From positions 1 through 41,314 of the forward strand of contig CACAXU010000006.1 of NCBI GenBank assembly GCA_902536515.1: a stretch of DNA of 41,314 bases, given 5' to 3'. A program made the translations under genes and the position numbers. This DNA comes from an uncultured Litorivicinus sp. (GTDB lineage: Bacteria; Pseudomonadota; Gammaproteobacteria; Pseudomonadales; Litorivicinaceae). Below, piece by piece: positions 1 through 41,314 of the stretch (position 1 is the first letter of the stretch; each line of letters starts with the position of its first letter). The notes under the pieces were generated by a model. The model was not told the origin of the DNA. It saw nothing but the letters and a program-made list of their open reading frames with translations, and ran no database searches.

Positions 1-399
1 CATAAAACGATCGTCTTTATCACCCATGATTTGGAAGAGGCGCTCCGGATCGGAGATCAGATCGCAATCTTGAGAGACGGTGAGGTGATTCAGCAGGGCA
101 CGCCACAGCAAATTGTGCTGAGACCGAAAGATGATTATATTGCCGACTTCACTAGAGATATTAACCGCGGCCGAGTGATTCAATTAAAAACGATAATGAA
201 GGCGCCGAACGATATAACCGGCCCTGAGTTGTCAGGGGAAATGCTTGTCGAAGACGCTGCACAATTAGTGACAGAGTCACCATCATCTCAAGCACGCGTC
301 ACAAACGATGTGGGGGATGTAATTGGTGTTGTTGGTATTAATGATTTAATTCGCGCGATGGCCCGTCCCGATATCGAATCTCGACTTGAAGAACTGTAA
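1..399 (+). CDS. Quaternary-amine (glycine betaine/choline/proline-type) ABC transporter ATPase, C-terminal part
   Basis: This open frame enters from the left edge, so the start, Walker A, signature motif and Walker B are outside the window. What remains begins just before the H-switch (FITHDLEEA, about residues 6-14), followed by the usual DQIAILRDGEVIQQGTP strand-loop and an FTRDINRGRVI segment. That last segment is typical of ProV/OpuAA/ChoV-type osmolyte importer ATPases. The tail (about residues 75-122) looks like a reduced CBS-type regulatory domain (VGDVIGVVGINDLIRAM). The protein would energise uptake of a compatible solute at the inner membrane. The assignment to the quaternary-amine subfamily is good, but the exact substrate cannot be read. 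It ends directly against the next gene. Confidence 0.85.
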   Translation, partial: HKTIVFITHDLEEALRIGDQIAILRDGEVIQQGTPQQIVLRPKDDYIADFTRDINRGRVIQLKTIMKAPNDITGPELSGEMLVEDAAQLVTESPSSQARVTNDVGDVIGVVGINDLIRAMARPDIESRLEEL

Positions 400-726
400 A
401 TGTCCAAAAATACTCGGCTCGTGTATTCAACCGAGTCGGGTCGTATCCGATCCGACTTAAGTTCCGCGTGTGCCAGTAACGCGGATGATTCTGTGTGCCG
501 CGTGCGCAGAGAGACAAAAGGTCGCGGAGGCAGAGAAGCTACTGTCATCTGGGATGTCCCGGGTGGAGATACTGAGTTGAAATCCTTGGGGAAAGCCATC
601 AAACAACGTATTGGGACTGGGGGTTCCGTCAAGGATGGCCAGATTGTGATCCAGGGCGATCACGTTGACACCGTTCTTACTTTTCTCAAACACAAAGGAT
701 TTCAGGCCAAAAAGGCAGGTGGATGA
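400..726 (+). CDS. yciH: YciH/SUI1-family translation initiation factor-like protein
   Basis: The 108-residue product has the length of E. coli YciH. It carries the SUI1/eIF1-like fold signature: a glycine/arginine-rich RRETKGRGGREATVI stretch at about residues 37-51, then LKSLGKAIKQRIGTGGSVKDGQI and a final strand-helix GDHVDTVLTFLKHKGF. The family is homologous to eukaryotic eIF1 and is thought to influence start-site selection or stress-time translation; its bacterial role is only partly known. Its ATG follows the upstream stop immediately and its end overlaps the flavin reductase start (ATGA), so the three genes are probably cotranscribed. It has no obvious link to the flagellar genes. 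Confidence 0.9.
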   Translation: MSKNTRLVYSTESGRIRSDLSSACASNADDSVCRVRRETKGRGGREATVIWDVPGGDTELKSLGKAIKQRIGTGGSVKDGQIVIQGDHVDTVLTFLKHKGFQAKKAGG

Positions 727-1217
727 CAGTTTCTAAAAACCTTTTCAAACAGACTATGGGCTGTTTTCCAACCGGTGTCACAGTCGTCACAGCGTATGCC
801 GCAGACGGTCAGGTGGTTGGTATGACAGCCAGTGCATTCAGCTCGGTATCACTTGATCCGTTGTTGGTGCTCGTGTGTCCCGCCAAAGATGCCGAATGCT
901 ATTCTGCGTTAACAGAAGCTGATTATTTCAGCATCCATTTGCTCGCTGGAGAACAAGGCTCACTGGCTCGGCAGTTCGCGAAATCCGATGAGGATAAGAC
1001 TCAAGGGCTCTCTTTGGAGAAAGGACCAAATGGAAGTCCAAAAATACAGGGATGTCTTGCCCATTTGGAGTGTCACCACCATGCACTGTATGACGGAGGG
1101 GATCATGGCATTCTTGTTGGCGAGGTTACGCATATCGAGCTCCCTGATACTGACAGAGAGCCGTTGGTTTACTGCAGGAGTACTTTGGGTTCTCTGCCTC
1201 CTATTGACGCTAAATAG
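723..1217 (+). CDS. Flavin reductase (HpaC-like, FMN-binding split barrel)
   Basis: The 164-residue protein matches the flavin reductase-like domain family. The N-terminal FKQTMGCFPTGVTVVTA segment (residues 7-23) is followed by MTASAFSSVSLDPLLVLVC (residues 34-52), the stretch that lines the flavin site, and then by a GSPKIQGCLAHLEC strand and a GDHGILVGEV segment. Such proteins reduce FMN or FAD with NAD(P)H, often for a partner monooxygenase. No monooxygenase is adjacent, so the partner and substrate are unknown. The ATG overlaps the TGA of yciH. The 3' end lies on top of the start region of the next gene. Confidence 0.9.
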   Translation: MTVSKNLFKQTMGCFPTGVTVVTAYAADGQVVGMTASAFSSVSLDPLLVLVCPAKDAECYSALTEADYFSIHLLAGEQGSLARQFAKSDEDKTQGLSLEKGPNGSPKIQGCLAHLECHHHALYDGGDHGILVGEVTHIELPDTDREPLVYCRSTLGSLPPIDAK

Positions 1218-1710
1218 CGCTTTCTATCCGACGGACGCCAGAGCCTCAGGTCCCGACTGTGATCGTCTCGCCTCGATCGCAGCTGATCCTGATCACCAAG
1301 CCACGCCTGTGACTTATGCTGAGATCGATGGTTCGAGCGTGATTAGCGCATGTCGTCAGGCGCTGTCACAAGATCCGGATAACGGTCGCTACTGGGTGCA
1401 ACTTGGCCGCGGATATCTGAAACGTGAGCAAGGCGAGGCCATGCTTGATGCCTTTCAGAGAGCTCAATCGTTAGGTTATCCCGTGGCCTGGTTTGCCTTA
1501 GCAGTGGTCTATCACACAGGCAATGGAATCGTTGAGGCGGATTTGCACCGAGCGGAACTGCTTTACAAAGAAGCGTTTCGGAAGGGTGTTGGCTATGCAG
1601 CCTTCGGTCTTGCACGCTTGTATGATGAACCTGGGTCCCCATTCTTTAATCAAGACAAGTCTGATCTTTGGCAGTCGCGGTTTGATGCGCTGATTAACCG
1701 GTTGGGGTGA
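1105..1710 (+). CDS. Exported or membrane-anchored Sel1/TPR-like repeat protein
   Basis: The frame is open from base 988, but the first part runs inside the flavin reductase gene. I prefer the ATG at 1105, which has GGAGG six bases upstream. This gives about 201 residues with one hydrophobic segment (WFTAGVLWVLCLLLTL, about residues 20-36) acting as signal peptide or anchor. The rest has TPR/Sel1 character: DNGRYWVQLGRGYLKREQGEAM, then PVAWFALAVVYHTGNGI and AELLYKEAFRKGVGYAAFGLARLY. Such helical repeats mediate protein binding. No specific function can be given. A later start near 1165 is possible. It is followed after four bases by the DUF3108 gene, so the two may be an operon. Confidence 0.7.
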   Translation: MAFLLARLRISSSLILTESRWFTAGVLWVLCLLLTLNSAFYPTDARASGPDCDRLASIAADPDHQATPVTYAEIDGSSVISACRQALSQDPDNGRYWVQLGRGYLKREQGEAMLDAFQRAQSLGYPVAWFALAVVYHTGNGIVEADLHRAELLYKEAFRKGVGYAAFGLARLYDEPGSPFFNQDKSDLWQSRFDALINRLG

Positions 1711-1714
1711 CACC

Positions 1715-2470
1715 ATGCGGAACAAAATGTTGTTTTTAATCGTTTGCCTGAGCTCGTCAAGTGCCGCCTTTGACGGGCAACCGCTTCAATACGAAATCGA
1801 CTGGGGCCCCGTGACCTTGGCCGATGCGACTGTTCAATTGTTGGATTCTGGAGATATTCGCAGTGTCTCGGCAGATATTTCATCGCGTGGCGTTGGCGCT
1901 TGGTTTTCTGACTTTCAATCGACGCTTGAAATCATGCGAACAAGCGACGGAACTCAAATCCTCAATGGCGGTAGTACCTGGGATGATACGCTCAGCAATA
2001 TCACGGTGATGTGGTTGCCTAATGAATCCAAGCCCAGTGTTGATGTGTACCGATCGAAGCCGCGTGATTACGAATTGACACTAGTCCCTGAGGCGTCCAT
2101 CGCTGACACGGTCGATCCTTTTACACCTGTGTTTGAGATTGGTCGTCACTTGGATGAAACGCAGCGTTGTGAAGGTTCGTATCGCGTTTTTGATGGTGTT
2201 CGTCGTTACGATTTACTGATCCAAGATGGCGGCTTGACCACACTAAGATCAAATGATTCTACGAACTTTAACGGCCCTGCGCGTCGTTGCGATATTACTC
2301 TGACCCGCATCGGTGGATTTTCGACCAAGACGGGGCTGTTTAAATTTGGTGAATCAGAAATTACACGAACGCTCTATTTGGGGCAGATTCGAGGACATTG
2401 GTTGCCAGTTCGATTTGAGGTGTCAGCACCGATCGGCTCTGCAGTGGCGCGGTTGGCACTGAGTCACTAA
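1715..2470 (+). CDS. DUF3108-family periplasmic/outer-surface protein
   Basis: The 251-residue protein has a short N-terminal signal peptide (MRNKMLFLIVCLSSSSAAF). The opening strand pattern PLQYEIDWGPVTLADATVQL and the conserved FDGVRRYDLLI and LPVRFEVSAPIGSAVARLAL segments are those of DUF3108, a beta-rich envelope family of unknown function common in proteobacteria. The ATG has GGGGTGA upstream. The two cysteines at about residues 150 and 192 could form a disulfide. The final bases overlap the end of the minus-strand YdcF pseudogene (stop codons interleave at 2467-2470). Family assignment is fairly firm; function is unknown. Confidence 0.75.
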   Translation: MRNKMLFLIVCLSSSSAAFDGQPLQYEIDWGPVTLADATVQLLDSGDIRSVSADISSRGVGAWFSDFQSTLEIMRTSDGTQILNGGSTWDDTLSNITVMWLPNESKPSVDVYRSKPRDYELTLVPEASIADTVDPFTPVFEIGRHLDETQRCEGSYRVFDGVRRYDLLIQDGGLTTLRSNDSTNFNGPARRCDITLTRIGGFSTKTGLFKFGESEITRTLYLGQIRGHWLPVRFEVSAPIGSAVARLALSH

Positions 2471-3231
2471 GGCTTTTGTGTCAATCGATAGACAATAATT
2501 CCGATCCATTCATGTATCAACATCTTGAGTTGGCTGTTGCCCTTTGTAAAGTTTTGGTGAAGGCCGCTGTTTACGTGACGAGAGCGAAAATCGCTCGAAT
2601 AAAACATCACGTTTATTTGATGGTCAGAAGGTATTTTAAACGCGCGTGGCCTATGACATGCTGAGGTGATCACAAGCCGGGGACCTGTCTCGGCGAACGT
2701 TGTCAGCTCTTTGGTGTATCGCGCATTTTTGATGGTGGTTCTTGACCGTTTTCGAGAAGGATGCGCTCAGTCGATCCGATGTTTTTTAAATAATCGTAAC
2801 GCGACGTCACTTTCCGACAATGTTCCGCGAATCTAGCGGCCGGGAAAGCCTGTAAAAATCACCGGCGTATTCGGACACAACCGCATGAGTCCGAGTGTTG
2901 CCGTCATGCGCTCGGCCGCATTGCCCAGAGTGACACCATAGTGTGTTTTGGTTGTGAGTTTGTCATCTCTGCCGATCAGGATGATTCTGGAAATTTAATA
3001 CGGGCCGACCTTTTCATTTAGATTAAAGATGGAACAGAAGCTGATTACATAGGGAATCACACCGAGAAGGGCTGTCCATAGAATGAGCATTGTATTCGCC
3101 AGAGTCCATAATCGATTGAGCCAAGTGAGGTGCGGCAAGAGCAACCGATACCGCAAGGATATGCTAATAATCCGGAAAAAATCCGGCGAGCTTTGATGCA
3201 ATGACATAAAATCCTCAAATGAGGTTGGCAA
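2467..3231 (-). pseudogene. Decayed YdcF/ElyC-family (DUF218) membrane protein gene
   Basis: Read on the minus strand, this otherwise gene-less stretch spells a broken DUF218 protein. A hydrophobic N-terminal part (3231-2998) comes first, ending at an in-frame TAA (2995-2997). In the same frame follow IILIGRDDKLT, AERMTATLGLMR and TPVIFTGFPGR, ending at a TAG (2833-2835). Then come ESDVALRLFKKHRI, a short frame-shifted ERILLEN, and back in frame TTIKNARYTKEL, LVITSACHRPRAF and finally LKMLIHEWIGIIVYRLT. These match, in order, the family's core strand, SGG loop, SRNT loop, TSA-H-PRA motif and C-terminal HEYIG motif. At least two stops and two compensating frameshifts make a full product impossible. 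The exact 5' limit is uncertain and could reach about 3300. Confidence 0.75.
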
Positions 3232-3314
3232 CCTCGAGATCCATGGATAGCAGAGGATAACGCCTGATATTCAAATAGACCGCCGGTTGTTTTGCAAGAG
3301 CCTTGCCTAATCAA

Positions 3315-3343
3315 TTGGTGTGTTGGCTGGTCTGCAGTAAACT
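3315..3343 (+). promoter_or_regulatory. Possible sigma70 promoter for the small membrane protein gene
   Basis: TTGGTG (3315-3320) and TAAACT (3338-3343) are separated by 17 bases and lie about 20 bases before the ATG at 3364. The match to consensus is partial, so this is tentative. Apart from this and the pseudogene edge, I see nothing else in 3232-3363. Confidence 0.3.
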
Positions 3344-3363
3344 AAGGCAAACCGCGAGGAGTT

Positions 3364-3585
3364 ATGATGTTTCAGTTTGGCGGCCCGAATTGCAAAGTCT
3401 GTCGACTCATCAGAGTCTACCTCCTAGTCGCCATACCCGTCTTAATGATGATGTGGATTCGTCCCGATTTTCACATTCCAGCAGGCGTGGATGGAAGGGC
3501 TGTGGTCGGCTATGTGTTTGGTTTGGGAGCGGTTGGCATGCTGATGTTTAAGTACTACACAGATATTTATAAGAAGAAAAAATGA
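3364..3585 (+). CDS. Small two-helix membrane protein
   Basis: The 73-residue protein begins with ATG ATG after a good GAGGAG ribosome site. Two hydrophobic segments are visible (about residues 17-32, IRVYLLVAIPVLMMMW, and 46-63, VVGYVFGLGAVGMLMFKY), ending in a lysine-rich tail. A CKVC pair near residue 10 precedes the first segment. The topology is probably both ends cytoplasmic. I do not recognise a named family. Its stop overlaps the ATG of the next gene (ATGA), so the two small proteins are translationally coupled and may act together. Confidence 0.65.
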   Translation: MMFQFGGPNCKVCRLIRVYLLVAIPVLMMMWIRPDFHIPAGVDGRAVVGYVFGLGAVGMLMFKYYTDIYKKKK

Positions 3586-3800
3586 ATGAATCGCCTAATT
3601 GTTGGAAATGTCAGTTTTTCAAGATCAGTTGGGATCCCAGATTTCCATACGAATGCCGAGCCATGGATTTTAAAAGTCAGGGATTGCCATGTGCACAAGT
3701 GCTCGGCATTGATGGGCGCGAATGTCAGTCGTTTTCCCCAAAAACAGCAAAAAAGTCTCGTCGGCGCGCCTCAGGCACTCATCGATCCGCTGATCGCTGA
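3582..3800 (+). CDS. Small conserved cysteine-rich protein (CWKCxxF...WDPxFPYxCRA type)
   Basis: The 72-residue product has the pattern CWKCQFFKISWDPRFPYECR then FKSQGLPCAQVLGIDGRECQSF, giving five cysteines that could hold a metal. This pattern recurs in short bacterial proteins of unknown function, some of which carry a misleading uracil-DNA-glycosylase label in annotations; nothing here supports that enzyme. The C-terminal 20 residues are basic. It overlaps the stop of the upstream membrane protein gene and ends seven bases before the convergent lipoprotein gene. Confidence 0.65.
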   Translation: MNESPNCWKCQFFKISWDPRFPYECRAMDFKSQGLPCAQVLGIDGRECQSFSPKTAKKSRRRASGTHRSADR

Positions 3801-3806
3801 GGGTGA

Positions 3807-4313
3807 TCAGTCTTTGATAAGCAAAATCGGCAAGTTGATATTTGATGGCTGTCGGCAAAAACTCGAGCCTTGTAGGATATACATTGAGCACGCGAATCGA
3901 CTGCCGTGCCACGAATCTTCCTGCAACCAATAATTGTTGACTTCCACGTTTGGAAATACATTTGGATTCAGGGCAGGATTATCGCAATTTTCTTCGAGAA
4001 TACTCTCGAATTCCTTGCGTTTAGGCAGCCGCCATCGTTGACCAGATTTGTCCGAAAATTCCCGGACATAACCATCGGCCTGGGCTCGCGTGACACGGAC
4101 AGGCTCGCCAATGCATTTTTTACCACGAAATGATTGTCCCGCCGCACATCGGTACCACACAGAGCCAGAGATATGTTGGGCGATCCCTTTCTCTCCATCA
4201 ACGACAAACTTTCCGTAGTCTTGCGGAGAGGTGACATCACCGCAGTAAGGCTGTCCGATTTCCCGATCGCAGCCAGCCAATACCAGAGCTATTACTAGAA
4301 GAAAAAACCTCAT
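3807..4313 (-). CDS. Lipoprotein with DUF1566/Lcl-type domain, probably in the FliA regulon
   Basis: I choose the ATG at 4313, which has GGAG nine bases upstream and places MRFFLLVIALVLAGC at the N-terminus, a textbook lipobox. An in-frame ATG lies eight codons earlier. The mature part has the DUF1566/Lcl hallmarks: RAQADGYVREFSDKSGQRWRLPKRKEFESIL at about residues 85-115 (the W-RLP-EL signature) and an NNYWLQEDS strand, with several cysteines. The family is extracytoplasmic and often surface-exposed; its function is poorly known. A sigma28-like promoter (4366-4392) lies upstream, divergent to the motAB promoter, suggesting expression with late flagellar genes. Acceptor membrane: residue +2 is Asp, which in E. 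coli would favour inner-membrane retention; in other genera this rule may fail. Confidence 0.8.
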   Translation of the reverse strand: MRFFLLVIALVLAGCDREIGQPYCGDVTSPQDYGKFVVDGEKGIAQHISGSVWYRCAAGQSFRGKKCIGEPVRVTRAQADGYVREFSDKSGQRWRLPKRKEFESILEENCDNPALNPNVFPNVEVNNYWLQEDSWHGSRFACSMYILQGSSFCRQPSNINLPILLIKD

Positions 4314-4365
4314 TCGAATTGCTCCATACAGATTCATTGTGTGTTTTCAATTTAAGCTATTTAAT

Positions 4366-4392
4366 ATATCGGTATAAAGCATAAAACTTTTA
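4366..4392 (-). promoter_or_regulatory. Sigma28 (FliA) promoter, toward the DUF1566 lipoprotein
   Basis: On the minus strand, TAAA (4392-4389), 15 bases, then ACCGATAT (4373-4366). The FliA consensus is TAAA-N15-GCCGATAA, so the spacing is exact and six of eight -10 bases match. The site lies about 50 bases before the lipoprotein ATG and back-to-back with the motA site. Confidence 0.6.
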
Positions 4393-4398
4393 TTTCGC

Positions 4399-4425
4399 TT
4401 AAAATTTTTGTTGTATTGCCGATAT
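4399..4425 (+). promoter_or_regulatory. Sigma28 (FliA) promoter for motAB
   Basis: TTAA/TAAA at 4399-4403, then GCCGATAT at 4418-4425 (seven of eight consensus bases). The spacer is 15 bases if TTAA is used and 14 if TAAA. It lies 47 bases before the motA ATG. Stator genes are classic FliA targets. Confidence 0.7.
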
Positions 4426-4472
4426 AACGGGATAAGTTCTGGGTTTGGCGTTCTGTCCGGAGGGGATCATTA

Positions 4473-5231
4473 ATGGATATCGCAAGTGTAGTTGGCCTGA
4501 TCGGTGCTCTAGTCCTCATTGTATTAGCGATGGGTGATCCGGGGCCATTTACCGACACAGCCTCGATTTTGATCGTACTCGGTGGCTCGATTATGGCCAC
4601 ATTATATCGCTCGACACTTCCTGAGTTCCTCGGATTCACGAAAGTGATGGGTAAGGCGTTTGGTGGTTACCCAGACAAGCCTGATGACTTGATTGTGCAA
4701 TTGGCGGAGCTGGCGACGATCGCTCGAAAGGACGGAATGATTGCGCTCGAAGGTCAGGAAATTAAAAACAAATTTCTCTCTAAAGGGATTGCAATGCTAG
4801 TTGATGGAACTGACGGAAAACTGATTCGCACATCTTTAGAGCGCGAGAACGATCAGATGAAAGCGCGTCATAGTGCGGGAGCTGGATTCTTTGAAGCCTG
4901 GGCAGAGATCGCCCCGGCAATGGGGATGATTGGAACGCTTGTGGGACTGGTGTTGATGCTTGGAAATATGTCAGATCCAAAAGCGATCGGTCCCGCGATG
5001 GCGATTGCCTTGTTGACGACTCTCTACGGGGCGATACTTGCCAACGTCGTTCTCATTCCCTGTGCGATGAAATTGAAGACTAAGTCATCGATGGAGTCGT
5101 TGAATAACGAGCTGATTATCGAAGGGGTGATGTTTATCAATGACGGCGGTAATCCACGAATTATGGGCGACATGCTTGGATCGTTCTTGGATTCGAAAGC
5201 GCGCGAACGCGCTGTCGCGGCGCTCGGATAG
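4473..5231 (+). CDS. pomA: Flagellar stator protein MotA/PomA (sodium type)
   Basis: The 252-residue protein aligns along its length with PomA. The MDIASVVGLIGALVLIVLAM first helix, SILIVLGGSIMATLY second helix, and a cytoplasmic loop with LERENDQMKARH lead to the conserved EIAPAMGMIGTLVGLVLML and AIGPAMAIALLTTLYGAILANV helices. The last two, with their prolines, line the ion path and couple flow to FliG. Together with MotB it forms the torque-generating stator, probably driven by sodium given the closer likeness to PomA than to proton-type MotA; that is inference. GGAGGGG precedes the ATG, and motB follows after 15 bases. Confidence 0.95.
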   Translation: MDIASVVGLIGALVLIVLAMGDPGPFTDTASILIVLGGSIMATLYRSTLPEFLGFTKVMGKAFGGYPDKPDDLIVQLAELATIARKDGMIALEGQEIKNKFLSKGIAMLVDGTDGKLIRTSLERENDQMKARHSAGAGFFEAWAEIAPAMGMIGTLVGLVLMLGNMSDPKAIGPAMAIALLTTLYGAILANVVLIPCAMKLKTKSSMESLNNELIIEGVMFINDGGNPRIMGDMLGSFLDSKARERAVAALG

Positions 5232-5246
5232 TAAGGCGGCGAAACC

Positions 5247-6476
5247 ATGGCTGAAGATGACGAACTACTCGACGACGAAGCTGGCGAAGCTTCTGAGGGT
5301 GGTGGCTCCGAAGCGCCTCTAATCGAGGAAGAGCCGCCCGTTAAATGTGAAGAGTGTGCCCCCTGTAAAGGCGGTGCACCGGCATGGATGGCGACCTTCG
5401 CCGATATGGCCACGTTGCTGATGGCTTTTTTCGTACTGATCCTCTCATTTGCTGAGATGAATGTACCAAAATATAAGCAAATTACGGGATCATTGAAGTC
5501 TGCCTTCGGTGTTCAGCGATTAATTCCAATTGTTGAGCCTCCCAAGGCCCAGAGTATAATCGCGAGGGAATTTTCTCCCGCCGTGGCGAAGCCAACGCCA
5601 CAACAGACTGTCAAGCAAGATACGACGGATGCAATGAAGCGTGAGGTCGAGCCACAGACCGAAAATAAGACTGAAGACTTTAAGAACAACGAAGATTTTC
5701 AAGCGATCGAAAAAATCCTCGCGCGAGAGATTGCAGAGGGTCAGGTCGAAGTGAAGGTCGAAGACGAGAAGATTGTCGTTGAGCTCGTATCTCCTGCCAG
5801 TTCTGGCGCTGAAGGTGAAGTTGACAATGGGTCGAAAGAATCCGGGATTATCGATCAAAAGACGGTTGAGATGTTCGCCAAAGTTGCTGAAGCACAATCA
5901 CAAATTGAAAGCGAAATCGTGGTGAAAGATACCACTGCTGATCGGGCGAAATCAGGAGAAAGTCAGGGTGACGTCGCAGATTCAGGTTCTGTTGGTGAAG
6001 CCACTGGTGGTCCCGGAGAGAAGCAGAACGTTGATGAACAGTTGGCCCGGATCCGCATGGAGCTGTCTGAAGACATTGAGAAGGGGTTGGCGGAAGTCGA
6101 ACGTGAAGGCGATAAGATTATTGTTCGGCTTGCCGAACAGGGATCATTCCGATCAGGTTTCGCTGACATTCAGCCGGGATTTGAGCCGTTATTGAATCGA
6201 GTCGGCGACGCATTGAGTTCGACAGAAGGGCCGGTGACGGTCGAGGGGCACACAGATAATGTACCGATCGCGTTCAGTGACCGCTTCCAATCCAATTGGG
6301 ATTTATCAGCAGCGCGGTCTGCAGCCGTTGCCGATTACCTGCTTGGAAATACTGAAATTCAGCAGGGTCGATTAACTGTGACCGGGTATGCCGATACCAA
6401 ACCACTCGAGTCGAACGAAACTGCTACGGGACGCGCGAAGAATCGTCGAATAGAGATTATCGTGAATGGTGGCTAG
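5247..6476 (+). CDS. pomB: Flagellar stator protein MotB/PomB, enlarged
   Basis: The 409-residue protein is longer than the usual 300 or so. After an acidic, cysteine-containing N-terminus (CEECAPC, residues 34-40), the single helix PAWMATFADMATLLMAFFVL carries the essential ion-binding Asp53. The C-terminal OmpA/MotB domain (about residues 300-409) has VEGHTDNVPI, NWDLSAARS and GRAKNRRIEI, which bind peptidoglycan. Between them lies a long linker with what looks like a repeated unit: residues 158-182 (AREIAEGQVEVKVEDEKIVV) resemble residues 274-298 (SEDIEKGLAEVEREGDKIIV). It works with the upstream PomA. The last bases overlap the next gene's ATG. Confidence 0.95.
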   Translation: MAEDDELLDDEAGEASEGGGSEAPLIEEEPPVKCEECAPCKGGAPAWMATFADMATLLMAFFVLILSFAEMNVPKYKQITGSLKSAFGVQRLIPIVEPPKAQSIIAREFSPAVAKPTPQQTVKQDTTDAMKREVEPQTENKTEDFKNNEDFQAIEKILAREIAEGQVEVKVEDEKIVVELVSPASSGAEGEVDNGSKESGIIDQKTVEMFAKVAEAQSQIESEIVVKDTTADRAKSGESQGDVADSGSVGEATGGPGEKQNVDEQLARIRMELSEDIEKGLAEVEREGDKIIVRLAEQGSFRSGFADIQPGFEPLLNRVGDALSSTEGPVTVEGHTDNVPIAFSDRFQSNWDLSAARSAAVADYLLGNTEIQQGRLTVTGYADTKPLESNETATGRAKNRRIEIIVNGG

Positions 6477-7167
6477 GGCTTTAATCGGCGTCTTCCTCAG
6501 TTTGATCAGCTCATGGTCGTTTGCCGAAGTCGATCGGGGTGTTGATGCCTATGAACAGAATAAGCACTCGGTGGCATTACGTTATTGGATCCCTCTAGCG
6601 CGTAATGGAAACGCGCTGGCGCAAAACAATCTTGGCGTTATGTATCAGCGAGGACTTGGTGTCGCACAAAATTTTCAAACAGCACTATCATGGTTTGAAA
6701 AGGCTGCCGCACAAAATCTAGCTGAAGCGAATGTGAACCTTGGCTTATTATATTTTGATGGGCTCGGTGTCACGCAGGATCATCAGAAAGCATTCGGCCT
6801 GTTTTCGACAGCTGCGCGCGACAAACTTCCCGAGGCTCACCACATGTTGGGCCTTCAGCTCTATGAAGGAATCGGTGTTCCGTCTGACCTTCAGGAAGCA
6901 CTTCAGCATTTCAAAGACGCTGCGGTGCTCGGATATCCAGAGTCACAGTATATGCTCGCCTTTCTCTATCAATCTGGCGATCTAGGGGAAGTGCGCGCTG
7001 ATCTGGCGTATGTTTGGTCGAAAATCGCGGGTGATTATTACAATCTCGAAATCGCGCCGGATCTCAATTATCTCACAACACTATTACTTGATGACGATGA
7101 GCAGGCAGAGCAAGCGTTAAAAGCCGACGCATGTTATTCCAGTAATTTTGTAGATTGTCCCTTCTAA
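6466..7167 (+). CDS. Secreted Sel1-repeat protein coupled to motAB
   Basis: The 233-residue protein starts at ATG 6466 inside the end of motB. A signal peptide (VARALIGVFLSLISSWSFA, cleavage near residue 20) is followed by four clear Sel1 repeats, for example AQNNLGVMYQRGLGVAQNFQ, ANVNLGLLYFDGLGVTQDHQ, AHHMLGLQLYEGIGVPSDLQ and SQYMLAFLYQSGDLGEVRAD. It is predicted to be periplasmic. Sel1 repeats are protein-binding alpha/alpha units. The overlap with motB and the shared sigma28 promoter suggest a stator- or motor-related job, comparable in position to periplasmic stator accessory proteins, but no homology to MotX/MotY is visible beyond the Sel1 repeats that MotX also has. Confidence 0.85.
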   Translation: MVARALIGVFLSLISSWSFAEVDRGVDAYEQNKHSVALRYWIPLARNGNALAQNNLGVMYQRGLGVAQNFQTALSWFEKAAAQNLAEANVNLGLLYFDGLGVTQDHQKAFGLFSTAARDKLPEAHHMLGLQLYEGIGVPSDLQEALQHFKDAAVLGYPESQYMLAFLYQSGDLGEVRADLAYVWSKIAGDYYNLEIAPDLNYLTTLLLDDDEQAEQALKADACYSSNFVDCPF

Positions 7168-7171
7168 AACC

Positions 7172-7198
7172 TAAAGAGTTTCCGAGTTCGCCCGATAA
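7172..7198 (+). promoter_or_regulatory. Sigma28 (FliA) promoter for fliS
   Basis: TAAA (7172-7175), exactly 15 bases, then CCCGATAA (7191-7198), seven of eight bases of the FliA -10. The preferred fliS ATG is 39 bases downstream. Confidence 0.8.
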
Positions 7199-7236
7199 TT
7201 AATGTATCGCATATGACAATAATCGGGGATGAACTG

Positions 7237-7653
7237 ATGGCATTTCGAAAAAAAGGTTTGGCGAGTTACGGTGAGGTTGAAGTTCAGTCTGGAACGGCTT
7301 ACGCCGATAGTGTTCAACTGATCCAAATGTTGTTTGATGGATTAATCGATTCCCTGGCAGCAGCCGAAGGTCAAATCGAACGAAATGAAATTCAGGCAAA
7401 AGGCGAGTCACTTAGTCGGGCGACACGAATCGTCTTGGGATTACAGGCATCATTGGATATGGAGAAGGGTGGCGAAATCGCTGGAAGTCTCGCTGACCTG
7501 TATGACTACTGTATGCGTCGACTGATGCATGCCAATCTGAAAAACGACCTCGAGGCCGTTCGCGAAGTCAAGAAATTGATGGGTGAAATCAGAGATGCCT
7601 GGGCTCAAGTACCTGATCTGATAGACGGTCAGCCAGTAGCAAATTTGGGCTGA
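7237..7653 (+). CDS. fliS: Flagellin export chaperone FliS
   Basis: I choose the ATG at 7237, preceded by GGGGA, because FliS proteins start very close to the KGLxxY motif (here RKKGLASYGEV at residues 3-13). The frame could extend to an ATG at 7213. The 138-residue helical protein shows the SVQLIQMLFDGLIDSL helix, a RATRIVLGLQASLDMEKGGEIAGSLADLYDYCMRRL core and a VKKLMGEIRDAW C-terminal helix, all diagnostic of FliS. It binds flagellin in the cytoplasm and holds it for export. Neither flagellin nor fliD is in the window, so this copy stands alone with its own sigma28 promoter. Confidence 0.92.
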   Translation: MAFRKKGLASYGEVEVQSGTAYADSVQLIQMLFDGLIDSLAAAEGQIERNEIQAKGESLSRATRIVLGLQASLDMEKGGEIAGSLADLYDYCMRRLMHANLKNDLEAVREVKKLMGEIRDAWAQVPDLIDGQPVANLG

Positions 7654-7661
7654 GAGCGGTT

Positions 7662-7871
7662 GTGATCGATATGGATACGTCGATGGAGCAAGACGCTGAC
7701 AATACCGATCAACTATCTGTAGACGCGATCCTTCCATATTCTGTTCCCTCAACTGCAATCGAAAATATCCAGTTGTTTGACATACTGCACCAGCCGCAAC
7801 GGCGGTTGGTCCAGGGGACCGCTCGGAAATATCACTGGTACTTCCAATCCGTTGCCATCCTTCAGCGCTAG
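7662..7871 (+). CDS. Small hypothetical protein between fliS and fleQ (position of fliT)
   Basis: A GTG-started frame (in-frame ATG at 7671) of 69 residues follows fliS by eight bases. Its position is that of fliT in related clusters, but the sequence is not the long helical pattern expected of FliT and I recognise no motif. It ends before the putative fleQ promoter. It may be a short lineage-specific gene, a remnant, or not coding at all. Confidence 0.35.
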   Translation: MIDMDTSMEQDADNTDQLSVDAILPYSVPSTAIENIQLFDILHQPQRRLVQGTARKYHWYFQSVAILQR

Positions 7872-7889
7872 GGCGATCGCAGATCAACC

Positions 7890-7917
7890 TTGAGCTATTT
7901 CCACAGTCTTTTATACT
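7890..7917 (+). promoter_or_regulatory. Sigma70-type promoter for fleQ
   Basis: TTGAGC (7890-7895), a 16-base spacer, then TATACT (7912-7917), five of six -10 bases. It lies 34 bases before the preferred TTG start. Housekeeping-sigma control is expected for the master regulator at the top of a polar flagellar cascade. Confidence 0.5.
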
Positions 7918-7951
7918 CAATCCTGTTCACCATAGGCGCTTGAGGGAATCA

Positions 7952-9040
7952 TTGGGTACAACATCCGATATCATCATCGGCAGCAGTCGTGTGATCAATG
8001 AATTGCGAGCTCTCATCAGTCAAGCGGCCTCAAGCGATGCCAGCGTGCTGATTCTCGGAGAAAGCGGCACTGGCAAAGAGCTTGTCGCGCGCGCCTTGCA
8101 TACCGAATCTGATCGTGCTGCCTCGAATTTTGTGCCGGTAAATTGTGGTGCGATCCCTCGCGAACTTCTCGAGTCCGAGCTGTTTGGACACAAACGAGGA
8201 GCTTTCACGGGTGCCATTGCCGACCGAACAGGCCGATTTCAATTAGCGCACGATGGCACTTTGTTCCTCGATGAAATTGGCGATATGCCCACTGAGATGC
8301 AAGTGAAATTGCTCCGAGTTCTGCAGGAGCAGAAAGTTGATCCAGTGGGCTCCACCAAATCCATCGATGTCAATGTCCGAATCATCGCGGCAACACACAG
8401 AAATCTGGATTCTTATATCCAAGCAGGCGATTTCCGCGAGGATTTGTATTATCGACTCAACGTGATTCCCGTGATTCTGCCGTCGCTGAGAGAGCGCCAG
8501 GAAGATATCCCTGAGTTGATTCAGTTCTATCTGGAAAAACATAGGCAGGACGGTCAGAAATCGAACTTCGATGGCGCACTGATGGACGCTTTGTGCAAGT
8601 ATCCATGGCCGGGCAATATTCGCGAATTGGTGAACCTGGTCCACCGATTGTGCTGCTTTTTCCCAGGTCAGCCGGTCAGACTTTCACAGATACCCGCGCC
8701 CCTGCTTCCACGAGGGATCGCGGAGTTTGGTGCGGGTGGTGCAATCAGCTTTAACCGAAGTTCCCCACAGCAAAGTGAATTGGATTTGACTATCTTTGAC
8801 GGTGGCGACAATCCCATCGAGGACATTATTCTGCGCGCACAAGGCAATGTACCCGCCTCGAATGCGACTCTGCCGCTTGACGGATTGAATTTAAAAAACC
8901 ATCTCGCTGAGATTGAGAAGCAATTAATTGTTGACGCACTTTCAAAGTGTGACGGCAATGTTTCGCAGTCTGCGAGACTCCTGAATCTTCAACGGACCAC
9001 GTTAATCGAAAAAATTAACAAGTACGAAATCCAGTCCTAA
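7952..9040 (+). CDS. fleQ: FleQ/FlrA-type sigma54 activator lacking the N-terminal domain
   Basis: The protein starts at its AAA+ domain. I favour the TTG at 7952 because GAGGG sits five bases upstream; a TTG at 7940 is the alternative. Visible are DIIIGSSRVI, Walker A GESGTGKE, the sigma54-contact loop GAFTGA, Walker B GTLFLDEIGDM, the arginine-containing FREDLYYRLNVIP, and a Fis-type HTH ending LQRTTLIEKINKYEI, which is the FleQ type. FleQ and FlrA are usually about 490 residues with a receiver-like N-domain; here there are about 362. The frame has a stop at 7778-7780, and fliS ends at 7653, so no room exists for the missing domain. It should activate sigma54 promoters of flrC and early flagellar genes. 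Confidence 0.88.
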   Translation: MGTTSDIIIGSSRVINELRALISQAASSDASVLILGESGTGKELVARALHTESDRAASNFVPVNCGAIPRELLESELFGHKRGAFTGAIADRTGRFQLAHDGTLFLDEIGDMPTEMQVKLLRVLQEQKVDPVGSTKSIDVNVRIIAATHRNLDSYIQAGDFREDLYYRLNVIPVILPSLRERQEDIPELIQFYLEKHRQDGQKSNFDGALMDALCKYPWPGNIRELVNLVHRLCCFFPGQPVRLSQIPAPLLPRGIAEFGAGGAISFNRSSPQQSELDLTIFDGGDNPIEDIILRAQGNVPASNATLPLDGLNLKNHLAEIEKQLIVDALSKCDGNVSQSARLLNLQRTTLIEKINKYEIQS

Positions 9041-9137
9041 TCGGCCCTGTCAGATTTTCGGCAGCCGGTGATTGAACTCCAGGTCGGCTTGCTTTTGCCG
9101 GCTCTGAAACTCCCATGTGACAAATGGTTGCCACCAT

Positions 9138-9153
9138 TGGCATGATGCTTGCT
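9138..9153 (+). promoter_or_regulatory. Sigma54 promoter for flrC
   Basis: TGGCAT (9138-9143) and TTGCT (9149-9153) with exact GG-N10-GC spacing, 38 bases before the flrC ATG. This implies that FleQ plus sigma54 drives flrC and probably the fliE operon behind it. Confidence 0.85.
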
Positions 9154-9191
9154 GGACACGAGCGTATTCCAATGTGAGCAGGTAATTGACA

Positions 9192-10613
9192 ATGACACAA
9201 AGCAATACGAATCGTTTATTGGGTATCGCTGATCCGAGTTGGCCCACCACGAGTCTTATTGAGAAACGGGCGATCGAACTCGGCTATGAGGCCGTGGTTA
9301 CGTCGACTCCTGGCAATCTTGAATCTCAAGCATCTGAATTTGGACTGGTCGTTGTTCATCTGCCTAAGGGTGGGTCGATCCAGTCAATCATTGAGTCGAT
9401 GAGATTGTTTAATGATGCGGTCCAATTCATTGTCTTAACCGATACAAGTGATCAGCAGTCTGTGAAAACACTTGAACGGATACCTGATGTGTCCGTGTTT
9501 TGTGTCTCAACAATCGATGCGATTTCTTGGAATGAATTGTTTGCACAGTACCTTGAGAGATCTTCTGAATCGACAGAAGAGGGACAACCAACGTCGGAAG
9601 CACAGTTTGTGTTTGTTGATCCGAAGTCTCAGCATCTGCTGGCCCTTGTCGAGCGACTTGCAACAACAAAAGCTGCTGTGCTCCTTCAAGGCCAGACGGG
9701 TACGGGAAAAGAAATCGTTGCGCGAACATTACATGCATTGTCAGACCGTGCCAGCGCGCCGTTTGTCGCGTTGAACTGTGCCGCGATGCCTGAGCATTTG
9801 GTCGAGGATATGTTGTTTGGCCATGAAAAAGGAGCGTTCACAGGCGCTACACGTGAGCTCGAGGGTATTTTTGAGCAGGCGAAATTGGGTACTGTGTTTC
9901 TCGATGAGATTGGAGAAATGCCAATTCAGCTGCAAGCCAAATTGCTTCGCGTATTGCAAGAGAAAGAAGTGGTCAGGCTTGGTGGGCGCGACACCATTCC
10001 ATTGGATTTTCGTTTAGTCGCTGCGACCAACAAAGATTTAAAAGAAGGGATTGCTGAGAAGACGTTTCGGGAGGATCTGTATTACCGAATCAGTGCCTTT
10101 AAGTTGCAGATTCCAAATCTTGCTGAGCGAAAGGGTGACATCTTACCTCTAGCGAATACACTCGCGGCTCGGCATGGCCTCAATCACCCGGAGTTTTCAG
10201 AGTCAGCTCTGCGCGAACTCTATCGATACAGCTGGCCTGGTAACGTTCGTGAGCTTGACAATGTGATTCAGCGCGCTGTGGTTTTCGCTAATTATGAACG
10301 GATTGATGTGAAACATCTGTTCTTTGATGAACCTGTTGCGCGTGAAGAGCAAGAATTTGGTCATCACATGCTGGGGCAAGATTATTACTCGGGACATCTA
10401 GGTCAACCGCTACCGTCCGCGCCGAAACCGCCGCGTCACCTCGATCTGCAGTCTGCAGTTCGTGAGAGCGAATACGACGTCATCATGGATGCAATCAATT
10501 CGACACGCACCCGTGAAGAGGCAGCACGAAAGCTTGGAATCAGTCCGCGCACACTTCGTTACAAAATGGCCAAGCTGCGTGAATCGCGTCTTAGCATGTC
10601 GCATTGCGCCTAG
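9192..10613 (+). CDS. flrC: FlrC/FleR-type sigma54 activator with a degenerate receiver
   Basis: I use the ATG at 9192 because the AGG ribosome site is nine bases upstream; a TTG lies two codons earlier. Residues 1-125 keep a receiver-like alternation but lack the phospho-acceptor: the position expected to be D in VVxDxxMPxxDG reads VVVHLPKGG, and the acidic pair at the first strand reads IADPSW. The AAA+ part has Walker A GQTGTGKE, GAFTGA, Walker B GTVFLDEIGEM and SWPGNVRELDNVIQRAVV. The C-terminal Fis HTH is REEAARKLGISPRTLRYKM. In relatives FlrC/FleR is phosphorylated by FlrB/FleS, whose gene normally lies just upstream; it is absent here. It likely activates sigma54-dependent middle genes without phosphorylation. 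Confidence 0.9.
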   Translation: MTQSNTNRLLGIADPSWPTTSLIEKRAIELGYEAVVTSTPGNLESQASEFGLVVVHLPKGGSIQSIIESMRLFNDAVQFIVLTDTSDQQSVKTLERIPDVSVFCVSTIDAISWNELFAQYLERSSESTEEGQPTSEAQFVFVDPKSQHLLALVERLATTKAAVLLQGQTGTGKEIVARTLHALSDRASAPFVALNCAAMPEHLVEDMLFGHEKGAFTGATRELEGIFEQAKLGTVFLDEIGEMPIQLQAKLLRVLQEKEVVRLGGRDTIPLDFRLVAATNKDLKEGIAEKTFREDLYYRISAFKLQIPNLAERKGDILPLANTLAARHGLNHPEFSESALRELYRYSWPGNVRELDNVIQRAVVFANYERIDVKHLFFDEPVAREEQEFGHHMLGQDYYSGHLGQPLPSAPKPPRHLDLQSAVRESEYDVIMDAINSTRTREEAARKLGISPRTLRYKMAKLRESRLSMSHCA

Positions 10614-10624
10614 GAGATTGATCG

Positions 10625-10966
10625 ATGATTGACCCAACAGGTAGTGGCAGTGCGCAGATGATCATGGATCAGATTAAGGCCTATCAGACGCGTGTTGAAC
10701 AGACACATCAACCTGAAACTGCAATCCCTCCAACGGAGATCAACAAGCCTAAGTTCAACGAAGCAGTTCGGGCGCTTGTGAATTCAGTCAATGACGCACA
10801 AATGGAATCCGCAGAGATGCGCGCCGCTTTTGAACGCGGGGACGATATCCCATTGACTGACGTTGTCTTAAGTATGCAGAAATCCTCATTAGCGTTCGAA
10901 GCCACGCTTCAAGTGCGTAATAAGGTCCTGAAAGCATACGAAGACATTATGAATATGCCAGTTTAG
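10625..10966 (+). CDS. fliE: Flagellar hook-basal body protein FliE
   Basis: The 113-residue protein shows the FliE pattern: KFNEAVRALVNSVNDAQMES, then FERGDDIPLTDVVLSMQKSSLAFEATLQVRNKVLKAYEDIMNMPV. FliE joins the MS ring and export gate to the proximal rod. TAGGAG precedes the ATG. It follows flrC by 11 bases and I see no separate sigma54 site before it, so it is probably read through from the flrC promoter. The length is normal for the family. Confidence 0.95.
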   Translation: MIDPTGSGSAQMIMDQIKAYQTRVEQTHQPETAIPPTEINKPKFNEAVRALVNSVNDAQMESAEMRAAFERGDDIPLTDVVLSMQKSSLAFEATLQVRNKVLKAYEDIMNMPV

Positions 10967-10984
10967 ATAGGGTAGATTAGAGAT

Positions 10985-12910
10985 ATGGCAACATCAACTA
11001 CAGAGATGCAGGAAATACAGGCAGCTGAACGTAGCGCAGAGACGAGTCTGTCGACCGCAGCGCCGTCAGGACAGACTGGTCCGCTTGGGCTAGCCAAAGG
11101 AGCGTCGTTACCCAGTCTGAACGAGATTCTCGCTCAACCTGCAGTAAAAAAGGCAACCCCCGCGATCATGATCGCGGTCCTGTTGGTCTTCCTTGCTGCA
11201 ACCTATATGGCGATGCAGGATCCTGTCTACCGTCCGATTTTCCCAGGAATGACAGAAGCTGATCGACAGGTGGCGTCGGAAACACTGAAAGAAGAGGGTT
11301 TTTCGCCGCGAGTGAACCGATCCACCGGTCAGTTGGAAGTTGACGCAAGCTCTTATCACGAAGCACGGATTTTCCTAGCATCGAAGGGACTACCATCGGA
11401 AGGAACGGCCTCGGGGTTTGAAGCCTTATCAAGCTCTGCCTCAATCACTACCTCGCAGTTCATGGAACAAGCCAACTACGCAGCTGCTGTCGAGCAAGAG
11501 CTTGCAAAATCCATTATTCGAATTTCAAGCATTAAGCACGCAAGAGTCCACCTGGCGCTACCAAAACAGTCGGTCTTTGTTCGCGACCGGACGCCGCCTA
11601 AGGCGTCCGTTGTGGTGACGCGATTCGCAGGTCGTAATATAGATCGAGAGCAGGTAAATGCAATTATTAACTTGGTAGCAGCGGGTATCCCATATTTGAA
11701 TCCAACGGATGTAGTTGTTGTTGACTCGTTGGGTAACCTGTTAAGTGACGAAACTCGCGAGAGTCCATTGGGCCTGACCAGTGCTCAATTGGCCCATAAG
11801 CAACGTTTTGAGACGACCTACCGCAATCGGATTTATGAGTTGTTGGGCCCAATTTATGGCGAAAACAATGTTCGTGCTCAGGTGGATGTTGAATTGGACT
11901 TCACCGAAGTAGAAAGTACTTTTGAGACCTATGATCCGAATGAAAAAGGTGAAAGAACCCGGTCAGAAGTCCTTTCGCTGGATCGAACAGCCACCGCAGA
12001 TGCCGAGGGTGTTCCCGGGGCAACAACCAACCAGCCCCCAGCAGAGTCTGAATTCAATTTGGATGGACGTGCAACGGCAGAAAACTTCTCAAATTTGGGC
12101 GAAACAGTCAGTTCTCGAACAACAAGAAATTACGAATTAGATCGCATTGTGCGGACCGTAAAAGACGCAAATGGTCAAGTTCTCAAAGTGTCAGTTGCGG
12201 TTGCTGTGAATCGGTTTGCACCTGGAGAATATCCACAACCACCTGAAGGTGTCGCACCTGAGGATTTTGAAGGTCCAGAGTTATCAGAGATCTCAGAGAA
12301 TGAATTGACACGCGTCAACAATTTAGTGCGTGGCGTCGTGAATTTTGATGCTGAGCGTGGCGATCAGGTAACGGTCGTGGCGACGCCCTTTGATCCACCT
12401 GTGGCTTTGGAGGACCTTATGCCTTGGTACGAGAACGTTCTGTTATTAAATATGATTAAAGGTGTTTTCGCGATGACCGTGTTTTTGTTGATTGCGTACA
12501 TCTTGATTCGTCCTGTCGCTTACAGGTTACTTGGCATTCCGTTACCACATGAGCGCAAAGCTGCCGAAGCAGCGGCAAAAGCGGCCGCAGCCGAGCAGTT
12601 GGCGGCACAACCGGTGCTGGGTCCTGATGGAACGCCACTACCAGCCGGCGCAGTCGGTGTTAATGAAAACGGTGAGCCTGTTGACGCGAATGGAGAGGTC
12701 GTCGTACCAGAAGAGGAGATTGAGATAGGTGAGGGCGAGAGTCTTGAGGAAATTCGTGCGAAATTGAAGCCGAAGAAATCAGCAATCTCAGTGGATTTAC
12801 TGGATACTGCAAATACCTATGAGGACAAGGTCGCTTTGATTCGAATGCTCGTGCAGGAAGATTCTGGGCGTGTGGCTAACGTGCTCAAAGGCATGGTGAG
12901 GCAACGATAG
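10985..12910 (+). CDS. fliF: Flagellar MS-ring protein FliF
   Basis: The 641-residue protein has a first membrane helix at about residues 58-77 (AIMIAVLLVFLAATYMA), ring-building periplasmic domains beginning PVYRPIFPGMTEADRQ, the KHARVHLALPKQSVFVRDR segment, and a second helix at about 492-512 (GVFAMTVFLLIAYILIRPVA). The C-terminal cytoplasmic tail ends YEDKVALIRMLVQEDSGRVANVLKGMV, the FliG-binding region. It is somewhat longer than common FliF because of an alanine- and glycine-rich linker between the second helix and the tail. It anchors the C ring and houses the export gate. Confidence 0.97.
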   Translation: MATSTTEMQEIQAAERSAETSLSTAAPSGQTGPLGLAKGASLPSLNEILAQPAVKKATPAIMIAVLLVFLAATYMAMQDPVYRPIFPGMTEADRQVASETLKEEGFSPRVNRSTGQLEVDASSYHEARIFLASKGLPSEGTASGFEALSSSASITTSQFMEQANYAAAVEQELAKSIIRISSIKHARVHLALPKQSVFVRDRTPPKASVVVTRFAGRNIDREQVNAIINLVAAGIPYLNPTDVVVVDSLGNLLSDETRESPLGLTSAQLAHKQRFETTYRNRIYELLGPIYGENNVRAQVDVELDFTEVESTFETYDPNEKGERTRSEVLSLDRTATADAEGVPGATTNQPPAESEFNLDGRATAENFSNLGETVSSRTTRNYELDRIVRTVKDANGQVLKVSVAVAVNRFAPGEYPQPPEGVAPEDFEGPELSEISENELTRVNNLVRGVVNFDAERGDQVTVVATPFDPPVALEDLMPWYENVLLLNMIKGVFAMTVFLLIAYILIRPVAYRLLGIPLPHERKAAEAAAKAAAAEQLAAQPVLGPDGTPLPAGAVGVNENGEPVDANGEVVVPEEEIEIGEGESLEEIRAKLKPKKSAISVDLLDTANTYEDKVALIRMLVQEDSGRVANVLKGMVRQR

Positions 12911-12919
12911 GAGCTGGAG

Positions 12920-13969
12920 ATGGCTGAGGCACCTGATTTATCAAATCTACCGGAAGTTCTTCGCGAGGAGATCCAAGGCCTTACGCAAGCGGATCGTGCA
13001 GCGGTCTTGTTATTGCTCCTCGGAGAGGAAGAGGCCGCAAATATCCTGAAGTATATGAATCCGGCCGAAGTTCAGCGATTGGGAGGTGCCATGGTCGGTG
13101 CTGCTGACTTATCGCAAGAGGCAATCAACTATGTTCTTGACGAGTTCGTATCGACCTTAAAAGGACAAAGTAGCTTGGGTCTTGGTGCGACTGACTATGT
13201 TGAGTCGGTCCTGAATAAAGCGCTCGGTGAGGATAAAGCGGCTTCAGTTATGGGGCGAATTCTTCCAGGTCAAAGCTCGAAAGGCCTCGAAATTTTGCGT
13301 TGGATGGATGCTCGAGCCATTGCTGATATGGTCTCGAATGAGCATCCGCAGGTAATCGCAATCATTTTATCTGTTCTCGAACATGCGGTTGCCGCAGACG
13401 TATTGTCTTATCTTCCGTCGGATATACGGCCTGAGATTGTTCAGCGGGTCGGTGCACTGGAAACTGTGCAACCGGCCGCCATGCAAGAACTCGAAGCAAT
13501 TATGAAGAAACAGTTTAGTAATAATTCCTCGGCGCGTTCTTCAAACGTGGGTGGTGTTCAGGCCGCAGCTAAGATCATGAACTTCGCAAAAGTTGATATG
13601 GAAACCCAAGTCATGGCTGGTTTAATGGGCCTCGATGAGGAAATGGCACTGCAAATCCAGGATCAAATGTTTACTTTTGATAACTTGTTGGAGGTCGACA
13701 ATAAGGCAATTCAGGTAATTATGCGCAATGTCGATCAAGATCTATTGATGACGGCGTTGAAAGGTGCAAGTGATTCGGTGAAGGAGAAGTTTTTCGACAA
13801 CATGTCTTCGCGTGCACGCGTCATGTTTATTGACGATATGGAGGCTAAGGGCCCGATGCGAATTACCGACGTTGAGGAAGCGCAGAAAACGATCATGCGG
13901 ACAGCACGAAAGCTATCGGATGCAGGAGAACTAGTACTAGCTGGCGGTGGCGGCGATGGCTTCGTCTAA
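12920..13969 (+). CDS. fliG: Flagellar motor switch protein FliG
   Basis: The 349-residue protein has the three armadillo-like domains of FliG: QADRAAVLLLLLGEEEAANILKYM at the N-terminus, the middle-domain NEHPQVIAIILSVLEH motif (EHPQ, FliM binding), and the C-terminal KFFDNMSSRARVMFIDDMEAKGPMRI torque helix region with charged residues that meet the stator. It ends in a glycine-rich tail. GGAG precedes the ATG. It overlaps the fliH start, which is typical coupling in this operon. Confidence 0.97.
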   Translation: MAEAPDLSNLPEVLREEIQGLTQADRAAVLLLLLGEEEAANILKYMNPAEVQRLGGAMVGAADLSQEAINYVLDEFVSTLKGQSSLGLGATDYVESVLNKALGEDKAASVMGRILPGQSSKGLEILRWMDARAIADMVSNEHPQVIAIILSVLEHAVAADVLSYLPSDIRPEIVQRVGALETVQPAAMQELEAIMKKQFSNNSSARSSNVGGVQAAAKIMNFAKVDMETQVMAGLMGLDEEMALQIQDQMFTFDNLLEVDNKAIQVIMRNVDQDLLMTALKGASDSVKEKFFDNMSSRARVMFIDDMEAKGPMRITDVEEAQKTIMRTARKLSDAGELVLAGGGGDGFV

Positions 13970-15233
13970 AGTTGCGTATGTGGCGTTTGGTGAAGATGCC
14001 TCAATTGGATTTGCGGGTGATGATGTTTTAAATCGCACAAGTCATCGTTCATTTGAAGATCCGCCATGGAAGGTCATTGATTCAGATATTCACTTTAAGC
14101 CGATGTTCGTTGAGGGTTTTGAACCTGTAGATGGGATTGATGGAATATCAGACGATACAGTTGAAGCCGCGAATTTAAGCGATATTGAGGGTGTTTCCAA
14201 TACCCTAGAGACTAAGGGTGATGCACCAGATGAGTTTATTCAAACAGATGAGGATCCGTCTGAATCGGCAGAAGTCGCTAATGTTGAAAGTTTGGTGACT
14301 GGGATTTCAGAGGAGGAGGTCGTCAATCGAGTTGAAGAGGCTGTTGCCAATGTGCGAGCCGAGCTGAGTGATGAATACTCAAAAAAAATCAGTGAGCTAG
14401 AAGCAAGTATCACATCGTTAAAGAGCGATCATGAAACGGAATGTCAGCAAATTCGGAAGCAAACGAAAGCTGACGCAGAAGCGAAAGTTGATAAGACAAT
14501 TCAGCAGTACCGTGAGCTTACAGAGAAAATTCGAATGGCTTCGACACGGATGTCCGAGTTTTTTGAGCCTGTGTCTCGGCTATCAGTGCATATCGCTGAG
14601 CAGCTGGTTCGCGGTGAATTGACGGTTGGTCCGGTCGCAATTACCCGCCTCGTGCAAGGATGTCTTGATGCAATCGAAGAGCGAGCATCGAAAAAAGAGC
14701 CAATCTTGAAGATGCATCCAGCAGATTTGGAGATGTTCTTAAACGGTTTTGATGTTGAGCCAACGGGCGTCTCTCTTGTGGCGGATGACCGACTAGCGCG
14801 AGGCGACGTGTCGCTGCAAATGGATCACTCAGTCATTGATGATTTGCTGTCACACCGATTAGAGGAAATTGCTCAATACGTATTTGGGCGCTCGACGAGT
14901 GATGGTGATCTATTACTCGATGAGGAAAACGATTCAATACCTGTGGGTGATCTTGAAGCAGTGTTGACTGACCCGAGCGAGCTTGCCGAAAACCCGAGTC
15001 AGGAGGAGCTTGAATCGCCACAGTTTGAGTCACACACGGACGATCCAATGCCCTCTAATGAACTGGAGGATCAGGCGTTGGACGATTCGACTGAGACACA
15101 AGAAGATTTCGAGGTGGACGCATTGGCAGACGCCAGCAAAATGGATGTTTCGTTGCCCTCAGATGATCTTGACGAGGGTCAAATCGGTGGAGACGACACT
15201 GAAATTGACGATACGGATCAGTCAGAACAATGA
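13956..15233 (+). CDS. fliH: Flagellar assembly protein FliH with an acidic C-terminal extension
   Basis: The ATG at 13956 lies inside the fliG end; a GTG at 13947 is also possible. The protein has about 425 residues, well above the usual 230-270. The FliH core can be seen: a coiled coil around residues 140-200 (ELEASITSLKSDHETECQQI), then the C-terminal domain with RLSVHIAEQLVRGELTVGP and ILKMHPADLEMFL and the substrate LRRG-like RLARGDVSLQMD. Beyond about residue 315 is a tail of roughly 110 residues that is strongly acidic (many D/E, S and P). FliH regulates and localises the FliI ATPase at the export gate. The tail is unexplained. Confidence 0.92.
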   Translation: MASSKVAYVAFGEDASIGFAGDDVLNRTSHRSFEDPPWKVIDSDIHFKPMFVEGFEPVDGIDGISDDTVEAANLSDIEGVSNTLETKGDAPDEFIQTDEDPSESAEVANVESLVTGISEEEVVNRVEEAVANVRAELSDEYSKKISELEASITSLKSDHETECQQIRKQTKADAEAKVDKTIQQYRELTEKIRMASTRMSEFFEPVSRLSVHIAEQLVRGELTVGPVAITRLVQGCLDAIEERASKKEPILKMHPADLEMFLNGFDVEPTGVSLVADDRLARGDVSLQMDHSVIDDLLSHRLEEIAQYVFGRSTSDGDLLLDEENDSIPVGDLEAVLTDPSELAENPSQEELESPQFESHTDDPMPSNELEDQALDDSTETQEDFEVDALADASKMDVSLPSDDLDEGQIGGDDTEIDDTDQSEQ

Positions 15234-16555
15234 ATACGTCATTGGACTTTGAATCCTTTGCGAATTCGTTAATGTCGAATCTCAAAATTACACCGCCTCA
15301 ACGAGTCGGTACGGTTGTCCGTGTGGTTGGTATGACGCTCGAAGCGAGAGGGTTAATCGCTCCTGTGGGTTCGTTGTGCAGTATTGTGAGCAAAGGACAC
15401 GGTGACTTTCATGCTGAAGTGATCGGGTTTGATAATGAAACGCTCTATTTGATGCCATTTTCCGAGCCGGTTGGTGTTCATCCCGGATCTCACGTGAGGC
15501 TCATCAGCACGACCGCAAAAGCAGAGCTCGGGGACGCACAACTGGGGCGCGTCCTTGACGGATTGGGTCGCCCACTTGATGGTAAGCCAATGCCGTTGGC
15601 TGATCGCACACTTGGACTCCAAGGTCTGATCATTAATCCGATGGAAAGAGGCGAGATTACCGAAGCGTTAGATGTTGGGATTAAAACGATCAATGGTTTG
15701 TTGACACTTGGCCGTGGGCAACGGGTTGGTTTGATGGCGGGATCTGGTGTTGGAAAAAGTGTGCTGTTAGGCATGATGTCAAAATACACCGAAGCTGACG
15801 TCGTCGTGATTGGCTTGATCGGCGAACGTGGTCGAGAAGTGAAAGAATTCATCTCCTATAGTTTAGGGCGACAAGGATTGGAAAAGTCGATCGTAATCGC
15901 TTCCCCAGCAAATGAGTCTCCGGTTTTGCGATTACGTGCCACCTTGCTGGCGCATCTGGTCGCTGAATACTGGCGGGACCAGGGGAAAAATGTTTTGTTA
16001 TTAGTCGATTCGATTACACGGGTTGCACATGCACAACGAGAGATTGGTTTAGCTGTGGGTGAGCCGCCAACATCTAAAGGATATCCGCCTTCAGTGTTCG
16101 CCATGATTCCACGGCTGATTGAGCGAGCAGGTGTGGGTCGCCACGGTCATGGCTCGATTACAGCAATTTATACGGTACTCGCTGAAGGTGACGACCGTGC
16201 TGATCCGATTGTTGATATCGCACGAGCGTCTCTAGACGGCCAAGTTATGCTGTCGCGTCGATTGGCTGATGCAGCGATGTATCCGGCGATTGATCTCGAA
16301 GGTTCAGTGAGTCGGGTTGCAGACCAGATTGTCTCGACGGACTGGCTGAAACGGGCGAATCGATTCAGACGCTTGTGGACGCTCTATCAGCAAAATAAGG
16401 ATCTCATTCAAATTGGTGCTTATGAACAAGGTTCCAATCCAGAAATCGACGAGGCCATTCAAAAACGAGCTTCTCTCGAGGCATTTATGACCCAGGAGTC
16501 TACAGAGCGTTTCACCGTCCAGCAAACTGAACAATTGCTGTCGGGGATTGTGTAA
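15230..16555 (+). CDS. fliI: Flagellar export ATPase FliI
   Basis: The 441-residue protein is an F1-beta-like ATPase. Walker A is GLMAGSGVGKSVLLGM at about residues 164-179, followed by VIGLIGERGREVKEFI, Walker B NVLLLVDSITRVAHAQREI, and GEPPTSKGYPPSVFAMIPRLIERAG. The C-terminal part carries DAAMYPAIDLEGSVSR. It powers unfolding and entry of flagellar substrates at the cytoplasmic face. Its ATG overlaps the fliH TGA and its stop overlaps the fliJ ATG (TAATG). Confidence 0.97.
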   Translation: MNTSLDFESFANSLMSNLKITPPQRVGTVVRVVGMTLEARGLIAPVGSLCSIVSKGHGDFHAEVIGFDNETLYLMPFSEPVGVHPGSHVRLISTTAKAELGDAQLGRVLDGLGRPLDGKPMPLADRTLGLQGLIINPMERGEITEALDVGIKTINGLLTLGRGQRVGLMAGSGVGKSVLLGMMSKYTEADVVVIGLIGERGREVKEFISYSLGRQGLEKSIVIASPANESPVLRLRATLLAHLVAEYWRDQGKNVLLLVDSITRVAHAQREIGLAVGEPPTSKGYPPSVFAMIPRLIERAGVGRHGHGSITAIYTVLAEGDDRADPIVDIARASLDGQVMLSRRLADAAMYPAIDLEGSVSRVADQIVSTDWLKRANRFRRLWTLYQQNKDLIQIGAYEQGSNPEIDEAIQKRASLEAFMTQESTERFTVQQTEQLLSGIV

Positions 16556-16986
16556 TGGCGAATTGGAAGGTCATGGTCCAGCGAGAGCAAGCGGCGCGTG
16601 ATCGTGAAGGTAAAAAGTTAGGTCAATTGCTCAGTCGTCATGATGAATATACTGAACTAAGGTTGAAAACCTGCTCGATATTGACGCAGTACGAAGAACA
16701 GCTTACATCGGCACAAGATCATTCACGCTCACTGGCAGACACACAGTTGTATCGGGTTTCGATTGCGCAGATGCGAACTGCTCTTCAGCAAATTGATGGG
16801 CAAATCTATCAGCTGGCGATGCAGATTGGTCAAGCTCGGGCAAAATTGAGGCTAATCGAACGAGAGCGTCAGAAGTACCAATTACTTTTCGACCAGCAAG
16901 TCGAACAGGCGCGAGCTGAGTTATTGAGGGACGAACGACGCGTGTTAGACGAGTACTCCATCCAACGATTCAATCAGCAAAACTAA
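16555..16986 (+). CDS. fliJ: Flagellar export protein FliJ
   Basis: The 143-residue protein is almost wholly charged helix, as expected for the FliJ coiled-coil hairpin, with EYTELRLKTCSILTQYEEQL and the conserved RERQKYQLLFDQQVEQARAE region near the C-terminus. FliJ is the central stalk of the FliI ring and contacts FlhA. Identification rests on position directly after fliI, length and coiled-coil character. Its TAA stop forms the start of the -35 element of the promoter that follows. Confidence 0.88.
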   Translation: MANWKVMVQREQAARDREGKKLGQLLSRHDEYTELRLKTCSILTQYEEQLTSAQDHSRSLADTQLYRVSIAQMRTALQQIDGQIYQLAMQIGQARAKLRLIERERQKYQLLFDQQVEQARAELLRDERRVLDEYSIQRFNQQN

Positions 16987-17010
16987 AGTTGGCTCAAACT
17001 TTGCTGATAA
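16984..17010 (+). promoter_or_regulatory. Sigma28 (FliA) promoter before fliK
   Basis: TAAA (16984-16987), exactly 15 bases, then GCTGATAA (17003-17010), seven of eight consensus bases. It begins in the fliJ stop codon and fully contains a sigma54-type site. Confidence 0.65.
16990..17005 (+). promoter_or_regulatory. Sigma54 promoter before fliK, nested in the sigma28 site
   Basis: TGGCTC (16990-16995) and TTGCT (17001-17005) with exact GG-N10-GC spacing. One base of the -24 element departs from TGGCAC. It lies 40 bases before the fliK ATG. Confidence 0.6.
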
Positions 17011-17045
17011 TCCTAGTACTTGAGATAGGGTGAGGATCACAGCGC

Positions 17046-18335
17046 ATGCCTGCGGGATTAAATCTTCCAACAAATATCAGTCTGAAAACCGCTTCTGACT
17101 CTGGAAGTCCAGAGATGGAGGGGCATTCAGTATCCTCAGGAGTTGCAAAAGATGGTTCTGGATTTGCGAATGTCATGAGCAAATTCTCTTCTGAGACAAC
17201 CAATATCGGCAAATCATTGCCGGAGGACAGGGTTGTGATGGCCAAAAATCAGCAACTCCAAGATCACAGTGATCTACTTCGAGAAGTCGCAGAGTCAATG
17301 ACGATGCCAATCACGGGAGAGATTAAGCTGGTTACTGGTAAGACCCAGGTTTCTGAAGAATCTTTGTTGGAATTTATGAATGAGCAGGGATTATCGCGAT
17401 CAGAAATAGTCGCAGTTTTGTCGAATGCTGAGATCAGTCGAGTCATTGAGCCACAAACGGAAATGGGAATCTTAACTACGGGTGATTGGTTGCAGACAAA
17501 AGTAAAGGTGGAAAGTCCCGTCGGTGATAAGGTGATTGAAACTTCAGAAGCGGTACAGGTGAACACATCAGCACTAGTGCTTAAAGAGCTATTAGAGACG
17601 CAAATGAAGACGCGGCTGGGTCAGACAAAGCCGTCTCACATTGTAGAGATCATTGCCAGTAAGGCCGCGATTCAGCAACTGATAAATAGTGCGAGCCAAC
17701 ATGAGGCTGTCACAGAGCCAGTCTATGATTTATTCGAATCAATAAGTTTGGGTCGTTCCAGTGGTGATTCCGAGACATCTTCTCAAAATCACCGAGATCC
17801 TAGCTCATTATTTGCAACATTCGCCCGCGCGTCCACCGAGACTGCGATGACTCAATCCGAAATGAAGGATTTCCGTTCGTTTCTTGCCGATCATTTACGA
17901 CGCGCAGAAACCGTTCAGCAATTGACTGATCGGTTGGGAGTCTTTGTCGCGAAGCAAGTGACAGCGCAGATGAGTCAAGGTAGGTGGAGTATTGACTTGA
18001 CCTTGCATCCAGCTGAGCTTGGCAGTATTAAAGTGGATATGGAAATGACAGAGCGTGGGCTTGAGGCCACGTTCCGAGCCAGCCAGGGGGTGACCCGTGA
18101 CCTATTGATGGAATCCATGCCTCGTTTGAAACAGTGGTTTGAAGAAGGTGGCATCAATGTTGCTTACTCTGGATTATCGCAAGATTCAGGAACGAATCAG
18201 TCAACAAGCGACGAGCAGCCCAATAAAACTGCGCAGTCGACAAACGAAATGGCATCGACAGAAGAGTCTGGCGAGCCAGTAGAGACAAATGAAGTGACGG
18301 GACTCGATCCCGGACGATTGGACATTCGAGTGTAA
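17046..18335 (+). CDS. fliK: Flagellar hook-length control protein FliK
   Basis: The 429-residue protein has a variable serine/threonine-rich N-terminal ruler part and the conserved C-terminal switch domain at about residues 295-385: VFVAKQVTAQMSQGRWSI, then DLTLHPAELGSIKVDMEM and LEATFRASQGVTRDLLMESM with PRLKQWFEEGGINV. The LHPAELG motif is the family hallmark. FliK is secreted, measures hook length and signals FlhB to switch substrate class. A second FliK-like gene lies at 35533-37185. The fliK gene has its own dual promoter after a 59-base gap. Confidence 0.93.
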   Translation: MPAGLNLPTNISLKTASDSGSPEMEGHSVSSGVAKDGSGFANVMSKFSSETTNIGKSLPEDRVVMAKNQQLQDHSDLLREVAESMTMPITGEIKLVTGKTQVSEESLLEFMNEQGLSRSEIVAVLSNAEISRVIEPQTEMGILTTGDWLQTKVKVESPVGDKVIETSEAVQVNTSALVLKELLETQMKTRLGQTKPSHIVEIIASKAAIQQLINSASQHEAVTEPVYDLFESISLGRSSGDSETSSQNHRDPSSLFATFARASTETAMTQSEMKDFRSFLADHLRRAETVQQLTDRLGVFVAKQVTAQMSQGRWSIDLTLHPAELGSIKVDMEMTERGLEATFRASQGVTRDLLMESMPRLKQWFEEGGINVAYSGLSQDSGTNQSTSDEQPNKTAQSTNEMASTEESGEPVETNEVTGLDPGRLDIRV

Positions 18336-18347
18336 AGAGGATTAAAA

Positions 18348-18926
18348 ATGGCAGACGAACAAGTTGATGGTCAGGAAGAAGGTAAGAAAGGTGGTCTGAT
18401 TAAGATCGTACTTCTTGTCGTTGGTATCGTCTTTGTTGTGATGCTGACGATTGGTCTGACTTTGTACTTCACTGGATTTTTTGATCCTGGGGCTGAAGAG
18501 GCTGCTGAACAGCAGATTTCGGCGTTGGAATCAGAAGCAGCACAAGCTGCTGAAGAAGCCGCTCAGCAACCGGCAAAGATTCAATTGGAAGCGCCGGCAG
18601 TGGAGAAGTTTGAGACTGTTTACTACGAGCTTGACCGGGAATTTCTTGCAAACGTGTCTGACTCGCGAAAGGTCATGCAAATCAAGCTTGCTATCATGAC
18701 ACACTACGACGAGCAGGTGATAGCCAATATTGAAAAGCATGTTTTCGCAGTGCGCTCTGAAGTGCTTGATATTATGCGGCAGGTGACAGAAAACGATCTA
18801 GTTAGTTCAGATTTCCGGATCAACCTAGCCGAAAATATTCGGATCGCGATGAATGCAACCTTGGAAGAAGCTGAAGACTTTGGCGGAATAGAGAAAGTGT
18901 ATTTCGTCGAATTCATCGTTCAGTAG
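18348..18926 (+). CDS. fliL: Flagellar basal body-associated protein FliL
   Basis: The 192-residue protein has a cytoplasmic lysine-rich start, one membrane helix at about residues 18-42 (IKIVLLVVGIVFVVMLTIG), an alanine/glutamate-rich linker and the periplasmic FliL domain, with VYYELDREFLANVSDSRKVMQI and the C-terminal GGIEKVYFVEFIVQ. FliL surrounds and stabilises stators under load. AGAGG precedes the ATG. It is the first gene of the fliLMNO segment and is 12 bases from fliK. Confidence 0.94.
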   Translation: MADEQVDGQEEGKKGGLIKIVLLVVGIVFVVMLTIGLTLYFTGFFDPGAEEAAEQQISALESEAAQAAEEAAQQPAKIQLEAPAVEKFETVYYELDREFLANVSDSRKVMQIKLAIMTHYDEQVIANIEKHVFAVRSEVLDIMRQVTENDLVSSDFRINLAENIRIAMNATLEEAEDFGGIEKVYFVEFIVQ

Positions 18927-18937
18927 GAGACGATCCT

Positions 18938-19933
18938 GTGGCTGATACAACATTGACGTCTGAAGAGCTCGATGCGTTAAATACGGGCGTAAGTTCAGGG
19001 GAAATCGAGGTAGATACTGGTCTTAACGTGCATGCGAATGTGGTTAAGCACGATCTCACCGCCGAAGACTCGACACTTGGTATCAATCTCTCGGCCATTG
19101 ATATGGTCAATGAGCGCTTTGTCCGCATGTTTCGCCTTGGGTTACTTGAGGTGTTACGGACGAGCCCTCGAGTGAATTTGACCAAAGCCAAGATCGTGAA
19201 GTTTGGTGAGTATTTGCCGGATTTGAAACCGCCATTATCAGTCACAACGATCCGGGCGAACCCGCTGCGTGGTTCGTCGATGGTCTTGATAGAACCTAAT
19301 ATCATTTTCTCGGCCTTGGATAATTTCTTTGGTGGGTTTGGTCGTGGCATTGGGACTTTACCACCAGGACGATTATTTACCCCAACTGAAAGCCGTATCA
19401 TAAAGTTGATGCTAGATCAGTTATTTATGTCTCTACAGGAGGCGTGGTCTCCATTGCTGCCGATGGAGATTGAGGCTATCGGGTCAGAAATTAACCCGCA
19501 GTTCGCCCAAATTGTTGATGAAAACGAGCTTGTGATATTGACCCGATGCGAAATTGAAATTGGACAAAACGTTAATGGGTTCATCGACATTGTGTATCCA
19601 TATGCGGCGGTCAAGCCTTATCGAGAGCTGTTGAAGAGCCGGCTTCGTACCGGTGAGGGTGATGATGAGAAAGATCGCACCTGGATTCACAATATGGAAC
19701 TTGCTGCAGGTGATGCAACATTGGGTGCCAAAGTCGAATTAGCCAAGGTAAAAATTCCAGTGAGCGCATTTGAACAGCTTGAAGAAGGTCAGGTAGTGTT
19801 CTTTAAAAAACCTGACTTTGCGCGGCTATTGATTAATGAAATTCCGGTCTATGAGGTCGCTGTGGGCACGCACGGCACCCAAGTCGGTGTGCGGATTGAA
19901 AACTCAATCAAACCTGATGATTCAAACGAATAA
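18938..19933 (+). CDS. fliM: Flagellar motor switch protein FliM
   Basis: It starts with GTG at 18938 behind TAGGAG. The 331-residue protein keeps an N-terminal CheY-binding-like peptide (LTSEELDAL, residues 6-14), although the usual second leucine of DALL is Asn here. The middle domain includes RFVRMFRLGLLEVLRTSPRV and ALDNFFGGFGRGIG, and the C-terminal SPOA domain includes LGAKVELAKVKIPVSAFEQL. FliM is the C-ring scaffold and receives CheY-P. No chemotaxis genes are in the window, but the peptide suggests that CheY control still exists elsewhere in the genome. Confidence 0.96.
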   Translation: MADTTLTSEELDALNTGVSSGEIEVDTGLNVHANVVKHDLTAEDSTLGINLSAIDMVNERFVRMFRLGLLEVLRTSPRVNLTKAKIVKFGEYLPDLKPPLSVTTIRANPLRGSSMVLIEPNIIFSALDNFFGGFGRGIGTLPPGRLFTPTESRIIKLMLDQLFMSLQEAWSPLLPMEIEAIGSEINPQFAQIVDENELVILTRCEIEIGQNVNGFIDIVYPYAAVKPYRELLKSRLRTGEGDDEKDRTWIHNMELAAGDATLGAKVELAKVKIPVSAFEQLEEGQVVFFKKPDFARLLINEIPVYEVAVGTHGTQVGVRIENSIKPDDSNE

Positions 19934-19957
19934 TTAGCTAATGACAGGAGAATGACA

Positions 19958-20308
19958 TTGAGCGAATTTGAAACCGATGAGAACACAGAGGGCACAGTCG
20001 AAGCTGAAGCCACTGAGGACAAAAGTCAGGAGGGCTCAGAAGCCAAGCCGTCAATGAATCGCGAGGTGATCCAGAACATTCCGATTACGCTCGCAATCGA
20101 GGTTGGCCGAGCATCTCTAAAAATCCGTGATTTGATGCGTCTGACACAAGGCAGTGTCGTTGAATTGGATCGTCTAGCCGGAGAGCCGCTTGACATTGTT
20201 GTGAATGATACCGTCGTTGCACAAGGCGAAGTGGTTTTGGTGAATGATCGATACGGCGTCAGGTTGACCAAAGTTGTCTCTGCAGCGGACCGAATCAAAA
20301 ACTTGTGA
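19958..20308 (+). CDS. fliN: Flagellar motor switch protein FliN
   Basis: The ATG at 19952 lies only one base after GGAG, too close for initiation. The in-frame TTG at 19958 is seven bases away, so I choose TTG, giving MSEFETDE at the N-terminus and 116 residues. An acidic N-terminal stretch precedes the SPOA domain: VIQNIPITLAIEVGRASLKI, LTQGSVVELDRLAGEPLDI, then VVLVNDRYGVRLTKV. FliN forms the base of the C ring and docks FliH. The gene is 24 bases after fliM. Confidence 0.95.
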   Translation: MSEFETDENTEGTVEAEATEDKSQEGSEAKPSMNREVIQNIPITLAIEVGRASLKIRDLMRLTQGSVVELDRLAGEPLDIVVNDTVVAQGEVVLVNDRYGVRLTKVVSAADRIKNL

Positions 20309-20319
20309 TGGATAATTAA

Positions 20320-20640
20320 GTGGAATATGTCGACTGGGCGTCGTTTGCCGCCAGTTTTGGTTTAGTCATCGGATTGATCCTTGTGACTTTGTGGGGTTTC
20401 AAGCGTTATGGGCAAATGCAATTTCCGAAAAAGCATGGTGACGCAGCCATTCAAGTTGTTGAGTCTCATGTAATGGGGCCTCGACAGCGCATTGTTCTTA
20501 TCCACTGTGACAATCAGAGAATACTAGTCGGTTTGTCGCCACAAGGTTTTGCGCATCTCGGGCAATGGACGTCTGATGCAACGCCACCAGACCCCTCGTT
20601 TGCGGAAACATTGAAAGCTGTGGATCCGGGTTCGGAATAA
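20320..20640 (+). CDS. fliO: Flagellar biosynthesis protein FliO
   Basis: It starts with GTG at 20320, 11 bases after fliN, with only a weak GGAT ribosome site. The 106-residue protein has one membrane helix at about residues 8-26 (FAASFGLVIGLILVTLWGF) and a cytoplasmic domain with VVESHVMGPRQRIVLIHCDNQRILVGLS, the common FliO pattern. FliO assists assembly of the FliP ring. It ends the fliE-O transcription block; a sigma54 promoter follows. Confidence 0.9.
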   Translation: MEYVDWASFAASFGLVIGLILVTLWGFKRYGQMQFPKKHGDAAIQVVESHVMGPRQRIVLIHCDNQRILVGLSPQGFAHLGQWTSDATPPDPSFAETLKAVDPGSE

Positions 20641-20685
20641 AATACCTTTAATTACGCATATCATGACGGCAGGTTCAGTTCTGTC

Positions 20686-20701
20686 TGGCATTTTATTTGC
20701 T
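20686..20701 (+). promoter_or_regulatory. Sigma54 promoter for fliPQR-flhB
   Basis: TGGCAT (20686-20691) and TTGCT (20697-20701) with exact GG-N10-GC spacing, in the 131-base gap between fliO and fliP. It lies about 70 bases before the fliP ATG. It splits what is one operon in many relatives. Confidence 0.88.
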
Positions 20702-20771
20702 ACCTCTAGTATCAGTGCTTTGATTCTTAATCAGAATGGATCTAAGTGATTGAAATTAGGGAATTAATTTG

Positions 20772-21563
20772 ATGTCGATTTGTCGTCATAAAAACTGTTT
20801 TCGGTGGTTTCGATATCTCCGAGTCATTGGCCAGAGTCTTTGTTTTCTCATGGCTTCCTTAATTTTTTCAAGTTCGGCGATGGCGGAAACTTTGCCGATC
20901 ATGACAGTCATCGAGCAAGAGGGTGCGACACAATATAGCCTCACACTGCAGCTTCTTGCATTGATGACGCTACTTTCTCTGTTACCTGCGTTACTTCTCG
21001 GTATGACATCATTCATCCGAATCATTATCGTTTTGTCCTTGTTGAGACAGGCGCTTGGCACAATGCAGACGCCGCCGAACCGTGTTTTGTTGGGGATCGC
21101 TTTATTTCTCACACTCTTCGTGATGGAACCTGTTCTAACCGCGGTATACGACATGGCTATCTTTCCATATTTGAATGAAGAGATATCGATTGAAGCGGCA
21201 ATTGCAGCGGCAGAGGCTCCAATGCGCGGGTTTATGCTAAATCAAACTCGCGAGGAAGATATTGCAATGTTTACTGAGATTGCCGGTGATGGTCCAATTG
21301 CGAGCCCAGAAGAGGTTCCTTTTTCGATACTCGCACCAGCATTCATTACTTCCGAGCTGAAAAGCGCTTTTGTCATTGGTTTTATGATTTATATCCCTTT
21401 TGTCATTCTTGATTTGATTGTGGCGAGTGTATTGATGTCGATGGGTATGATGATGTTATCGCCAATGATGATCTCGATGCCATTTAAGTTGATGTTGTTT
21501 GTTTTGGTTGATGGCTGGACTCTGATCATGGGGTCTTTGGCATCAAGCTTTGCGATGCCTTAG
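20772..21563 (+). CDS. fliP: Flagellar export gate protein FliP
   Basis: I use the ATG at 20772; a TTG one codon earlier is possible. The 263-residue protein has a cleavable signal (LCFLMASLIFSSSAMA), as in E. coli FliP, then LLALMTLLSLLPALLLGMTSFIRIIIVLSLLRQALGTMQTPPN, which is highly conserved. The C-terminal half has SAFVIGFMIYIPFVILDLIV and SMGMMMLSPMMISMPFKLMLFVLVDGW. Five FliP subunits form the channel core with FliQ and FliR. The next gene follows after nine bases. Confidence 0.97.
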   Translation: MSICRHKNCFRWFRYLRVIGQSLCFLMASLIFSSSAMAETLPIMTVIEQEGATQYSLTLQLLALMTLLSLLPALLLGMTSFIRIIIVLSLLRQALGTMQTPPNRVLLGIALFLTLFVMEPVLTAVYDMAIFPYLNEEISIEAAIAAAEAPMRGFMLNQTREEDIAMFTEIAGDGPIASPEEVPFSILAPAFITSELKSAFVIGFMIYIPFVILDLIVASVLMSMGMMMLSPMMISMPFKLMLFVLVDGWTLIMGSLASSFAMP

Positions 21564-21572
21564 GAGGTTAAT

Positions 21573-21842
21573 ATGGATACAGCGATGGTTGTTGACTTGG
21601 GTCGAGAATCTCTATTTGTCGCAGTGATGATTGCTTCGCCGATGCTGGCGATAGCTTTGGCAGTTGGTCTACTTATTGGTATTGTGCAGGCCGCAACATC
21701 AATCAATGAAATGACCCTTTCCTTCATCCCGAAACTCGCAGCATTGGTGATCGTCCTAATGATACTGGGGTCATGGCAAATTTCTGTCCTTGTCGATTTC
21801 ACTCGCCGTCTTTTCGAGCGAATCCCTACATTTTTCATGTAG
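21573..21842 (+). CDS. fliQ: Flagellar export gate protein FliQ
   Basis: The 89-residue protein has two membrane helices (AVMIASPMLAIALAVGLLIG and LAALVIVLMILGSWQISVLV) joined by the conserved VQAATSINEMTLSFIPK loop. Length and pattern are standard for FliQ. AGGAGG precedes the ATG. Four copies wrap around the FliP/FliR core. Confidence 0.97.
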   Translation: MDTAMVVDLGRESLFVAVMIASPMLAIALAVGLLIGIVQAATSINEMTLSFIPKLAALVIVLMILGSWQISVLVDFTRRLFERIPTFFM

Positions 21843-21851
21843 GAGTCTGAT

Positions 21852-22631
21852 TTGGAGCTTTTTGTCGCTGATTTGATTGAACGGTTCTATACGGCTTTGT
21901 GGCCGTTTCTCCGGATCGGCGCAATGTTAGTTGCTGTTCCGATCTTATCGATCGACGCTGTGACTGTCAGGATTCGAGTTTTCCTCACGTTATTGTTGAC
22001 GATTTTGGTCTATCCCTTGGTGGATTGGCCGGTCATTGATCCTGTTTCGGCCGTGGGACTGAGTGAGATTTTCAATCAAATACTCATCGGTTTAGTAATG
22101 GGATTCTTCCTCCAAATTGTAACAGCAGCTGTCGTTCTCGCTGGGCAAGCGATCTCCAACTCAATGGGACTCGCAATGGCGACCATGGTTGATCCGAGCA
22201 TGGGAAACGTTCCTTTGGTCTCTCAGTTTATGTTGATCTTGGCGACACTGATATTCTTGGGGGTGGGCGGTCATATGCTGCTCATCGGCATCTTACTGCG
22301 CAGTTTTGAGACCTATCCCGTAGGTCTGGCATTCATTGGCCAAAGTACATATGGAACACTGATTGAATGGTGCGCAATGATTTTTGTTGGCGGGGTTTTA
22401 CTCGCCTTGCCAATTATGGTCGCGCTATTACTCGTGAATATTGGAGTTGGCGTGATTGCCCGTGCCGCACCGAGCCTCAACATTTTTGCAATTGGTTTTC
22501 CGGTATTTTTTATGACCGGTTATGCTGTTTTGATTTTATCTTTAGCTGGCATTGGCTCTCGAATGCAATGGCTATGGATGGAAGGTGTTGACCAAGTGAA
22601 GAACTTTGTCTTGGTACCGGGGGTGCTATAA
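21852..22631 (+). CDS. fliR: Flagellar export gate protein FliR
   Basis: It starts with TTG at 21852, with TAGGAG seven bases upstream; no ATG fits the N-terminus. The 259-residue membrane protein shows the FliR pattern: FLRIGAMLVAVPILSIDAV, FFLQIVTAAVVLAGQAISNSMGLAMA, VDPSMGNVPLVSQF and NIGVGVIARAAPSLNIFAIGFPV. FliR is the single-copy gate subunit. Its stop overlaps the flhB ATG (TAATG). Confidence 0.96.
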   Translation: MELFVADLIERFYTALWPFLRIGAMLVAVPILSIDAVTVRIRVFLTLLLTILVYPLVDWPVIDPVSAVGLSEIFNQILIGLVMGFFLQIVTAAVVLAGQAISNSMGLAMATMVDPSMGNVPLVSQFMLILATLIFLGVGGHMLLIGILLRSFETYPVGLAFIGQSTYGTLIEWCAMIFVGGVLLALPIMVALLLVNIGVGVIARAAPSLNIFAIGFPVFFMTGYAVLILSLAGIGSRMQWLWMEGVDQVKNFVLVPGVL

Positions 22632-23782
22632 TGGCTGAAGATACTCCAGACGACGATCAGAAGACCGAAGAGCCCACCGCCCGGCGGTTGCAAAAAGCCC
22701 GCGAGGACGGGCAGGTTCCGCGATCGCAAGAACTTGGGACTGCGGCCGTTATGATTAGTTCGATGGCTTTTTTGTATTTATCAGGTGGGTGGTTGCTTGG
22801 ACACCTATCACAGTTGTTCGCGGCGGGTTTTGTTATTGAGCGTCGCGATATTTTCTCTCCTTACGTCGGCCTAATGCATTTTCGGGATATCGGTCGAGAT
22901 GGTTTTATACTATTTATTCCATTGCTTCTCTTAACTTTTGTGGTCGCTATCCTCTCTTCATCAGCGATGGGTGGTTTGAATTGGTCCTGGAAGGCAACAG
23001 CCCCAAAAGCCAGCAAGTTGAATCCGTTGAATGGGTTGAAGCGGATGTTTGGCTTGCGCTCTTTAGTCGAATTGGTCAAATCCATTTTGAAATTTTCGTT
23101 CGTGGCAGCCGTACTTACCTATATGGTTTACGACTTTTCTGATGAGTTGATTGTGTTGTCCGCGATGAGTTTTGAGCCGGCAATGGAAGCGGCTGGGCAT
23201 ATAGTGGGACTCACCGCAGTTCTAGTGACCGTTACATTGGTGCTCATTGCAATGATCGATGTACCGTTTCAAAGCTTTGAATTCACCAAACGTATGCGAA
23301 TGACCAAACAAGAGGTCAAGGACGAGTTCAAAGATGTTGAGGGTCGGCCAGAAGTTAAAGCGCAGATCCGTCGAAAGCAGCGAGAGATGGCTGAATTACG
23401 AATGATGGATGCTGTTAAAGAAGCCGATGTTGTGATTACAAACCCAGAACATTTTGCAGTCGCTTTGGTTTATGATCCTGAATCAGATAGTGCTCCCATT
23501 GTGGTTGCGAAGGGGCTTGATCATGTTGCGTTGCGAATACGAAATAAAGCGAAAGAGCACGGAGTTGTACAAGTTGAGATTCCACCTCTGGCCCGTGCGC
23601 TTTATTTCACCACTGATCTCGATCAAGCAATCCCAGAGGATCTGTATTACGCGGTGGCTCAGGTGATTGCCTATGTCTTCAGTCTCGCCAGTTTGCGTCG
23701 TGATGGTCGAACAGGTCAGGTGCCGAATCCGGAGATCCCGGAACAATATCGCTTTGATACCGACGGTAATCTAAGCGACTGA
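22631..23782 (+). CDS. flhB: Flagellar export switch protein FlhB
   Basis: The 383-residue protein starts EDTPDDDQKTEEPTARRLQKAREDGQVPRSQEL, the standard FlhB N-terminus. Four membrane helices follow, then the cytoplasmic domain with KRMRMTKQEVKDEFKDVEGRPEVKAQIR. The self-cleavage site reads TNPEHFAVAL rather than the common NPTHYAVAL; the essential Asn-Pro and the His are kept. FlhB sits on the gate and, after cleavage, switches from rod/hook to filament export. It is followed by three unrecognised genes instead of flhA. Confidence 0.96.
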   Translation: MAEDTPDDDQKTEEPTARRLQKAREDGQVPRSQELGTAAVMISSMAFLYLSGGWLLGHLSQLFAAGFVIERRDIFSPYVGLMHFRDIGRDGFILFIPLLLLTFVVAILSSSAMGGLNWSWKATAPKASKLNPLNGLKRMFGLRSLVELVKSILKFSFVAAVLTYMVYDFSDELIVLSAMSFEPAMEAAGHIVGLTAVLVTVTLVLIAMIDVPFQSFEFTKRMRMTKQEVKDEFKDVEGRPEVKAQIRRKQREMAELRMMDAVKEADVVITNPEHFAVALVYDPESDSAPIVVAKGLDHVALRIRNKAKEHGVVQVEIPPLARALYFTTDLDQAIPEDLYYAVAQVIAYVFSLASLRRDGRTGQVPNPEIPEQYRFDTDGNLSD

Positions 23783-23793
23783 GAGGGAGTGTG

Positions 23794-25437
23794 ATGCAAG
23801 AATCGCAAGACATGCCGCCAAATTTATTATTCGGAGAAGCCGGAGAGATTTTCTTTCGAGAAAGTGACAATAGTCGGATGAATCGATTATTTGAGACCGT
23901 CGTCAACGATGGCCTTCATCTCCTCATGACGAGTCAACTCAATGGGCCTGTCGATCACTACGGAAAACTTTTCCTGAATCGGTTGAAGATGCGCTCGGGC
24001 CTCGCTGTCGAGACGTTCATGCCAGTTAGTACAGACGTCCTGATTGCGCGATTTAACTCGATGCTGGGTGACATCTCCGTCGAGGAAGCTAGAGATGACA
24101 AGGCTCCAATGCCAGGTCGTGTCATCGTAGTGAACGATTTACGTGCAATTGATGGGGAAAACCTCTCACTGCTGATGCGTCTCATTTCTGATTTTCCGAG
24201 CCTTAATGTGCGGTTGGTGTTTTTGGCGGACCAGATCCCAAAAGATATGGAGCGGATACTCGAGCGTCTTGGCTCCCGATTGGTTCGGTGGGATGTGGTG
24301 CCACCATCGCCCGATGAGCAAATGAAGTTACGTAAAGAATCAATGCAAATTGGGCTCGAGTTTCAGGTTGAACGCGTGCTAACCCGGATTAATCAATCAG
24401 TGGTAGATCAGCTAGAACCCAGTCTTGATTTTGACGATGGGGAGCCGTCGCTCCAGTTGGACGCTAATCGCGCCCTCGAATCCGGTACTGAGGCGGGAAA
24501 GCGCGAAGCTGAAGACTTGAAAGCATTGTTTGAGGAGGACGAGGATCCGCCTCGATCAAAGGGTCGTTTTCGCATCATTCTAATGTTATTGGTGCTGTGC
24601 ATTGTTGGAGTTGTCGGCGCAGCGACTGTAAATCCAGACATGGGCAGGCAGCTTAACCGTCTGCTTGTGTTGATTGGGGTGGATGAATCATTCTTTGACC
24701 ACAAAGAAGAGGAACTTAGTGTCGTCGACGCCGCTTATGACACTGACTCTGCCAAAATACCGGTAGAAACAAAGATTCAGCCGTTGCTTGAAGATCCCAT
24801 TGAGAGCAATCAGCCCACAACGACAGGGCCTGAGATCAATGACAGGCTGAATGTAGCGACAGAAATTGCAACGGCAGCGATAACTTCCGATATGCAGGAA
24901 GAAGCACCGGCCAGCCAGCCGACGACCGGCCTCCCAGAAATCCCTCAGAGCACTGATCCTCTGGTAACGAATGAGGAATCCACCCAAGTTGAGAGAACTG
25001 TCGAGGACCAGTCGCCCAATTCGGAGGAGCAGGTCGCATTGGCTGACCTAGTTTCTGATCAAGTGACTTCAGATCCTTTGGTTCCGGCTGCCTCGAGTGA
25101 AGTTCAAGACTCACCCGAAGCTTCGGGAAATTACGCGAACCAAAACCCTTTGGTCGCGCGCGTCGGCAATGCGAGTCCCAACAGTCAGTTCGTTCAGCAT
25201 ATTGTGCTCGCATCAGCCGCACGTGCTGAAGAATGGCTTAGCACGCAGGACGGGCTGGATCGAGCAATCATAGTCCCTGTTTCGATCAATAATGCTCGGC
25301 GATTTGCTGTGGTGAGTGGGCCATTCGAAACGCGTACTGAGGTCCAGGATTATATTCAAGGAATGGACCAAACAGCCGATTACTGGGTCAGAACAGCAAG
25401 ATCTTTGCAAAGAATTGCGTTAATTGGGGATGAATGA
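23794..25437 (+). CDS. DamX-like membrane protein: degenerate ATPase domain, one helix, C-terminal SPOR domain
   Basis: I use the ATG at 23794 after GAGGGAG; a GTG precedes it. The 547-residue protein has four parts. Residues 30-175 resemble the AAA domain of DamX/ExeA-type proteins (GRVIVVNDLRAIDGENLSLL, then VRLVFLADQIP), but the P-loop position reads GPVDHYGKLFL and the Walker B lacks its glutamate, so ATP hydrolysis is unlikely. One membrane helix follows at about 260-280, and then a long acidic, proline/threonine-rich periplasmic linker. Residues 465-530 form a SPOR-like domain (QFVQHIVLASAARAEEWL and RFAVVSGPFETRTEVQDYI), the type that binds denuded peptidoglycan at septa and poles. It follows flhB by eight bases and is probably cotranscribed. 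Function in the flagellum is inferred from position only. Confidence 0.75.
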   Translation: MQESQDMPPNLLFGEAGEIFFRESDNSRMNRLFETVVNDGLHLLMTSQLNGPVDHYGKLFLNRLKMRSGLAVETFMPVSTDVLIARFNSMLGDISVEEARDDKAPMPGRVIVVNDLRAIDGENLSLLMRLISDFPSLNVRLVFLADQIPKDMERILERLGSRLVRWDVVPPSPDEQMKLRKESMQIGLEFQVERVLTRINQSVVDQLEPSLDFDDGEPSLQLDANRALESGTEAGKREAEDLKALFEEDEDPPRSKGRFRIILMLLVLCIVGVVGAATVNPDMGRQLNRLLVLIGVDESFFDHKEEELSVVDAAYDTDSAKIPVETKIQPLLEDPIESNQPTTTGPEINDRLNVATEIATAAITSDMQEEAPASQPTTGLPEIPQSTDPLVTNEESTQVERTVEDQSPNSEEQVALADLVSDQVTSDPLVPAASSEVQDSPEASGNYANQNPLVARVGNASPNSQFVQHIVLASAARAEEWLSTQDGLDRAIIVPVSINNARRFAVVSGPFETRTEVQDYIQGMDQTADYWVRTARSLQRIALIGDE

Positions 25438-25874
25438 TGATTGGTGATGAGTTATTTCGTCAGGACAGCGGTGATCAATCCGAGACCGCAGTCGTTGGCA
25501 ACGGGCCATCATCAAAGCAGAAATCGTCGCGCACGCGCGGTCCTAGTGTTGGGGTCGATCAATATAACGATCGATTGGTCCGTCTGATGGATGATTCAAC
25601 ACTTGGGACAGCGCATCTCGGTGGTCAGAGACAACGTACGTCGAAAGACTTGAAGGCTGAGCTTCAGGCGGTAGCTGAGTTGACTCCTGTGAGTTGGAGT
25701 CTCAAACCCTGGAAGCCAGGGTCGCTGAGTCGCGATCTTCAGATTCGTATTCAAGACGCAGAGTCCGCTGTTGAAAAAATGCAAACAACGATTGACGGTC
25801 TATCAGAGCAAGTCGCCGTATTATGCGGCGAAGTTAATTTAGCCGATTCAGATGATGACTCGGAAGAGGATTAG
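25434..25874 (+). CDS. Unrecognised 146-residue protein in the flhB operon
   Basis: The ATG overlaps the stop of the DamX-like gene (ATGA), with GGGGATGA upstream. The N-terminal 45 residues look disordered (polar, S/K/G-rich), the middle is basic with KDLKAELQAVAELTP and LKPWKPGSLSRDLQIRI, and residues 105-132 form a short coiled coil (AESAVEKMQTTIDGLSEQV) before an acidic end. No signal peptide or membrane helix is seen, so it is probably cytoplasmic. I recognise no family. Tight coupling to both neighbours suggests that the three products work together. Confidence 0.7.
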   Translation: MMIGDELFRQDSGDQSETAVVGNGPSSKQKSSRTRGPSVGVDQYNDRLVRLMDDSTLGTAHLGGQRQRTSKDLKAELQAVAELTPVSWSLKPWKPGSLSRDLQIRIQDAESAVEKMQTTIDGLSEQVAVLCGEVNLADSDDDSEED

Positions 25875-25885
25875 GAGGTAATACA

Positions 25886-26995
25886 ATGAGTGGCGAAGAT
25901 CCAGAAGACAAAAAGGTTGAGAATCCCGCAGCTGATGATGACTCCATTGACGATGACTCTTTAGATGACGTATTTGAAGTTGATGAGACCTTTAACGTTG
26001 ACGGTGATTTTGAGGTTGATCCGGAGGCTGCTGAAGCCATCACTGCGATGGCCGAAGCATCAGACGTCTCAGTTGAAGGAACAGCGAGTCAACAGCCAAC
26101 TCTCGATGCGACACTGTCGGACTCGATACGCTTAGCCGATGAGCTTGTGAAAACACGGATCGAGAAAATTCATGAAGCAGGTGAGAAGTCAGTCTCACAG
26201 GCTGTCGAATCGATGGAAACGCTCATCGGTTCAGTATTGGATGCGACTGAGGCGGCAACACGTGCATCGGCAGCAGCGAGTACGTCGACCACTAATCTTG
26301 TGAAGTCTGCTGGTCGTTTGACCCAAACAGCTGACCGCAGTTCGCGAATTTCCACAATCGTGCTATCCGTTGGCGGTGCGATGCTATTTATATCTGTTGC
26401 GGTGTTCGGGTTTATGGCTGCACAGCTCGCACAGCGAACAAGTGAGCTCGAATCAATGGTGATGGCAGTCGGTAAGCGGGTTGTCGAAATGAATGTGGCG
26501 TTCGGGGAGTTCACAGCTGTCACTGACTCGCTCGATCAGCTACGACTGACTCAGGAAACGTTTCGTGACAGCGTATATCAATTGACAGAGCGAGTGAATG
26601 GGATGACAGAAACACTCCAAGCTGTCAGAAGTGAAGTTCCTGTGACCACAGCTGAATCCGTTGGACGGCAAAGTGAAGTCTTCACTGCTCGCGTATCAGA
26701 TGTTGAGGGCCAGATTCAAGCGCAACAGAAAATAACAGGAGACCTTGCAAAATCGATGCAAGGGCTTGCAGGTCAAATGAGCTCTTTACGTAAGCAGATC
26801 GCAAGCGTATCTGAACTAAATAAGGATGTTGAGGCATTGGTTACACTGCAACGAGAGCGATATTACGAGTTATTACAGGCTCAAGCCAATGCAACCAAGG
26901 CACAAGGCTCTTCGGCTGAGCCCCAAGCTGATCAAGTAATCATCCGGTATCCGAACCCTGATGCTCCATTACCGCTCCCGGAGCAGGTAAATTAA
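25886..26995 (+). CDS. Unrecognised membrane protein with long periplasmic coiled coil
   Basis: AGGAGG sits eight bases before the ATG. The 369-residue protein has a very acidic N-terminus (residues 1-50), a cytoplasmic alanine/serine-rich helical region, one membrane helix at about residues 156-178 (STIVLSVGGAMLFISVAVFGFMAA), then a coiled coil from about 185 to 345 with heptad-like leucine/valine spacing (SELESMVMAVGKRVVEM, LAGQMSSLRKQIASV) and a proline-rich end. The topology recalls chemoreceptors or spanning cell-envelope proteins, but no methyl-accepting hairpin motif is present. Function is unknown. Its stop overlaps the stop of the convergent minus-strand gene. Confidence 0.72.
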   Translation: MSGEDPEDKKVENPAADDDSIDDDSLDDVFEVDETFNVDGDFEVDPEAAEAITAMAEASDVSVEGTASQQPTLDATLSDSIRLADELVKTRIEKIHEAGEKSVSQAVESMETLIGSVLDATEAATRASAAASTSTTNLVKSAGRLTQTADRSSRISTIVLSVGGAMLFISVAVFGFMAAQLAQRTSELESMVMAVGKRVVEMNVAFGEFTAVTDSLDQLRLTQETFRDSVYQLTERVNGMTETLQAVRSEVPVTTAESVGRQSEVFTARVSDVEGQIQAQQKITGDLAKSMQGLAGQMSSLRKQIASVSELNKDVEALVTLQRERYYELLQAQANATKAQGSSAEPQADQVIIRYPNPDAPLPLPEQVN

Positions 26996-27696
26996 GAGCT
27001 AATTTTATCCGCGTTTTCGGGCTCTGTTTCAGAGCTCGGAGATGGTAATTGAAGCGTGTCATCATCGGTCAGCTCATCGTCTAAATCATCATCTATGATC
27101 GACTCGTCTTCTGAAATGGAACGGGTCATGGACAGCATTGAATCGATAAGTGTTGTCGGGACATCCATACCGACTTTTGTAAAAATCTCGTCAACGATTT
27201 CACTTGTCTCTTTTTTGAGCTTTACACTTTTCTCCGGATTGGATTCTAGTTCTTGACCAATCTCATACAATCGGGAAGCATCGGCGAACGGAATATAGGA
27301 CTCAACAGAACCTCGCAGCATCTGTATCCGTAAGACGGCTTTTGCATCAGATCGCTCGCCATTTCTCGCGTCGAAACGACCTTCTTCGAGTAACGACTCA
27401 AGATGCTTTGATAAAACAAACTCATAACGAGGACGCTTTTTGCCGAGGTCTGCCGGATCGACATTGATATCTGGATTCTCTAGCTCGTCTCCGCACATTG
27501 CTTGCCAAAGATCTTTCCCTGAGAGCTCTCCAAACGGATTTGGACCAAAATTGACGTGTTCGGCCAATTTTTCGCCAGTCACCTTCGGATTGATCCCAAG
27601 CAATGTCTCGAACACAGTAATGCGCTCGCTCAAATAGATCACAAAGATTGCAACTGCCGCGAGGATGATAATCAGAACGCCTAGTACCCACTCCAT
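26992..27696 (-). CDS. Unrecognised single-helix membrane protein, last gene of the flhA operon
   Basis: The 234-residue protein begins MEWVLGVLIIILAAVAIFVIYL, an N-terminal anchor, followed by a soluble, probably cytoplasmic domain (NPKVTGEKLAEHVNFGPNPF, then YEFVLSKHLESLLEEGRFDA) and a strongly acidic tail from about residue 190. GGGAG precedes the ATG and it lies 14 bases after the 176-residue gene. It ends tail-to-tail with, and overlapping by four bases, the coiled-coil gene of the opposite operon. I recognise no family. Confidence 0.7.
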   Translation of the reverse strand: MEWVLGVLIIILAAVAIFVIYLSERITVFETLLGINPKVTGEKLAEHVNFGPNPFGELSGKDLWQAMCGDELENPDINVDPADLGKKRPRYEFVLSKHLESLLEEGRFDARNGERSDAKAVLRIQMLRGSVESYIPFADASRLYEIGQELESNPEKSVKLKKETSEIVDEIFTKVGMDVPTTLIDSMLSMTRSISEDESIIDDDLDDELTDDDTLQLPSPSSETEPENADKISS

Positions 27697-27710
27697 ATCA
27701 GGCTCCCTCG

Positions 27711-28241
27711 CTAGAGGTTATCGTCACCGTCATCGGCCAATGCGGCGATCTCTCCATCCACATCGACGCCTTCAGCAGTCAATTGCTCCCTCAGAAATTC
27801 GAGGGCGATCAGCGGCTTGTCGAGCTTCAGTTCGATGGCGACCGCGTTCGAAACCTTTTGGACGTAATCAATCGCTTTTGGCCCTGTGATTTCGACACTT
27901 TGATACTGCATTCCATATTTAAAAACGAGCTGGGCATACTCCTCTGGAAGGTACGACCAGACTTCGCCGCTTGCGGACACCAATTTCATGTACTCATTTG
28001 TTGTTGGTACCGCCGGGGCCTTTTTCCCCTGTGAAATATTCAACATCACGGTTTCGTTGTATTTTTCCGCTTTTTTTGCTCCATCAACGAATAGCTTATC
28101 GATGTGTGAACGAGCCCGTAATCCGATTCGCATGCGATACGCATGCTCTTTGCGGGTATCTCCTTTCAGCCCAACAGCTTTGTCATATTCCTTACGCGCA
28201 TCTAGTTTTAAATTTTTATCACTGGGACCAAATAAAGCCAT
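27711..28241 (-). CDS. Unrecognised 176-residue cytoplasmic protein downstream of fliA
   Basis: The ATG follows fliA by 12 bases with AGGAAAA upstream. The product has no signal or membrane segment. It opens with a charged helical region (KNLKLDARKEYDKAVGLKGDTRKEH, basic), then SHIDKLFVDGAKKAEKYNETV, SGEVWSYLPEEYAQLVFKYGM and a C-terminal helical part ending in an acidic DDGDDNL. In Vibrio and Pseudomonas this slot after fliA holds cheY and cheZ; this sequence is neither, since no receiver-domain aspartate motif or CheZ helix is present. Function is unknown. Confidence 0.7.
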   Translation of the reverse strand: MALFGPSDKNLKLDARKEYDKAVGLKGDTRKEHAYRMRIGLRARSHIDKLFVDGAKKAEKYNETVMLNISQGKKAPAVPTTNEYMKLVSASGEVWSYLPEEYAQLVFKYGMQYQSVEITGPKAIDYVQKVSNAVAIELKLDKPLIALEFLREQLTAEGVDVDGEIAALADDGDDNL

Positions 28242-28253
28242 AAGAATATTTTC

Positions 28254-28967
28254 CTAGTCAGTTGCCAAAGCCATCATTTTACGAAGCTTCAGGACATTCG
28301 CCGAGAGTAACTGACTGACACGCGATTCGCTAATATCAAGAACAGCTCCGATCTCTTTGAGATTCATTTCTTCATTGTAATACAGTGCCATGATGATCTG
28401 ATCACGTTCAGATAATTTTGCGATACTGTCAGTCAGCATCGATATCATCATTGAGTCACTGACTTCTTCCTCAGGCTCGGAACCTTGTTGTGCTGGTGTG
28501 TTGAGCATCTCATCTTCAGCCGCTTCAGAATCAACCATCATCATCTGGTGTGCATGTGATCGCTCTTTCTGGTACTCCGATACGTCTTTACCCATGAATT
28601 CGGCTAATTCTGCTTGAGTGGGCGTTCGGCCAAGGCTGGTTGCTAATTCTTGAGTTGCCTCGTTTGTATCGCGAATATGGGAGATCGCAGACCTCGGCAA
28701 TACTGAGATCCGTCGAACTTCATCGAGAATCGCTCCTCGAATTCGTGTTTTAGCGAAAATTTCAAATTCCACACCACGCGATACATCGAAGTTTTGAGAG
28801 GCTTCAATTAAGCCGACCATGCCCACTTGTATCAGTTCATCGACATCCATCACCTGGGGAATGCGGGCCTTTAAATGCAGAGCGGTCCGTTTCACTAGGC
28901 CAACATGCTTTAAGATGGGATCTTGGCCTTGTTTTTGCACTTGTGTGTAAAGATCAAGATCAGCCAT
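28254..28967 (-). CDS. fliA: Flagellar sigma factor FliA (sigma28)
   Basis: I start at the ATG at 28967, one base after the flhG stop, giving MADLDLYTQVQ and 237 residues; the frame extends to 29006 inside flhG. Region 2 is clear (DVDELIQVGMVGLIEASQNFD and FEIFAKTRIRGAILDEVRR), as is region 4 (LSERDQIIMALYYNEEMNLKEIG and ISESRVSQLLSANVLKLRKM). It directs RNA polymerase to the late promoters listed here (motAB, fliS, flgM and others). The gene for its anti-sigma factor FlgM is at 38447-38737. Confidence 0.96.
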   Translation of the reverse strand: MADLDLYTQVQKQGQDPILKHVGLVKRTALHLKARIPQVMDVDELIQVGMVGLIEASQNFDVSRGVEFEIFAKTRIRGAILDEVRRISVLPRSAISHIRDTNEATQELATSLGRTPTQAELAEFMGKDVSEYQKERSHAHQMMMVDSEAAEDEMLNTPAQQGSEPEEEVSDSMMISMLTDSIAKLSERDQIIMALYYNEEMNLKEIGAVLDISESRVSQLLSANVLKLRKMMALATD

Positions 28968-28968
28968 G

Positions 28969-29781
28969 TCAGACCGCTGCCTTAGTGGATACCAAACGCT
29001 CAACAAAAAATTGAAGGCCTCCGTTGATCACATTTATCTCAAGAGATTTGATCTCTTTAGCCAACCGCACAAAGTTTTGAGAGGCTATGGCGCCCGGCGA
29101 ATGAACAATCACCGGAGCATACTTTTTGGATGCTTCGAAAATGAGATCGTCACTTTGGATGCTATACAAATACTCTGTATGGAGATTCAGAAATTTAACG
29201 CATACCGCATTCAGGCGGTGGTATAAAAGCTGGCCTGAGCGTTGATCTGGCACACCATTCGGTATCAGTCCAATGTTGGTATATTTTTGCTCGTTAACCA
29301 GAACTTTGATGATCCCGTAGGCATCTGCAATCGAACTCGGCTCGTCACGTACGACCACCAAAGTTTGGTGGCAGGCTTTGAGAAATGACAATACCGTGGG
29401 AGAGATGCCAGCCGCTACGTCAACAATCAGGTAATCCAAGGGCGCTTTGAACTCTGAAAAGAGCTGAATGATCCCACGTAATTCAGCCTCCGATAAATCT
29501 GCCATTCGCCCGAGGCCGGAGGCACCGGGCACGACATAAATATCAGACGGTCCTCTGACGACGATTTCATTGAATGTCTTTTCGCCCGAAATCACATGCC
29601 CAAAGTTGAATTCAGGGCGAATTCCTAAAGCCAGTTGCACGTTTGCAAGGCCAAGATCACCATCGAATAGCATCACGCGATTCCCGGCTTGTGCGAGCGC
29701 AACAGCCAAATTAGAGGAGACGGTGGTTTTCCCGACACCCCCTTTGCCGCTTGCAATGCCGATGATCTTTAGTGCACTCAT
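28969..29781 (-). CDS. flhG: Flagellar number regulator FlhG/FleN (MinD-like ATPase)
   Basis: The 270-residue protein carries the deviant Walker A GIASGKGGVGKTTVSSNLA (residues 8-26), LFDGDLGLANVQLALG, and the Walker B-type DYLIVDVAAGISPTVLSF followed by VVVRDEPSSIADAYGIIKVL. These are the marks of FlhG/FleN. It limits flagellar number by antagonising FlhF and, in Pseudomonas and Vibrio, by restraining FleQ/FlrA. It lies between flhF and fliA, as in other polar flagellates. Since FleQ here lacks its N-terminal domain, how FlhG would restrain it is open. Confidence 0.96.
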   Translation of the reverse strand: MSALKIIGIASGKGGVGKTTVSSNLAVALAQAGNRVMLFDGDLGLANVQLALGIRPEFNFGHVISGEKTFNEIVVRGPSDIYVVPGASGLGRMADLSEAELRGIIQLFSEFKAPLDYLIVDVAAGISPTVLSFLKACHQTLVVVRDEPSSIADAYGIIKVLVNEQKYTNIGLIPNGVPDQRSGQLLYHRLNAVCVKFLNLHTEYLYSIQSDDLIFEASKKYAPVIVHSPGAIASQNFVRLAKEIKSLEINVINGGLQFFVERLVSTKAAV

Positions 29782-29802
29782 AATGGCTTGATCTGCCTCA
29801 GG

Positions 29803-31068
29803 CTAATTTGTGTTCTGCGCGGACTTGGGACTGCGATCATTGGGATCAGCTCGCAAACCGGCCAAGTAGTCGAGTGTAGTCGTCTCTTCACCTATTTGTC
29901 GACCGCTTTCAGGATGTTCGACGGCATCGTTTAGGTCTTGAGAATCCGTCAAATTCAAGTATTGAATTGCGCTCCTGAGAAGCCGACCAGCATCAATCAA
30001 CTCTACCGGTTGGCTGAAATTTCCATCAGTCGTTTTAACCCAGAGATGCAGTTGAGATTGTTGGGAAAGCGCATCAATTAGTACCCATATGTTGGGTCGA
30101 GGCGACATTTCGGCAATGTTTACGCTATCCCAGCCAAGGCTGTGATTCAGTAATTTTTCACAGCTCGAGCGAGAGATTTCGGCATTAACAAGCAGATGCA
30201 TCAGGGCGTCAGGAACAACAGACTGAATGTCTTGGTAAGTTTGATCGATGTTTACACCGGGGGTATCGATGAGGATGCACTGATCATCCGGCAATTCTCG
30301 AACGATCGTTTCAAGCATCTGGCGATCTGCACAGCGAAAACACCTAATTCCAAGGGTAGAGCAGATCAGTTGAATTTGATTCCACGCACCAAGTTTTTGG
30401 TCGGCGAAACTAACGATCGTCAATGAGTCTCTCCGTGAGGTCTTAACAAATTGTGTTGCAAGTTTGCCAATCATCGTTGTTTTGCCAGCACCTGTTAGTC
30501 CGAAGATTGCATGGACTCCGCTGAGGTTTTCGGGTGTCTGATCGCTAACTAGTAAAGATGATGAGAAGAGATCGTGAATAAGGCTCTCAGCTTCTTTGGG
30601 ATTGGTTATATTGTTGATTGCGTCGAGAATCAGCAGTTTCGAGGTCGATGGCAGTTCATATTGATTAACCTGAGTCTGAAGACGGTTATCAGTCTCCGTT
30701 TTGTGTTGGTGCCATGCTGATGCACTTCTTAATTGTGCGAGTTCCTTTTTCAATAGCCGCATTTCTGCTTTGAATAGATTCACGATTTCTTGTGCGCGAT
30801 CAGTCGACATAGTCGGCTCTTGCTTTTGTTCACCGTGCAATACCGCTGAAAAGCGTGGTGCCTGTTTCTGTTCACTTTGAACTTCAACTAACAAGTCACC
30901 TGTCTGGTCGATCAGGTTTGGATCAGGTGCGATGTCAACCGCGACGATCATTTCAATCTTACGGTTAACTTTTTGGCTAGAAACTACAAGAGCGTCGGGA
31001 CCAAATTCCTGGCGAACCAGCTCCATCGCGTGTTTGCTGTCTTTACCGATAATGCGTTTCAGTTCCAT
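29803..31068 (-). CDS. flhF: Flagellar placement GTPase FlhF with altered GTP-binding motifs
   Basis: I use the ATG at 31068 behind AAGGA; a GTG precedes it. The 421-residue protein has the FlhF N-terminus (GKDSKHAMELVRQEFGPDALVVSS), a linker, and an SRP-type GTPase domain. G1 is intact (GLTGAGKTT, about residues 190-198). The segment that should read DTYRIGA-EQL is SFADQKLGAWNQI, G3 is DTPG, and the G4 motif TKLDE is not present: the matching place reads NIAEMSPRPNIWVL. FlhF marks the pole for flagellar assembly. The lost G4 residues suggest weak or absent guanine specificity. Confidence 0.92.
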   Translation of the reverse strand: MELKRIIGKDSKHAMELVRQEFGPDALVVSSQKVNRKIEMIVAVDIAPDPNLIDQTGDLLVEVQSEQKQAPRFSAVLHGEQKQEPTMSTDRAQEIVNLFKAEMRLLKKELAQLRSASAWHQHKTETDNRLQTQVNQYELPSTSKLLILDAINNITNPKEAESLIHDLFSSSLLVSDQTPENLSGVHAIFGLTGAGKTTMIGKLATQFVKTSRRDSLTIVSFADQKLGAWNQIQLICSTLGIRCFRCADRQMLETIVRELPDDQCILIDTPGVNIDQTYQDIQSVVPDALMHLLVNAEISRSSCEKLLNHSLGWDSVNIAEMSPRPNIWVLIDALSQQSQLHLWVKTTDGNFSQPVELIDAGRLLRSAIQYLNLTDSQDLNDAVEHPESGRQIGEETTTLDYLAGLRADPNDRSPKSAQNTN

Positions 31069-31079
31069 CACTTAATTCC

Positions 31080-33191
31080 TTATCTTGATTCTTCGATCTG
31101 CGCGTTGATGGTGGCCACCACATTGACAGATTGGTCTTCTGGGATTTCTGTGTAAGACAAAACCGTCAAATCTGGAATCCGTGGTCGCACCAGGTTAGAC
31201 AACCAAGGACGGATAATCGGTGATACAACTAGAATGGCTGGCTGCCCTTGATCCTCAATTGTTTGGACCTCGGCACGCATGGATTTGAAAAGCGCTTCAG
31301 CAAGTTCTGGATCAATTGTCAGGGTCTTACTTTGCTGCGACTGCTGAACGGCATTGTGCAGCATTTGCTCAAGCTGAGGTTCCAGTGTCATGACGGGCAT
31401 ATCATCTGAAATATCCACTAAGCTTTGGACGATCATCCGGCCGAGTTTTGGTCTAATGAGTGCCGTTAGATCGTCGGGATCTTGAGTTTTTCCACCCTCT
31501 TCATTCAGAACCTCCAAAATGGTCCGCATGTCACGAATTGGCACGCCATCGCGTAATAGGTTTTGCAGTGTTCGAGTGATCATCGCGAGACTCAGCTTCG
31601 CGGGAACAAGATTTTCCACTAGTTTGGGAGATCGCTCGGCTGTTTTATCGAGGATTTGTTGAACTTCATCATGACCGAGCAACTCCGATGCTGTTCCATA
31701 AAGAAGACTATTGAGATGCGTAGCGATCGCTGTTGTAGGATCGACTACGGTGTACCCCAGTGTCCGCGCATGATCGCGTTGCGAGGGCTCGATCCAGACC
31801 GCATCCAAGCCAAACGCAGGCTCCTTGGTCGCGATACCTTCGATTGGGACCGTAATGTGGCCGGGGTTGATTGCTAATTCTTTTCCACTATAACTCTGGC
31901 CTCGACCACGGAGTACGCCATTGATAAGCAGATGGTATGTGTTCGGCTCAAGATCGAGGTTGTCACGAATCCGAACTGGCTGAATTAAAAAGCCAAGTTC
32001 TGTTGAGAGTTTTTTGCGTACCCCTTTGACCCGACTGAGCAGTTGACCTCCGGTTTCTGTATTTACCAGTGGAATTAGACCGTACCCGATCTCAAGGGAG
32101 ATTAAATCGACTTGGCTGACGTCTTCCCACTGCACATCCTGCTCATCGATAGGGCTGGTAGTGCCTGTTGACGCATCGGATGCAGCTTGTTCAGTGTCTT
32201 CACCAGCCCTCAATTGATAGACGATTATTCCGATTCCAGCTGAAACAGCGGCAAGTGAGATAAATACGGTTGATGGCATCCCGGGGATAACACCGAGGAG
32301 GAGCAAAATCGCTGCTGTCACAAACAATGCAGTCGGATTAGCGAGTTGCGTTGTTGTCTGCTCTGTCATCGACTGATTAGTCGTAACGCGAGTCACAATA
32401 ATTGCTGTCGCCAATGACAGGATTAAAGAGGGGATCTGTGCAACTAATCCATCACCGATGGTGAGTAGGACATAAATCTCTCCCGCATCTGTAAAGGACA
32501 TATCGTATTGGGTGATTCCAATTGTTAACCCACCGATGATGTTAATAATCAATATCAGTAGTCCCGCGATCGCGTCACCGCGAACAAATTTGCTGGCACC
32601 ATCCATCGAACCAAAGAAGTCGGATTCTTGGGCGATTTCAGCGCGTCGTAATTTTGCCTCTTCTTGATCAATCACCCCGCTATTGAGATCTGCATCAATT
32701 GCCATTTGCTTACCAGGCATTGCATCAAGCGTAAATCGTGCAATTACTTCAGAGACTCGACCAGCACCCTTCGTCACAACGATAAAATTAATGATCATTA
32801 AGATTCCGAAGATGATGAATCCAACCAAATAATTACCGCTGATAACAAACTTACCGAAGGCCTCAATGACCTTGCCTGCCGCATCGGTCCCCTCGTGACC
32901 ATTCACTAAAACAATCCGCGTCGATGCGACGTTGAGGGATAGACGTAGCATCGTCGCGAAAAGAAGGACAGCTGGGAACGAAGAAAAATCGAGCGGTTTC
33001 TCGGTGTGAATACTGATCATAATCACGACCAGTGCAATCATGATGTTTAGGGTGAAAAGAATATCAAGCAGCACCGTCGGTAGCGGCAAGATCAGCATTG
33101 CGATAATCAGAAGAACAAGCGCAGGGATTCCCATAGACTTGAAATCCACGTTGGGAATCCGTTGACGAAAATCTGACAGCGCAAGTTGCAC
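31080..33191 (-). CDS. flhA: Flagellar export gate protein FlhA
   Basis: It starts with GTG at 33191 behind TAGGAAT. The 703-residue protein has eight N-terminal membrane helices beginning with IPALVLLIIAMLILPLPTVLLDI, the conserved FHIPEP-family loop with GKQMAIDADLNSGVIDQEEAKLRR and ESDFFGSMDGASKFVRGDAIAG, then the cytoplasmic ring domain ending PWLSNLVRPRIPDLTVLSYTEIPEDQSVNVV. It heads the minus-strand operon flhA-flhF-flhG-fliA plus two unknown genes. In close relatives flhA follows flhB on the same strand, so this block is rearranged. Confidence 0.97.
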   Translation of the reverse strand: MQLALSDFRQRIPNVDFKSMGIPALVLLIIAMLILPLPTVLLDILFTLNIMIALVVIMISIHTEKPLDFSSFPAVLLFATMLRLSLNVASTRIVLVNGHEGTDAAGKVIEAFGKFVISGNYLVGFIIFGILMIINFIVVTKGAGRVSEVIARFTLDAMPGKQMAIDADLNSGVIDQEEAKLRRAEIAQESDFFGSMDGASKFVRGDAIAGLLILIINIIGGLTIGITQYDMSFTDAGEIYVLLTIGDGLVAQIPSLILSLATAIIVTRVTTNQSMTEQTTTQLANPTALFVTAAILLLLGVIPGMPSTVFISLAAVSAGIGIIVYQLRAGEDTEQAASDASTGTTSPIDEQDVQWEDVSQVDLISLEIGYGLIPLVNTETGGQLLSRVKGVRKKLSTELGFLIQPVRIRDNLDLEPNTYHLLINGVLRGRGQSYSGKELAINPGHITVPIEGIATKEPAFGLDAVWIEPSQRDHARTLGYTVVDPTTAIATHLNSLLYGTASELLGHDEVQQILDKTAERSPKLVENLVPAKLSLAMITRTLQNLLRDGVPIRDMRTILEVLNEEGGKTQDPDDLTALIRPKLGRMIVQSLVDISDDMPVMTLEPQLEQMLHNAVQQSQQSKTLTIDPELAEALFKSMRAEVQTIEDQGQPAILVVSPIIRPWLSNLVRPRIPDLTVLSYTEIPEDQSVNVVATINAQIEESR

Positions 33192-33261
33192 GATTTAATT
33201 CCTAAAAAACAATGGTTTATGTTGCATCGATTCCAGTGGTCGATCTGTTCTAGTTTTAGTT

Positions 33262-33277
33262 AGCAAGAGCAGTGCCA
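33262..33277 (-). promoter_or_regulatory. Sigma54 promoter for the flhA operon
   Basis: On the minus strand, TGGCAC (33277-33272) and TTGCT (33266-33262) with exact GG-N10-GC spacing, a full consensus match, 70 bases before the flhA start. Confidence 0.9.
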
Positions 33278-33319
33278 ATTTTAAATTCCGTGATTCTCCG
33301 GATGACTTAAATCCGTCGG

Positions 33320-33346
33320 TAAATATTTTTTGTTAGCGACCGATAC
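33320..33346 (+). promoter_or_regulatory. Possible sigma28 promoter upstream of flgP
   Basis: TAAA (33320-33323), exactly 15 bases, then ACCGATAC (33339-33346), six of eight consensus bases. It lies 81 bases before flgP and upstream of a sigma54-type site. Confidence 0.4.
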
Positions 33347-33371
33347 TTAACGCAGAGTCCGAATTTAAGTC

Positions 33372-33387
33372 TGGCATCAATTCTGCA
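33372..33387 (+). promoter_or_regulatory. Sigma54 promoter for flgP-flgT
   Basis: TGGCAT (33372-33377) and CTGCA (33383-33387) with exact GG-N10-GC spacing, 40 bases before the flgP ATG. The -12 element has one departure from TTGCA. Confidence 0.65.
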
Positions 33388-33427
33388 AGATAATTCGGGT
33401 GAGCCAAGATTCGGTCGGAGAACAAAC

Positions 33428-33931
33428 ATGCGAGCATCACTAAAATCTCTTGTGATATTTGGAACTACGCTACTGGGTGGATGTAGCATCACGATGACGC
33501 CACCGGGGCAAAACCCTGCCGCCCAGACGGCAACCCCTCAGGTTGAGACAGTCGTGGAAAGGAAAGCGATTCCCGTCGTCGAACGTCGGAGTGCGATCCG
33601 AGCAACCGGTTACGCCGTAATTAGTGTGCAACCATCAGATGTTGGAGCTCAACAACGATTGCTGGCGATCCGAGCATCTAAACTCGATGCGTATCGGGGG
33701 CTCACCGAGCAAGTGTATGGCCAATATCTTGATGCGACTACAACAGTGGCTGATATGGCGGTTCTGAGTGATACCTTCCGAACCCAGGTTGAGGGAGTGA
33801 TTTATGGAGCCAAGGTTGTGAGTATTGCGCCGGTCGGTGAAGACACCTATGAAACAACTTTATCGCTAGATCAGGATGTCGTTGAAGATCTGAGAGCGCT
33901 GTATTTAGCATCAATGGCGAGTCGATCATAG
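33428..33931 (+). CDS. flgP: Flagellar outer-membrane lipoprotein FlgP (LPP20 family)
   Basis: GGAG precedes the ATG. The 167-residue protein has a lipoprotein signal with lipobox TLLGGC (cysteine about residue 19) and a mature LPP20-type domain: AIRATGYAVISVQPS, QQRLLAIRASKLDAYRGLTEQVYG and TFRTQVEGVIYGAKVVSIAPV. This is the pattern of FlgP, which in Vibrio and Campylobacter forms outer basal disks or rings stabilising the motor in the outer membrane. Serine follows the cysteine, compatible with outer-membrane sorting. flgT follows after two bases; no flgO is seen. Confidence 0.9.
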   Translation: MRASLKSLVIFGTTLLGGCSITMTPPGQNPAAQTATPQVETVVERKAIPVVERRSAIRATGYAVISVQPSDVGAQQRLLAIRASKLDAYRGLTEQVYGQYLDATTTVADMAVLSDTFRTQVEGVIYGAKVVSIAPVGEDTYETTLSLDQDVVEDLRALYLASMASRS

Positions 33932-33933
33932 CC

Positions 33934-35046
33934 ATGCGTTTTGTCGCTGGGTTAGTAAGCTATGTTGTGAGTGTCTGCGTCTGGGCCGATGGGCATCTGG
34001 GCGCGGATATGAGCGAGCAGGTGCTCAAAGCGATTAAAGAACAATTGGTTGCAGAGGCGCAGATCGCGGAAACTCAGGTTACGAACACGGCCTGGCTCGA
34101 CAGCGACGGACGACTCCACGAAAGTACCATGATTCGCTCAGATGTGCGGGTCAGAGGTGTTCAGGTACACCGCTACCTCGAGGAAATGCGCCGGCCTGAA
34201 GTGGAGATTACCTTGGACGAGAAACCAGGTGCATTGCCCGAGTGTTTCGCTCCTGATGATCACTTAGTCCGCACTGTGAAGGTGCATCCTGCCATGAAGG
34301 CTGGGCAGTTAAATGCTAACCACCTGGGGCTTGTTCGTCAGTTGGGAGAGGTCATTAACTCTGAGTTGCAGCAAGGTTTGGAACACAGTCCGTTCTGGCA
34401 CACGATACAGCAGCAACAGTTGACCAGTGGTTATTTACAGATGGTTTCAGGAGTCGTGCCTGAGGTATCTCGATACGACATGCGAGTGACTATTAGTCAG
34501 GGCCAACCTCCACAAGCACATCAGATTGAGAGTATCCCGGGTTCAGATCCCGTCAGTACTTTTTTCAATGGATCGCCCTCTTGGTTTCCAGAATCGTGGG
34601 TTCGTGTCCACCTGTCGCTCATTGATTCGGCAGAAGGTGGTCTGGTGTGGCAGGCGCGCACCAACTTGAGAATTCCAGCGAGACCGGTGTCTTACACGGA
34701 TGAAGTGCTTCCACGATCCTTGAACCAAACGATCAATGAATTGTTGTCAAAATGGATGGTAGATCTCGTTAAATATGCTCGCTGTGAGCCCATTCATTTT
34801 GCGTTGATGCAGAAGGCAAATAATCAAATGCAGATTGACGGTGGCACTTCGGCAGGACTCAGCGTTGGTGATCAGTTGTTGATTATTGATCGAGATACGA
34901 TTCCGCAACGAAGTATGGAGCCGGGTGCATTGGCAGACTTGTCGCTTGTTCAAGTCACTCAAACGTTTGAGAATCATGCGACCATCGAGCTTGTTGCTGG
35001 GGCTTCCTTGCAGCAGACTGGTGGTCGAGTGGCATTACCGTTTTAG
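33934..35046 (+). CDS. flgT: Flagellar H-ring assembly protein FlgT
   Basis: The 370-residue protein has a short signal peptide (FVAGLVSYVVSVCVWA) and the order of elements seen in FlgT: an N-terminal helix/strand domain with VTNTAWLDSDGRLHESTMI, a central domain with YDMRVTISQG and SWVRVHLSLIDSAEGGLVWQ, and a C-terminal domain with GGTSAGLSVGDQLLII. FlgT builds the H ring around the LP ring in sodium-driven Vibrio motors and helps stator retention. Its presence next to flgP fits the PomAB-type stator upstream. Family match is by pattern; divergence is considerable. Confidence 0.82.
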   Translation: MRFVAGLVSYVVSVCVWADGHLGADMSEQVLKAIKEQLVAEAQIAETQVTNTAWLDSDGRLHESTMIRSDVRVRGVQVHRYLEEMRRPEVEITLDEKPGALPECFAPDDHLVRTVKVHPAMKAGQLNANHLGLVRQLGEVINSELQQGLEHSPFWHTIQQQQLTSGYLQMVSGVVPEVSRYDMRVTISQGQPPQAHQIESIPGSDPVSTFFNGSPSWFPESWVRVHLSLIDSAEGGLVWQARTNLRIPARPVSYTDEVLPRSLNQTINELLSKWMVDLVKYARCEPIHFALMQKANNQMQIDGGTSAGLSVGDQLLIIDRDTIPQRSMEPGALADLSLVQVTQTFENHATIELVAGASLQQTGGRVALPF

Positions 35047-35058
35047 TAGGGATTGATT

Positions 35059-35532
35059 ATGTTGCGAATCGCAAGTGTTCTTTTGATATGTGTGACATGT
35101 TCTGTCAATGCTGCAGACATGTCGGTCGATCAGGCGGTGTCGCGGCTTCTGAAAGATATTCAACAAGAGGTTGAGGTTCTCAAGGTTCCCGTCCCGTCGA
35201 AGGATGAAGTCAACCAAGAAGGACAAGCTGGCAAATCTGGCGGGCAGATTGTAACCAATGGTACGCATCGTGTCCGACGCGGTGAAACCCTGGATATGGT
35301 GATCCGAAAAGTCGTACCAAATTCGGCAATACAACCACGAATCTTGCGTCAGGCATTTGTACGAGCGAATCCACATGCGTTTCGGCGTGGTAATCCCAAC
35401 TGGTTATATGCAGGCGCGGTGCTTCACGTTCCGGATATCGAGCATTTGCGTCAGGTTATTTTTAAGAATTCACCCAATCGGCTTAAGAAGAATATTAGTG
35501 ACGAGAAAGCTGGCTGGGTAAGGTTTCCATAG
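35059..35532 (+). CDS. Exported LysM/FimV-like protein
   Basis: I choose the ATG at 35059, with TAGGG seven bases upstream; a TTG lies two codons earlier. The 157-residue protein has a signal peptide (LRIASVLLICVTCSVNA) and a C-terminal LysM/FimV-type fold from about residue 70: HRVRRGETLDMVIRKVVPN, ILRQAFVRANPHAFRRGNPNWLYAGAVLHVPD. LysM domains bind peptidoglycan. Position after flgT and before the FliK-like gene suggests a periplasmic role in the flagellar ring region, but this is inference. Confidence 0.8.
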   Translation: MLRIASVLLICVTCSVNAADMSVDQAVSRLLKDIQQEVEVLKVPVPSKDEVNQEGQAGKSGGQIVTNGTHRVRRGETLDMVIRKVVPNSAIQPRILRQAFVRANPHAFRRGNPNWLYAGAVLHVPDIEHLRQVIFKNSPNRLKKNISDEKAGWVRFP

Positions 35533-37185
35533 ATGGTATCGCCGATCTCGAATCATCTGAGATCGGAGGTTGGACCCATTAGTCTCGAGCGGGTTCTGCA
35601 TGCAGGCTATGGGAGCCGATTGGCAATCAGTGGGGATAACGCTCAATATATACTGAGCTATAACACGGCTACAAAATCGTTGGTCCTGACGGTGTCAACG
35701 CCGCAAGCAAATCAAGTCATTCCTGTATCAGCATCGCAAGATTTGGTGTCTTTGGTGATCAAATATGGGTCTCTACGACTGGTGACAGCTGAGGCCGATC
35801 CAACTAATGGTGTGATTTTTAAGGGTGTGATACCAACGCCTCAGCCGACACAGGTCGTCCTGACTTACCGGGTCGAAATGAGCGACATAAAGGCTCAATC
35901 AGCTCATCGAATAAGCCGGGACGTAGTCAAAGAAAGACATCCATTATTCACGGCGATCAGTCGGATCGATGCGCGCCAAGTGAATGGCGCTTTATCCCAG
36001 CGACTACAGCCTTTGATGTTCGACCAAACGGTCTTGATTTCGCCTGAGCCCAATCATTTAGAAAACTCCGCTCAACTGGTCCGTTCGGTGGTAGCATCGT
36101 TGCCAACGATCGAAGGGAATAAAAGCATGCTAATCCCAGATATCAATCCGGCAGTGCCGCGACCTATTGGTCCAGATGCGTTACCAAATAACGTACCGAT
36201 TTCTCAGCCAATCGCTGCCGAGCTTGGGCTGAAACCTGGGCAGGTCGTTCAAGCCTTGGTCGCAAACACTGGGGATAAAATGGCCTTGCAATTAAAAAAT
36301 GGTGAAATTCCATTGCCCTCGAACCTTCGACTTCCAGAGGGACAGGTTCAATTGCGAGTGATGCAGGGTCCCCAGGGTCTTCTATTGAGTTTTTCTGGAG
36401 CACAGACAGTGCCTGCTAGCCAAGCTGCAGCAGTTGGCGGCGTTTCTGCTGCTCTCGCCAATATTTTGGCGAGACCTGCTGGGAAGTCGCAGATCCAAAG
36501 TTTGTTTTCGCCACGAGCCATGGAGTCTCTTCTTTCCGGTCAAGGGCTTGATCGCGAGGCTCGGGTGCTACAGAACAACCGTCTTGACTCAAATACGCTG
36601 AACGCTCAAGCGATTGCTCGGGCTGTGCAATTTGGTGGATTGAACACTGAAAGAGCCGTGCTCGATGGAGTTTCTTTGTCAGCTCAGATGTTGAAACCTT
36701 GGTTACGGCAGATTTTGCGGCTCTTGCCTGCGCAGTCAGAAATCTCATCGAGGTTCTCTGATCTGGTTGGGGACGTTGAGCGTTTCCAACTCGATGCGAT
36801 GCCAAATACTGGTAATCGAGATCACATCGGGATGTCGGCGCTTTTGTTATTCAGGGATCAACTACCCGTGGAACTTATTTTTGAGCGTTTTCCCTCGGCG
36901 GACGATGATGGCGCTACGATATGGGTGATTAATTTGCATACGTCGCTCGAGCTTTTGGGTGAAATTTGGATGAAGTCGACTTTTTCAAGAAAAGATGTCG
37001 ATTTTGTCATGTGGGCCGTTGAGCCGAAAACAGCAAATCTTGCAAAGGAAGCGTCGATCGATTTGAAAGAAGCGTTTTCTGAGATTGATCTTACTGTCCG
37101 GACCATTCAGATATTGAATTCTGAGCGAACGAACTTCCCTGAACGCGGTAAGCCAATGCATTCGAATTTGGATTTGCAGGCATGA
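35533..37185 (+). CDS. Second FliK-like protein
   Basis: The ATG follows the LysM gene's stop directly, with AAGG nine bases upstream. The 550-residue protein has a long variable N-terminal part rich in Q, S and V, and a C-terminal domain (about residues 430-530) with the fold pattern of the FliK C-terminus: ALLLFRDQLPVELIF, TIWVINLHTSLELLGEIWMK, DVDFVMWAVEPKTANL and DLKEAFSEIDLTVRTIQIL. The PAELG motif is not kept. A FliK-like gene directly before an FhlX gene is a known pairing in gammaproteobacteria. The role is probably in export or hook-related control, distinct from the main FliK. Confidence 0.75.
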   Translation: MVSPISNHLRSEVGPISLERVLHAGYGSRLAISGDNAQYILSYNTATKSLVLTVSTPQANQVIPVSASQDLVSLVIKYGSLRLVTAEADPTNGVIFKGVIPTPQPTQVVLTYRVEMSDIKAQSAHRISRDVVKERHPLFTAISRIDARQVNGALSQRLQPLMFDQTVLISPEPNHLENSAQLVRSVVASLPTIEGNKSMLIPDINPAVPRPIGPDALPNNVPISQPIAAELGLKPGQVVQALVANTGDKMALQLKNGEIPLPSNLRLPEGQVQLRVMQGPQGLLLSFSGAQTVPASQAAAVGGVSAALANILARPAGKSQIQSLFSPRAMESLLSGQGLDREARVLQNNRLDSNTLNAQAIARAVQFGGLNTERAVLDGVSLSAQMLKPWLRQILRLLPAQSEISSRFSDLVGDVERFQLDAMPNTGNRDHIGMSALLLFRDQLPVELIFERFPSADDDGATIWVINLHTSLELLGEIWMKSTFSRKDVDFVMWAVEPKTANLAKEASIDLKEAFSEIDLTVRTIQILNSERTNFPERGKPMHSNLDLQA

Positions 37186-37451
37186 AGTTGCAAAAGAAAA
37201 AAGCCGTTGCGCTTGAATATGGTGCGCAAGAATCGCCTACTTTGATTGCTAAAGGGCAGGATGATCTGGCTTTAGAGATTATCGAAGAGGCGAAAAAACA
37301 TGGGATTTTTATCGCTGAGGATCCGCAACTCGTCGCTGCGTTGTCGCAGGTTGGTTTATCCGAGGAAATTCCAGAAGAGTTGTATCATGCGGTTGCTGTG
37401 ATGCTTGCCTGGGCCTACTGGCTCAAGGGTCTCTCGCCAACAGAACAATGA
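37182..37451 (+). CDS. FhlX-type protein (FlhB C-terminal-like export switch homologue)
   Basis: The 89-residue protein corresponds to the cytoplasmic tail of FlhB without membrane helices. It has AVALEYGAQESPTLIAKGQDDLALEIIEEAKKHGI, then IPEELYHAVAVMLAWAYWLKG. The self-cleavage NPTH motif is absent: the protein starts just after where it would be. In other species this homologue can partly stand in for the FlhB tail. The ATG overlaps the stop of the FliK-like gene (ATGA), so the two are coupled and probably act together. Confidence 0.85.
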   Translation: MKLQKKKAVALEYGAQESPTLIAKGQDDLALEIIEEAKKHGIFIAEDPQLVAALSQVGLSEEIPEELYHAVAVMLAWAYWLKGLSPTEQ

Positions 37452-37461
37452 GGATATCGAT

Positions 37462-38028
37462 CTATTTTTGGTCTCTTGCTGGATGGTATTGCGGCTTTAC
37501 CGCAATCAAGGGTCGCGCATGTGGTGGGAGCTCTTGTGTTTGCAACAGTAAGTTAACAAATCGCTCCATAGCCTTTGGACACCAGTGACAGATGGCAAGA
37601 CCGGTGAGCCCGAATGATAGAAGAATTAATAACGTCGCTTTCAATCGAACTGACACTGGCTGGTTTTGATCGAGTGTGATGAGCCCAGACGAAATCCAAG
37701 TTTCAGGACCAATAGCCTCTGCACTAATCCGTGACCAAACCCCAAATTCACAGATGACTGTAATTGGATCGTTTTTATTTTTTTGATTTAAGACATTTGA
37801 AAAAACTGTCGGTAAGTCCCTAACATTGACTCGATTCGCGTTGACGAAGGCAAAACGATAAACGGGCTCGCCGTTATCGCAGGAGATATTTGGCCGAGGT
37901 TGCCATTGGGTCATCGAAGTCTGACTGATATTGGTGAGAGCAATTAAAATAAACAGGCCAGCGACGATCATGGTGACACGAAGCAATCCAGGGTCTGTCT
38001 GTTGAAGAGCGGGTTCGGATTTACGCAT
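37462..38028 (-). CDS. Membrane protein with a bacterial SH3-like domain, after flgN
   Basis: I use the ATG at 38028, inside the flgN end; a GTG precedes it. The 188-residue protein has two membrane helices, at about residues 17-35 (LLRVTMIVAGLFILIALT) and 127-147 (ATLLILLSFGLTGLAICHW). Between them is a periplasmic SH3b-type segment (ANRVNVRDLPTVFSNVLNQ, then VICEFGVWSRIS). SH3b domains often bind peptidoglycan. It overlaps flgN and so belongs to the flgM-flgN operon with its sigma28 promoter. I recognise no named protein. Confidence 0.7.
   Translation of the reverse strand: MRKSEPALQQTDPGLLRVTMIVAGLFILIALTNISQTSMTQWQPRPNISCDNGEPVYRFAFVNANRVNVRDLPTVFSNVLNQKNKNDPITVICEFGVWSRISAEAIGPETWISSGLITLDQNQPVSVRLKATLLILLSFGLTGLAICHWCPKAMERFVNLLLQTQELPPHARPLIAVKPQYHPARDQK
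37488..37506. repeat. Perfect 7-bp inverted repeat near convergent gene ends
   Basis: ATTGCGG, five bases, CCGCAAT, inside the 3' end of the SH3 gene and about 40 bases past the FhlX stop. There is no following T-run in either direction. It may slow or end transcription between the convergent operons, or be chance. Confidence 0.3.
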
Positions 38029-38437
38029 CACCAGATAAAATTGAATGTCGGGTCGCCCGTGTCTTACCCAGTTTTGTATAAAGCTCTAAAGTCGCTGATG
38101 GGTCTTGATCTTGTAGCGCAGATAGTGCCCCGCGAATGCTGTCCAACTGCTTCGAAATGAGTAGTTCATTACGATGATGCAACCGCTTGCACCTTTCAAG
38201 CAAGCTCGTTATTTCGTTCCAGACCGGATTATTCAGCAGTTGCTGTGTTTCAGCCTGATCAAGCTTCTCACCGATGAAATCCAAACCGGCTAAGACTTCT
38301 AAAATTTTAAGTTTTTCGGCTTGAAGCGTCTCGAAAAACTCTAAATTCTGATTTTTCAGAGCTTCGAATTCTTCTGTGAGGAGAGAATCTAAGCGTTTCA
38401 CTGAATTTAAGGTTTCTAATAATTGTGTTGACTGCAT
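38021..38437 (-). CDS. flgN: Flagellar export chaperone FlgN
   Basis: I use the ATG at 38437; a TTG two codons earlier is possible. The 138-residue protein is helical with the FlgN pattern LDSLLTEEFEALKNQNLEFFETLQAEKLKILEVL and LLERCKRLHHRNELLISKQ. FlgN escorts the hook-filament junction proteins FlgK and FlgL in the cytoplasm. It follows flgM by nine bases, as is usual. Confidence 0.92.
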   Translation of the reverse strand: MQSTQLLETLNSVKRLDSLLTEEFEALKNQNLEFFETLQAEKLKILEVLAGLDFIGEKLDQAETQQLLNNPVWNEITSLLERCKRLHHRNELLISKQLDSIRGALSALQDQDPSATLELYTKLGKTRATRHSILSGDA

Positions 38438-38446
38438 TACCAAAGG

Positions 38447-38737
38447 CTACAGTAACTTCTCGATCTCCGTAAAGCCCTCTGCAATCTTCTTTGGATCCAA
38501 TGGATAATTCCCATCCGCAAGCGCTTGTTTGATCTGAGCAACCTTAGCTTCGTCAAATCCGGCGCGTCTCAACTCGATGACTGTTTCGTCGCTCAGTTGT
38601 ACTTCATCTGACGTCTGTCGGGCGACCGGTGCTTTTTGAGATTCTACATCAGCACTTTTTAACTCGTCGTCTTTCTTTTGTTCGGGCTTGATTGCAGACA
38701 ATGCCTTTGCACTAACGCCTGAAATTGGATCTGTCAT
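38447..38737 (-). CDS. flgM: Anti-sigma28 factor FlgM
   Basis: The 96-residue protein has a disordered, polar N-terminus (DPISGVSAKALSAIKPEQKK) and the FliA-binding C-terminal helices: VQLSDETVIELRRAGFDEAKVAQIKQALADGNYPLDPKKIAEGFTEIEKLL as a continuous pattern ending at the C-terminus. GGAGACGG precedes the ATG. It is exported after hook completion, which frees FliA. It has its own sigma28 promoter, giving a feedback loop. Confidence 0.95.
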   Translation of the reverse strand: MTDPISGVSAKALSAIKPEQKKDDELKSADVESQKAPVARQTSDEVQLSDETVIELRRAGFDEAKVAQIKQALADGNYPLDPKKIAEGFTEIEKLL

Positions 38738-38776
38738 TTCCGTCTCCTCACAATCTGGAACGACTCTACAATCGTT

Positions 38777-38803
38777 GAATCGACAATATTTCTAAAAACT
38801 TTA
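38777..38803 (-). promoter_or_regulatory. Sigma28 (FliA) promoter for flgM-flgN
   Basis: On the minus strand, TAAAGTTT (from 38803; a perfect extended -35), 15 bases after TAAA, then GTCGATTC (38784-38777), a weaker -10. It lies about 40 bases before the flgM ATG. FlgM being FliA-controlled is the usual feedback arrangement. Confidence 0.65.
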
Positions 38804-38814
38804 ACAATTTTTTG

Positions 38815-38833
38815 AAAAAAAGTCCCGAGCGGG
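38815..38833 (-). terminator. Possible short intrinsic terminator after flgA
   Basis: On the minus strand just past the flgA stop, CCC-GCTC-GGG is followed within two bases by seven T. The stem is very short, so activity is doubtful, but position and T-run fit separating flgA from flgM. Confidence 0.35.
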
Positions 38834-38835
38834 CG

Positions 38836-39885
38836 CTAGAGGCCTCGCGCCTCATGTCGACCGATGACAATTCCCCTGATTTGTTTACCGGAATCCGGAT
38901 TTTTCAGCAGAACTTGCTCGCCAATTTTACCATTTTCCATAGCGATGGTTTCGACAGTAATCTCAAGTGCACCACGCTTGATGACTAAGCGCACAGTCTC
39001 GTTTTTTCGAACAAGGTCTGCGGCAACGAAGTCACTCACGTTCAGTCGTTGCCCCGCGCGTATCGTCCGTGTTGCCTCGAGTCCGATGATTTCTTCGACC
39101 CTCGTTAGGGCTTGAGGCCCATAGCTCGTGATTGCTTCTAGCTTTGTTTCCACGAGGTTTTCAGTGATGACTTGCCCATTAACGATCATAGTTTTTGCGA
39201 TCAATATCCGTTCTGCAATTTCGATATCATTTGCCTGGATCGGGTTACCAGGTGTCAGCTGTGTTCTGGCGATAACTGTTTGCTCTGGCCATAGCGTGAT
39301 GGGTTTACTTGAGGCATCCTGGGTTTGCCTTTCGATGGATAGTTCCTCAAGTCGGATCACCTCACCGGCCTCATAGCGTCGAGTTGGAATGTAGATTGCG
39401 ATTTCTTCGCCCAAAAGATCAGAAGTAACGACATCACCCACAGATACATTTTCACGGACGACTCGGCCAAGAATCTCTGCCTCGCCGAGGGGCTCTAGCG
39501 GACGTACACCGTCTATTGGCTGATATACGATGTGATCTTGATAAACTTGCGTTCCTTGGATCAAATTTTGCGTGAATACCCAAGCAAATTGTTGCCGTTC
39601 AATCTTTACCCGTAAATATCTTTTCCAAGATGGATTCTCACAGACGACCTCGACGGTTTTTTGATTATTGATAAACGGGAACCTGATGGCGAGGTTGGAT
39701 TGACAGTTTGCGATGGGGATCCGTCGATCCGGTGGAGTGACTTCGATTAAATCCCGATGGAGTGACTGATCATTTGCGATCCAATCGGTGGTAACCGCCA
39801 CAAGTGCCTCGTGGCCGCCCGGAAATTCCCCAGCTTGAACAATGGGGTGTGAAAGAAGTCCGAAGATCAAGAACAGTGCGCGCAT
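38836..39885 (-). CDS. flgA: P-ring chaperone FlgA, enlarged
   Basis: The 349-residue protein has a signal peptide (RALFLIFGLLSHPIVQA) and the FlgA order: a first domain with RIPIANCQSNLAIRF and VEVVCENPSWKRYLRVKI, then SAF-type units. The final unit is the standard FlgA C-terminus (IGLEATRTIRAGQRLNVSDF, VRLVIKRGALEITVETIAMENGKIGEQVLLKNPDSGKQIRGIV). FlgA is usually 220-250 residues. Here two further SAF-like segments precede the last (GRVVRENVSVGDVVTSDLL and ARTQLTPGNPIQANDIEI). It helps FlgI polymerise in the periplasm. The gene stands alone, divergent from flgB. Confidence 0.93.
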   Translation of the reverse strand: MRALFLIFGLLSHPIVQAGEFPGGHEALVAVTTDWIANDQSLHRDLIEVTPPDRRIPIANCQSNLAIRFPFINNQKTVEVVCENPSWKRYLRVKIERQQFAWVFTQNLIQGTQVYQDHIVYQPIDGVRPLEPLGEAEILGRVVRENVSVGDVVTSDLLGEEIAIYIPTRRYEAGEVIRLEELSIERQTQDASSKPITLWPEQTVIARTQLTPGNPIQANDIEIAERILIAKTMIVNGQVITENLVETKLEAITSYGPQALTRVEEIIGLEATRTIRAGQRLNVSDFVAADLVRKNETVRLVIKRGALEITVETIAMENGKIGEQVLLKNPDSGKQIRGIVIGRHEARGL

Positions 39886-40006
39886 AGGTGCAGTATGCGA
39901 CTCCGGCTAAAGAATGCAAACGATGCCGGCATACATTTGCCGTTTTGCCGTCCAGGCTCCTAACAGGAATCGCGGACAGAGGCGGTCAAGACCCGGAAAC
40001 TCGGTT

Positions 40007-40022
40007 TGGCACACCGATTGCT
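40007..40022 (+). promoter_or_regulatory. Sigma54 promoter for flgBCD
   Basis: TGGCAC (40007-40012) and TTGCT (40018-40022) with exact GG-N10-GC spacing, a full consensus match, 66 bases before the flgB ATG. Confidence 0.92.
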
Positions 40023-40088
40023 TACTCACAAACTAGAAAACCGTGTTGTAGTAATCGACAGGATTTCAAAGAACTTTAGAGGTCAGAT

Positions 40089-40472
40089 ATGAAATTGCTT
40101 GAAAACCCATTTGGCATCCATGAGAAAGCGCTGTCTGTCAGAAACAAGCGCATGGAATTAATTTCTGCAAATATCGCGAACGCAGATACTCCACACTTTC
40201 GGGCAAAAGATCTTGATTTTAAGAAAGTACTCGCGAATGCGAATCCGAGTCCGATGGCTGCAACGAACGTTCGACACTTTGACACCGGAGAGGTTGAAGA
40301 TCCCCACGGTATCGTCTTCCGGACTCCTTACAACACCGCGGTCGATGGTAACACTGTCGAAATCAACGTCGAGCAAGGCAAGTATGGTGAGGCAGCAGTA
40401 CAGTATCAAGCAACACTTCAATTTCTAGAGAATCGAATTTCTGGAATACGTAAATCGTTACGTGGTGAATAA
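40089..40472 (+). CDS. flgB: Flagellar proximal rod protein FlgB
   Basis: The 127-residue protein has the rod-protein N-terminal signature KRMELISANIANADTPHFRAKDLDFKKVL (ANIANADTP motif, about residues 25-33) and the C-terminal helix AAVQYQATLQFLENRISGIRKSL. FlgB joins FlgC, FlgF and FlgG in the rod and crosses the periplasm. AGAGG precedes the ATG. It is the first gene of the rod/hook operon, directly after a sigma54 promoter. Confidence 0.96.
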   Translation: MKLLENPFGIHEKALSVRNKRMELISANIANADTPHFRAKDLDFKKVLANANPSPMAATNVRHFDTGEVEDPHGIVFRTPYNTAVDGNTVEINVEQGKYGEAAVQYQATLQFLENRISGIRKSLRGE

Positions 40473-40484
40473 GGGGCCATAACA

Positions 40485-40907
40485 ATGCTGAAAAATATAT
40501 TTGCGATCGCCGGTACAGCCCTCTCGGCACAGACCATCCGGATGAATACGACAGCATCTAACCTGGCTAACGCTGGATCCGTCTCTCCGACCGAAGCCGA
40601 AGCATTTCGAGCTAAGCGTCCAGTTTTTAGGGCCTTGGTCGATCAAGCAGATCTGAACGCTGGATTCAACACGCTGGGGGGCGTCAAAGTTAAGGAGGTT
40701 GTGGACAGTACCGAACCGGTTCGTAAGGTCCATGATCCGGGTAACCCCGAGGCAAATGATGAAGGATTTATCTTTTTATCGAATGTGAACGAGGTAACGG
40801 AAATGGTCGAAATGGTTGCCGCATCACGCTCATTCCAAAATAACGTCGAAGTGGTGACGACCGCACGTCAATTGATGATGCGAACGCTGGATATTACAAA
40901 GGCTTAA
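40485..40907 (+). CDS. flgC: Flagellar rod protein FlgC
   Basis: The 140-residue protein has the N-terminal NIFAIAGTALSAQTIRMNTTASNLANAGSVS pattern (SNLANA motif) and the C-terminal FLSNVNEVTEMVEMVAASRSFQNNVEVV and ARQLMMRTLDI, both standard for FlgC. It follows flgB by 12 bases with GGGG upstream. It is a proximal rod subunit exported through the type III gate. Confidence 0.96.
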   Translation: MLKNIFAIAGTALSAQTIRMNTTASNLANAGSVSPTEAEAFRAKRPVFRALVDQADLNAGFNTLGGVKVKEVVDSTEPVRKVHDPGNPEANDEGFIFLSNVNEVTEMVEMVAASRSFQNNVEVVTTARQLMMRTLDITKA

Positions 40908-40910
40908 ATC

Positions 40911-41314
40911 ATGAACACGGAAATTTCACTTGCATCGACAGGGACCTTGACCAAAGCGGAATATGACGAGGCGCAGCTCCTGAAATCGGCGGAAGATGAG
41001 CTGGATCGGAGCGCTTTCTTGAAGCTCCTGACCACGCAGTTACAAAATCAAAATCCATTGGATCCGATGAAAAACGAGGCATTTGTGGCTCAATTGGCCC
41101 AGTTTTCGCAACTCGAAGGGATCACCAATATGTCCACGTCGCTCACTGACGTGGCGGATGTCATTCGATCCGATCGAATCATGAGCGGTGCTAACTTGGT
41201 CGGTAAGTCGGTTTTTGGACAGACTGGACGGATAAGTACTGATGGGGAAACGCCAGAAAAAATTGAAGTTTCATTGCCTTACGGCGCAGAGCAGGTTGAT
41301 ATCGGTATTTACGA
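40911..41314 (+). CDS. flgD: Flagellar hook-cap protein FlgD, 5' part
   Basis: The ATG at 40911 follows flgC by three bases, and the frame runs off the right edge (about 134 residues seen). The diagnostic FlgD segment SAFLKLLTTQLQNQNPLDPMKNEAFVAQLAQFSQLEGITNMS is present at about residues 36-78, followed by LVGKSV and the start of the FlgD Ig-like domain. FlgD caps the growing hook. More hook and rod genes probably continue beyond the window. Confidence 0.95.
   Translation, partial: MNTEISLASTGTLTKAEYDEAQLLKSAEDELDRSAFLKLLTTQLQNQNPLDPMKNEAFVAQLAQFSQLEGITNMSTSLTDVADVIRSDRIMSGANLVGKSVFGQTGRISTDGETPEKIEVSLPYGAEQVDIGIY

Follow-up and report, generated by a model that had tools for sequence, protein, structure and literature searches.

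The membrane protein FipA, whose gene follows the flhA-flhF-flhG-fliA-che operon, has been described as recruiting FlhF (PMC11620751). According to a second account, the GTPase domain of FlhF binds HubP and its N-terminus binds FliG, and FipA is said there to be present in all species that organize polar flagellation by FlhF/FlhG (PMC11236974). A DQAxxLR motif in the enhancer helix of FlhG is also described (PMC12826062), and a possible polar flagellum is mentioned for LSUCC0096 (PMC8269220), an OM252-clade isolate from outside the genome set analyzed here. We compared these systems with a flagellar locus of an uncultured Litorivicinus sp. on a stretch of 41,314 nucleotides, called the window throughout.

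Five genes between flhB and fliA

A block of five genes, with A, B, and C facing D and E, occupies positions 23794-28241 between flhB and fliA. The features of the locus are the following.

20686..20701, + strand: sigma54-like site before fliP, 2 mismatches, a consensus match alone
22631..23782, + strand: flhB, final named gene of the rightward operon (Pfam Bac_export_2, 5.5e-123)
23794..25437 (start 23791 or 23794), + strand: gene A, 548 or 547 aa
25434..25874, + strand: gene B, 146 aa
25886..26995, + strand: gene C, 369 aa
26992..27696, - strand: gene D, 234 aa
27711..28241, - strand: gene E, 176 aa
28254..28967, - strand: fliA (sigma-28), first ATG taken (NCBIfam FliA above cut-off)
28969..29781, - strand: flhG, MinD-like (Pfam/NCBIfam)
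29803..31071, - strand: flhF, diverged G domain (NCBIfam TIGR03499, 1.6e-37, below its cut-off)
31080..33191, - strand: flhA, leading the leftward operon and falling in the module-linked FlhA clade
33262..33277, - strand: sigma54-like site before flhA, 1 mismatch, a consensus match alone

The fliA open frame extends upstream to a TTG at 29006. Overlaps of 4 bases join A to B and, tail to tail, C to D, and none of the five proteins had a match at the curated cut-off in Pfam or NCBIfam; the ORF coordinates and family searches thus bear out the sequence-only reading, which had described five unrecognized, tightly spaced genes ending tail to tail. The genes are real, as their dN/dS values against three near relatives were 0.03-0.22, with flhB at 0.045-0.070. 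Single membrane spans were predicted by hydropathy for A (residues ∼256-280), C (∼153-176), and D (∼1-22), which fits the earlier claim of at least three membrane-anchored proteins, and none was predicted for B or E. Aspartate and glutamate make up 16-21% of residues in the five window proteins, and by charge large parts of A and C are predicted to lie outside the cytoplasm.

The two sigma54 operons that had been proposed are plausible as far as the consensus at the two listed sites goes. At up to 3 mismatches the consensus matched 87 times in the window, compared with a mean of 64.4 in shuffled sequence, and 0 of 100 shuffles reached 87. The claim that chemotaxis genes are missing holds as far as it was tested, since no CheW domain turned up in the window's own genome (60.8%, incomplete) or in six further genomes from the genus. 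Elsewhere in the window are a motA-like gene at 4473, away from the block, and weak, sub-cut-off LPP20-like and FlgT-like matches. The window contains no tRNA and no Rfam match at the gathering score. Phage and defence origins of the block were rejected, with no PHROG match at E 0.001 and three weak coiled-coil matches for C in PADLOC (best E 0.00055).

The encoded proteins

Protein A combines an AAA+-like N-terminus (∼12-184), the span, an acidic, Pro-rich linker, and a weak SPOR-like C-terminus (∼470-525). Its AlphaFold2 model had a mean pLDDT of 49.7 overall and of 57-82 in 10-residue blocks from 21 to 180. With the ∼12-184 part as query, Foldseek gave 21 matches at E≤0.001, mostly AAA+ (best E 1.9e-4), and the 50 matches listed by VIA-align had Z scores of 9.4-10.9 and rmsd values of 3.0-7.1 over 130-168 residues; no SPOR domain was among the latter, which the AAA+-like part filled. 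On the model, the N-terminal domain is predicted to have an AAA+ fold in degenerate form, and the Walker A pattern GxxxxGK[ST] occurred in 0 of 16 A rows (first 260 residues). The AlphaFold2 model of E was poor (mean pLDDT 45, from an alignment of five sequences). The SPOR domain (PF05036) scored 14.7 bits in the window protein against a cut-off of 21 (E 0.039, Pfam), and matched at E≤0.1 in 11 of 13 members of the A family, with a best E of 1.9e-5 (Pfam). Searches for LysM or FimV were negative for A and C (Pfam and NCBIfam, E≤1) and for the 13 family members of A (Pfam), and comparison with solved structures returned nothing credible for the profiles of A, D, or E.

A resembles DamX-like and other SPOR proteins in architecture only: like them it has an N-terminal domain, one span, an acidic, Pro-rich linker, and a C-terminal SPOR-like domain, but it is linked to flagellar genes and its AAA+-like domain lacks Walker A. 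A and C also share with HubP/FimV a single span and acidic stretches, and A pairs a domain of peptidoglycan-binding type with one across the membrane; unlike HubP/FimV, the A domain is weakly SPOR-like rather than LysM, neither protein matched a FimV domain, and a separate gene with the FimV core was present in all 42 genomes tested, so the FimV landmark itself is not missing. C consists of an acidic helical N-terminus, its one predicted span, and a long coiled coil (alignments and hydropathy). With dN/dS of 0.027-0.049 against the three near relatives, it is under constraint comparable to that on flhB. B is short and soluble; within the genus its start reads E-[LI]-F-R, and the rest is poorly conserved. 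Pfam also aligned B and C weakly with coiled-coil families, which we ascribe to chance or composition.

D joins its N-terminal span to a domain that makes up the soluble protein E, encoded directly downstream of fliA. Profiles of the two aligned in hhalign with a probability of 95.9% (E 6e-9), compared with 0.1% and 6.1% for controls, and by sequence profile D and E carry one common, new domain, with no Pfam family. The most hydrophobic stretch of D begins at residues 1-28 in 20 of 20 rows and K/R is richer after it than before, and we take the following domain as cytoplasmic by prediction. Distant kinship of D and E with DUF2802 was rejected (hhalign against 14 DUF2802 proteins, 1.0% for D and 0.1% for E), PF10975 matched neither the window proteins nor the 20 D and 18 E alignment members, and GCV_T matches in 3 of 18 E members (best E 0.0013) were attributed to chance or composition. 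As judged from sequence matches, the domain is not confined to flagella: relatives D2 and E2 lie away from flagellar genes within the genus of the window, and the D profile matched in two genomes (G002 and G003) without flhA, which indicates other uses.

Distribution of the module and its flagellar type

Of 18 genomes in the window's genus (the OM252/"Litoricola" clade) with detected flagellar genes, 17 encode E. Besides the window, 12 genomes of the genus carry flhB-A-B-C facing D-E-fliA on a single contig, and 4 more keep this order as far as their contigs reach. A core of D and E, mostly C, and usually A recurs in three further families of the same order (f39, f41, and f44, with f1 as the fourth, that of the window's genus), where 13 of 14 genomes have D inside a flagellar cluster. 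Of 390 genomes of the order, 29 matched the D profile, all of them in these four families and some through unlinked D2 alone; of 369 genomes sampled from the class, the window's own was the only one to match. All four families have members with E as the next gene after fliA; E-D follows fliA in f1, f41, and f44, and f39 has E alone (3 of 4 genomes). A adjoins the 3' side of flhB in three families and was not detected in f44 (0 of 4 genomes). The f41 loci hold an ORF of 93-126 aa in the slot of B in 6 of 6 cases, and in 4 of these ORFs ELF occurs close to the start. All five genes are present at the window site, but speaking of five genes as the unit is loose, given the common domain of D and E, the short and poorly conserved B, the family in which A was undetected, and the unlinked D and E relatives. 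No description of the module was found in the open-licence PMC literature.

Module-linked FlhA proteins grouped together as a clade in both trees (20 of 45 rows with support 100/99, and 14 of 34 rows with 100/100), whereas a single clade of module hosts was rejected for RpoB (AU test, p = 1.4e-6). Two flagellar loci coexist in the genome G363, one of module type with fliA-E-D, in which C was not found, and an ordinary one with fliA-DUF2802. The FlhA clade set against the RpoB hosts, together with the two loci of G363, argues that the module identifies a flagellar type of its own. The comparison strongly indicates that the module is an accessory set of this type, found in four families, and the type has probably spread by transfer. 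The idea of an accessory module of flagella is well supported by this co-inheritance, the block being kept beside flagellar genes in four families rather than scattered among relatives; the term lineage-specific does not fit, because what recurs is a flagellar type, and RpoB does not group its hosts as a clade. Polar flagellation among the module families is reported for OM252 only, with none reported for f39, f41, or f44.

Possible roles at the flagellar pole

Like FipA, D is small, has an N-terminal span and a soluble domain, and lies behind flhA-flhF-flhG-fliA, with E between; unlike FipA, it lacks DUF2802 (Pfam and profile comparison), is accompanied by its soluble relative E and by A-C, and neighbors an FlhF with a diverged G domain. 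In one genome (G046), a DUF2802 gene sits directly behind fliA, the slot held elsewhere by E-D. At E≤0.001, DUF2802 matched in a single one of the 21 module genomes, G363, where it belongs to the other flagellar locus. Among 21 flagellated genomes without the module, 13 had a match (two of these scoring under the curated cut-off) and 8 had none, so absence alone says little. The G domain of the window FlhF has neither DGQxIPxD nor TKxDE, and DGQxIPxD, one of the motifs picked after the alignment was seen, occurred in 0 of 20 module-linked FlhF proteins (one a short ORF ending before the motif) versus 15 of 18 others. DQAxxLR was found before the P-loop of neither module-linked nor other FlhG and thus says nothing about a loss tied to the module. 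In the FlhA tree the lack of FipA, the divergence of FlhF, and the module all share a single branch, so that their co-occurrence counts as little more than one event.

The sequence-only reading had left the choice between a motor and a polar module; because E-D takes the slot of FipA, which is missing, and FlhF is diverged, a polar accessory seems somewhat the likelier. We tentatively favor, at slightly less than even confidence, an accessory module of a distinct flagellum that would act in positioning the basal body at the pole and anchoring it there, and the best reading is that it works with the diverged FlhF in place of FipA. The SPOR domain of A would bind denuded septal peptidoglycan, the future new pole, where A and C might build a membrane-spanning scaffold. 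The cytoplasmic D/E domains would keep the diverged FlhF at this scaffold, as FipA and HubP/FimV keep ordinary FlhF, and the FlhF-FliG held there could then capture FliF and start the MS ring. Since A was not found in f44, a SPOR anchor cannot be essential everywhere.

The proteins may instead serve the mature motor or the envelope, with A (SPOR) and C (membrane-spanning coiled coil) as a peptidoglycan-anchored scaffold surrounding the basal body or stators and D and E as its cytoplasmic part, a possible though somewhat unlikely role. Co-inheritance with one flagellar type, the constraint on C, and the single spans of A and C with large parts placed outside the cytoplasm would suit it, and the LPP20-/FlgT-like matches hint at extra envelope parts; yet the genes adjoin flhB and flhA-flhF-flhG-fliA rather than the motA-like gene, E is soluble, and f44 seems to do without A. 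We consider it quite improbable that D and E act on FliA, FlhG, or the export gate (FlhA/FlhB) as an assembly or export checkpoint that times expression or substrate switching: the places of E behind fliA and of A behind flhB are consistent with this, but no flagellar chaperone or anti-sigma family was matched by the five proteins (Pfam, NCBIfam) or by D/E members (Pfam), and the SPOR-like, membrane-spanning A and C would be left unexplained. That the module replaces chemotactic control and sets speed, stopping, or reversal in Che-less flagella is highly improbable. In its favor, CheW domains are absent in 17 of 21 module genomes and present in 21 of 21 module-free flagellated ones; against it, 4 of 6 module-carrying f41 genomes have them (flagellar and pilus types pooled), Che loss may simply be shared history, and the five window proteins showed no receiver, PilZ, or other signaling domain (Pfam, NCBIfam).

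Returning to polar placement, a bolder and unlikely extension is a flagellum with its own pole-finding apparatus, in which SPOR-anchored A/C would read new-pole peptidoglycan and FlhF-binding D/E would replace FipA and part of the HubP/FimV route. Placement would then be encoded inside the flagellar cluster, so that the whole flagellum could move between families and work at once. The proposed role of the module is testable because HIMB30, a cultured strain, carries the block in its genome. DUF2802 is missing from 20 of 21 module genomes with FlhF/FlhG-encoding flagellar loci, which contrasts with the statement in one account that FipA occurs in all such species (PMC11236974), and the module genomes include the clade of the isolate with a possible polar flagellum (PMC8269220). 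The module is a candidate for the job of FipA in these DUF2802-lacking flagella, G363 holds both flagellar types side by side, and the conflict between FlhA and RpoB suggests that the flagellar type moved between families along with its accessories.

The five-gene block and its conservation within the genus

The block at 23794-28241 comprises five genes flanked by flhB (+) and fliA (-), with A, B, and C on the strand opposite to D and E and the convergent 3' ends sharing a 4-base overlap, which bears out the tail-to-tail arrangement described in the sequence-only reading. That reading had also called the five genes unrecognised, and searches of Pfam and NCBIfam agreed, returning nothing over cut-off for A, B, C, D, or E. 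The dN/dS values against three near relatives were 0.03-0.22 for all five genes and 0.045-0.070 for flhB, and purifying selection acts on all five. The window corresponds to contig C6 of its genome, which is 60.8% complete, and the genus is placed in Oceanospirillales by NCBI and in Pseudomonadales by GTDB. The relatives found among named records (n = 5) were labelled Litoricola/Litorivicinus or Gammaproteobacteria and include HIMB30; their assignment to the OM252 clade is based on excerpts of PMC8269220.

Within the genus, true E was detected in 17 of 22 genomes (the window's own counted) and flhA likewise in 17 of 22; an 18th match of the E search, in genome G018, was only the weaker paralogue E2. 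The two lists disagree in G013, where E accompanies flhB and fliA on a contig that stops before flhA, and in G009, where a partial flhA ends a 4.3-kb contig and E is absent. Neither gene was found in G002, G003, G010, and G018, two of which are <70% complete. The order flhB-A-B-C followed by convergent D-E-fliA was present on a single contig in 12 genomes besides the window and up to the contig ends in G006, G007, G015, and G017, and in the draft of G005 both flhB and A are fragmented. Genome G017 has two C-D-E copies at the ends of different contigs (stretches L035, on G017:C50, and L036, on G017:C5), reflecting either a strain mixture or a duplication.

Distribution beyond the genus and history of the flagellar type

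A first D profile, run on 194 genomes from the order, picked up relatives outside the window's family (11 genomes at E ≤ 0.1; one weak). The wider profile was built with D2, a relative that occurs in the genus of the window, among its members and detects it as well; it matched 29 genomes (6 genera) of the 390 (142 genera) surveyed in the order and, in a sample of the class, 1 of 369, the window's own. Its matches in the order fell only in family f1, to which the window belongs, and families f39, f41, and f44, so that the module is not lineage-specific as had been proposed. The sole D match in G002, G003, and G009 was of the weaker D2-like kind (neighbourhood read for G009 alone), and D2 had no flagellar neighbours at both loci inspected. 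There (L071 9406-10119; L072 8967-9608) it adjoins genes that by eye look AlkB-like and amidotransferase-like. At L027 8349-9693 and L028 7789-9177, E2, which likewise has no flagellar linkage, adjoins a gene of 271-275 aa that had no Pfam match at E 0.1 and presumably resembles uroporphyrinogen-III synthase.

The expected flagellar linkage in relatives was confirmed: each of the 14 genomes with D outside the genus was fetched, and D lies in a flagellar cluster in 13. The window's gene order recurs in all six f41 genomes. Family f44 has flhA-flhF-flhG-fliA-E-D in 4/4 genomes, with convergent C in three and A undetected in all four. Three of four f39 genomes have A, C, and D after flhB on a common strand; in this family E sits elsewhere, after fliA, in 3/4, with no E match in G217. 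Genome G375 has D and C at a contig end, a weak A after flhB on a second contig, and E after fliA on a third. The B profile had no match outside the genus; the B slot of the f41 loci holds ORFs of 93-126 aa in 6/6, four with a window-like ELF start. We regard it as almost certain that the block belongs to the flagellum.

The FlhA tree with 45 rows placed the 20 chosen module-linked rows together on one side of a branch (support 100/99; 200/200 bootstrap trees), and module rows had 100/100 support in a second tree of 34 rows (14 module) with long branches omitted. The host tree was built from one core gene, RpoB (39 genomes searched, 36 matched, 34 fetched; the fragment G000 and G035 left out), and united the 13 module hosts in 0/200 bootstrap trees; the AU test rejected a single clade of module hosts (lnL 93.6 lower, p 1.4e-6). 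The module thus goes with a flagellar type of its own. The window's family contains G022, in which flhB and flhA stand in the ordinary tandem and a fragment of FlhA groups outside the module clade, and G363 carries both a module-type cluster (L112/L170, G363:C52) and a FipA-type cluster (L133, G363:C32). Joint transfer of the flagellum and its module is the simplest reading of this history; old paralogy with many losses may account for it instead.

Domains of the module proteins and the slot behind fliA

Alignments that included D2 and E2 gave an hhalign probability of 95.9% for D versus E (E 6e-9); an earlier comparison with narrow alignments had given 4.5%, and two control pairs gave 0.1% and 6.1%, the latter over membrane spans only. 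D and E thus share one domain, which is probably cytoplasmic because no span is predicted for E and the single span of D is N-terminal. The model obtained for E was of too low quality to be used. C is predicted to have a single span separating an acidic part from a coiled coil. The N-terminal part of A models as an AAA+-like domain (pLDDT of 57-82 by block, against a mean of 49.7 for the model, which is poor elsewhere; E of 1.9e-4 for the best Foldseek match; Z of 9.4-10.9 in the 50 VIA-align rows listed), and the Walker A motif is missing from 16/16 rows. A SPOR-like C-terminus was found in 11 of 13 A homologues (E ≤ 0.1; best 1.9e-5), with the window's A below cut-off.

Excerpts of PMC11620751 place the gene for FipA, a DUF2802 protein, behind an flhA-flhF-flhG-fliA-che operon and state that FipA recruits FlhF. 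At module loci the slot behind fliA is filled by E-D (by E in f39). E-D shares this slot and its build with FipA, but no relationship of the D and E profiles to DUF2802 was detected, so the likeness is one of position and build, not of membership. Of 42 genomes, a set without G022, 14 had DUF2802 at E ≤ 0.001 and 12 of these exceeded the curated cut-off; the 14 comprise 1/21 module genomes versus 13/21 flagellated genomes lacking the module (module-free). The one module genome is G363, where DUF2802 follows fliA in the second, ordinary cluster; in G046 too the gene stands directly after fliA. Of the same 42 genomes, 25 had a CheW domain, 4/21 with the module (4/6 of f41) versus 21/21 module-free, with flagellar and pilus systems counted together. 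The absence of chemotaxis genes noted for the window is, given these counts, part of a wider pattern.

FlhF divergence and the role of the module

Features of the window outside the block:
9138-9153, +, sigma54-like site with one mismatch, before the sigma54-activator ORF at 9186
17046-18335, clear FliK (2.3e-17)
35053-35532, +, ORF of 159 aa resembling FimV core/LysM at a sub-threshold score (36.2 bits), adjoining weakly LPP20- and FlgT-like genes
35533-37185, +, another FliK-like protein (Flg_hook match below cut-off, E 0.0018)
40007-40022, +, sigma54-like site with one mismatch, before the rod-protein ORF at 40089

Many other module genomes likewise have, on their flagellar contigs, short open frames whose FimV-core/LysM-like matches stay below threshold. 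The core of FimV, the polar landmark, was found in 42/42 genomes, over cut-off in 39.

The N-terminal motif is still recognisable in module-linked FlhF. Mean identities at this motif and from the P-loop onward were 29% and 19% between module-linked and other FlhF, 46% and 36% among the others, and 39% and 24% among module-linked rows (8 and 17 rows compared). DGQxIPxD is missing from 20/20 module-linked FlhF (L138 being a short ORF that ends before the motif) versus 3/18 others, and TKxDE (R allowed for K) is retained in 5/20 versus 16/18, counts that are descriptive, not tests, as the motifs were picked after viewing the alignment and the rows are related. The module-free stretches L168 and L169 yielded no FlhF and were left out.

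According to parts of PMC11236974, the GTPase domain of FlhF binds HubP and its N-terminus binds FliG, and FipA is said to occur in every species that relies on FlhF/FlhG for polar flagellation. The 8/21 module-free genomes without DUF2802, too, fit that statement badly if their flagella are polar. A possible polar flagellum in the OM252 isolate LSUCC0096 is mentioned in a portion of PMC8269220. That the module is a motor or envelope scaffold seems rather unlikely and ranks behind placement or anchoring at the pole through FlhF, which we tentatively favor as the best single reading of its role.
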